From Membranipora membranacea (taxonomy: Eukaryota; Bryozoa; Gymnolaemata; Cheilostomatida; Membraniporidae): a DNA stretch of 64,000 nucleotides. Below are positions 1-64,000 of this stretch, one piece after another. Where the stretch lies: positions 16,571,501-16,635,500 of the forward strand of contig OU612070.1 of NCBI GenBank assembly GCA_914767715.1. The letters run 5' to 3'. Each line of letters opens with the position of its first letter. Positions within the stretch are counted from its first letter, which is position 1. The notes beneath the pieces are model-generated. The model was not told where the DNA came from. It was given only the letters and a program-made list of their open reading frames with translations, and made no database searches. Made by a program: the position numbers and the translations under genes.

Positions 1-2924
1 ATTCTATGACAAACATTTCCGAGTGCAGGAGGACAGCTCCTAGTTATACGTTGTTACTAGTCAGACCGATCATATAGCAGTTATTATGGATTTGATTCTT
101 AGGGAACATAGTAGCAATAGGATAGGAGCATAGGAGCATAATGTTCTTACTTCGACTAGGTTATTATAAAGAAAACTTGGTAACTGTGATTGAGCTCACA
201 AGCTAGAACACAGAATAAAACAATTAAAATGTGGAAAGGGAGTCTTATAGTAATTAATTAATAAAATTAATGCGTTGATACAGATCTAATATAGAATCAA
301 CAAAGGATGACCACATCAGGTACAGGTACAAGCAATTCATAGCCTTTCACATTTACATTCAGGTTGCAGGTCTTATGCAGCAATATGTTGAGCTTGAGGA
401 AAATCTGATAGAACTCCGAAATCAATCCAGAATTGAGGTGACAAGTTTCCTGGATGATGAGATCGGATGTCTCCTGGATAAGCTCAGCAGACAAGTAGCT
501 AGGATAGATACCAGACTTTTCACCTATCATGAGGTAGCTACTAGGTACAATATCTATTCGGATCGGTTATCATCTTGTTTCATATTTCCATTGTTACCCT
601 GATAAATATCAATGAGACATTCACCTGTAGCTCAATTTGTTTTGGCATAGAAAATAATGTTTCAGTTTCATACGCCCATGATTATAGCTTTAATGGCTCG
701 ATTGATCATGATTCAAAATGAGCTGAATTTGCATGTTGCCTGTTTTAGTCTGTCTTGTCAGGCTGGGGAGTTGCACTTTCCTATGATATAAACCCTACAG
801 TACTTGAAACGTATAAATATCTTTTCATGGTTTTTTTCCTGTGTATGTAATTGTCTTCACTTGAGTAGGAGGTGGCTCAGTTGGTTAGAGTGCCGGTCCT
901 TCAGCATGCAAGTGGCGAAGGTCGTGGTTTGAATCCCACTGTGGTCCATTGACTACTGGGGTTTTGTTGGTCCCCTGGTGTGCTCCGACCTGGCTGCAAA
1001 CTTGGCGCAGACATTGCAGCCTCGCCATTAAGGCAACTAATAATGCAATGTCTGAATCGTCTTCGTTCTGCCCCCTTACTGATGTAAGCTCCATTCTCAG
1101 CCTTTCTTATATTCTACCAGGTAGATGTGGCAGATGGATACAAAGAGACAGAGAAACTTATAAATGAACTGATGAATATGAAGATCCCTCAATATAAACC
1201 TTCATCTAATCATGTCCAGCTCTCTGATAACGGTATCTCCTGATTTATTTATCAAAATCTCTATACTTTCCTATTCTTTATTACTGGAACATCGTAAATG
1301 TGCTGCTTTGTATCACAATAACAGTTTCATATTTTGATATTATCACTCACATATTCTTTATCACTCAGTAACATCTTTCTTATCTCATTCATTATTATCC
1401 TACTGTACTGTAAATATAGAACATTTCGTATTGGATAACTATTTACCGGATATTGTCCATTTTTCTTTACCTACCTCTCCCTTGCCACATGAATCACTGT
1501 AAGTTTTCAATTACTGTTATCAATCCATCGCTGCTGACTCTGTGGAACGAAGCTATGTATGATTAAGCTGTTTTATTTTCAGATTGTGGTGATGTTCAGC
1601 TTGCTGTCAAGATAACACAATCATCTCGAATTCTGGTGGATCTGCCCTTCTTAGCTTATGACAATCCTCCAACTTCTATGAAAATACTCAGTACTGTCCA
1701 ACTCCCCTCCCAAGTCCACTCTGTTACTAAATACCAGAATTTAATTTTTGCTGGTCTGCAAAATAGCAAACTCATGAGGGTCACTGAACCTGTTAATACC
1801 AGCTCACCGTCTGAGTTTGTGAATGTTGGGGGTTATGTATCCAGTGCACAAGTATATAATAATGAGCTGTATGTATTATCACATAATGCCAGTAAGGTTT
1901 ATGTGTATGACTTACAGGGTAAACTAAAGAGGTCCTGGTCCCATAACAGTAACAGTAGTAACTTTAATAAGCTCAGAGTAGTAAATGAGAAGGTGGTTGT
2001 CCCAGATGGAGCTTCTCAATCTCTAACCGTTTATACACTTCAAGGTCAGCTTATAAAACAGATCAAATGTCCTGGTATGTCAACACACCATAAAGCATTA
2101 GCTGTATGCGGGGATGACTCTGTTATCTTGTCTGACCGTGGTACAAACAGTGTACTCAGAGTGAACCTAGACAGTGGAAAGGTGATGTGGACATCTAAAC
2201 ATGTAAACCAGCCACAAGGAGTCGTCTGCTACAGGGACAGATATGTACTCGTGTCAAACTGTAACACAGAAACTAAGATATGGATACTGGATGTGGATAC
2301 AGGTATGTTCATAATATTTGCATTATTTATATACAATTAGTACATTGGTAAATGACAGAGCTATTATTTATTGCGACCTCTTTTGTGCTCAAATAAATTT
2401 GTGAGAGAAACCAGTTCTATCTTGGCCTAACATTTCCTGTCCTTCACTCAACCAAGGGTCTCTAACTCTTTGACTCAACGTTCAGTCAATGATCATTAGG
2501 ATTAGGATTAGGATTTCTTCAGCTAAGGTTGTTTTGATATAAAGATTATGATATTGTAACATCGGTTATTATATAAATATATGTTAAATTTTATTTTGCC
2601 GATCAAGTTCTAGATTTGTGTAACATGTATGACTGTAATAAATAATTTGGAAGGCAAAATCATGCTCTACTTGCGGAATATACCACTGTCTAAATCCTGG
2701 CGTGTCTTGTGAACTTTTTTTAATGTTTTAATGAAACAGACAAAAAACTCCTTTATGTTGATTTCTCGTTGGATTTCCATTTTACAGGTGAGAAAGTAGG
2801 TGAGCTCCGCGGCCAGACAGGCATGATCTGTCATCATTTTGACCTGGATAGTGATGGTGACACTCTTATTATTGCTAAATACAATCTAGACTCAATACAG
2901 TGCTATGAGCTGATCACAGAATAG
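1..2924 (+). CDS. TP1: 3' part of a RING/B-box/coiled-coil TRIM gene with NHL-like beta-propeller
   Basis: The window opens inside the intron after the first coiled-coil exon, so the RING and B-box exons lie outside. Visible coding exons are 363-533 (57 codons, coiled coil), 1121-1232 (end of coiled coil), 1583-2302 (propeller) and 2788-2924 (last blade, stop TAG). All have AG/GT borders and phases that match the complete paralogues. The propeller carries six blades of about 42 residues. By homology it is the substrate- or ligand-binding part of a ubiquitin ligase. A SINE sits in the intron before 1121. No inactivating change is seen in the visible exons. The intron before the propeller resembles that of TP5 more than the other copies, a sign of exchange between paralogues. 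The family call is sure; the ligand is unknown. Confidence 0.85.
866..1080 (+). repeat. tRNA-derived SINE in intron of TP1
   Basis: The 5' part has a pol III box A (TGGCTCAGTTGG, 873-884) and a box B-like GGTTTGAATCC (926-936), followed by a non-tRNA body that runs to a point just before the next exon. The same element lies at the same intron position in TP3, TP4, TP5 and TP6, so it was inserted before the gene duplicated. It produces the short open frames on both strands here, which are not genes. Confidence 0.75.
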
Positions 2925-5122
2925 GTAACTAGTGATCCACTCTGTTCTTGGTTCTTTCAATCAGTTCCGGTCAATGATATGAATTTATGGATCAGTGGTA
3001 GATTACATAGCGTGGCTATTTGTGGGGATATGCCATCAGTATAAAGCTTTGTGTCATGATCTAAAGAAAGCCATAAATCTGGAAGCTTTTATGTGATGCA
3101 TTGATTGACGTCCCAGTAACAATATTCAAAAACTCAGGCATGCTGCTTGACAGAAGTTTACAAGTGTCAGCTATTCTAGTTTCTGAACTTATGGACCAAT
3201 CAGAGATGAATAATGCGGTCCAGCATACATGAATAGCCATACGCTGGCTCAGGGTCAGATATGTACTCCTCACCCATCCTCATATATCAGTGGTTCTGGT
3301 TGTAATATAAGGTCTAGCGGTCCTAGTTTGAAGGTGTGTTTTCCTCTACTGTGTTATCACCCATATTTCTCTCTGACTCTTTGTTCATCCTCTTTTCTAA
3401 ATGATGTTTTCCCGTGTCTTTATTAATAGATGAATCTTTAAAACACTATCCAAATCGCAAGTATGAAATAAATAGGCAGTGCGAAATATGTTTTATAGTG
3501 AAAGGAGTTTTTTTGTAGTTTTTGAACACAAGCTTCAAATAACCTTTTTTTTTTGCTTTGTACAAGAGTATCTCTGTTTAATATTTTATATCCTTAAATA
3601 CACTTTGATTTCCAGTGTTTCGTTGCCTTGCTCAATGTACAGATGATGATTTCTGTTGTCAGCTACCATGTTTATTCTACATTATTAAAATCTATCCTAA
3701 CAGGATTATTTCGAGCATGAGTTTTATTGGGATTAACCTAGTTCTCCAACTATTAACATATGGTCAGAGATCAAATACACTGAAGTTTAATATGGTTGCT
3801 GGTGGTTGCACACCATAATCAACCAGATAAACAAAAAAAGATATATTTTCCATAAAATAACCACTTGATTTAATGTTAATCATACTGATCAAGCCTCAAG
3901 AGGTGCGACTGATAATTATCCAGTCATTCTACCTAAAAATGATACTTCACCCATCTCCTGTCAATATATGCTGTCCCCCATGTCTCTACCGTATAAACAT
4001 CTCCTCTATGGGCAATTGCTTCCTCTTTCATTCAGATAGGACGACTCTTATATTTTGTTTTGTAGCAGCTATCTTACTGGATTAGTTTTAATCACGTATG
4101 TTTATAGCCGTAAGTAGGATTTATTATCTCAAGATCCTTTTTAACAGAATTACAGAATCTTCACACAGTGCTGTTGCCAAATCCAAACAGATGCACTCTC
4201 TGCTTTGTGTGGCTTGTTTGAGTTCTCAGCCTGCCAGCCCAACTCTAGTGAGCAAATTCTCGGTATACCACTGCGAAAAACTCGCAATTACAGCCTTGAT
4301 CTTGGCATTATGTAATCAGATCATCATATCTAGTTAATTTCATCAGTATAATTGCTTTTCTATATCAGAAATTCAAGTCTGGTCATGGGTTTGTGATCAC
4401 AATATGCTGTGTCATGCTAAGCTGCTCTGTGAGGTCACACCTCACCCACTACTAATATTCACTGCGCTGTTTTTCAACCCTTTTTTGTGCAAAAGCTCTT
4501 CAAAGGCTTCACCACCAGCATTGACGTATTCACACCTCTCCCATACATTTTTGCACAACACTTTCAGTGCTTTATTATGCCTAAACATGTATCTACCGAG
4601 TCTGATTGAAAATTAGACAATGCATGCCGTAATGTACCCTAGACCAAACACCATTGTATAAAAAACACATATGATAGGTTTTAACAATAGTTATATCATT
4701 GGACTATATACATGTTACATTTGTTACGTACGTATATTGTTAATGGATTTATAATTAAGCGCCTTGATTAGCGTTTCAATTGTAATAATTTATAATGCGT
4801 AAACACATCCTAATATATGTACAAGGTTATAGGTAACAGCGCACAACTGACATACAATATATATTCATTCTGTCAAGGGGTTGATTCTACACATCCTAAA
4901 ATGGCTACAAGTGGTGATAAAACTTCAATGAACGTATCTGAGTTCAGATCTGTATATGAGAGTGAAGGGCAGTATAACCTGACTGTACAGATTCCATATT
5001 GAGCTAAACTAGCATACGATATAACCAGATAGAGAGTCAGTAGCAACAAGAGCTTCGTACAAATGTTGATGAATCTTTACTTACATTGTCTGATTGATTA
5101 CCTTGTTGGGTACACCAAGGAG
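2925..5122. repeat. Duplicated downstream segment D, copy 1 (no clear gene)
   Basis: This AT-rich segment follows the TP1 stop codon and recurs after TP2 (13809-16005) and TP4 (41914-44231) with few changes. It is replaced by a short version after TP3, TP5 and TP6. Short open frames occur on both strands, but none has a recognisable domain or a consistent exon structure. The only one with a plausible start and near-perfect conservation is the 33-codon frame at 4901-5002. An AATAAA-like motif near 3466 may serve the upstream gene. Confidence 0.6.
4901..5002 (+). other. Small conserved ORF in segment D (33 aa), copy 1
   Basis: ATG in an AAAATGGCT context is followed by 33 codons beginning MATSGDKTS and ending VQIPY, then TGA. 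The same frame at 15784-15885 encodes the same peptide. At 44021-44122 it differs at two residues (D to A, N to D). No domain is recognised. It could be a short first exon of the FN3-SPRY block downstream, but no good donor site is seen. Recent duplication alone may explain the conservation. Confidence 0.25.
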
Positions 5123-5126
5123 TTAA

Positions 5127-5394
5127 AGGGCAACCAAGGTTTCAAACAACTTCTCATTGATGGCCATTGATTAATAGCAGATTTCACCTTCTGCATGGGG
5201 AAAAAGACAAAATATAATTCGGATGATTATTCAGCCAGAATTCTTGTGTAACATTTCTTCCATCAGGCGCTCAGACTCAGCTGAAAGAGAATACCACATA
5301 GCAGTTTCCTGTTCCTGTTATTATTTAGCCTGTGCTCTATAATTATTATAGCAGTCTTGGAACCTCCCCTAAACAGAGGTGTTACCCAGCTTAG
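5127..5394 (+). mobile_element. TTAA element, 5' part (copy 1)
   Basis: Begins after TTAA (5123-5126) with AGGGCAACCAAGGTTTC, the terminal repeat of a non-autonomous element of about 0.38 kb seen complete at 16405-23521. This copy stops near GTTACCCAGCTTAG and its right end is missing. The paralogous segment at 44.23 kb has the sequence GGAGTTAAATAC without the element, which gives the empty site and supports TTAA target choice (piggyBac or Kolobok type). Confidence 0.7.
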
Positions 5395-5910
5395 CTAAAA
5401 CAACACCCTAGATATTATTGTTCCAAGCAAGATATTCTGCTAACAATTATATCAACACATCGCGACTGCCTTGTGAGAATGGTGCTATCTGACAAACTGA
5501 TTGTCTATAAATTCGTTGAAATCTCCCTTTCCTCTCAGCAAATTGTCAATGCTGTCTGTTTTGACAACAACAGTCACTTCTGGCTAGAGAAAAAAAACCT
5601 TAATGAAAACAAACGCTTCTAAACTGATAAACGTTTACTCGATGTTTTGTTATTAATTCAGCATCATTCATTCAAAATGGCAGCACAACCTGAGTGATTT
5701 GCCTCCAACAATTGGTGTTGAAGTTTATCGGTAGAAGCAGCTGATAACTTTATCTCCGAAGTTGGAAGGCGCCAAATTTTCTAGCCTCAGGCCCTAGCTG
5801 TCAGTTTAATCCGCACTCACAGCGTAATGACCGACCTTCTGAACCTGAATAATCTTATTTACTTCTATAACCCGTATTTTTATGTTGGCATGATAATTTA
5901 GTTTTGACAG
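5395..5910 (+). repeat. Leader of the FN3-SPRY block, copy 1
   Basis: Closely matches 49045-49561. It holds no sure exon. A weak candidate for the missing first half of the FN3 domain follows a CTCTCAG acceptor near 5540, but the frame breaks soon after and differs between the two copies, so it is not called. Confidence 0.4.
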
Positions 5911-7304
<1,394 letters not shown>

Positions 7305-7827
7305 GCTCCCAGTCTAAGCTAGTCAATTTTTACCGTAATACCTCTCTTAACAACAAAAGTTTTTTTTATAAACAGAGCCAATGTAAATTTCAGTTTGAAG
7401 TAGCTCAAAGTTTCGCTCATCTTACACTTATATTTTTTGTGTCCACTATTGTCTGTGTTATTAGGGACAGCAGACAGCTTATTGTCTTGAAGAAAGCAAA
7501 AAAATATTGCTGAAATTTCATGTTTTTCTCACAATATTTACTGTGCTACTTCTGACTTCATTTTTTAAGTCCTGTCTATAACCCTCTTTTTGTACTTTTT
7601 TGATTATTTACTGTTAAACTAGTTATTACAGTCTAGTTATAGTTTTACATCACTGTATTATTACACTCACTTCTTGAAGATGGGAGATATTTGTCAAAAA
7701 ACTTATTTATTTTGAATCTTTGTAGTTTAGTATTTATTACTATATTTTGACCAGTTTCAAACAAGAAACATTGACTGTCTGTCTCTGGAAATACCATAAA
7801 AATATGGTTTGCATGCTGTGGTAAATG

Positions 7828-7833
7828 AATAAA
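7828..7833 (+). terminator. Candidate polyadenylation signal after SPRY exon
   Basis: AATAAA in the 3' flank, also present in the copies at 35741, 55341 and 62428. AATAAA is frequent by chance in AT-rich DNA, so this is only a candidate. Confidence 0.3.
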
Positions 7834-8302
7834 ACATACACATATAATAGTTCAAATATGTTTGAATATTTTGGTAAGCCTTGATATTGTTGCAATGTAA
7901 TGTTCTGAATCCAAGCTGGTGTTCTGCCTTTCAAAGTGAACTTGAAACATATGTGGAGCTGTTACAGTATCAATAGTAATAAAATGACCGGATGTTTTGA
8001 GTAAGGTATTAAGAACATGCGACAAGAATTCAATGAGGCATAATTACAAACATATATAATAATGAATTATCATCACTATTATAATGAGTAGCAATGAGTA
8101 GAGGTCTGACAGGGTGAGCTGTGGATCAATATAATATATCCCTGGATGCATGATGTTGCTACCAATTCTTCCATTTACTAGCCACTATCATATACTACAG
8201 TTTTTTTCAAGTTGTCTTCCCTTCATGCCCAGGGGCATCACTCTACAATCCCCAATTTATATCACGCTTGTGCATTGATCAGAGGAAATCAGTTGAGAGA
8301 AG

Positions 8303-8398
8303 CATAAGGCCACGTGACTTTGATATAGCCTGTGATTTTTGTCCAGCCCCACCCACTGACACAAATCACAGGCTATATCAAAGTCACATGGCCTTATG
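8303..8398 (+). mobile_element. 96-bp hairpin MITE, copy 1
   Basis: Near-perfect inverted repeat: arms of about 35 bases beginning CATAAGGCCACGTGACTTTG around a short GC-rich loop. The flanks are (G)GAGAAG-type 8-bp duplications, clearest in the 55.8-kb copy (GGGAGAAG on both sides). The equivalent site before TP3 (near 25817) lacks the element. An 8-bp duplication suggests mobilisation by a hAT transposase. Confidence 0.75.
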
Positions 8399-8463
8399 GG
8401 GAGAAGTGAAACTTCAGGAGAGAGAAGGCGGATGTATATTGAACAAGCAGAGTTGTGACTGCA

Positions 8464-8470
8464 TATAAAG
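8464..8470 (+). promoter_or_regulatory. Candidate TATA box of TP2
   Basis: TATAAAG in GCATATAAAGAAAC, conserved in all four upstream blocks (also 25881, 36380, 55984). It lies about 660 bases before the RING exon, so the first exon would be non-coding. No transcript evidence is visible. Confidence 0.3.
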
Positions 8471-9134
8471 AAACTATTTCTCCAGACAGGCAAGTACCCA
8501 AGTATCTAACACCTTGGACTGTCTGTTGTATTTCATATAGTATGAACTGGCCATAAAATGATGGCAATGCAGCTTGTTTGCAGTTATTTAATGCTTGGGC
8601 TCACTGTTTGTATACAACTGACCAACCATTGGTTGTTTGGGAAGGAGTTCATCCTAAAAGTCCTGGCATTGTATACACAATAAAGTTTAGCTGTGAAGTT
8701 CTTAGGCTTGTATGTCCCATAAGCACACTTATGGCAAGATTAGTGAGCCAAGCGATGTACTATGGTTGCTCACTATATTGTTGTCTTCATTGTGGTAGTA
8801 GTATACAAAAAACTGGTAAAGCTTAGGACATCAGTGAGGTAAATATTGGTTTCTATACACAGGGCTCTCACATACCAGCATGGCTGCATGGGTGCAGCAC
8901 CCACCAATGTGTACCACCACCAAATTAGAAAATTTTGAAGATGCACTCCCCTGTGTCCAGGATATCATCTACCCATTTAGGCAGGATAGGAAACAGGCTA
9001 TGGATATGGATGGCTGATACCATGGACATGGAAAATATACAGGCTTGCAAGCCCCTGCGGCACATGTTTGCTTCCATAGCTGACAGCCAGTGGAGAAAAA
9101 CATGATTTCCTTGATATATTTTTAGTTCCCGCAA

Positions 9135-12100
9135 ATGATGGCAGAAGCAGAATCAAAAGAAGAAGGATTTCTAGAGTGTGGATTATGTTTTGAAAATGAT
9201 CCGCTCAAGCGATTACCCTGCAATCCTGGTCACATATATTGTGTAACTTGTCTGACCAAAGACTCCGAAGTGACTCAGATTATCAAATGTCCGCTGTGCA
9301 GGTAACCTATTGTGTTAACATAGTTGTGCTCATTGCATAGCTGCAAGCACATAATCATTAGTCGCCACTTGTCAAAACTGATAATCATGAGTTAAGGACA
9401 AAAATTGGAGATAGTACAAGCAAGGAATAAAAAGGCATAACAACAAAGTTTTATCTAGTAAGTGCGAAAACGAAGCTTGGCCAAAGATTTAGAGGAATTA
9501 TCACCTCTCTCCGCTTTCACTCCTTGAATCAATTAATTAGGGCACTGGTCTACTTCGGCACACAAGAGTTGCAGATCCTGATTTCATTTCTTTGACCTGC
9601 AACAAGTCACAAGTAAAACTATTATCTTATTCTTAGGTTTGTCTTCAGAAGACCCAATATTATACAACTATAATATTTCTGCACACAAGCCATGTTTGCC
9701 ACATGCTGACTCTTGAAACGTCTTAGCGTCGTGGGTAGGAGATGCTTTAATTTGATAGAGCACCAGCAGTCGTCAGCGCACAAGTTCTCTTGCTGTCACA
9801 TCTCTATGAAGATATGGCAACAGGGGATATGGTGGAAGATAGATTTGTTCAAGCGACAACTCATTCAAATACCTGATGATACACGATGATGATTAATAGC
9901 ACAACTTCAACCAGTAATGTTCTTGAAAGTGACTAGCACAATTATGCTTCATTTTTAGAACTGTGTTCGATGAAGGTATAGATGACATCCCATCAGCAGG
10001 TGCTCCACTAGATAAGTTTCTGTGCTGTGATGTTTGTATGAGAAAAGATGACAAGAGAAGACTGGCTCAGATTTACTGTGTGGTCTGCCAAAAAAAGTTT
10101 TGTACTCCTCATGAAAAGGTACAGATCATTTTCAAGATTTGAATGTATGCTAGACTGTCAAAGCAATCATACACTCATAAACAAGCATAAATGAAATACC
10201 TCTGCTGGTGGCCATTTGTTGTATTCATTGAACTTTGTTGACACCCTAAAAGTCATACCTATGAATTCTCACCCGATAGTTTGGTAGGCGTACGCTCATT
10301 AGCCCGGGTACAATGTAATAATCTTCTTAGTATCATGCATTCTTGCTTATTGGTTGTACATATTCTATAACAATTGTTGTGAAGCATAAGCCGCACTACC
10401 ATTATGCTGTTTTCAAATATTTATTTTCCTTCCATCAAAGAGTCATAACGATACACTGGATGACCACATGCGTATCAGAATGGATGAGTATAAGAAAGAT
10501 TGGAGAAAAATGGAGACAAGATACTGTGAGAAACACTCAAAGAAACCCTACTCCATAACTTGTGTAAAATGCCCCAGATTATTTTGTGGGGATTGTTTTG
10601 ACCAATTGGAAACCTGCTCTGATGGTTAGTGGGTAGAATCATTTATCTCAGATACGGAACAAACTTCCTTCTTGTCTTGAAATAAACCCAAGTCATATAA
10701 TCAAAAATATCGGAGCAGTGTAATTTTCTAAATTAATATTTGATAAACCGATACATATTGTAATAAATGACAGTAAACTTCTTACACCTCCCCATATTTG
10801 GTACTATTTGAAAGCTCTCAGTTTAAGTCTTTGTCTCTGAGCCTGGAATGAAGTACCCTCTCCATGTATATTTTGCTAAATATCTTATATAGGTGACAGG
10901 CACGAGCTGAGGTCAATATCAAACGTGGTTGCAAAGCTAATCGAGATGGTTAATGAGAAGAAGGTATGGATCTTCGATAAGGAGGAGCACCTGTTAGGAA
11001 TGTCCAAACAGCTGACAGCTGTCTTATCAGACTGGGATACAGAAACTCAAGAGTTGATTGACAAGCTACATAACGCCAGAGATAAACAAGTATGTAGAAT
11101 TCTATGACAAACATTTCCGGGTGCAGGAGGACAGCTCCTAGTTATACGTTGTTACTAGTCAGACCGATCATATAGCAGTTATTATTGATTTGATTCTTAG
11201 GAAACATAGTAGCAATAGGATAGGAGCATAGGAGCATAATGTTCTTACTTCGACTAGGTTATTATAAAGAAAACTTGGTAACTGTGATTGAGCTCACAAG
11301 CTAGAACACAGAATAAAACAATTAAAATGTGGAAAGGGAGTCTTAATAAAATTATTGTGTTGATACAGATCTAATATAGAATCAACGAAGGATGATCACA
11401 TCAGGTACAGGTACAAGCGATTCATAGCCTTTCACATTTACTTTTAGGTTGCAGGTCTTATGCAGCAATATGTTGAGCTTGAGGAACATCTGATAGAACT
11501 CAGAAATCAATCCAGAATTGAGGTGACAAGTTTCCTGGATGATGAGATCGGAAGTCTCCTGGATAAGCTCAGCAGACAAGTAGCTAGGATCGATACCAGA
11601 CTTTTCACCTATCATGAGGTAGCTACTAGGTAGAATATCTATTCGGATCGGCTATCATCTTGTTTCATATTGCCATCGTTACCCTGAAACATATCACTGA
11701 GACCTTCATCTGTAGCTGAAAAAGTATTCGAAAATCCAATTTGTTTTGGCATAGAAAATAATTTTTCAGTTTCATACTCCCATGATTATAGCTTTAATGG
11801 CTCGATTGATCATGATTCAAAATGAGCTGAATTTGCAAGTTGCCTGTTTTAGTCTGTCCTTTAAGTCCTGGGCTGTGGAGTTGCACTATCCTATAATATA
11901 ACCCCCTGCAGGGGTTTGGTTGGGCCCCCTGGTGTGCTCCAACCTGCCTGCAAACAGAGAGTAGCTTGGCGCAAACATTGCAGCCTCGCCATTAAGGCAA
12001 CTTACCGATTAAGCTTCGTTCTCAGCCATTCTTATATTCTACCAGGTTGATGTGGCAGATGGATACAAAGAGACAGAGAAACTTGTAGAAGAACTGATGA

Positions 12101-13808
12101 ATATGAAGATCCCTCAATATAAACCTTCATATAATCCTGTCCAGCTCTCTGATAACGGTATCTCCTGATTTATTTATCTAAAATCTCTATTCTTTTCTAT
12201 TCTATATTATTGAAACACCGTAAAAGTACTGCTTCGTATCACGATAACAGTTTCATATTTTGAAATTTAAACTTCTTTATCACTCAGTAACATCTTTCTT
12301 ATCTCGTTCAATATTATCTTACAGTACTGTAAATGTAGAGCATTTTGTATGGGAAAGGTTTTCATCGGATATTGTCCATCTTTCTTTACCTACCTCCCCT
12401 TGCTGCATGAATCACTGGTGTCAATTAATGTTATCAATCCATCGCTGCTAACTTTGCGGAATGAAGCTATGAATAATGAATCTGATTTCATTTTCAGATT
12501 GTTGCGATGTTCAGCTTGCTGTCAAGATAACACAATCATCTGGAAAGCTGGTGGATCTGCCCGTCTTAGCTTATAAAAATCCTCCAACTTCTATGAAAAT
12601 ACTCAGTACTGTCCAACTCCCCTCCCGTGTCCACTCTGTTACTAAATACCAGAATTTAATTTATGCTGGTCTGGAAAGTAGCAAGCTCATGAGGGTCACA
12701 GAACCTGTTAATACCAGCTCACCGTCTGAGTTTGTGAATGTTGGGGGTTGTGTATCTAGTGCACAAGTGTATAATAATGAGCTATATGTGTTATCACATC
12801 ATGCCAGTAAGGTTTATGTGTATGACTTAGATGGTAAACTAAAGAGGTCCTGGTCCCATAACAGTAACGGTAGTAACTTTAATAAGCTCAGAGTAGTAAA
12901 CGAGAAGGTGGTTGTCCCAGATGGAGCTTCTAAATCTCTAACCGTTTATACTCTTCAAGGTCAGCTTATAAAACAGATCATATGTCCTGGTATGTCAACT
13001 AACTATAAAGCATTAGCTGTATGCGGGGATGACTCTGTTATCTTGTCTGAATACGGTACAAACAGTGTATTCAGAGTGAACATAGACAGTGGAGAGGTGA
13101 TGTGGACATCTAAACATGTGACCAGTCCACAAGGAGTTGTCTGCTACAAGGACAGATACGTACTCGTGTCAAACTATAACGCAGAAACTAAGATATGGAT
13201 ACTGGATGTGGATACAGGTATATTCATAATATTTGCATGATTTACATACACTTTATATATTGGTAAATGACAGAGCTATTATTTATTGGCATGTCTTTTG
13301 TGCTCAATTAAATTAGTGAGAGAAACCAGTTCTATCTTGGCCAAACTGTTCCTATCCTTCACTCAGTATTCAGTCAATGATAATGCGAGTTGGGATTTCT
13401 TCAGCTAAGGTTGTTTTGCAAATAAGATAATGATATTGTATCATCGATTATTATGTAAATATATGTTAAATTTAATTTTGCCAATCAAGTTGTAGATTTG
13501 TATAACGCGTATCACCGTACATAAATAATTTAGAAGGCATAATGTTATAGTCTACTTGTGGAGTATGTCACTGTCTTAATCCTGGCTTATCTTGTGAAAC
13601 AGAAAAATATTCCTAAAATAGACACTGATTTCTCCTTTATTTTGATTTCTCAGTGGATTTTTTTTTTACAGGTGAGAAAGTAGGTGAGCTCCGCGGCCAG
13701 ACAGGGGGGATCTGTCATCACTTTGACCTGGATATTGATGGTGACACTCTTATTATTGCTAAATTTGCTCTAAATTCAATACAGTGCTATGAGCTGATCA
13801 CAGAATAA
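9135..13808 (+). CDS. TP2: complete RING/B-box/coiled-coil/NHL-like propeller TRIM protein (615 aa)
   Basis: Eight coding exons: 9135-9301, 9959-10118, 10441-10624, 10893-11089, 11448-11618, 12046-12157, 12498-13217, 13672-13808 (stop TAA). Domains: RING C3HC4 at about residues 15-56 (ECGLC...CNPGHIYCVTC...CPLC), B-box1 about 73-115 (CCDVC, YCVVC, FCTPH), B-box2 about 133-165 (RYCEKH, CVKC, CGDC), coiled coil about 175-330, six-bladed propeller about 360-615. The RING predicts ubiquitin E3 activity in the cytoplasm; the propeller should bind the target. Two ATGs lie in tandem after the AG acceptor at 9125, and either may start. No inactivating change is seen. Residues 374, 390-392, 415, 432, 455-458, 475, 492, 499-500, 515-517, 539-540, 557, 583-586 and 602-603 differ strongly from the paralogues. 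Only a remnant of the SINE lies in intron 5. Substrate unknown. Confidence 0.9.
11909..12005 (+). repeat. Remnant of tRNA-derived SINE in intron of TP2
   Basis: Only the body survives (from GGGGTTTGGTTGGG to AAGGCAACTTA). The box A and box B part seen in the other copies has been deleted. Confidence 0.6.
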
Positions 13809-16005
13809 GGAACTAATGATCCACTCTGTTCTTGGTTCTTTCAATCAGTTCTGGTCAATGATATGAATTTGTGGATCAGTGGTAAATTACATAGCGTGGC
13901 TATTTGTGGGGATATGCCATCAGTATAAAGCTTTGTGTCAGGATCTAAAGAAAGCTATAAATCTGGAAGCTTTTACGTGATGCATTGATTGACGTCCCAG
14001 TAACGACATTCAAAAACTCAGGCAAGCTGCTTGACAGAAGTTTACAAGTGTCAGCTATTCTAGTTTCTGAACTTATGGACCAATCAGAGATGAATAATGC
14101 GGTCCAGCATTCATGAATAGCCATACGCTTGCTCAGGGTCAGATATGTACTCCTCACCCATCCTCATATATCAGTGGTTCTGGTTGTAATATAAGGTCTA
14201 GCGGTACAAGTTTGAAGGTGTGTTTTCCTCTACTGTGTTATCACCCATATTTCTCTCTGACTCTCTGTTCATCCTCTTTTCCAAATGATGTTTTCCCGTG
14301 TCTTTATTAATAGATGAATCTTTGAAACACTATCCAAATCGCAAGTATGAAATAAATAGGCAGTGCGAAATATGTTTTATAGTGAAAGGAGTTTTTTGTA
14401 GTTTTTGAACACAAGCTTCAAATAACCAATTTTTTTTGCTTTGTACAAGAGTATCTCTGTTTAATATTTTATTTCCTTAATTACATATTGATTTCGGGTG
14501 TTTCGTTGCCTTGCTCAATGTACAGATGATGATTTCTGTTGTCAGCTACCATGTTTATTCTACATTATTAAAATCTATCCTTAGAGGATTATTACGAGCA
14601 TGAGTTTTATTGGGATTAACCTAGTTCTCCAACTATTAACATATGGTCAGAGATCAAATACACTGAAGTTTAATATGGTTGCTGGTGGTTGCACACCATA
14701 ATCAACCAGATAAACAAAAAAAGATATATTTTCTATGAAATAACCACTTGATTTAATGTTAATCATACTGATCAAGCCTCAAGAGGTGCGACTGATAAGT
14801 ATCCAGTCATTCTGCCTAAAAATGATACTTCACCCATCTCCTGTCAATATATGCTGACCCCCATGTCTCTACCGTATAAACATCTCCTCTATGGGCAATT
14901 GCTTCCTCTTTCATTCAGATAGGACGACTCTTATATTTTGTTTTGTAGCAGCTATCTTACTGGATTAGTTTTAATCACGTATGTTTATAGCCGTAAGTAG
15001 GATTCATTATCTCAAGATCCTTTTTAACAGAATTACAGAATCTTCACACAGTGCTGTTGTTAAATCCAAACAGATGTGCTCTCTGCTTTGTGTGGCTTGT
15101 TTGAGTTCTCAGCCTGCCAGCCCAACTTTAGTGAGCAAATTCACGACATAATGCTGCGAAAAACTCGAAATAACAACCTTCATCTTGGCATTATGTAATC
15201 AAATCATCATATCTAGCTAATTTCATCAGTATAATTGCTTTTCTATGTCAGACATTCAAGTCTGGTCTTGGGTTTGTGATCACAATATGCTGTGTCATGC
15301 TGAGCTGCTCTGTGAGGTCACATCTCACCCACTACTACTATTCACTGTGCTGTTTTTCAACCCCTTTTTGTGCAAAAGCTCTTCAAAGGCTTCACCACCA
15401 GCATTGACGTATTCATACCTCTCCCATACATTTTTGCACAACACTTTCAGTACTTTATTATGCCTAAACATGTATCTACCGAGTCTGATTGAAAATTAGA
15501 CAATACATGCCGTAATGTACCCTAGACCAAACACCATTGTATAAAAAACACATATGATAGGTTTTAACAATAGTTATATCACTGGACTATATACATGTTT
15601 CATTTGTTACGTACGTATAGTGTTAATGGATTTATATTTGAGCGCCTTGATTAGCGTTTCAATTGTAATAATTTATAATGCGTAAAAACATCATAATATA
15701 TGTATAAGGTTATAGGTAACAGTGCACAACTGACATACAATATATATTCATTCTGTCAAGGGGTTGATTCTACACATCTTAAAATGGCTACAAGTGGTGA
15801 TAAAACTTCAATGAACGTATCTGAGTTCAGATCTGTATATGAGAGTGAAGGGCAGTATAACCTGACTGTACAGATTCCATATTGAGCTAAACTAGCATGC
15901 GATATAACCAGATAGAGAGTCAGTAGCAACAAGAGTTTCGTACAAATGTTGATGAATCTTTACTTACATTGTCTGATTGATTACCTTGTTGGGTACACCA
16001 AGGAG
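13809..16005. repeat. Duplicated downstream segment D, copy 2 (no clear gene)
   Basis: Near-identical to 2925-5122. Includes the small frame 15784-15885, whose 33-aa peptide is the same as at 4901-5002. It ends at TTAA (16006-16009), where the transposon nest begins. Confidence 0.6.
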
Positions 16006-16009
16006 TTAA

Positions 16010-16400
16010 AGGGCAACCAAGGTTTCAAACAACTTCTCATTGATGGCCATTGATTAATAGCAGATTGCACCTTCTGCTTGGGGAAAAAGACAAAATATAA
16101 TTCGGATGCTTATTCAGCCAGAATTCTTGTGAAATATTTCTTCCATCAGGCACTCAAACTCAGCTAAAAGAGAATACCACATAGCAGTTTCCTGTTCCTG
16201 TTATTATTTAGCCTGTGCTCTATAATTATTATAGCAAAGTCTTGGAACCTCCCCTAAACTGAAGTGTTACCCAACTTAGAGTCAGCAACTACTTTGAGTT
16301 TTGCATCGCGTAATGCACAGAGCTGATGCTGCCCAGCACATTATTTCCTACCCATTAATGCATTGCTGCGAAACCATGGTATCAAACAATTTCTCATTGA
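16010..16400 (+). mobile_element. TTAA element, forward copy in the nest
   Basis: Starts AGGGCAACCAAGGTTTC after TTAA, in the same place as the 5127 copy, and runs to GCATTGCTGCGAAACC. Its right end is scrambled and fused to a short piece that resembles another left end. An inverted copy follows directly, so the DNA from about 16200 to 16560 can fold back on itself. Confidence 0.65.
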
Positions 16401-17835
16401 TTAAAGGGCAACCAAGGTTTCGCAGCAATGCATTAATGGGTAGCAAATAATGTGCTGGGCAGCATCAGCTTTGTGCATTACACGATGCAAAACTCAAAGT
16501 AGTTGCTGACTCTAAGCTGGGTAACACTTCAGTTTAGGGGAGGTTCCAAGACTTTGCTGTAATAATTATAGAGCACAGGCTGTTACACCCACAAGTGTAA
16601 TAATTTTCAAAACTTGTAATAACACCCACAAGTGTAATAATCTCTTCCCTCAAATGTAATAACCACCCACAAGTGTAATAACTTCTTCCCTCAAGTGTAA
16701 TAAAATGCTTCACCCACAAGTGTAATAATCTCTTCCCTCAAATGAAATAAAAAATAAATCACCTACAAGTGTAATAATCTCTTCCCTCAAACGTAATAAT
16801 TTTACTTGCCGGCAATTGTATTGGAGAATAGAGAGGTCAGATCATCTGACAGCGCTATTACTGTGTTATATGCGCCTATGGTGTTTTTTACACTACAAAT
16901 TGTCATAATAGGGTTTAAAATGTAAATCCTATGAAAATCCATGCAAAGGCACTGATTTGTGTAGGGGAGACAACTTTATTATAAACTTTGAAACTGATAA
17001 GAAGCTTCCACTTAGAGAGGTCATCTCTAACAAATTTTATATGGGTATTAACAATCAATATCATTGTACTCTACAATATTACCAAACTTTATATGTCTAG
17101 TAGGAAGAGTCATGGTATCGATTAAGCCAGCCAGAGCACATCAAGATTCACGATGGTCCAACTATGATATTACTGATGCTGCCCACCTTATTATTTTTTG
17201 GAGCCGTCATTTAGGGTGGCTAGGATTTACATAAACTCGGACAATCATGTGAACTATTTTTACGGAGAGAGTTTCAAATAGTTGTAATGAAAGAGATATA
17301 CAAGCTTATGTGTGAAAAAACGTTGTAGCATAGGATAGTCACAGTTGACTTTGATCGTTCTAATTCTATTGTACATTCAACCAAGTAATAAATAATTGTT
17401 AATTTTACCTCTCTTTTTATGCACAAAATATCAATCATAATGTTTCATAACTTGAACAAAAGCTTGAAGTCAAAAATAAACAGACACAGCTGAACATTAT
17501 TACCCCAATATATCACAGTATAAAAGAAAGTAGAATTTTTCATCAGTTATTGCTGTTCATTGCAGCGACCAAGATGTCAACTTCACTCCTCAGGTGAGCA
17601 AAAACAATCACTATCTCATTTACATCTCATTGTTTCTACAAGCATTTTAAAGTTACTGCCTGTCATTGGCATTCCATCATCAATCCTGGCAAGGAACTGA
17701 CAATAATTACCAGGTTTCGGATGTTAAGCGGTTCGGCTACAAATAATAGTATTATACATGAAACCAATGATCTAAGTCATTGATGAAACCTATAACTTGA
17801 ATTGTCGTCAATGAAATTTGTTTATTCTTTTTCAG

Positions 17836-20800
17836 AGTGATGTTACTACTTGTCTTTCAATATTCATATGCTGCGACAGTGTGTATGCTAGAGGAAAGAG
17901 AAAGCCTACTGTGATGAATGATTGCATATATGATGTGATTATGAAAATAGAGAGTGGAAACTTTAAATCCGCAGTCAAGGACCGCAGTAAATTGGAGCGT
18001 TCTGCATACGTTCATCACTGGCGCTACAGGGGACGTTGGAGCGTGGAAATCAAAGACTCAGAACAGATTATTCTCCTTGGTAAGCAGAGCCTAATTCACA
18101 ATGTACTCATTGAATATTTCATTACACACAGCCCAATTTGTAGCACAGCATTTTCGAATTACCTGTCTCTCCGGGTAATGTTTATTTTAGGTAACGCATG
18201 ACTATTAATTGTCTTCATTAGGAATGAGACGCCCCTCCGTTTCGAGATGGGTTTTGAGGCGGGGTGACGCAGTCTCGTTGTCACAAAACTAAGTTCCCCA
18301 TTCTTGTTTTCGAAGCGGGAAGAAGATGATAGAATTGTTCCTACTTTGTCCTTACTTCATGCTGTCCCTTCTCATCTTGTTTTGACTTTCAAAAACTCAT
18401 TCCACCCCTAGTGTTAATTGGCTATTACGCTGAAGTACGGTCAATTGTGATGAATTTTCTTGTCTCCACATCCTCATTCATGAGACAAGAAGATGGCAAT
18501 GAAACTTAATTGAAATAACCTTGGTGCATACACTATGACTTTACTCATTCATACTGCATTCATATCAATAGCAGTAGCTAATGTAGTTTGTGTGGAATAT
18601 TGGAGTCAATTGATATCAAAATACATAGAAGACAACTCCAGGTGTATGAAGTTTGGTGTGAATTTGAACAAGAACATATCTCCATGAATTTGATTGGAGT
18701 CCCTAGGTGTTTAATCACACAACACAAAGCATCTGCATACTACATTGTCAATATGTCTCAGACTGTAATGCCATATTTTACTGATTTTTTGCAGATGGAT
18801 TACGAGTGATACGACAATCCGAGAAGGCACCGGTGATTGCTAAACACTTTGATATTGAGAAGGGTCTTGGACCACGACGTTTGCAGTTAAAAATGAAAGG
18901 CACATATGTAGGATTCTCTGAGGCAACTATTGCATCTGCGTTACAACACTCAACCACCCGGCAAAGACTGTCTGCTAGGTTCAGCAACAAGGCTCTCATG
19001 ACACCGATATGCTGTAGGACCGTCATGTGGCGAGTACAAATCGACTTAGTTGACTTTCGTAACAACCCGGCGTATCATAATGGTAAAGAATATCGATATA
19101 TTCTGACTGTGCTCGATGTCTTCTCTAGATACACCTGGCTGAGACCGTTGACCAGAAAATCTTCAAAAAATGTGGCAAAGGAGCTGAAGGCGATATTTGA
19201 CACGTTTGGTAACCCAAAGATAGTCCAGAACGACCAAGGTACAGAATTTAAGCAGGGTGTCCAGACTGCTGAAGGCAAGAGACATTCGACAAATATTCAG
19301 CAGCCCATATCACCCAGAGTCGCAGGGGAAAGTAGAGAGGTCCCACCGTACGTTGAAGTACAAAATGCAGTACGACCTCATCTCGAATCCCAATGGTACA
19401 AACTGGGTAAATGAGCTTCCTACATATGAACTCCAGTTGAACGATATGCCACGAGGAGAACTAGCCTGGTGGAGTCCACTAAATGTGTATTACGGACGGG
19501 AGAAGTTCCTCACAACATCCGAGAACACAACTGAGAGAATTCGAAGTGAGGCAAGAATAGCCAGTGGAAAGGAAAATGAGAGAGTTATAAGACGCTCATT
19601 CAAGTCATTAAAAACACCGACATATGAAATAAATGACAGAGTCCTGATACGGCTAAGGATCGACAGGCAACAAAAGAATATCCAAGGCAAAGGTTGTGAT
19701 GGGAAATGTAATCCAGAGAAATGAAAAACTGTACATGTATAAAGTAAAATATCACTTAAATAACAATGCCAAAACGAAGTGGATTTCAGTCAGGGACCTG
19801 ACTGACAGTACACTTAGTCTCCAAAAGAAACGAATGCAGCAAACCAGATTGGACGTGCTGATAAGCAACAGCTCTCAACTCTTTGCCTCGCCGACCATTT
19901 TCAACCCAGCACCGGATGGGAACTGTCAATTTGCAGCCATAGCGTACGCTATTCAACAGTTAGGAATATACCGTTCGGCAGACACACTCAGAAGTGAGGT
20001 TATTGAATATCTCATGAGAAACAGGTATGTCGGAATCCAAAACAGCGTGTTGTGGACTGAAGCAATTGGAGAGGATGAACACGAATACATCACACGGATG
20101 AGCCAAAATGCGGAATTTGGCGACCATCTAACGCTCCAGGTAGCTGCAGAAATCTTCAATTGATTCTACTATTCAACATGGATCAACAACGATTGTACTT
20201 GGCCATCAAGACGAGACGAGAGGTACCCATTATGTAGTCCTTAGGAATGACATGAGGGACATACATCAAATCGTTGAGAGTTCAAGGCAGATTACGACAG
20301 ATTCCACAAGACCCTCCCCTACAACCAGGTATTTAATTTTGTTTCCATTGATTCATTCTAAACGCATGATCATTAATGTTCAAACCCAAACATAGTAAAA
20401 CTTATTTTGTGCAAGCCACGATGACTCAATTATACAGTATAAATGGCATGTGATACAATGAGTAGTGGACAGGAGACAAACTAGAGATGCTTCCTGGTTT
20501 ACAAATAACTTCAATCACCTATATGAATATGTTGCAAAATTGAGACTGTGTAAACCGGGGCAGTGATAGAACCGGTGATAAAATTTTCTTTTTCTTTGAA
20601 TGGTTGTAGCGCCAGTACATCAGAAGCAACAGACATTCCCATCAATCATACAATTATCGAGTCTAACAGCAGCCGCATTAAAGCACAGAATTCAGCATTT
20701 CATATCAGGTAAGGCCTAAATACATGGAAGGATAACTCCTATTGTCGCTTCCAGCTTTCAGGTTCAAAATCTTGGTAGGTTTTCCTTGCCAAGTCAGAAT

Positions 20801-21879
20801 GACAGTGAATAAATTCATCAAGCTCGGTACAGGAGCTTGAAAATATGGTAAGCTGAGCGGCCCCTGAAAACATACTTATCAAAGACAAAGAGCAAAGTAA
20901 AGACTATTTATTCTGACCGTCATTGCCTATATATTGTCGATACGTGTTTCTTGATCAAGGGCAAAGATGCATTACGTTCTTGATAACATGTATTTTGATT
21001 TCTACCATTGTAGTACCAGCACTGTAGAAGTGAAGCGAAAAGCAACCTGTCTGCCAAAGACCACTGACAGTGATAAGGAAACTCTATCATCAAAGGAGTC
21101 AGCTGAGGAACGGTACGTAAATGGCACTATTCATTTACAATATCTATACCGAATCCACTTGATGTTATATTGCTACTTTAAAAATTACCATCAGGGAAAT
21201 AAGAAGATATATAGTAGGAAGTGATATATTTTGTATGTATGTAGGGCCTACTTCATCATTGTGATTAGGGTTATAAGAATGCATTTCACTGGGAGGGAGA
21301 TTTATACCGATCTGATTACGATATGAAAGTGTGATTCATCTTTTCTGTCTGTTATTTTATAGATCGCCACTTCATATCAACGAACTGCCTCTACTAGTGA
21401 TTATGCTCCTACTTCAGTTATGTTCCGTCGATCTCAGAAGTCTGACAAGGGTACGGAGTGTGTGTCGGCTGTGGCGTGATTTAGCCCTCAACATGCGCTA
21501 GAAGCCTCGTTGCAAGTTTTCCGACTTGAAATGTGCTGATATTGAGCGCATATTCCGGTATGCTGCCAGAGGCAGCATATATGATTTCCTCAATATAAAG
21601 ACCATCTTTGGAACTCAATTTCCTGTGTGTGTGTATGAATCCCGTAAGTCATGCCCACAGGTATATTTCAATCTAATGGATGAGAGAGCGCTGAAGTTGG
21701 AACTAAACCCAGTGATCGGTGTTAGAACGATCATGCAACATTGTGGAAGAGGCAGTGGAGTGGCGATAGAATTGCGAGAAATTTTGCAGGGCTACGGCAC
21801 TGGCTGGATGAACGGTTACATTACTTTGGAGAAACTGAGATTCGGGTGGTATCGAGTCACAAACATACACTGGAATTAA
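17836..21879 (+). pseudogene. Ginger-like transposon protein: DDE integrase, OTU protease and F-box (frameshifted)
   Basis: Exons that join in phase: 17836-18079, 18795-20328, 20610-20708, 21014-21112, 21363-21879. The integrase core is visible with D (VQIDLVD, codon 19043), D (QNDQG, codon 19232) and E (SQGKVE, codon 19335). The OTU peptidase follows (PDGNCQF with catalytic Cys at 19924-19926; THYVVL His). The last exon opens with an F-box-like segment (INELPLL to CRLWRDLALN) and then about 120 residues of unknown fold. Frameshifts near 19250, 19690 and 20160 and an in-frame TAG at 21499-21501 break it. The zinc-binding HHCC upstream of the core is not clear. The start is uncertain (first good ATG 17914). 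A fusion of integrase with ubiquitin-system domains is unusual. Confidence 0.75.
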
Positions 21880-22934
21880 TTAATCTAATTAAATCCGATG
21901 TATGTTTGTTCCCTGATTCGATACTATACATTTAGCTTTCTTACTTCAACTATTATATCATGTTGTGTGCTTGTGTGGATTAAACTGTAGATTAGTTATT
22001 AGCAGTACTGACTTTCTGTTCATCTTTGTAAATAGTAGTCAGGTCATAGGTCTCATACATCATGTAGCATTTATTTTCATACTCTTATTACCGTTCCATA
22101 ATAAAAAATTATGTCTTAAATTTCTGTACTGGCCTGTCCAACACCTACTCGTCTATATTCCTGTAATTTTATAAGCAGCAGTCTTACGTCAATAAAGGTA
22201 CAATGTACATATGTATATATATATAAATTATTAGATGAATTTTTAGTCTATTTATAGTCTTTGGTAGTGCTGTCCGGTGGGCTGCCAGCACATAATGTTC
22301 ATTCTATTTCTAAATCATCAGGTTTGTCACCGCTTACCCTTGACACAAAGGACATGCCCAGAGATAGCTAGGAAATTTATAGGTTCCATTGCTTGATTAA
22401 AAACTATTGCAAGCATTCGCAAAATTAATGTTATTGGTAATGAGCAGTATAAAAAAAAAGTACCGTTGAGACTTTTTGCCTTACTACAACCATGACTGGG
22501 TGCCGGCGCAGCCTTTGATAAAAAATTGTGGACATATTAACTCATCACTAAAACTCAAGTTGTGCTTCATCCACTGACAGTGGGTAGTGTAATTTTTATC
22601 AGCTTTGTCTTCCTTGCACTAAGCCTATGCCCATGTTATTCCAACACATTCCAAACAAATCTGGTTATTTTCACACCTGCTTATGATACAAATCAATAGG
22701 TTTATAACTAGAATAAGTTAGGCCTATAACTAATAACCTTTTCCTCTGGTCTACTGCGGTGCTACTAACTAGGTGTGCTCCACTGCAGGTCAAATTTAGG
22801 AGTTTTATTGAAAGCTAGGAAAGAAAAATGGCCCGCTAGCTGCAGAATAGGTATGGTGAAAAATGATTACATGGATGGATGAATGATGGATTGATTTTCA
22901 TAGGATTTAAATTTTTAGCCATTACAATTACGTT
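21880..22934 (+). other. 3' non-coding part of the Ginger-like element
   Basis: AT-rich, with a TATATATATAAA stretch near 22215 and only short open frames. No domain is seen. AATAAA near 22192 may be the transposon polyadenylation signal. Confidence 0.4.
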
Positions 22935-23525
22935 GTCTCCCCTATACAACTCAAACGGATGGATTTTCATATGATTTAAAGCCCTATTATGACAATTTGG
23001 AGCGCAAAAAAACACCAAAAGGCGCATATAACACAGTAATAGCGCTGTCAGATGGTCTACCTCTCTATTCTCCAATACAATTAACGGCGAATTAAATGAT
23101 TACATTTGAGGGAAGAGATTATTACACTTGTGGGTGATTTTTTTTTTATTACATTTGAGGGAACAGATTATTACACTTGTGGGTGAAGCATTTTATTACA
23201 CTTGAGGGAAGAAGTTATTACAGTTGTGGTTGGTTATTACATTTGAGGGAAGAGATTATTACATTTGTGGGTGTTATTACACGTTTTGAAAATTATTACA
23301 CTTGTGGGTGTAACACAGGCTAAATAAAAACAGGAACAGGAAACTGCTATGTGGTATTCTCTTTTAGCTGAGTTTGAGTGCCTGATGGAAGAAATGTTTC
23401 ACAAGAATTCTGGCTGAATAATCATCCGAATTATATTTTGTCTTTTTCCCCAAGCAGAAGGTGCAATCTGCTATTAATCAATGGCCATCAATGAGAAGTT
23501 GTTTGAAACCTTGGTTGCCCTTTAA

Positions 23526-23861
23526 TAGCAGATTGCACCTTCTACATTTGGAAAAAGACAAAATCTAATTCGGATGATTATTGAGCCGGAATTCTTGTGA
23601 AACATTTCATCCATCAGGTACTCAAACTCAGCTAAAATAGAATACCACAGAGCAGTTTCCTGTTCCTGTTATTATTTAGCCTGTGCTCTATCATCATTAC
23701 AGCAATGTCTTGGAACGCCCCCTAAACTGAAGTGTTACCCAGCTTAGAGTCAGCAACTACCTTGAGTTTTGCATCGTGTAATGCACAAAGCTGATGCTGC
23801 CTAGCACATTATTTACTACCCATTAGGCATTAACGTATTGCTGCGAAACCTCTGTTGCCCT
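23526..23861 (+). mobile_element. TTAA element, 5'-truncated forward copy
   Basis: Begins inside the element at TAGCAGATTGCACC directly after the TTAA of the inverted copy, and ends with the right terminus GTTGCCCT before TTAA (23862-23865). That TTAA is shared with the next element. Confidence 0.65.
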
Positions 23862-23865
23862 TTAA

Positions 23866-25571
23866 TTATTGCGAAATCCATGACGCGACGCAATCTGGTT
23901 GTACATGGCCAGTGCCTGTATCATATGATTTATCATTGAGAATTTAGGAATTGGGTATGAAAATTTAAGTTTTAGAGCGCTTATAGCCATTTTTTCGGAA
24001 AAATTTTCATGGCACACTATGTGGAACACTTGTAGGTATTTTCACTTGAAGCCATTGGAAAAATTTTCTATTTTTTCCCATCAAAATAAGCCAAAACCCC
24101 AACCGCAAACACATCATTGTGATGAAAAAAAATTACCGGGCTAGCTTGTTTTTTCTACTGCCACTTGCCAGCCATATAAGCTGTGTCCTGTCTCTCTTAC
24201 TCATATGTTACACATTCAGTGGGTGTTTTTAATTTTTGATTAAATGAAGTACGAGTAGCCTGTGAACAAGTGATCGGAGGTGTAAAAGTTTGCAGCTTGC
24301 CTCATTTTCAGTCACAATGTACATAATGTCAAGATTCAGATTTGCTCTCCAGATAACGTTACTTTATTGAGGGTATTATTATCGGTTTTTTGTTTCTTAT
24401 GTCAAAGAAGATCAATTAAGATTGGTGCTAAAATCAGATGTGGCGTTACTGTCAGTCCTCATTGCTCGTTAGATCACTTTTTGGCTGCCTCTCTTATATT
24501 TTTATAGCATCAATCCATTTCTGCCGGAGAATCACAGCTGTATGAAATTCTAACTCTGGTCATTTCAAAGGATTGAACACTTCTACTACACTCATCCCCC
24601 TTCCCTCAAAACTATGCAAACAAATACACATGTATACGTCAACTGCCAGTGCCTTTACTGGAGTGTATACAAAATATTATGAATGATGCTGAAGTTGCCA
24701 TCTCAACTAATTTACAAACACAAACAAACAACCATAGTCATAATAATCATACCAGAAATTTGTATCAAACATCCACAACGACCGCTCTGAAGCAAATGCT
24801 CCCTTATTTCAAGTATGGTGAGAAATCAGAAATATCCGTCAACTTAAAATGTCACATTAGTGAGTAATGTTCTGAAAAATCTGGAGTCAGTCAGGATAGG
24901 TATGTATGTGAGTTTTCCATTCAAATATGCACTTGATACTCAGCGACTTATCAAAAATTTTGTTACAAAATGCATTCATTTATATGCTTTCAAAACCTGC
25001 TGTGTATTTGAATGGTTTTGTGAATTCAAAAACTAGAGGACACCACCGGAGAGGGAATTTAGAGCTCTAAATGACATAGCCAAATCTAAACGCCGAATCT
25101 TAGTCAAAACCGTATGTAAATTGCTTCTGCAAATGGCGGAACTTAGCGGCCAACTTTTAACCTCCAATCAGCTTTTCGACAAGCTATGTGTACACCTTAT
25201 ACTGAACAAATAACATTAACGCACTTGATGGCTAACAATGAGTAAAAGAGACAGAATCCAACTTATGGTTGAGAGAAACGTGGAAAAAACAAGCTAGCCC
25301 GGTAATTTTTTTCATCACAATGATGTGTTTGCGGTTGGGGTTTTGGCTTATTTTGATGGGAAAACATAGAACAATTTTCCAATGGCTGCAAGTGAAAATA
25401 CCTACAAGTGTTCCACATGGCGTGACATGAAAATTTTTCCGAAAAAATGGCTATTAGCGCTCTAAAACATAAATTTTCATGCTCAATTCCTATATTCTCA
25501 ATGATAATTTATATGATACAGGCACATGCCATGCACAACCAGATTGCGCTGCGTCATGGATTTCGCAATAA
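23866..25571. mobile_element. 1.7-kb TTAA element with ~280-bp inverted repeats
   Basis: The ends are TTATTGCGAAATCCATGACGC and its reverse complement, flanked by TTAA at 23862-23865 and 25572-25575. The arms (about 23866-24155 and about 25285-25571) stay similar for about 280 bases. The 1.1-kb interior has no recognisable gene; a 72-codon frame at 24649-24867 shows no domain. It is probably a non-autonomous element moved by a TTAA-cutting transposase. Confidence 0.8.
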
Positions 25572-25575
25572 TTAA

Positions 25576-25962
25576 GTAGGACGTTTTGAGCACTGCATTG
25601 TCCACTCTAGAGTATATAATAACTCTATGGGTCTGACATGATGAGCTGTGAATCAATATATATCCCTGGATGCATGATGTTGCTTCCAATTCTTCTGTTT
25701 ACTAGCCACTATCATGTTACAATTTTTTTCAAGTTGTCTTTCCTTCATGCCGAGGGGCATCACTCTACAATCCCAATTTATATCACGCTTGCGCATTGAT
25801 CAGAGGAAATCAGTTGGGAGAGGTGAAACTTCAGGAGAGAGAAGGTGGATACATAGTGAACAAGCAGAGTTGTGACTGCATATAAAGAAACTATTTCTCC
25901 AGACAGGCAAGTACCCAAGCATCTAACACCTTGGACTGTCTGTTGTATTTCATATAGTATGA
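25576..25962 (+). other. Upstream block of TP3, promoter side
   Basis: Homologous to 8095-8560 but without the hairpin MITE. Carries the TATA-like TATAAAG at 25881-25887. It is cut off from the RING exon by the hAT insertion. Confidence 0.5.
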
Positions 25963-25970
25963 ACTAGCCA

Positions 25971-28745
25971 CATGGGCGTCACTAGGGTTTTGTGTAGGGT
26001 GTTCTTTTTGATGTAATTTACAAAGTAGAGTGTAACTAGCCGCGGTACGCGACTCTGAGACGCAGAGCGCCTACGGGAGGGGCGCATTCGGAAAATTTTT
26101 AGGTTTCTACTGCAAAAATGGAGGTATTTGAGCTATGTCTAGGGCTAACAATTAGGTTCTAAATTGGGCAGTGTGTTTCTTCAACTAAAAAAGCAATAAA
26201 TCAACCGAAGCGACCTCACTACAGGTACCAATAGCAAGCATTAATGCAAGAAGCGATGTTACCAGTGGAGCATTCTGTTGTCAAAGTAATGTAAATTTCA
26301 GTGTTTTATTTTACTTGATGAATCTTTATACTATAATTTTACTTTCAATCAATAGTTCTCGATTAAAAGATGTTCTAGTGTTGTTCTTTGTCCTATTTGT
26401 CGAAGATGAGGCTAGCCAGCTCCGTGCGCCTCAGATGGAGAGCAGCAAACATGTCTATAACTTTTTCTTTGTCTATTGACACCCCCCAGTGAATGCTCAT
26501 TAAAGCAAGAGCATCGAGCCTCTGGCTCGTTTGTGTCTTCCTGAGATATGAGTTCAGCCTTCGTAGGGTACTGAAGCTCCGTTCACACTCGCATGTGGTT
26601 ACTGGTAGAGTAGCCGCTATCTCAGCAGGATGTTGATGTTAGGAAATAGGGAGGGGGGGCACTTATCCAGCACCATGGTGATAGACCCGTCACCTACCTC
26701 CATTCCTGCCGAGTGTTGAGACCACCTTACCAATTCCATATCGAGGAGCTGTGGTGTGGGCATGTCGTTCTCATATTGTACCTTAGCAGCCTCTAACTCA
26801 GTGACGCTTATGCTGACTGGAGGGAGCAATCCCATAAGGGAAGTAGCAATAGAAGATATACCTGCAATATAACATAGTAATTAAACCAAGTTTCATTATA
26901 ATCACTCTATGATGCTCTCTTAATCTCTTATGAATGCTCTATGATATCAAACATTGGAAAGTATCAAACAAAACTAGAAAGCCAACATAATTCAATGTTG
27001 TTGTTATTTTCTTTCCGGACGCCAAACAAGAATTACAATTAATACGACATTCACCTGTAAACTGGGCATCCAGCTGGGCTATCAGATGATCCAGGAATGG
27101 AAGGTAAAGGTTGACGTGATAGTAGTAGATAGTAACTGTTTTAAGTTAATACATGCACAACGTTCTTATATGTATATCATCAGATGTTTACTACAGAGCT
27201 TACATCTTGTGCTACTCTTTATAGGATGCAATGACATGCTGCACAGTGCACTAATGATAAAGCTTAACGTACAGGGTAACAACATGCAGAACAGAGCTGG
27301 TTTAAACTTTACCTCCCGCAGTCACTTCACTGCATGTACTGGTTGATGGCGCTGGATCCATGCTTGATGAGATAATTATTATATGTCAACAGCAGTTCAA
27401 TAGCCACCTCGAATAGCTATACAATACAATCTTGGTTAGCAAAGTATCAGAGTGCAGTAGGCCTGCGATTTGACAGAGCAAAATTCTGTGTTGCTATAGT
27501 ATACTGTCTTACCTTTTGTCACCAAGACTTCCAGATGGCTTCTTTGTAGCAGAAGGCAAGTACTGAAACAGCGAGCGCTGCTGTCCCTGATCGGATTTTC
27601 GTTTTGACATCCCGACAAACGCTAAGTAGGTCTACTAAGGTGAATAATAAGCTACAACAAATATCAGAATTACTCAATGGGAACGGTGATAGAAAAATCT
27701 CTCAGTAGCATCGGCATAGGTCTAAGCTTGAATAATACTGGATAGATGGATGTTGGCCTGAGTATGGTTGGTTGATAGTGAACCTTTGCAAGTTGTACTG
27801 TAGACAAATCCCCCAGGTGCCCATGCCCATGGCCTACTACTACTGTAACTCTGGCCCAACCCTACAACTACTACACTACTGTCTCCCAGCGCCTGTGGTC
27901 TGGCTGCTTGGTGTGAAGTAAAGTCAGTGTGTATGATCTGGGGTCAGGCCCGCCAACTTTCACTCATTTAGAGTGAGCCTCACTCAGTTGCCCCACTCAA
28001 AATAGTATGAGTGAGATTGAGTGAGACAATTGCCCCACTTTGACTCAAGTTAATATCTACTGTAGTATCATGGAGAGGAAAATTGCCCCAATACTAACCA
28101 ATCTCACTCAATTGCCCCACCTTGGGGTTGGCAGGGCTGATGATCCCATGATAATGGTGTTGTGATAGACCATGGTTTCTGGTGGCTGGGGCATGTGTAT
28201 GTATTGCTTAATCATCAAACAAGGACATAAGCCTAATGGCCTCTTGTAAAAAATATGTATATTGAGTGTCCAGAAAATGGCTTTTGAAATTCCCTCACTT
28301 GGAATTTCCAAAAGGCATTTAGTCCTTGGCATTCACATGACCCTGACATAAATAAATGAAACTAGCCAACTTGACTTGCTATACTAGTTTGTAATTGGCA
28401 GATTAAAATCTATGTCAATGGTTGCCATGGATTTATTAGCTGCAGGATTACCTTCACCATAACATTAAATTTTATGATGGAAGGAGCAGAGCGTAAGCTT
28501 TGGGAAGGAGTAAAAAAATTGAAAAAATGGCCAAGAACAAGAATAACAGACTTTGCCACAGCACACACATCAACACACTCTTGATTATACTGTTGTATGT
28601 ATCAAATCATAGCTCACCAATGATAAGAGAAGTCAAATTGTCCACAAAGAAACAAGCAAGAAAAAGATAAAAAAATTTTTTCTACATTTAGGGTGTTCGT
28701 TCGCAGCAGGCCGAACCCCCCCCCCCCCCCCCAGTGACGCCCATG
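25971..28745 (-). mobile_element. hAT transposon, 2775 bp, 8-bp TSD ACTAGCCA
   Basis: Terminal repeats CATGGGCGTCACT / AGTGACGCCCATG are flanked by ACTAGCCA at 25963-25970 and 28746-28753. The empty site reads GAACTAGCCATAAAA at 56.06 kb and is equivalent near 8545 and 36461. A run of C lies just inside the right end. A minus-strand transposase fragment at 26393-26861 confirms the superfamily. Most of the catalytic region is missing, so the copy is internally deleted. Confidence 0.9.
26393..26861 (-). pseudogene. hAT transposase, C-terminal dimerisation region, frameshifted
   Basis: The exon begins after an AG acceptor at 26862-26863 (complement). The first frame runs through MGLLPPVSIS to LFPNINILLR. 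A shift of one base near 26630-26640 is needed to enter LPVTTCECERSFSTLRRLNS, the hallmark hAT dimerisation motif, which runs to the stop at 26393-26395. The frameshift and the lack of an upstream RNase-H-like region show that it is dead. Confidence 0.8.
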
Positions 28746-28753
28746 ACTAGCCA

Positions 28754-29362
28754 TAATATTATGGCAATGCAGCTTGTTTGCAGTTATTTAATGCTTGGGC
28801 TCACTGTTTATATACAACTGACCGACCATTGGTTGGTTGGGAAGGAGTTCATCCTAAAAGTCCTGGCATTGTATACACAATAACGGTTAGCTGTGAAGTT
28901 CTTAGGCTTGTATGTCCCATAAGCACACTTATGGCAAGATTAGTGAGCCAAGCGATGTACTATGGTTGCTCACTATATTGTTATCTTCATTGTGGTAGTA
29001 GTATACAAAAAACTGGTAAAGCTTAGGACATTAGTTAGTGAGGTAAATATTGGTTTCTATACACAGGGCTCTCACGTACCAGCATGGCTGCATGGGTGCA
29101 GCACCCACCAATGTGTACCACCACAAAAATAGAAAATTTTGAAGATGCACTCCCCTGTGTCGAGGATATCATCCACCCATTTAGGCAGGATAGGAAACAG
29201 GATATGGATATGGATGGCTGATACCATGGACATGGAAAATATACAGGCTTGCAAGCCCCTGCGGCACATGTTTGCTTCCATAGCTGACAGCCAGCAATGA
29301 ACTAAACCTTTAGTTCATTCCAGTCAGTGGAGAAAAACATGATTTCCTTGATATATTTTTAG
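28754..29362 (+). other. Upstream block of TP3, exon side
   Basis: Continues the duplicated upstream block after the hAT insertion (homologous to 8545-9125). Contains a small direct or foldback variation near 29290-29330 (GAACTAAA...TTTAGTTC) shared with TP6 only. Open frames on both strands lack domains. Confidence 0.45.
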
Positions 29363-29371
29363 GTCCCGCAA

Positions 29372-32300
29372 ATGATGGCAGCAGCAGAATCAAAAGAAGA
29401 AGGATTTCTAGAATGTGGATTATGTTTTGAAAATGATCCACTCAAGCGATTACCCTGCAATCCTGGTCACATATATTGTGTAACTTGTCTGACCAAAGAC
29501 TCCGAAGTGACTCAGATTATCAAATGTCCGCTGTGCAGGTAACCTATTGTGTTAACATAGTTGTGCTCATTGCATAGCTGCACGCACATAATCAATAGTC
29601 GCCACTTGTCAAAACTGATAATCATGAGTTTAGGACACAAATTGGAGATGGTACAACCAAGGAATAAAAAGGCATAATAACAAAGTTTTATCTAGTAAAT
29701 GCGAATACGAAGCTTGGCCAAAAATTTAGAGGAATTATCACCTCTCCCCGCTTTCTCGTTGAATTAATTAATTAGGGCACTGGTCTACTTCAGCACACAA
29801 GAGTTGCAGATCCTGATTTCATATCTTTGACCTGCAAAAAAGTTAGAAGTAAAACTATTATCTCATTCTTGGGTTTATGTGCAGAAGACCAAATTTTTTA
29901 AAACTATGCTATTTCTGCACAGTAAGCAATGTTTGCCACATGCTGACTCTTGAAACGTCTTAGCGTCGTGGGTAGGAGATGCTTTAATTTGATAGAGCAC
30001 CAGCAGTCGTCAGCGCACAAGTTCTCTTGCTGTCACATCTCTTGCTGTCATATCTCTATGAAGTGCTCTGAACATTGGGCGTTGTTGAAGTCACTGATGT
30101 TATGTAAGAGATGGCAACAGGGGATGTGGTGGAAGATAGATTTGTTCAAGCGACAACTCATTCAAATACCTGATGATACACGATGATGATTAATAGCACA
30201 ACTTCAACCAGTCATGTTCTTGAAAGTGACTAGCACAATTATGCTTCATTTTTAGAACTGTGTTCGATGAAGGTATAGATGACATCCCATCAGCAGGTGC
30301 TCCACTAGATAGGTTTCTGTGCTGTGATGTTTGTATGAGAAGAGATGACAAGAGAAGACTGGCTCAGATTTACTGTGTGGTCTGCCAAAAAAAGTTTTGT
30401 ACTCCTCATGAAAAGGTACTGATCATTTTCAAGATTCGAACAGGGTTGGGGCTTGAATGTATGCTAGACTGTCAAAGCAATCATACACTCACAAACAAGC
30501 ATAAATGAAATACCTCTGCTAGTGGCCATTTGTTGTATTCATTGGAAATTGTTGACATCCTAAAAGTCATACCTATGAATTCTCACCCGATAGTTTGGTA
30601 GGCTTATGCTCTTTAGCCTAGGTACAACGTAATAATTTTGCTGGTATCATGCATTTCTGCTTTTCTGCTTTTTATAACAATTGTTGTGAAGCATAAACTG
30701 CACTACCATGATGCTGTTTTCAAATATTTTTTTTTCTTTCTTCTTTCAAAGAATCATAACGATGCACTGGATGACCACATGCGTATCAGAATGGATGAGT
30801 ATAAGAAAGAGTGGAGAAAAATGGAGACAAGATACTGTGATAAACACTCAAAGAAACCCTACTCAATAACTTGTGTGAAATGCCCCAGATTATTTTGTGC
30901 GGATTGTATCGACCAATTGGAAACCTGCTCTGATGGTTAGTGGGTAGAATCATTTATCTCAGATACATAACAACCTTCCTTCATGTCTCGAAATAAATCC
31001 CAAGTCATATAATCAAAAATATCGGAGCAGTGTAATTTTCTAAATTAATATTTGATAAACCGACATATATTGTAATAAATGACAGTAAACTTCTTACACC
31101 TCCCCATATTTGGTACTATTTGAAAGCTCTCAGTTTTAGTCTTTGTCTCTGGGCCTGGAATGAAGTACCCTCTCCATGTATACTTTGATAAATATCTTAT
31201 ATAGGTGACAGGCACGAGCTGAGGTCAATATCAAACGTGGTTGCAAAGCTGATCGAGATAGTTAATGAGAAGAAGGTATGGATCTTCGATAAGGAGGAGC
31301 ACCTGTTAGGAATGTCCAAACAGCTGACAGCTGTCATATCAGACTGGGATACAGAAACTCAAGAGTTGATTGACAAGCTACATAACGCCAGAGATAAACA
31401 AGTATATAGAATTCTATGACAAACATTTCCGGGTGCAGGAGGACAGCTCCTAGTTATACGTTGTTACTAGTCAGACTGATCATAGCAGTTATTATGGATT
31501 TGATTCTTAGGGAACATAGTAGCCATAGGATAGGAGCATAGGAGCATAATGTTCTTACTTCGACTAGGTTATTATAAAGAAAACTTGGTAACTGTGATTG
31601 AGCTCACAAGCTAGAACACAGAATAAAACAATTAAAATGTGGAAAGGGAGTCTTATAGTAATTAATTAATAAAATAAATGTGTTGATACAGATCTAATAT
31701 AGAATCAACAAAGGATGATCACATCAGGTACAGGTACAAGCGATTCATAGCCTTTCACATTTACTTTTAGGTTGCAGGTCTTATGCAGCAATATGTTGAG
31801 CTTGAGGAACATCTGATAGAACTCAGAAATCAATCCAGAATTGAGGTGACAAGTTTCCTGGATGATGAGATCGGATGTCTCCTGGATAAGCTCAGCAGAC
31901 AAGTAGCTAGGATAGATACCAGACTTTTCACCTATCATGAGGTAGCTACTAGGTAGAATATCTATTCGGATCGGCTATCATCTTGTTTCATATTGCCATT
32001 GTGACGTTGATAAGTATCACTGAGACCTTCACCTGTAGGTGCAGAAGTATTCGAAAATCCAATTTGTTTTGGCATAGAAAATAATTTTTCAGTTTCATAC
32101 GCCCATGATTATCCTTAACGGCTTGATTGATCATGATTCAAAATGAGCTGAATTTGCAAGTTGCCTGTTTTAGTCTGTCCTTTTAGTCGCGGGCTGTGGA
32201 CTTTCCTATAGGGTAGCCCCCTACAATATTTGAAATGTACCGTAATACCTCTCTTATAAGGCACCGGCCTTAGAAGTGAAGCACCTCCTTCAAAAACAAT

Positions 32301-34583
32301 AAAAATTTTCCAGTTATAAGGCACCCCTTTGGAAAAAAAACGTATTCCGGTGGGATTCGAACTCGCATCTTCGTGTTTCCAAGACGCGGCTTTGGTCCAA
32401 GTTAAATATAAAAATACTTCAAATGATAGCTGCCCCTATATGCTCCACTCTTATAGATGCCTTCATCTACAAGGCAAGCGCCTTATAGGTGAGGTATAAA
32501 TATGTTTTCATGGTTTTTCCTGTGTACATGATTGTCTTCACTTGAGTAGGAGGTGGCTCAGTTGGTTAGAGTGCCAGTCCTTAAGCATGCAAGTGATGAA
32601 GGTCGTTGTTTGGATCCCACTGCAGTCCATTGACTACTGGGGTTAGCCCCCCAGGAGTGCTCCGACCTGCCTGCAAACAGAGAGCATCTTCGCACAGACA
32701 TTGCGGCGTCGGCATTAAGGCAACTAATAATGCAATGTCTGAATACGTCTTACCCCCCACCGATTCAGCTGCATTCTCAGCCATCCTTATATTCTACCAG
32801 GTAGATGTTGCAGATGGATACAAAGAGACAGAGAAACTTATAAATGAACTGATGAATATGAAGATCCCTCAATATAAACCTTCATCTAATCATGTCCAGC
32901 TCTCTGATAACGGTATCTCCTGATTTATTTATCAAAATCTCTATTCATTTCTATTCTATATTATTGAAACACCGTAAATGTACTGCTTCGTTTCATATTT
33001 TGATATTTAAACTTCATTATCACTCAGTAACATCTTTCTTATCTCGTTCAATATTATCTTACTGTACTGTAAATATAGAGCATTTTGTATGGGATAGATA
33101 TTCATCGGATATTGTCCATCTTTCTTTACCTACCTCCCCTTGCTGCATGAATCGCTGTTGTCAATTACTGTTATCAATCCATCGCTGCTAACTCTGCGGA
33201 ATGAAGCTATGAATGATGTTTCTGATTTCATTTTCAGATTGTTGCGATGTTCAGCTTACTGTCGAGATAACACAATCATCTCGAACGCTGGTGGATCTGC
33301 CCCTCTTGGCCGATCACGATACTCCAACTTCTATGATAATATTCAGTACTGTCCAACTCCCCTCTTATGTCCTCTCTGTTACTAAATACCAGAATTTAAT
33401 TTATGCTGGTCTGAAAAATGGCAAGCTCATGAGGGTCACCGAACTTGTTAATATCGGCTCACCGTCTGAGTTTGTGAATGTTGGTGGTTGGGTATCCAGT
33501 GTACAAGTGTATAATAATGAGCTGTATGTATTATCACATTATGCCAGTAAGGTTTATGTGTATGACTTACAGGGTAAACTAAAGAGGTCCTGGTCCCATA
33601 ACAATAACAGTAACAGTAGTAACATTTATAAGCTCAGAGTAGTAAACGAGAAGGTGTTTGTCCCAGATGGAGCTTCTCAATCTCTAACCGTTTATACTCT
33701 TCAAGGTCAGCTTATAAAACAGATCTTATGTCCTAGTATGTCAACACACCATAAAACATACTGGAAAGCATTAGCTATATGCGGAGATGACTCTGTTATC
33801 TTTACTGACTGTGATACAAACAGTGTACTCAGAGTGAACATAGACAGTGGAGAGGTGATGTGGACATCTAACCATGTAATCCAGCCACAAGGCGTCGTCT
33901 GCTACAAGGACAGATATGTACTCGTGTCAAACAATAACACAGAAACTAAGATATGGATACTGGATGTGGATACAGGTATATTCATAATATTTGCATGATT
34001 TATATACACTTTATATATTGGTAAATAACAGAGCTATTATTTATTGCGACATCTTTTGTGCTCAATTAAATTTGTGAGAGAAACAAGTTCTATCTTTGCC
34101 TAACATTTCCTGTCCTTCACTCAACCAAGGGTCTCTACTTCTTTGACTCAACATTCAGTCAATGATCATGCGAATTAGGATTTCTTCAGCTAAGGTTGTT
34201 TTGCGAAAAAAGATTATGATATTGTATCATCAATTAGTATGTAAATATATGATCAATTTTAATTTGCTGATCAAGTTGTAGATTTGTATAACATGTATGA
34301 GTAATACGGAATGCAAAATCATGGTCTACTCGCGGAATATACCACTGTCTAAATCCTGGCGTGTCTTGTGAACTGTTTTTAATGTTTTGATGAAACAGAC
34401 AAAAAACTCCTTTATGTTGATTTCTCGTTAGATTTCCATTTTTCAGGTGAGAAAGTAGGTGAGCTCCGCGGCCAGACCGGGAGGAAGTGTAGTCATTTAG
34501 ACCTTGATATTGATGGTGACACTCTTATTATTGCTAAAACCACTCTAAACTCAATACAGTGCTATGAGCTGATCACAGAATAG
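29372..34583 (+). CDS. TP3: complete RING/B-box/coiled-coil/NHL-like propeller TRIM protein (621 aa)
   Basis: Exons 29372-29538, 30256-30415, 30752-30935, 31205-31401, 31771-31941, 32801-32912, 33238-33975, 34447-34583 (TAG). The domain order is as in TP2. The propeller exon is 18 bases longer: two extra residues in the NNNSNSSN loop and four (TYWK) before the fourth blade, both at the hypervariable top-loop positions. Other variable sites read Y (LPSYV), W (GGWVSS), L (KQILC), CD (TDCDT), I (HVIQP), RK (TGRKC) and TT (AKTTL). All splice sites are canonical and no stop interrupts it. A hAT element lies between the promoter region and the first coding exon. A MITE and a SINE lie in intron 5. 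Predicted ubiquitin ligase, target unknown. Confidence 0.88.
32236..32495. mobile_element. MITE with tRNA-like half in intron 5 of TP3
   Basis: Unique to TP3. The ends resemble imperfect inverted repeats (AATACCTCTCTTATAAGGC / GCCTTATAGGTGAGGTAT). The middle holds, on the minus strand, a T-arm-like GCGAGTTCGAATCCCACC that resembles the 3' half of a tRNA. The TACCGTAATACCTCTCTTA end also occurs in the SPRY 3' flank at 7330. Confidence 0.5.
32546..32765 (+). repeat. tRNA-derived SINE in intron of TP3
   Basis: Same element and position as in TP1, with box A TGGCTCAGTTGG intact and box B mutated (TGTTTGGATCC). The body carries the longer version with AACAGAGAGCATC. Confidence 0.7.
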
Positions 34584-35033
34584 GTAACTAGTGATCCACT
34601 CTGTTCTTGGTTCTCTCCATCAGTTCTGGTTGTAATCCTTTTTTCCTTTTTTTTAATTCTTTATTTTTGAGGTCTAGCAGTACAAGTTTGAAGGTGTCTT
34701 TTCTTCTACTGTGTTATCACCCACAGTTTTCTCCCTGTTCATCCTCGTTTCTGAATGATGGTTTCCCTTTTCTTTATAAATAGATACATTTTTATAACAC
34801 CATCTAGATTTTTAGCCTATCGCAAGTATGGGATGAAAGAGGCAGTGCGAAGTATGTTTTATAGTGAAAGGAGTTTTTTAAATTTTGCACACAAGCACAT
34901 AACCACTTGTTTTAGCTTTGTCCAAGAGTTAAAAACACAGAAAATCTCTGTTTACTATTTCATATTCTTCATTTTTTTTATTTCAACTTATTTTTGAACT
35001 TTTGATTCATTATTTTGTTTTTTTTTGTTTTAG
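34584..35033 (+). other. Short TP3-SPRY spacer
   Basis: Shortened version of segment D: it keeps the GGTCTAGCAG to TTCATATTCTTC part, then jumps within a T-rich stretch into the intron before the last SPRY exon. No gene seen. Confidence 0.5.
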
Positions 35034-35215
35034 GTGTGAAGCTTGATTTGAACAAACACACTCTAGCTTACTACATAAATGGTGAGCCACATGGACCAGT
35101 AGCTTTTGATGACCTTCATGGCACGTTCTTCCCTGCTGTTAGCCTCAATCATAATGTACAAGTATCACTACGGTCGGGTATCATAGCCCCCGAGTCTGAT
35201 GAGGAAAGCGATTGA
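35034..35215 (+). pseudogene. Lone last SPRY exon (TRIM9-like), after TP3
   Basis: Acceptor TTTTAG, then [11 protein letters not shown] to DEESD and TGA, in phase 1. The FN3 half and the first two SPRY exons are absent, so it cannot make a SPRY domain unless spliced from elsewhere. The sequence is almost unchanged (one N-R to N-H change). It is probably an exon left by a deletion, or part of a long 3' region. Confidence 0.75.
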
Positions 35216-37041
35216 GCTCCCAGTCTAAGCTAGTCAATTTTTACCGTAATACCTCTCTTAACAACAAAAGTTTTTTTTATAAACAGAGCCAATGTAAATT
35301 TCAGTTTGAAGTAGCTCAAAGTTTCGCTCATCTTACACTTATTTTTTTTGTGTCCACTATTGTCTGTGTTATTAGGGATAGCAGACAGCTTATTGCCTTG
35401 AAGAAAGCAAAAAAACTTTGCTGAAACTTCATGTTTTCCTCACAATATTTACTGTGTTACTTCTGACTTCATTTTTTAAGTTCTGTCTATAACCCTCTTT
35501 TTGTACTTTTTTGATTATTTTCTGTTAAACTAGTTATTACAGTCTAGTTATAGTTTTACATCACTGTATTATTACACTCACTTCTTGAAGATGGGAGATA
35601 TTTTGTCAAAAAAACTTATTTATTTTGAATCTTTGTAGTTTAGTATTTATTACTATATTTTGACCAGTTTCAAACAAGAAACATTGACTGTCTGTCTCTG
35701 GAAATACCATAAAAATATGGTTTGCATGCTGTGGTAAATGAATAAAACATACACATATTATAATAGTTCAAATCTGTTTGAATATTTTGGTAAGCCTTGA
35801 TATTGTTGCAATGTAATGTTCTGAATCCAAGCTGGTGTTCTGCCTTTCAAAGTGAACTTGAAACATATGTGGAGCTGTTACAGTATCAATAGTAATAAAA
35901 TGACCGGATGTTTTGAGTAAGGTATTAAGAACATGCGACAAGAATTCAATGAGGCATATTTACAAACATATATAATAATGAATTATCATCACTATTATAA
36001 TGAGTAGCAATGAGTAGAGGTCTGACAGGGTGAGCTGTGAATCAATATAATATATCCCTGGATGCATGATGTTGCTACCAATTCTTCCATTTACTAGCCA
36101 CTATCATATACTACAGTTTTTTTCAAGTTGTCTTCCCTTCATGCCCAGGGGCATCACTCTACAATCCCCAATTTATATCACGCTTGTGCATTGATCAGAG
36201 GAAATCAGTTGAGAGAAGCATAAGGCCACGTGACTTTGATATAGCCTGTGATTTTTGTCCAGCCCCACCCACTGACACAAATCACAGGCTATATCAAAGT
36301 CACATGGCCTTATGGGGAGAAGTGAAACTTCAGGAGAGAGAAGGCGGATGTATATTGAACAAGCAGAGTTGTGACTGCATATAAAGAAACTATTTCTCCA
36401 GACAGGCAAGTACCCAAGTATCTAACACCTTGGACTGTCTGTTGTATTTCATATAGTATAAACTGGCCATAAAATGATGGCAATGCAGCTTGTTTGCAGT
36501 TATTTAATGCTTGGGCTCACTGTTTATATACAACTGACCAACCATTGGTTGTTTGGGAAGGAGTTCATCCTAAAAGTCCTGGCATTGTATACACAATAAA
36601 GTTTAGCTGTGAAGTTCTTAGGCTTGTATGTCCCATAAGCACTCTTATGGCAAGATTAGTGAGCCAAGCGATGTACTATGGTTGCTCACTATATTGTTGT
36701 CTTCATTGTGGTAGTAGTATACAAAAAACTGGTAAAGCTTAGGACATCAGTGAGGTAAATATTGGTTTCTATACACAGGGCTCTCACATACCAGCATGGC
36801 TGCATGGGTGCAGCACCCACCAATGTGTACCACCACCAAATTAGAAAATTTTGAAGATGCACTCCCCTGTGTCCAGGATATCATCTACCCATTTAGGCAG
36901 GATAGGAAACAGGCTATGGATATGGATGGCTGATACCATGGACATGGAAAATATACAGGCTTGCAAGCCCCTGCGGCACATGTTTGCTTCCATAGCTGAC
37001 AGCCAGTGGAGAAAAACATGATTTCCCTGATATATTTTTAG
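35216..37041 (+). repeat. Duplicated SPRY 3' flank and upstream region of TP4
   Basis: Nearly identical to 7305-9125 at an offset of about 27.9 kb. Includes AATAAA (35741), the TATA-like site (36380-36386) and the MITE (36219-36314). No separate gene seen. Confidence 0.6.
36219..36314 (+). mobile_element. 96-bp hairpin MITE, copy 2
   Basis: Matches the 8303-8398 element in arms and flanks. It was carried along with the duplicated block. Confidence 0.7.
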
Positions 37042-37050
37042 TTCCCGCAA

Positions 37051-40000
37051 ATGATGGCAGAAGCAGAATCAAAAGAAGAAGGATTTCTAGAGTGTGGATT
37101 ATGTTTTGAAAATGATCCGCTCAAGCGATTACCCTGCAATCCTGGTCACATATATTGTGTAACTTGTCTGACCAAAGACTCCGAAGTGACTCAGATTATC
37201 AAATGTCCGCTGTGCAGGTAACCTATTGTGTTAACATAGTTGTGCTCATTGCATAGCTGCAAGCACATAATCATTAGTCGCCACTTGTCAAAACTGATAA
37301 TCATGAGTTAAGGACAAAAAATGGAGATAGTACAAGCAAGGAATAAAAAGGCATAACAACAAAGTTTTATCTAGTAAGTGCGAAAATGAAGCTTGGCCAA
37401 AAATTTAGAGGAATTATCACCTCTCTCCGCTTTCACTCCTTGAATCAATTAATTAGGGCACTGGTCTACTTCGGCACACAAGAGTTGTAGATCCTGATTT
37501 CATTTCTTTGACCTGCAACAAGTCACAAGTAAAACTATTATCTTATTCTTAGGTTTGTCTTCAGAAGACCCAATATTATACAACTATAATATTTCTGCAC
37601 ACAAGCCATGTTTGCCACATGCTGACTCTTGAAACGTCTTAGCGTCGTGGGTAGGAGATGCTTTAAGTTGATAGAGCACCAGCAGTCGTCAGCGCACAAG
37701 TTCTCTTGCTGTCACATCTCTATGAAGATATGGCAACAAGGGATGTGGTGGAAGATAGATTTGTTCAAGCGACAACTCATTCAAATACCTGATGATACAC
37801 GATGATGATTAATAGCACAACTTCAACCAGTTATGTTCTTGAAAGTGACTAGCACAATTATGCTTCATTTTTAGAACTGTGTTCGATGAAGGTATAGATG
37901 ACATCCCATCAGCAGGTGCTCCACTAGATAAGTTTCTGTGCTGTGATGTTTGTATGAGAAAAGATGACAAGAGAAGACTGGCTCAGATTTACTGTGTGGT
38001 CTGCCAAAAAAAGTTTTGTACTCCTCACGAAAAGGTACAGATCATTTTCAAGATTTGAACAGGGTTGGGGCTTGAATGTACGCTAGACTGTCAGTGGCAA
38101 AGTAAACTCACTCTCACAAACAAGCATACATGAAATACCTCTGCTGGTGGCCATTTGTTGTATTCATTGGAAATTGTTGACACCCTAAAAGCCATACCTA
38201 TAAATCCTCATCCATAGTTTGGTAGGCTTATGCTCTTTAGCCTAGGTACAACGTAATAATTTTGCTGGTATCATGCATTTCGCTTTTCTGCTTTCTATAA
38301 CAATTGTTGTGAAGCATAAGCCGCACTACCAAATAGTTTTTTTTCTTCTTTCAAAGAGTCATAACGATGCACTGGATGACCACATGCGTATTAGAATGGA
38401 TGAGTATAAGAAATATTGGAGAAAAATGGAGATAAGATACTGTGAGAAACACTCAAAGAAACCCTACTCCATAACTTGTGTGAAATGCCCCAGATTATTT
38501 TGTCTGGATTGTATCGATCAATTAGAAACTTGCTCTGGTGGTAAGTAGGTAGCATCATTTACATGTATATCAGATACAACACAACCTTCCTCCTTGTCTT
38601 AAAGTAAACCCTAAGTTATATCATCCAAAATATCAGAGCAGTGCAAACTTCTAAATTATTATTTGATAAACCGATATATTGTAATAAACGACAGTAAACT
38701 TCTGACACCTCCCAATATTTGGTATTATTTAAAAGATATCAGTTTGAGTCTTTGTCTCTAAGCCTGGAATGAAGTACCCTCTCCATGTATATTTTGATAA
38801 ATATCTTAAATAGGTGACAGACACGAGCTGAGGTCAATATCAAACATGGTCGCAAAGCTCATCGACATGGTTAATGAGAAGAAGGTATGGATATTCGATA
38901 AGGAGGAGCACCTGTTAGGAATGTCTAAACAGCTGACAGCTGTCATATCAGACTGGGATACAGAAACTCAAGAGTTGGTTGACAAGCTACATAACGCCAG
39001 AGATAAACAAATATATAGAATTCTATGACAAACATTTCCGGGTGCAGGAGGACAGCTCCTAGTTATACGTTGTTACTAGTCAGACCGATCATATAGCAGT
39101 TATTATGGATTTGATTCTTAGGGAACATAGTAGCAATAGGATAGGAGCATAGGAGCATAATGTTCTTACTTCGACTAGGTTATTATAAAGAAAACTTGGT
39201 AACTGTGATTGAGCTCACAAGCTAGAACACAGAATAAAACAATTAAAGTGTGGAAAGGGAGTCTTATAGTAATTGATTAATAAAATTAATGTGTTGATAC
39301 AGATCTAATATAGAATCAACAAAGGCTGATCACATCAGGTACAGGTACAAGCGATTCATATCCTTTCACATTTACTTTTAGGTTGCAGGTCTTATGCAGC
39401 AATATGTTGAGCTTGAGGAAAATCTGAGAGAACTCAGAAATCAATCCAGAATTGAGGTGACAAGTTTCCTGGATGATGAGATCGGAAGTCTCCTGGATAA
39501 GCTCAGCAGACAAGTAGCTAGGATAGATACCAGACTTTACACCTATCATGAGGTACCTACTAGGTAGAATATCTATTCGGATCGGTTATCATCTTGTTTC
39601 ATATTGCCATTGTTACGTTGATAAGTATCACTGAGACCTTCACCTGTAGCTGAAGAAGTAATTGAAAATCCAATTTGTTTTGGCATAGAAATTAATTTTT
39701 CTGTTTCACATGCCTATGATTATAGCTTTAATGGCTCGATTGATCACGATTCAAAATGAGCTGAATTTGCAAGTTGCCTGTTTTAGTCTGTCCTGTCGGC
39801 CTGTGGAGTTGCACTTTCCTATAATATAACCCCTACAGTATTTGAAACGTATAAATATATTTTCATGGTTTTTTTCCTGTGTATGTGATTGTCTTGTACT
39901 TGAGTAGGAGGTGGCTCAGTTGGTTAGAGTGCCGGTCCTTCAGCATGCAAGTGGTGAAGGGCGTGGTTCAAATCCCACTGCGGTCCATCGACTAGTGGGG

Positions 40001-41913
40001 TTTTGTTGGGCCCCTGGTGTGCTCCGACCTGCCTGCAAACTTGGCGCAGACATTGCAGCCTCGCCATTAAGGCAACTAATAATGGAATGTCTGAATCGTC
40101 TTCGTTCTGACCCCTCACTGATGTAAGCTCCATTCTCAGCCTTTCTTGTATTCTACCAGGTAGATGTGGCAGATGGATACAAAGAGACAGAGAAACTTAT
40201 AAATGAACTGATGATTATGAAGATCCCTCAATATAAACCTTCATCTAATCATGTCCAGCTCTCTGATACAGGTATTTAATATCTCCTGATTTAGTTATCA
40301 AAATCTATATTCTATTCTTTATTACTGGAACACCGTAAATGTGCTGCTTTGTATCACGTTAACAGTTTCATATTTCGATTTTAAAACTTCTTTATCACTC
40401 AGAAACATCCTTCTTATCTCGTTCATTATTATCATACTGTACTGTAAATATAGAACATTTCGTATTGGATAACTATTTACCGGATGTTGTCCATTTTTCT
40501 TTACCTACCTCCCCTTGCCGCATGGATCACTGTTGTCAATTACTGTTATCAATCCATCGCTGCTAACTCTGCGGAATGAAGCTATGAATGATGTTTCTGA
40601 TTTCATTTTTAGATTGTTGCGATGTTCAGCCTGCTGTCAAGATAATACAATCATCTCGACAGCTGATGGATCTGCCCCTCTTAGCTTATAACAATCCTCC
40701 GACTTCTATGAAACCACTCAGTACTGTCCAACTCTCCTCCTTTGTCCACTCTGTTACTAAATACCAGAATTCAATTTATGCTGGTCTGGAAAATAGCAAG
40801 CTCATGAGGGTCACAGAACCTGCTAATACCGGCTCCCCGACTGAGTTTGTGAATGTTGGGGGTTATGTATCTAGTGCACAAGTGTATAATAATGAGCTAT
40901 ATGTATTATCACATAATGCCAGAAAGGTTTATGTGTATGACTTACAGGGTAAACTAAAGAGGTCCTGGTCCCATAACAGTAACAGTAGTATCTTTAATAA
41001 GCTCAGAGTAGTAAACGAGAAGGTGGTTGTCCCAGATGGAGCTTCTCAATCTCTAACTGTTTATACTCTTCAAGGTCAGCTTATAAAACAGATCAAATGT
41101 CCTGGTATGTCAACAAACGATAAAGCATTAGCTGTATGCGGAGATGACTCTGTTATCTTAACTGACCGAGTTACAAACAGTGTACTCAGAGTGAACCTAG
41201 ACAGTGGGAAGGTGATGTGGACATCTAAACATGTAATCCAGCCACAAGGCGTCGTCTGCTACAAGGACAGATACGTACTCGTGTCAAACTGTAACACAGA
41301 AACTACGATATGGATGCTGGATGTGGATACAGGTATATTCATAATACTTGCATGATTTACATACACTTTATATATTGGTAAATGACAGAGCTATAATTTA
41401 TTGGTATATCTTTTGTGCTCAATTAAATTTGTGAGAGAAACCCGTTCTATTTTGGCCCAACTGTTCCTTTCCTTCACTCAGCATTCAGTCAATGATAATG
41501 CGAGTTGGGATTTCTTCAGCTAAGGTTGTTTTGCGAAAAAAGATTATGATATTGTATCATCAATTAGTATGTAAATATATGATAAATTTTAGTTTGCTGA
41601 TCAAGTTGTAGATTTGTATAACATGTATGACTAATATGGAATGCAAAATCATGGTCTACTCGCGGAATATACCACTGTCTAAATCCTGGCGTGTCTTGTG
41701 AACTTTTTTTAATGTTTTAATGAAACAGACAAAAAACTCCTTTATGTTGATTTCTCGTTGGATTTCCATTTTTCAGGTAAGAAAGTAGGTGAGCTCTGCG
41801 GCCAGACAGATTGGAGCTGTTATCACTTTGACCTGGATATTGATGGTGACACTCTTATTATTGCTAAATACACTCTAAAGTCAATACAGTGCTATGAGCT
41901 GATCACAGAATAG
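37051..41913 (+). pseudogene. TP4: RING/B-box/coiled-coil/NHL-like propeller TRIM gene with a lost splice donor
   Basis: Exons 37051-37217, 37875-38034, 38357-38540, 38814-39010, 39382-39552, 40160-40271, 40613-41332, 41777-41913 (TAG). All reading frames are open and the domains are complete. The donor after exon 4 reads AAACAA|ATATAT instead of AAACAA|GTATAT, the form in every other copy. Read-through adds IYRIL and then TGA, which would leave a RING/B-box/short coiled-coil protein without propeller. If a cryptic donor is used the full protein may survive. Variable sites: F (LPSF-type, SSFVHS), Y, N, I, K, ND, RV, I, C, DWS, YT. The upstream block is almost the same as that of TP2. Confidence 0.75.
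39905..40120 (+). repeat. tRNA-derived SINE in intron of TP4
   Basis: Box A TGGCTCAGTTGG and box B GGTTCAAATCC are both well preserved. Same position as in the paralogues. Confidence 0.75.
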
Positions 41914-44231
41914 GTAACTAGTGATCCACTCTGTTCTTGGTTCTTTCAATCAGTTCCGGTCAATGATATGAATTTATGGATCAGTGGTAGATTACATAGC
42001 GTGGCTATTTGTGGGGATATGCCATCAGTATAAAGCTTTGTGTCATGATCTAAAGAAAGCTATAAATCTGGAAGCTTTTATGTGATGCATTGATTGACGT
42101 CCCAGTAACAATATTCTAAAACTCAGGCAAGCTGCTTGACAGAAGTTTACAAGTGTCAGCTATTCTAGTTTCTGAACTTATGGACCAATCAGAGATGAAT
42201 AATGCGGTCAAGCATACATGAATAGCCATACGCTGGCTCAGGGTCAGATATGTACTCCTCACCCATCCTCATATATCAGTGGTTCTGGTTGTAATATAAG
42301 GTCTAGCGGTACAAGTTTGAAGGTGTGTTTTCCTTTACTGTGTTATCAGCATAGATTTAAAAACAGTACTGTTTTTAAATCTACTGTACTATTTAAATCT
42401 ACTGTTTTTAAATCTACTATACTGTTTTAAAATCTCAATCTACTGTACTGTTTTTAAATCTATGGTTATCACCCAAATTTCTCTCTGACTTTCTGTTCAT
42501 CCTCTTTTCTAAAGGATGTCTTCCCGTGTCTTTATTAATAGATGAATCTCTAAAACACTATCCAAATTGCAAGTATGAAATAAATAGGCAGTGCGAAATA
42601 TGTTTTATAGTGAAAGGAGTTTTTTGTAATTTTTGAACACAAGCTTCAAATAACCATATTTTTTGCTTTGTACAAGAGTATCTCTGTTTAATTTTTTATA
42701 TCCTTAATTACATTTTGATTTCCAGTGTTTCGTTGCCATGCTCAATTCAATGTACAGATGATGATTTCTGTTGTCAGCTACCATGTTTATTCTACATTAT
42801 TAAAATCTATCCTAACAGGATTATTTCGAGCATGAGTTTGATTGGGATTAACCTAGTTCTCCAACTATTAACATATGGTCAGAGATCAAATACACTGAAG
42901 TTTAATATGGTTGCTGCTGGTTGCACACCATAATCAACCAGATAAACAAAAAAAGATATATTTTCTATAAAATAACCTCTCGATTTAATGTTAATCATAC
43001 TGATCAAGCCTCAAGAGGTGCGACTGATAAGTATCCAGTCATTCTACCTAAAAATGATACTTCACCCATCTCCTGTCAATATATGCTGACCCCCATGTCT
43101 CTACCGTATAAACATCTCCTCTATGGGCAATTGCTTCCTCTTTCATTCAGATAGGACGACTCTTATATTTTGTTTTGTAGCAGCTATCTTACTGGATTAG
43201 TTTTAATCACATATGTTTATAGCCATAAGTAGGATTCATTATCTCAAGATCCTTTTTAACAAAATTACAGAATCTTCACACAGTGCTGTTGCCAAATCCA
43301 AACAGATGCGCTTTCTGCTTTGTGTGGCTTGTTTGAGTTCTCAGCCTGCCAGCCCAACTTTAGGGAGCAATTTCACGGCATAACGCTGCGAAAAACTCGC
43401 AATAACAACCTTGATATTGGCATTATGTAATCACATGATCATATCTAGTTAATTCCATCAGTATAATTGCTTTTCTATGTCAGACATTCAAGTCTGGTCT
43501 CGGGTTTGTGATCACAATATGCTGTGTCATGCTGAGCTGCTCTGTGAGATCACACCTCACCCACTACTACTATTCACTGCGCTGTTTTTCAACCCCTTTT
43601 TGTGCAAAAGATTTTCAAAGTCTTCACCACCAGCATTGACGTATTCACACCTCTCCCATACATTTTTGCACAACACTTTCAGTACTTTATTATGCCTAAA
43701 CATGTATCTACGGAGTCTGATTGAAAATTAGGCAATGCATGCCGTAATGTACCCTAGACCAAACACCATTGTATAAAAAACACGTATGATAGGTTTTAAC
43801 AATAGTTATATCAATGGACTATATACATGTTACATTTGTTACGTATGTATATTGTTAATGGATTTATAATTGAGCGCCTTGAATTGATTAGCGTTTCAAT
43901 TGTAATAATTTATAATGTGTAAAAACATCATAATATATGTATAAGGTTTTAGGTAACAGTGCACAACTGACATACAATATATATTCATTCTGTCAAGGGG
44001 TTGATTCTATACATCTTGAAATGGCTACAAGTGGTGCTAAAACTTCAATGGACGTATCTGAGTTCAGATCTGTATATGAGAGTGAAGGGCAGTATAACCT
44101 GACTGTACAGATTCCATATTGAGCTAAACTAGCATACGATATAAACAGATAGAGAGTCCAAATGTTCGTACAAATGTTGATGAATCCTTACTTACAATGT
44201 CTGATAGATTATCTTGTTGGGTACACCAAGG
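41914..44231. repeat. Duplicated downstream segment D, copy 3 (no clear gene)
   Basis: Follows the layout of 2925-5122, with a 116-bp MITE inserted at 42349. Homology ends at GGAGTTAAATAC (44.23 kb), the empty target site of the TTAA element. The small frame 44021-44122 encodes the 33-aa peptide with two changes. Confidence 0.6.
42349..42464. mobile_element. 116-bp palindromic MITE with 7-bp TSD GTTATCA
   Basis: CATAGATTTAAAAACAGTAC at the left end is matched by its reverse complement at the right end. The interior repeats TTTAAATCTACTGT. GTTATCA flanks both sides (42342-42348, 42465-42471), and the paralogous segments at 3353 and 14239 have a single GTTATCA. Confidence 0.8.
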
Positions 44232-47146
44232 AGTTAAATACTTGTCTAAAACTTCTTGGGTACACAGAGAGAGCCTTTATAAGGAGTGTTTGCCTCAATG
44301 CGCGTGAAAAGACAACTCAAAAATTATAATCGCCTTGTTCGAAATTTTGACTGCTCATCTCAATTTAGACTATTTTTTGGAAAATATATCAGTTACCAAA
44401 TGTTGAAAATCAAGAAATGTATCCATTGGGTCAATTCCAATTCATGATGACACCCTGAGGGTTACTTCCTTATTATTAACATAGTATAAGGGATTTGTTT
44501 ATTTCTAACGGGTACGGTTTACACAACTAGCATGTTACTAAGTGAAAAACTTTTTCGGGAATTTCATCAGGATAATTATAGCATTTCTTTTCCTTACAAT
44601 TTCAGCAGATCATACTGCAATCTCACACCACAGGTAACTGCTGGCCTCTTCCCAGACTTCATCTTGGCTGTGACATGATAAAATTGTTTAAGGTTGGTTA
44701 AATTCGGGATCCTCATATTTGAGGTCAGGTTTTTTCAGCCTTTATAGCTGATAGTAGATAGTGCAATTACAACCAAACTCCTATCTTTAGTTTATCATTT
44801 ATTAAAAAGGATATTTTACTATCAGGGTTCATTAGGACCCTATGATCCTTTGCTGCTACAATTATTGTTAAAAAAGTTCATCAGGGTGCTTTGGTCACTG
44901 GGCGCAGGCCCCAGATAAACTAAAGAAAAAGGTTTGTATAAATTTGTGATGACGACGACGTCGATGCCGACGACGATGCCGATGCCGACGACGACAATGA
45001 ATGCTATGCAATTAATTTTCATGTTTTTTTTGTACCTCAGATCTTATTTGTGCAATTTATAGTTAGTATCTTGATGGACAAATTAAAGTTATCCCAAACA
45101 AACAATTACGTCAAGCAGTCGTCACACCGTGCTATGTCCTGCTTTGATCAGATTGAACCATGCACAAACATTAGCTCCAATTATGTTCCTGATTTTTTAT
45201 ATCATCAACATAAATAAATGTGTGGCAACCAACCATGGGCCTTGGCAGCCTTTCCGGATTACATCCTATTGATCTGAACGGCCAGAAGGGTTCTCCGATC
45301 CCTTCTAAAGGACAAAGGTGATAGACTAACTCACAAACAGTGGCAGAATATTGATGTACAGGGTAATTGCCACTTTCAACCCTTGACCCTTGACCTCATT
45401 GTTACGGAGGCCTCACAAACCAAGTATGATGTTGATTTTGAAGCCTGACATTGGTGTTTTCTCCATGCCTGGCGAGTTTGGAGATGCAAACTTATACAGA
45501 AGAAAGCACTGGCATGTCATACAGCGACTCATAAATAATTTCTGGCAAACATTTTTTCGGAATTTGTCCATTATTGAGGTCATATAAACACAAAAGAAGC
45601 AGCACAACTGCAGGTACTGTTGTATGTAATTTCAATATTTTCTAGCTGAAGTTGCACTGCTTCCTTCGTTTTACTCATAAGCTTAAGCAGGTAATCTAGG
45701 AGGTTCTTTAATTTGAAGTGTTGTTGAGCACATGCAGATATAAGAGAGGTATACACCTGAGGGTGATTGGGCTGGAAGAATCAAACTTGAAAGACTCGAA
45801 CACTCAAATCCTGCAGCACTTATCGACAGCCACTGAGTATCAAGGACGCTAACCGATCACGCCATCTTGCCATCTTGCCACCTCCGATTACCCAGTAAAA
45901 TCGGCCTCGTACTACAGCCCAGTGAAAAAGTAACTTTACTTTAAGATCTGTAACTCAAACTAATTCAAGCTAAGTTAGTAGAAACAAAACTAATGTAGCC
46001 CCCCCCCCCTCCCATCCTCAAAAAATAGCATACTGATTTTCCACTGCTGCTATCGGTGGGGTAATCCCACCATGTCCATACAGCTAGATCTCAAGTTAGC
46101 ATGAAACCTGGGATAATTGTTATTTATTTTTTTTAATTATTTTTAATTTTCCTTTATTTTTTCTATTTTTTTTCATTTTTTCAATTATATTTTATTTTCT
46201 TTTATTTTTTAAATGCATGAATGTTTTCAATATATTTATGAAGATTAACAGAAGGAAGGGGCGGATCACACACTCTATACTAGTGATACGGAAAGAAAAT
46301 AATGGAATAAACCAAGGTTGTCAAAGGACACAATATAACATAATCAGGCCTTGATATAAAGCAATGACTTAAGCTATTGTTTTAACACTTGAATTTTTTG
46401 TCCACTTCACCAAATCACAACATCGATCTCAGCCTGAGCTTTAGTTCCTGATAATAGAAGAGCAACTCAGATGAAGAATTAATTATCCTTGTGAGCCAAT
46501 ACGAGGATAAATATCCAAGTGTTATCTGTAAGAAAGGTAGCTGACCGCATGAGAATTACCAAAGTATCAAACATGACATGACCTATATCATCACTACCTT
46601 AATGTTGAGGTTGCTCAGTTGGTTAGAGCGGCGTTCTTCAGCGTGCAAGTGTTGAAGCTCTGGGATAGAATCCCTCTGCAGTCCACTCACTACAAGGGTT
46701 GTTGGATACCAACCTGCCTTCAAACTGAGAGCAAAATTGGCGCAGAAATTGCAGCCTTGCCCTTTCTCTTGACCCCCATTTAGCCATCCATTCTGGTGGT
46801 AAGTGACGAAACCATGTGATTTTACCAAACATTTTTAACCAACATTTTTAATCAACATCAAACTTCCAACACAACAGCCCTCTTAAAAAGATAAATTCAA
46901 TATATTGTTAACTATTGTGCATGGTTTTATATGATCGAGTGATAAAACTCTCAGAACCTGTGACCAATATTAGCAAGATTCTCAATATGAATGAGAGGAC
47001 ACTTATATAAAACATAAGTAGTATATAAAATAAAGCCTCTTCTAAAAATAGAGAATGAGGTTAAATCTCATAATGGCGTTTTTTAAGAAGAGCTTACTTT
47101 TTGTAACAACGCTGAGTGAAAATAAAGTTTAAAACTGTAATAACCG
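44232..47146 (+). other. Single-copy intergenic DNA
   Basis: Not part of the array. Holds a GAC/GAT simple repeat (about 44947-44996), a T-rich run (about 46120-46215), a C run near 45997 and a diverged SINE (46606-46772). Several short open frames occur, but none has a domain or splice pattern I can defend. Confidence 0.5.
46606..46772 (+). repeat. Diverged tRNA-derived SINE outside the array
   Basis: TTGCTCAGTTGGTTAGAGCG resembles box A of the intronic SINEs. The body keeps CAAACTGAGAGCAAAATTGG and GCAGAAATTGCAGCC. Box B is decayed (GGGATAGAATCCC). It is an independent insertion of the same family. Confidence 0.65.
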
Positions 47147-47937
47147 CTACAATAGAGGCACACTTTTAGTTCTTTTTAGGCGCCTCAAATGAGGCCTCTG
47201 CTGGTTGTATGACTCTTCAAATCTTTGGACTGTCGGAGCCACACTGACTCGTCGGGGATTATCTACTGGTGTATTGACAGGTGATGCTGAGCGAGCATCA
47301 GTATCATCAGTCTGTGCCCCCCTGAGTCTTGCCCCCAGCCCGGCGGCCCCCCGTCCAGTCTCATCGTTGTCCGTCAATGTTTCATCATCTGTTGGCTTGT
47401 TAACATGCAAAGGGATTTCTTCGTATGTCGGTTCTTTAGTACTGGCTGTCGAAGAAAGGCTAATCTTCATGGAGAGACTTTCACTGGTACTAACTGGTAG
47501 TGCACTTTCTTCATCACTCTTTAATGAACCAGGTGTTGCGTATGAACTAGGCTTGGAGTTGTCTGAGAAGCGATGACTATCTGCAAAGTATAAAGATCAT
47601 GACAAGCTCACTGGTTTATAATTGTTTATAAGGTCCTGTTGACAAGCTACAGGGTTGGGGGTTGCTGTGTTAGCTGTATGACCCGTTAGAAATTGTAACA
47701 TAATTCTTTCTCTTACGTGGTGTGGCTTGTTTGATGTAATAAATAACTACCCTTCTTTACAGAAAGACATTAAATTAAATAATGGAGCCGCAATTTGAAG
47801 AGAATTTGTTGAAAACGGTTTATTGATCTGTATAACGACAGTGGACAATATCTCACCTTCAGTCCAATCTTCCGCCAGCTGGTTTGCGCGCCTCGCCACA
47901 ATTGGAGTGATAGATTGATTTGATGTTTCATAAAATT
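47147..47937 (-). CDS. 3' end of an unrecognised multi-exon gene
   Basis: Two minus-strand exons join cleanly: 47857-47937 (AG acceptor at 47938-47939, donor GTGAGA) and 47147-47580 (acceptor TTTGCAG, stop TAG at 47147-47149). The phases agree (G|AT). The encoded C-terminus has about 171 residues, starting near FYETSNQSIT and ending LKRTKSVPLL. It is rich in S, T, E, D and R, with low-complexity acidic stretches and no membrane segment. No domain is recognised. It looks like a disordered, possibly phosphorylated cytoplasmic tail. Upstream exons would lie at higher coordinates but were not identified. It is single-copy and convergent with the TRIM array. Confidence 0.55.
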
Positions 47938-49044
47938 CTGGAAGAGAATCAGAAGATGTCTTAACACTTCATTATTGGAACTTTGTTGCTTGACCGGGCA
48001 TTGTGAAATCACCGCAAGGCACTTGGAAAGAGTTGCCTTTGGGTAGACAACTCCCAGCTGCGAGCAACTAAATACGTGTGTTTGCACATGGGTGTGCATG
48101 GTAGATTTGTCTCTAACTCCTTGATGAGAACGATGACCTTTGGTTTGGTTTCCCTTTCTCATATCATTGTAAAGCTCATAATCAGACTAAGGGAACCAAA
48201 GGGACCTTGCGTGCACCAAACTTGCCAACAACTATAATTTTATAAGAACTCCAGAATTCTTGCGGTGACTATTGGGTAATTCCTTGCATAAAGCGGAAGC
48301 ACAAGAGCACAGAAGATAATGGGGCGATATGAGGCATGCCCAACAAAAATTGGGAGCTATCATCCAAAAACGCCTTGCAAGATCGCTTAAGATAGGATAT
48401 GATTTCTAAGCTTACAGCCTTTATACAGACTCCCATCAGCTTGCAAGTCTATAATTGAAGAACAAAATGAAAGAGCAACATTTGTGAATCAATTTCTCCA
48501 GCCCTCATAATAGTAGAAATGAGAATGTGGGTTCAGCCATTTGAAACAACCCGCTGAATAACAACATGAATTTAGAGTACTCTTATTATTGGAAAAGGTA
48601 GAACATTTTATGGCTGCTGATTACCCAGTCTGCTGCATAGACTCACATCACAGAGGCAGCAGATAAAAGGATTATGAGCTCGACTATTAACACCTACTGG
48701 GCTGATCATACGTGTCGGGCCTTTGATCTCTAGTTAGTTATGATCATCTGCTGAGGTAGTATGGGTGATTTGTACCTCACAAATAGAGACATTGACATTC
48801 AGAAAAAGGTATAACGGCACTCTTTGATCTGCTCTCTGGCAAATGTTGCTGAACTCGCTGACGCAGCATGCTGACGTAGGGCAGGGCGCATGCAGAAGTG
48901 TAGCGATGATTGTTAATAGTGAAATGGTCGATGACTGGGAACAAACTGCTTATGTCTATAGTTGTTATGTTATGTAATTATGTTTTGAATTTGGTGATTA
49001 CTGCCAATCCAGTCATTGTCTAATTTTTGGTAATTATGCAAGAC
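47938..49044 (-). other. Region upstream of the minus-strand gene
   Basis: A 130-codon minus-strand frame at 47770-48162 overlaps the exon in another frame and is not supported. Further exons of the gene may lie here, but no pair with good splice sites was found. Homology to the FN3-SPRY leader resumes at about 49045. Confidence 0.35.
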
Positions 49045-49561
49045 CCGCAAAACAACACCCTAGATATTATTGTTCCCAGCAAGATATTCTGCTAACAATT
49101 ATATCAACACATCGCGACTGCCTTGTGAGAATGGTGCCATCTGACAAACTGCCTGTCTAGAAATTCGTTGAAATCTCCCTTTCCTCTCAGCAAATTGTCA
49201 ATGCTGTCTGTTTTGACAACAACAGTCACTTCTGGCTAGAGAAAAAAACCTTCATGAAAACAAACGCTTCTTAACTGATAAACGTTTACTCCATGTTTTG
49301 TTGTTAATTCAGCATCATTCATTCAAAATAGCAGCACAACCTGAGTGATTTGCCTCCAACAATTGGTGTTGAAGTTTATCAGTAGAAACAGCTGATAACT
49401 TTATCTCCGAAGTTGGAAGGCGCCAAATTTTCTAGCCTCAGGCCCTAGCTGTCAGTTTAATCCGCACTCACAGCGTAATGACCGACCTTCTGAACCTGAA
49501 TAATCTTATTTACTTCTATAATCCGTATTTTTATGTTGGCATGATAATTTAGTTTTGACAG

Positions 49562-50982
<1,421 letters not shown>

Positions 50983-51085
50983 GCTCCCAGTCTAAGCTAT
51001 TTAAAAGATATCAGTTTGAGTCTTTGTCTCTAAGCCTGGAATGAAGTACCCTCTCCATGTATATTTTGATAAATATCTTAAATAG

Positions 51086-54000
51086 GTGACAGACACGAGC
51101 TGAGGTCAATATCAAACATGGTCGCAAAGCTCATCGACATGGTTAATGAGAAGAAGGTATGGATATTCGATAAGGAGGAGCACCTGTTAGGAATGTCTAA
51201 ACAGCTGACAGCTGTCATATCAGACTGGGATACAGAAACTCAAGAGTTGGTTGACAAGCTACATAACGCCAGAGATAAACAAGTATATAGAATTCTATGA
51301 CAAACATTTCCGGGTGCAGGAGGACAGCTCCTAGTTATACGTTGTTACTAGTCAGACCGATCATATAGCAGTTATTATGGATTTGATTCTTAGGGAACAT
51401 AGTAGCAATAGGATAGGAGCATAGGAGCATAATGTTCTTACTTCGACTAGGTTATTATAAAGAAAACTTGGTAACTGTGATTGAGCTCACAAGCTAGAAC
51501 ACAGAATAAAACAATTAAAGTGTGGAAAGGGAGTCTTATAGTAATTGATTAATAAAATTAATGTGTTGATACAGATCTAATATAGAATCAACAAAGGCTG
51601 ATCACATCAGGTACAGGAACAAGCGATTCATAGCCTTTCACATTTACTTTTAGGTTGCAGGTCTTATGCAGCAATATGTTGAGCTTGAGGAACATCTGAT
51701 AGAACTCAGAAATCAATCCAGAATTGAGGTGACAAGTTTCCTGGATGATGAGATCGGAAGTCTCCTGGATAAGCTCAGCAGACAAGTAGCTAGGATAGAT
51801 ACCAGACTTTACACCTATCATGAGGTAGCTACTAGGTAGAATATCTATTCGGATCGGTTATCATCTTGTTTCATATTGCCATTGTTACGTTGATAAGTAT
51901 CACTGAGACCTTCACCTGTAGCTGAAGAAGTAATCGAAAATCCAATTTGTTTTGGCATAGAAATTAATTTTTCTGTTTCACATGCCTATGATTATAGCTT
52001 TAATGGCTCGATTGATCACGATTCAAAATGAGCTGAATTTGCAAGTTGCCTGTTTTAGTCTGTCCTGTCGGCCTGTGGAGTTGCACTTTCCTATAATATA
52101 ACCCCTACAGTATTTGAAACGTATAAATATATTTTCATGGTTTTTTTCCTGTGTATGTGATTGTCTTGTACTTGAGTAGGAGGTGGCTCAGTTGGTTAGA
52201 GTGCCGGTCCTTCAGCATGCAAGTGGTGAAGGGCGTGGTTCAAATCCCACTGCGGTCCATCGACTAGTGGGGTTTTGTTGGGCCCCTGGTGTGCTCTGAC
52301 CCGCCTGCAAACTTGGCGCAGACATTGCAGCCTCGCCATTAAGGCAACTAATAATGGAATGTCTGAATCGTCTTCGTTCTGACCCCTCACTGATGTAAGC
52401 TCCATTCTCAGCCTTTCTTGTATTCTACCAGGTAGATGTGGCAGATGGATACAAAGAGACAGAGAAACTTATAAATGAACTGATGATTATAAAGATCCCT
52501 CAATATAAACCTTCATCTAATCCTGTCCAGCTCTCTGATAACGGTATCTCCTGATTTATTTATCAAAATCTCTATACTTTTCTATTCTTTATTACTGGAA
52601 CATCGTAAATGTGCTGCTTTGTATCACAATAACAGTTTCATATTTTGATATTAAAACTTCTTTATCACTCAGTAACATCTTTCTTATCTCGTTCATTATT
52701 ATCCTACTGTACTGTAAATATAGAACATTTCGTATTGGCTAACTATTTACCGGATATTGTCCATTTTTCTTTACCTACCTCTCCCTTGCCACATGAATCA
52801 CTGTAAGTTTTCAATTACTGTTATCAATCCATCGCTGCTGACTCTGTGGAACGAAGCTATGTATGGTTAAGCTGTTTTATTTTCAGATTGTGGTGATGTT
52901 CAGCTTGCTGTCAAGATAACACAATCATCTCTGGTGGATCTGCCCTTCTTAGCTTATAACAATCCTCCAACTTCTATGAAAATACTCAGTACTGTCCAAC
53001 TCCCCTCCCATGTCCACTCTGTTACTAAATACCAGAATATAACTTTTGCTGGTCTGGAAAATGGCAAACTCATGAGGGTCACTGAACCTGTTAATACCAG
53101 CTCACCGTCTGAGTTTGTGAAAAATGTTGGGGGTTATGTATCTAGTGCACAAGTGTATAATAATGAGCTGTATGTATTATCACATTATGCCAGTAAGGTT
53201 TATGTGTATGACTTACAGGGTAAACTAAAGAGGTTTTGGTCCCATAACAGTAACAGTGGTAACTTTAATAAGCTCAGAGTAGTAAACGAGAAGGTGGTTG
53301 TCCCAGATGGAGCTATTCAATCTCTTACCGTTTATACTCTTCAAGGTCAGCTTATAAAACAGATCAAATTTCCTGGTATGTCAACTAACGATAAAGCATT
53401 AGCTGTATGCGGAGATGACTCTGTTATCTTAACTGACCGAGTTACAAACAGTGTACTCAGAGTGAACCTAGACAGTGGGAAGGTGATGTGGACATCTAAC
53501 CATGTAATCCTGCCACAAGGCGTCGTCTGCTACAAGGACAGATATGTACTCGTGTCAAACTATAACGCAGAAACTAAGATATGGTTACTGGATGTGGATA
53601 CAGGTATATTCATAATATTTGCATGATTTATATACACTTTATATATGGGTAAATAACAGAGCTATGATTTATTGCGACATCTTTTGTGCTCAGTTAAATT
53701 TGTGAGAGAAACCAGTTCTATCTTGGCCTAACTGTTCCTATCCTTCATTCAACATTCAGTCATTGATAATGCGAGTTGGGATTTCCTCAGCTAAGGTTGT
53801 TTTGCGAAAAAAGATTATGATATTGTATCATCAATTAGTATGTAAATATATGATCAATTTTAGTTTGCTGATCGAGTTGTAGATTTGTATTACATGTATG
53901 ATTAATATGGAATGCAAAATCATGGTCTACTCGCGGAATATACCACTGTCTAAATCCTGGCGTGTCTTGTGAACTTTTTTTAATGTTTTAATGAAACAGA

Positions 54001-54184
54001 CAAAAAACTCCTTTATGTTGATTTCTCGTTGGATTTCCATTTTTCAGGTGAGAAAGTAGGTGAGCTCCGCGGCCAGACAGGGGGGTGGTGTAGTCATTTT
54101 GACCTGGATATTGATGGTGACACTCTTATTATTGCTAAATGCGATCTAAAGTCAATACAGTGCTATGAGCTGATCACAGAATAG
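51086..54184 (+). pseudogene. TP5: coiled-coil/propeller TRIM gene lacking the RING and B-box exons
   Basis: Exons 51086-51282, 51654-51824, 52432-52543, 52887-53603 and 54048-54184 (TAG) are open and splice correctly. The RING, B-box1 and B-box2 exons are absent. The sequence passes from the SPRY 3' flank (CAGTCTAAGCTA) straight into the intron before the coiled-coil exon (TTTAAAAGATATCAG) at about 50999. The propeller lacks two residues before LVDLP and has one extra (VKNVGG). Variable sites: H (LPSHV), Y, Y, G, I (DGAIQS), F for C (KQIKF), ND, RV, IL, Y, GW, CD. Without an upstream start it is either dead or makes a RING-less, possibly dominant, product from an internal ATG. Confidence 0.75.
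52176..52391 (+). repeat. tRNA-derived SINE in intron of TP5
   Basis: Differs from the TP4 copy at only a few bases, with box A and box B intact. Confidence 0.75.
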
Positions 54185-54637
54185 GTAACTAGTGATCCAC
54201 TCTGTACTTGGTTCTCTCCATCAGTTCTGGTTGTAATCCTTTTTTTCTTTTTTTTTAATTCTTTGTTTTTGAAAGTAAGGTCTAGCAGTACAAGTTTGAA
54301 GGTGTCTTTTCTTCTACTGTGTTATCACCCACAATTTTCTCCATGTTCATCCTTGTTTCTGAATGATGTTTCCCTTTTCTTTATAAATAGATACATTTTT
54401 ATAACACCATCTAGATTTTTAGCCTATCGCAAGTATGGGATGAAAGAGGCCGTGCAAAGTATGTTTTATAGTGAAAGGAGTTTTTTAATTTTTGCACACA
54501 AGCACATAACCACTTGTTTTAGCTTGAGCTAGAGTTAAAAACACAGAGAATCTCTGTTTACTATTTCATATTCTTCATTTTTTTTATTTCAACTTATTTT
54601 TGAAATTTTGATTCATTATTATGTTTTTTTGTTTTAG

Positions 54638-54819
54638 GTGTGAAGCTTGATTTGAACAAACACACTCTAGCATACTACATAAATGGTGAGCCACATGGAC
54701 CAGTAGCTTTTGATGACCTTCATGGCACGTTCTTCCCTGCTGTTAGCCTCAATAGTAATGTACAAGTATCTCTACGGTCGGGTATCATAGCCCCCGAGTT
54801 TGATGAGGAAAGCGATTGA
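54638..54819 (+). pseudogene. Lone last SPRY exon (TRIM9-like), after TP5
   Basis: [11 protein letters not shown] to EEESD-type end with TGA; S replaces R in the SLNRNV motif and F replaces S in PESDEE. The other SPRY exons are missing, as after TP3. Confidence 0.75.
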
Positions 54820-56698
54820 GCTCCCAGTCTAAGCTAGTCAATTTTTACCGTAATACCTCTCTTAACAAAAAAAGTTTTATATAAACAGAGCCCATGTAAA
54901 TTTCAGTTTGATGTAGCTCAAAGTTTCGCTCATCTTACACTTATATTTTTTGTGTCCACTATTGTCTGTGTTATTAGGGATAGCAGACAGCTTATTGCCT
55001 TGAAGAAAGCAAAAAAACATTGCTCAAACTTCATGTTTTTCTCACAATATTTACTGTGTTACTTCTGACTTCATTTTTTAAGTCCTGTCTATAACCCTCT
55101 TTTTGTACTTTTTTGATTATTTTCTGTTAAACTAGTTATTACAGTCTAGTTATAGTTTTACATCACTGTATTATTACCCTCACTTCTTGAAGATGGGAGA
55201 TATTTGTCAAAAAACTTATTTATTTTGAATCTTTGTAGTTTAGTATTTATTACTATATTTTGACCAGTCTCAATCAAGAAACATTGACTGTCTGTCTCTG
55301 GAAATACCATAAAAATATGGTTTGCATGCTGTGGTAAATGAATAAAACATACACATACATATAATAGTTCAAATCTGTTTGAATATTTTGGTAAGCCTTG
55401 ATATTGTTGCAATGTAATGTTCTGAATCCAAGCTGGTGTTCTGCCTTTCAAAGTTAACTTGAAACATATGTGGAGCTGTTACAGTATCAATAGTAATAAA
55501 ATGACCGGATGTTTTGAGTAAGGTATTAAGAACATGCGACAAGAATTCAATGAGGCATATTTACAAACATATATAATAATAAATTATCATCACTATTATA
55601 ATGAGTAGCAATGAGTAGAGGTCTGACAGGGTGAGCTGTGAATCAGTATATATCCCTGGATCGGATGCATGATGTTGCTACCAATTCTTCCGTTTACTAG
55701 CCACTATCATATACTACAATTTTTTTTCAAGTTGTCTTCCCTTCATGCCCAGGGGCATCACTCTACAATCCCCAATTTATATCACGCATGTGCATTGATC
55801 AGAGGAAATCAGTTGGGAGAAGCATAAGGCCACGTGACTTTGATATAGCCTGTGATTTTTGTCCAGCCCCACCCGCTGACACAAATCACAGGTTATATAA
55901 AAGTCACATGGCCTTATGGGGAGAAGTGAAACTTCAAGAGAGAGAAGGCGGATTTATAGTGAACAAGCAGAGTTGTGACTGCATATAAAGAAACTATTTC
56001 TCCAGACAGGCAAGTACCCAGGTATCTGACACCTTGGACTGTCTGTTGTATTTCATATAGTATGAACTAGCCATAAAAGGATGGCAATGCAGCTTGTTTG
56101 CAGTTATTTAATGCTTGGGCTCACTGTCTGTTTATTTATATATATACAATTGACCGACCATTGGTTGGTTGGGAAGGAGTTCATCCTAAAAGTCCTGGCA
56201 TTGTATACACAATAAAGGTTAGCTGTGAAGTTCTTAAGCTTGTATGTCCCATAAGCACACTTATGGTAAGATTAGTTAGCCAAGCGATGTACTGGTTGCT
56301 CACTATATATTGTTATCTTCATTGTGGTAGTAGTATACAAAAAACTGGTAAAGCTTAGGACATTAGTCACAGTGAGGTAAATATTGGTTTCTATTCTATA
56401 CACAGGGCTCTCACGTACCAGCATGGCTGCATGGGTGCAGCACCCACCAATGTGTACCACCACCAAAATAGAAAATTTTGAAGATGCACTCCCTGTGTCC
56501 AGGATATCATCCACCCATTTAGGCAGGATAGGAAACAGGCTATGGATATGGATGGCTGATACCATGGACATGGAAAAAATACAGGCTTGCAAGCCCCTGC
56601 GGCACATGTTTGCTTCCATAGCTGACAGCCAGCAATGAACTAAACCTTTAGTTCATTGCAGCCAGTGGAGAAAAACATGATTTCCTTGATATATTTTA
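54820..56698 (+). repeat. Duplicated SPRY 3' flank and upstream region of TP6
   Basis: Same order as 7305-9125, somewhat more diverged. TATA-like site at 55984-55990 and AATAAA at 55341. A one-base loss near 56489 opens an 84-codon frame (56384-56638) that is closed in the other copies, so it is not taken as a gene. Confidence 0.55.
55823..55918 (+). mobile_element. 96-bp hairpin MITE, copy 3
   Basis: Flanked on both sides by GGGAGAAG, which gives the clearest 8-bp target duplication of the three copies. Confidence 0.75.
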
Positions 56699-56708
56699 GG
56701 TCCCGCAA

Positions 56709-59700
56709 ATGATGGCAGCAGCAGAATCAAAAGAAGAAGGATTTCTAGAGTGTGGGTTATGTTTTGAAAATGATCCACTCAAGCGATTACCCTGCAATCC
56801 TGGTCACATATATTGTGTAACTTGTCTGACCAAAGACTCCGAAGTGACTCAGATCATCAAATGTCCGCTGTGCAGGTAACCTATTGTGTTAACATAGTTG
56901 TGCTCATTGCATAGCTGCCCGCACATAATCAATAGTCGCCACTTGACTCTTGAAACGTCTTAGCGTTGTGGGTAGGAGATGCTTTGATTTGATAGAGCAC
57001 CAGCAGTCGTCAGCGCACAAGTTCTCTTGCTGTCACATCTCTTGCTGTCACATCTCTATGAAATGCTCTGAACATTGGACGTTGTTGAAGCCACTGATGT
57101 TACGTAAGAGATGGCAACAGGGGATATGGTGGAAGATAGATTTGTTCAAGCGACAACTCATTCAAATATCTGATGATACATGATGATGATTGTTCAAGTT
57201 CAACAAGTTATGTTCTTGAAAGTGACTAGCACAATTATGCTTCATTTTTAGAACTGTGTTCGACGAAGGTATAGATGACATCCAATCAGCAGGTGCTCCA
57301 CTAGATAAGTTTCTGTGCTGTGATGTTTGTATGAGAAAAGAGGACAAGAGAAGACTGGCTCAGATTTACTGTGTGGTCTGCCAAAAAAAGTTTTGTACTC
57401 CTCATGAAAAGGTACAGATCATTTTCAAGATTTGAATGTATGCTAGACTGTCAAAGCAATCATACACTCATAAACAAGCATAAATGAAATACCTCTGCTG
57501 GTGGCCATTTGTTGTATTCATTGAACTTTGTTGACACCCTAAAAGTCATACCTATGAATTCTCACCCCATAGTTTGGTAGGCGTACGCTCATCAGCCCGG
57601 GTACAATGTAATAATCTTCTTAGTATCATGCATTCTTGCTTATTGGTTGTACATATTCTATAACAATTGTTGTGAAGCGTAAGCTGCACTACCATGATGC
57701 TGTTTTCAAATAGTTTATTTTTCTTCTATCAAAGAGTCATAACGATGCACTGGATGACCACATGCGTATTAGAATGGATGAGTATAAGAAAGATTGGAGA
57801 AAAATGGAGACAAGATACTGTGAGAAACACTCAAAGAAACCCTACTCCATAACTTGTGTAAAATGCCCCAGATTATTTTGTGGGGATTGTTTCGACCAAT
57901 TGGAAGCCTGCTCTGATGGTTAGTGGGTAGAATCATTTATCTCAGATACGGAACAAACTTCCTTCTTGTCTTGAAATAAACCCCCAAGTCATATAATCAA
58001 AAATATCGGAGCAGTGTAATTTTCTAAATTAATATTTGATAAACCGACATATATTGTAATAAATGACAGTAAACTTCTTACACCTCCCCATATTTGGTAC
58101 TATTTGAAAGCTCTCAGTTTTAGTCTTTGTCTCTGGGCCTGGAATGAAGTACCCTCTCCCTGTATACTTTGATGAATATCTTATATAGGTGACAGGCACG
58201 AGCTGAGGTCAATATCAAACGTGGTTGCAAAGCTGATCGAGGTAGTTAATGAGAAGAAGGTATGGATCTTCGATAAGGAGGAGCACCTGTTAGGAATGTC
58301 CAAACAGCTGACAGCTGTCATATCAGACTGGGATACAGAAACTCAAGAGTTGATTGACAAGCTACATAACGCCAGAGATAAACAAGTATGTAGAATTCTA
58401 TGACAAACATTTCCGAGTGCAGGAGGACAGCTCCTAGTTATACGTTGTTACTAGTCAGACCGATCATATAGCAGTTATTATGGATTTGGTCCTTAGGGGA
58501 CATAGTAGCAATAGCATAGGAGCATAATGTTCTTACTTCGACTAGGTTATTATAAAGAAAACTTGGTAACTGTTCACTGCTCACAAGCTAGAACACTGAA
58601 TAAAACAATTAAAATGTGGAAAGGGAGTCTTAATAAAATTATTGTGTTGATACAGATCTAATATAGAATCAACGAAAGATGATCACATCAGGTACAGGTA
58701 CAAGCGATTCATATCCTTTCACATTTACATTTAGGTTGCAGGTCTTATGCGGCAATATGTTGAGCTTGAGGAACATCTGATAGAACTCAGAAATCAATCC
58801 AGAATTGAGGTGACAAGTTTCCTGGATGATGAGATCGGATGTCTCCTGGATAAGCTCAGCAGACAAGTAGCTAGGATCGATACCAGACTTTTCACCTATC
58901 ATGAGGTAGCTACTAGGTAGAATATCTATTCGGATCGGCTATCATCTTGTTTCATATTGCCATCGTTACCCTGAAATATATCACTGAGACCTTCATCTGT
59001 AGCTCAAAAAGTATTCGAAAATCCAATTTGTTTTGGCATAGAAAATAATTTTTCAGTTTCATACTCCCATGATTATAGCTTTAATTGCTCGATTGATCAT
59101 GATTCAAAATGAGCTGAATTTGCAAGTTGCCTGTTTTAGTCTGTCCTTTAAGTCCTGTGGAGTTGCACTTTCCTATAATATAACCTACAGTATTTGAAAA
59201 GTATAAATATCTTTTCATGGTTTTTTTCCTGTGTATGTAATTGTCTTCACTTGAGTAGGAGGTGGCTCAGTTGGTTAGAGTGCCGGTCCTTCAGCATGCA
59301 AGTGGTGAAGGTCATGGTTCAAATCCCACTGCGGTTCATCGACTAGTGGGATTTTGTTGGGCCCCTGGTGTGCTCCGACCTGCCTGCAAACTTGGCGCAG
59401 ACATTGCAGCCTCGCCATTAAGGCAACTAATAATGCAATGTCTGAATCGTCTTCGTTCTGACCCCTCACTGATGTAAGCTCCATTCTCAGCCTTTCTTGT
59501 ATTCTACCAGGTAGATGTGGCAGATGGATACAAAGAGACAGAGAAACTTGTAGAAGAACTGATGAATATGAAGATCCCTCAATATAAACCTTCATCTAAT
59601 CCTGTCCAGCTCTCTGATAACGGTATCTCCTGATTTATTTATCTAAAATCTCTATTCTTTTCTATTCTATATTATTGAAACACCGTAAAAGTACTGCTTC

Positions 59701-61263
59701 GTATCACGATAACAGTTTAATATTTTGAAATTTAAACTTCTTTATCACTCAGTAACATCTTTCTTATCTCGTTCAATATTATCTTACTGTACTGTAAATG
59801 TAGAGCATTTTGTATGGGAAAGGTTTTCATCGGATATTGTCCATCTTTCTTTACCTACCTCCCCTTGCTGCATGAATCACTGGTGTCAATTAATGTTATC
59901 AATCCATCGCTGCTAACTTTGCGGAATGAAGCTATGAATAATGAATCTGATTTCATTTTCAGATTGTTGCGATGTTCTGCTTGCTGTCAAGATAACACAA
60001 TCATCTGGAAAGCTGGTGGATCTGCCCGTCTTAGCTTATAAAAACCCTCCAACTTCTATGAAAATACTCAGTACTGTCCAACTCCCCTCCTGTGTCCACT
60101 CTGTTACTAAATACCAGAATTTAATTTATGCTGGTCTGCAAAATAGGAAACTCATGAGGGTCACTGAACCTGTTAATACCACCTCACCGTCTGAGTTTGT
60201 GAATGTTGGGGGTAATGTATCCAGTGCCCATGTGTATAATAATGAGCTGTATGTATTATCACATTATGCCAGAAAGGTTTATGTGTATGACTTACAGGGT
60301 AAACTAAAGAGGTCCTGGTCCCATAACAGTAACAGTAATAACTTTAATAAGCTTAGAGTAGTAAACGAGAAGGTGGTTGTCCCAGATGGAGCTTATCAAT
60401 CTCTAACCGTTTATACTCTTCAAGGTCAGCTTATAAAACAGATCATATGTCCTGGTATGTCAACAAACCGTAAAGCATTAGCTGTATGCGGAGATGACTC
60501 TGTTATCTTAACCGACCAAGGTACAAACAGTGTACTCAGAGTGAACCTAGACAGTGGGGAGGTGATGTGGACATCTAAACATGTGTACCAGCCACAAGGA
60601 GTCGTCTGTTACAAGGACAGATATGTACTCGTGTCAAACTGTAACACAGAAACTAAGATATGGATACTGGATGTGGATACAGGTATATTCATCATATTTG
60701 CATGATTTACATACACTTTATATATGGGTAAATAACAGAGCTATTATTTATTGCGACCTCTTTTGTGCTCAGTTAAATTTGTGAGAGAAACCAGTTCTAT
60801 CTTGGCCTAACTGTTCCTATCCTTCATTCAACATTTAGTCATTGATAATGCGAGTTGGGATTTCCTCAGCTAAGGTTGTTTTGCGAAAAAAGATTATGAT
60901 ATTGTATCATCAATTAGTATGTAAATATATGATCAATTTTAGTTTGCTGATCAAGTTGTAGATTTGTATAACATGTATGATTAATATGGAATGCAAAATC
61001 ATGGTCTACTCGCGGAATATACCACTGTCTAAATCCTGGCGTGTCTTGTGAACTTTTTTTAATGTTTTAATGAAACAGACAAAAAACTCCTTTATGTTGA
61101 TTTCTTGTTGGATTTCCATTTTTCAGGTGAGAAAGTAGGTGAGCTCTGCGGCCAGACAGGGATGAGCTGTCATCACTTTGACCTGGATATTGATGGTGAC
61201 ACTCTTATTATTGCTAAATACGCTCTAAAATCAATACAGTGCTATGAGCTGATCACAGAATAG
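56709..61263 (+). CDS. TP6: complete RING/B-box/coiled-coil/NHL-like propeller TRIM protein (615 aa)
   Basis: Exons 56709-56875, 57252-57411, 57735-57918, 58189-58385, 58735-58905, 59511-59622, 59963-60682, 61127-61263 (TAG); all splice sites canonical, no stops. Domain order as in TP2. It shares with TP2 the end of the coiled coil (KLVEELMNMK) and the LVDLPVLAYKNPP lead into the propeller, while its upstream region resembles that of TP3. It is therefore a mosaic of paralogues. Variable sites: C (LPSCV), N (GGNVSS), Y/R (SHYARK), Y (DGAYQS), I, NR, QG, Y (HVYQP), C, MS, YA. Predicted E3 ubiquitin ligase. Confidence 0.9.
59256..59470 (+). repeat. tRNA-derived SINE in intron of TP6
   Basis: Box A TGGCTCAGTTGG and box B GGTTCAAATCC are present. 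Same site as in the other copies. Confidence 0.75.
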
Positions 61264-61692
61264 GTAACTAGTGATCCACTCTGTTCTTGGTTCTCTCCAT
61301 CAGTTCTGGTTGTAATCCTTTTTTTCTTTTTTTTTAATACTTTATTTTTGAAACTAAGGTCTAGCAGTACAGGTTTGAAGGTGTCTTTTCTTCTACTGTG
61401 TTATCACCCACAATTTTCTCCCTGTTCATCCTCGTTTCTGAATGATGGTTTCCCTTTTCTTTATAAATAGATACATTTTTAAAACACCATCTAGATTTTT
61501 ACCCTATCGCAAGTATGGGATGAAAGAGGCAGTGCGAAGTATGTTTTATAGTGAAAGGAGTTTTTTAATTTTTGCACACAAGCACATAACCACTTGTTTT
61601 AGCTTTGTCCAAGAGTTAAAAACACAGAGAATCTCTGTTTACTATTTCATATTCTTCATTTTTTTTATTTCAACTTATTTTTGAACTTTTGA

Positions 61693-61905
<213 letters not shown>

Positions 61906-62904
61906 GCTCCCAGTCTAAGCTAGTCAATTTTTGCCGTAATACCTCTCTTAACAAAAAAAAAATCTTTATAAACAAAGCCCATGTAAATTTCAGTTTGCTG
62001 TAGCTCAAAGTTTTGCTCATCTTACACTTATATTTTTTGTGTCCACTATTGTCTGTGTTATTAGGGACAGCAGACAGCTTATTGCCTTGAAGAAAGCACC
62101 AAAACATTGCTGAAACTTCATGTTTTTCTCACAATATTTACTGTGTTACTTCTGACTTCATTTTTTAAGTCCTGTCTATAACCCTCTTTTTGTACTTTTT
62201 TGATTATTTACTGTTAAACTAGTTATTACAGTCTAGTTATAGTTTTACATCACTGTATTATTACACTCACTTCTTGAAGATGGGAGATATTTGTGAAAAA
62301 ACTTATTTATTTTGAATCTTTGTAGTTTAGTATTTATTACTATATTTTGACCAGTCTCAAACAAGAAACATTGACTGTCTGTCTCTCGAAATACCATAAA
62401 AATATGGTTTGCATGCTGTGGTAGATGAATAAAACATACACATACATATAATAGTTCAAATCTGTTTGAATATTTTGGTAAGCCTTGATATTGTTGCAAT
62501 GTAATGTTCTGAATCCAAGCTGGTGTTCTGCCTTTCAAAGTGAACTTGAAACATATGTGGAGCTGTTACAGTATCAATAGTAATAAAATGACCGGATGTT
62601 TAGAGTAAGGTATTAAGAACATGCGACAAGAATTCAATGAGGCATATTTACAAACATATATAATAATGAACTATCATCACTATTATAATGAGTAGCAATG
62701 AGTAGAGGTCTGACAGGGTGAGCTGTGAATCAATATATATCCCTGGATGCATGATGTTGCTACCAATTCTTCCGTTTACTAGCCACTATCATATACTACA
62801 ATTTTTTTTCAAGTTGTCTTCCCTTCTTGCCCAGGGGCATCACTCTACAATCCCCAATTTATATCATGCTTGTGCATTGATCAGAGGAAATCAGTTGGGA
62901 GAAG
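61906..62904 (+). repeat. Last copy of the SPRY 3' flank; end of the array
   Basis: Homologous to 7305-8302. Similarity stops at AGTTGGGAGAAG, exactly where the MITE is inserted in other copies. No gene seen. Confidence 0.55.
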
Positions 62905-63570
62905 CCATAGACTTAATATACTACCTAGACAGGCCAATAGCATTCAATACTGTCCCACTTAAATAGCACGACATGACGTAATTAGTTTGTGCTGTGAGCC
63001 ATAGCTTACTATATACCATTCAATGAAATAATGTGAAAAATCGAGGGACGCCGGGCATGATATCGGCCCTTGTCCGGCCCCTAATTATTTAAACACAGAG
63101 AAAATTTGTGAGTTTATGTAAAAGACCTTTCTGCACGAGATGGTATAAAAAATTGACTCCTTAGGCGAATCCAAAGCGAGAACAGACCTGATAAGTTACA
63201 ATCATTAGCCAATAAATATTGAAACAAATACAGCCGTCTACCCTTAACACTTCTACCACTACTATTCAAATGCACAGAATACCAACAACACAGTATCACA
63301 AATACTTTGTTGGATGAGCCAGATCAAAGCACCAACACCATCATCATAGATTTTTGCATAAATATTCCTAGTCATGACTGAGCACAACCTGCTCAGCTTG
63401 GATTCCTTGTTAAAAGATTTTACTGCAAATTTTATTGTCGCTTCATGAGGAAGAATAGATCTGTGCTGTAAATTGAGTATGCCAACTCCAGATATGTATG
63501 TATGATGAAGTCTTTGGTAATCTCTCATCAATGAAATAATATAGTAAATCAAGACACGCAGGGTATAATA
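62905..63570 (+). other. Unique DNA beyond the array
   Basis: No recognised gene. Two related stretches near 63024 and 63532 (GAAATAAT.TA.....AATC.AG..ACGC) suggest old repeats. The minus-strand frame at 63262-63552 has no domain. Confidence 0.4.
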
Positions 63571-64000
63571 CCAGCCAAATTATATTAGATCTGTTTTAAT
63601 TTATGAGATAAAAATTATCAAAACAAATACAGCCCTGTACTTAACCACTTATATCACTACATTACAAAAAAGAGGGCTGTTACTGCGGGATTGTACTAAT
63701 TTCTGAGGGCACGACCAAGGCTAACGGCTACCACTATCAGCGATTGCTGCCATATTCGATGTGACTGATTACAGCATAAGCTAAAGCTTATCGACACAAA
63801 TACAGCCATGAAGCTAGCCACTTCTTATCACTACTTTGTAAAAAATATGAATATATACTGTTGAGTTATACTAATTGTTGTGGGCACGACAAAAATTAAA
63901 AACACTACCACTATCAGCGAGCATTGCAAAGTTAGATATGACTGGTTGCAGTATACATTAAACTTAATCAAATTAGTAGAGCAATGTAAGCTAACCACTT
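63570..64000 (+). repeat. Degenerate tandem repeat, period about 175 bp
   Basis: Landmarks recur at about 63622, 63796 and 63970 (ACAAATACAGCC...AGC.AACCACTT), with TACTAAT...GGGCACGAC and CTACCACTATCAGCGA in each interval. The array continues past the window end. Confidence 0.55.

Follow-up and report, generated by a model that had tools for sequence, protein, structure and literature searches.

Fast-evolving recognition in TRIM proteins is known from SPRY domains, and the best-studied TRIM-NHL proteins are developmental regulators. In the finTRIMs and TRIM5alpha, the selected loops lie in the B30.2 domain and a lesser signal is found in the front end, according to the available part of PMC2657112. 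The TRIM-NHL proteins Brat, Mei-P26, LIN41 and TRIM2/3/32/71 carry a six-bladed propeller with the ligand on its top face (available sections of PMC13245067, PMC9070667, PMC9634614 and PMC5908797). Excerpts of PMC2533329 describe the TRIM group with varied C-terminal domains as highly conserved and the SPRY group as species-specific, and by our own reading of them the NHL TRIMs fall in the conserved group. The only invertebrate TRIM expansion that these excerpts name is a filamin-related subgroup containing worm and fly genes. TRIM56 has an NHL-like tail (excerpt of PMC9634614) and is antiviral according to the title of PMC6623546; a further TRIM56 paper is PMC5807518. A literature word search for positive selection on the NHL-like domain of TRIM56 found no paper and gave no sign of a diversified face. 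Among the best open-access word-search matches listed, no title concerned diversifying selection on a TRIM-NHL propeller, which is a weak absence, and TRIM proteins do not come up in the main text of the oyster paper PMC4346834. In HET-D and HET-E of Podospora anserina, selected pairs of residues are located in the strand d-to-a loop and the b-c turn of a WD40 propeller (PMC1805685, available part).

Inspection of a window of 64,000 nt, the whole stretch of DNA analysed here, revealed one eight-exon gene in six very similar tandem copies on the plus strand (TP1-TP6). We consider it likely that these genes form a TRIM-like RING E3 family with an NHL-like six-bladed propeller, in which each of twelve top loops (ten modelled, two extrapolated) has one to three residues, within it or at its edge, altered by diversifying selection, the RING, B-box and helical exons being nearly identical. 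In having a TRIM-like front end, duplication, selected loops in the recognition domain and a weaker front-end signal, the cluster resembles the finTRIMs and TRIM5alpha as portrayed in the accessible text of PMC2657112. Those proteins, however, carry a B30.2 (PRY-SPRY) domain; a C-terminal B30.2 of the finTRIM/TRIM5 type is not present here, and a propeller stands in its place. The TRIM-NHL proteins have a six-bladed propeller with a top ligand face, as is predicted here, and a profile match to Brat was found, but they are single regulators, whereas here the positions of Brat contacts change fastest and the Pfam NHL repeat is unlisted. TRIM56 is a TRIM protein with an NHL-like tail, as proposed for the present family. 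As in HET-D/HET-E, the d-a and b-c top loops are diversified and sequence is exchanged among copies, but the fungal NLRs exchange the WD repeats themselves (both points from the part of PMC1805685 available), whereas the present family consists of animal-type RING proteins with an NHL-like propeller, encoded by separate tandem genes.

Gene cluster and domain architecture

All eight exons are present in TP2, TP3, TP4 and TP6, whose gene models encode 615, 621, 615 and 615 aa, and the frames of all six copies are open across the exons present. Exon-intron organisation and domain content point to an animal. The genes, with TP2 given by exon, are as follows.

363-2924, plus strand: TP1 gene, exons 5-8 only, the 5' part cut off by the window start
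9135-9301, plus strand: TP2 exon 1, RING (C3HC4 pattern)
9959-10118, plus strand: TP2 exon 2, B-box-1-like Cys/His pattern, by eye
10441-10624, plus strand: TP2 exon 3, B-box (zf-B_box 18 bits, under the cut-off)
10893-11089, plus strand: TP2 exon 4, presumed coiled coil, by eye
11448-11618, plus strand: TP2 exon 5, presumed coiled coil, by eye
12046-12157, plus strand: TP2 exon 6, linker to the propeller (gene model)
12498-13217, plus strand: TP2 exon 7, linker and blades 1-5 (splice AG..GT, open frame, AF2 model)
13672-13808, plus strand: TP2 exon 8, blade 6 and stop codon (gene model; blade 6 from the repeat pattern)
29372-34583, plus strand: TP3 gene, exons 1-8
37051-41913, plus strand: TP4 gene, exons 1-8, donor of exon 4 AT
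51086-54184, plus strand: TP5 gene, exons 4-8, without exons 1-3
56709-61263, plus strand: TP6 gene, exons 1-8

No further copy of exon 7 was found elsewhere in the 64-kb window, a tblastn search of exon 7 against phage records gave no match, and Rfam returned nothing at gathering scores. Exon 4 of TP4 is followed by ATATAT (39011-39016), in place of the GTATAT or GTATGT of TP2, TP3, TP5 and TP6, which is a lost splice donor; reading on past the exon leads to a stop codon after five codons. At the start of TP5 (50990-51090), a match to positions 5397-7321 of the TP1-TP2 spacer is joined straight to a match from 10804 onward, so that TP5 is without the RING and B-box exons while its propeller is still open. 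Judged by this junction, TP5 looks like a deletion joining the equivalents of 7321 and 10804, and lacking RING and B-box it might serve as a decoy or be a copy that is dying out.

The RING is of the C3HC4 type, and all eight metal ligands are present in all four genes that have exon 1 in the window. In the TP2 protein zf-RING_5 was matched at E 7.6e-4 (19.9 bits, Pfam cut-off 27.9) and zf-B_box at E 0.0032 (18 bits, below the cut-off of 24.1), and a TRIM28 chain was matched over residues 72-196 (E 0.0021). Exons 2-3 hold B-box-like Cys/His patterns, and exons 4-6 appear by eye to be helical, as a coiled coil and linker. The propeller part of TP2 starts at residue 331 of 615. The sole Pfam family above cut-off in this protein is PQQ_2, a propeller model (29.3 bits, cut-off 27.6); the NHL repeat PF01436 is absent among the 15 families listed for TP2 at E up to 10, a listing from which filters remove most matches above 0.1, and neither NACHT nor WD40 is among the Pfam matches. 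Foldseek and VIA-align rows were mostly WD40, BamB-like and designed propellers, and the fold alone therefore does not decide between NHL and WD40. A profile of the six propellers matched NHL structures of Brat (E 5.6e-5 and 6e-5); for the aligned domain alone E was 0.039. Since the Pfam NHL model is unlisted although the Brat profile match is significant, the family is a candidate member of the TRIM-NHL proteins (class VII).

Other open frames lie in the spacers between the copies. PRY/SPRY-like frames at 6228-7301 and 49880-50344, in two spacers, matched PRY at E 5e-6 in both, just under the Pfam cut-off, and SPRY at E 4e-7 for 7035-7301; a second TRIM-type recognition domain thus lies between the copies. 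The TP2-TP3 spacer holds frames resembling an integrase core (rve, E 1.4e-10) and an OTU cysteine protease (E 1.8e-8) at 18806-20160, which are probably a retroelement. They are flanked by inverted repeats at 16006-16837 and 23059-23825, of 148-257 bases, 94-99% complementary and 6-7 kb apart. Furthermore, a hAT transposase dimerisation region is located on the minus strand at 26396-26638 (E 7e-7).

Variable codons and tests of selection

The preliminary description of this DNA, made from the letters, had reported that a few codons differ in almost every copy within otherwise very similar propellers. Every codon and residue pair quoted there is present, and the TP2 site numbering agrees with the 615-aa gene model. 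In TP1-TP6, residue 374 after LPS is encoded by CAA, CGT, TAT, TTT, CAT and TGT, residue 415 after VGG by TAT, TGT, TGG, TAT, TAT and AAT, and the AK-xx-L pair at 602-603 reads YN, FA, TT, YT, CD and YA. The interval given, 12500..13808, needs narrowing, as coding sequence covers 12498-13217 and 13672-13808 (stop included) and 13218-13671 is intron 7. The site ranges do mark variable sites, but 391, 455, 457, 458, 499 and 515 have two states, 585 is invariant, and variable positions off the top face were omitted: the linker ahead of blade 1 has three (347, 353 and 357), strands have two (384 and 565) and a bottom loop has one (404). Length changes had been placed at or beside these sites; four are present. 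Those of TP3 (between 451 and 452, and after 500) are both in top d-a loops, and one in TP5 (between 410 and 411) falls at the end of strand 1d beside a d-a loop; the fourth, loss of residues 346-347 in TP5, is in the linker. The codons concerned, with posteriors (PP) under M8, are listed below.

12626-12628, plus strand: TP2 codon 374, loop 6d-1a; Q R Y F H C; PP 0.999
12674-12682, plus strand: TP2 codons 390-392, loop 1b-1c; 390 PP 0.905, 392 PP 0.941
12749-12751, plus strand: TP2 codon 415, loop 1d-2a; Y C W Y Y N; PP 0.989
12800-12802, plus strand: TP2 codon 432, loop 2b-2c; N H Y N Y Y, three residues; PP not >0.9; aligns with Brat N800
12869-12880, plus strand: TP2 codons 455-458, loop 2d-3a; none with PP >0.9
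12929-12931, plus strand: TP2 codon 475, loop 3b-3c; PP 0.923
13001-13006, plus strand: TP2 codons 499-500, loop 3d-4a; 500 PP 0.982, adjoins the residue aligned with Brat R875
13049-13057, plus strand: TP2 codons 515-517, end of strand 4b and loop 4b-4c; 516 PP 0.998
13121-13126, plus strand: TP2 codons 539-540, loop 4d-5a; PP 0.994 and 0.995; 540 aligns with Brat F916
13175-13177, plus strand: TP2 codon 557, last residue of strand 5b, top end; PP 0.989; aligns with Brat N933
13707-13718, plus strand: TP2 codons 583-586, loop 5d-6a by repeat pattern; 583, 584 and 586 PP 0.998-1.0, 585 invariant
13764-13775, plus strand: TP2 codons 602-605, loop 6b-6c by repeat pattern; 602, 603 and 605 PP 0.996, 0.929 and 0.989

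In the propeller alignment of 292 columns, 26 columns have at least three residues, 53 have two and 213 have one, gaps uncounted; with gaps counted the first class has 27 columns, and 17 such columns fall within the modelled blades. Codon positions 1, 2 and 3 are variable in 25, 19 and 11 of the 26 sites. The sites recur about every 21 residues, which is half a blade, and one of 2000 permutations gave as strong a periodicity. Pairs of copies differ at 9 to 17 of 18 signature sites, picked after the variation was seen, and at 12 to 31 of 237 further sites in the propeller. Counted by eye, the net charge over the 18 sites ranges from -2 to +2 between copies.

Codon models were fitted with in-house code to six paralogues from one window, with naive rather than Bayes empirical posteriors. 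For the six propellers 2dlnL was 63.7 (M1a/M2a), 65.3 (M7/M8) and 63.7 (M8a/M8, p 7e-16), with about 12% of codons at omega about 7 and 19 sites with a posterior above 0.9 under M8. With a star tree the values were 77.2 (M1a/M2a) and 77.9 (M7/M8), and 20 sites exceeded 0.9, among them two new ones, 353 in the linker and 492 at a strand's top end. On the two intron-like trees M1a/M2a 2dlnL was 63.1 and 75.4, and for the four complete genes alone it was 36.3. Taken by thirds, the propeller gave M1a/M2a values of 31.8, 8.1 (p 0.017) and 42.1. None of 164 null simulations under M1a reached 63.7, the maximum being 10.7 on one tree (n=83) and 23.5 on three conflicting trees (n=81); M2a was fitted to the simulations from one starting point and to the real data from two, and the null values may therefore be slightly low. 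The diversifying selection proposed earlier is thus borne out, with dN/dS >1 at the sites under four trees and beyond the recombination null. Over the whole propeller M0 omega is about 0.93, and pairwise means are dS 0.091 and dN 0.074. In the four complete genes M0 omega is 0.45 for exons 1-6 against 1.03 for their own propellers; the weak M2a signal in exons 1-6 (2dlnL 10.6) lies inside the range of the recombination simulations.

Location of the sites on the predicted propeller

An AF2 model was built from the six exon 7 translations only, with a shallow alignment, and covers blades 1-5 (pLDDT 73.7, pTM 0.76); blade 6 was placed by extrapolation of the repeat pattern. A second AF2 run led by TP3 (pLDDT 66.0) left the strand pattern of blades 1-5 unchanged. 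The modelled blades contain 17 sites with at least three residues. The d-a and b-c top loops hold twelve of them, a bottom loop one (404) and strands four, of which 492 and 557 are at top ends and 384 and 565 are not. This top-loop concentration was matched by one of 194 circular shifts; by site counts, the contrast between top and bottom loops is modest (Fisher P 0.01-0.05). With loop and strand classes chosen by structure and not by variability, dN/dS was 1.82 in the top-loop codons (n=48, 95% interval 1.20-2.58) relative to whole-propeller dS, or 1.54 relative to their own dS, 0.61 (0.26-1.04) in bottom-loop codons (n=34) and 0.38 (0.23-0.56) in strand codons (n=121).

Nine of the 19 M8 sites are in modelled top loops, 557 is at the top end of a strand, 404 is in the bottom loop and 347 and 357 are in the linker; the remaining six (583, 584, 586, 602, 603 and 605) belong to blade 6 by repeat pattern. 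The preliminary description had put its sites on one face. In the model the variable sites are indeed concentrated there (12 of 17 in top loops); exceptions are 404 in the bottom loop and 347 and 357 in the linker, all three with PP >0.9. On the predicted structure selection is thus concentrated on the binding face, apart from these three, and in this respect the propeller resembles a diversified recognition receptor.

In Brat, N800, Y829, R847, R875, F916 and N933 are RNA contacts according to the available parts of PMC13245067 and PMC9070667. The comparison uses these six named contacts out of 15 and an assumed numbering offset, with which the letters at the named residues agree. TP2 residues 432, 540 and 557 align exactly with N800, F916 and N933, and residue 500 adjoins the one aligned with R875; insertions in the alignment contain Y829 and R847, which are two to three residues away from TP2 456 and 475. 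Three of the four aligned contacts thus coincide with sites (hypergeometric 0.0011, Y829 and R847 left out), in an alignment whose per-domain E-value is just 0.039, and none of 137 shifts was as close when all six contacts were used.

Mosaic copies and competing explanations

The introns had been suggested as a neutral control. Over the four complete copies, mean total-base divergence is 0.071 in intron 6, 0.102 in intron 7 and 0.079 in exon 7; because both introns diverge to a similar extent as the exon, the exon is not more variable overall, and what sets it apart is that the amino-acid changes are crowded into few codons. Introns 4-7 have mean divergences of 0.033-0.111, similar to the synonymous rate of the propeller (dS 0.091). 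In TP2 and TP6, intron 6 differs by 0.6%, exon 7 by 6.7% and intron 7 by 15.5%; the use of this pair as a clean contrast of intron and exon (0.6% against 6.7%) was dropped in view of intron 7.

The copies are mosaic, with 4004 of 7750 informative-site pairs incompatible. Intron 6 groups TP2 with TP6 and TP1 with TP5, and intron 7 groups TP5 with TP6. Divergence among the four complete copies (8535-14410) is uneven, from 2.3% in the 5' flank, 4.2% in intron 1, 9.5% in intron 2 and 3.6% in intron 4 to 10.2% in intron 7 and 12.0% in the 3' flank, and the closest pair changes by gene segment, a pattern expected of conversion or recombination. That gene conversion alone produced the selection signal was rejected: the mosaicism is real, but the 81 three-tree simulations stayed far from the observed value.

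The tandem genes, their open frames, dN/dS above 1, the concentration in d-a and b-c loops of the modelled blades, the match to Brat contacts and the mosaic copies are shown, and several explanations can be held against them. Relaxed constraint or neutral drift after duplication would agree with a whole-propeller M0 omega near 0.93, but mere relaxation is disfavoured by the M8a/M8 result and by dN/dS of 1.2-2.6 in top loops while strands stand at 0.38, on which grounds it was rejected; the six open frames over the exons present also speak against it, and we regard it as very improbable. Just as improbable is that the pattern arose from local mutational hotspots or from targeted hypermutation in germline or soma. 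The changes do come in short codon groups and mostly at codon positions 1 and 2, but synonymous change in invariant neighbour codons was not significantly raised near the sites (14 of 77 within three codons against 14 of 122 further away, P 0.21; P 0.10-0.22 at three other distances, all leaning upward), and the window holds no additional exon copy.

Two other explanations accept selection and differ in the ligand. TRIM-NHL-like regulators might target RNA or protein of endogenous elements, tracking changing transcripts in a transposon or germline conflict. The coincidence with Brat RNA contacts and the integrase-, OTU- and hAT-like frames in the window would fit, but a site charge that shifts from negative to positive between copies leaves no fixed positive patch, and the explanation appears unlikely. 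Alternatively, the variable face could tell conspecific partners apart rather than pathogens, as in HET-D/HET-E. The tandem mosaic copies and diversification of the same loops as in those receptors (PMC1805685, part available) point that way. We know of no RING E3 ending in a propeller with a role in allorecognition, which counts against self-identity, and we consider this explanation rather doubtful. Pathogen molecules are favoured over self-identity or transposon transcripts because of the arms-race pattern, and varied protein or mixed ligands over one RNA backbone because the net charge changes between copies.

The cluster is thus probably a germline family of diversified recognition E3 ligases with a putative immune role, immune sensing or allorecognition having been named as plausible in the preliminary description. 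Such proteins would combine a conserved front end and a fixed propeller scaffold with selected change on the ligand face. Each copy's propeller would bind a different target, and the RING would ubiquitinate the bound ligand or signal on binding. The ligands would most likely be pathogen-derived, making the cluster a germline-encoded repertoire for innate recognition, and exchange between tandem copies would shuffle the faces. More tentatively, at a little less than an even chance, germline repertoires of RING E3s with NHL-like propellers may represent a form of animal nonself recognition, in which about 18 top residues change freely on a fixed scaffold, exchange shuffles the faces, the catalytic front is held uniform by selection and perhaps conversion, and copies without a RING, TP5 for example, act as regulators or decoys.

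What changes fastest here is the propeller face with which Brat binds RNA, and the pair of loops under selection is shared with the fungal WD40 recognition receptors. If the reading as a recognition repertoire is true, the family would offer a candidate case of animal self/nonself recognition inside the cell that is open to direct testing, and propellers would repeatedly serve as diversifiable binding faces.
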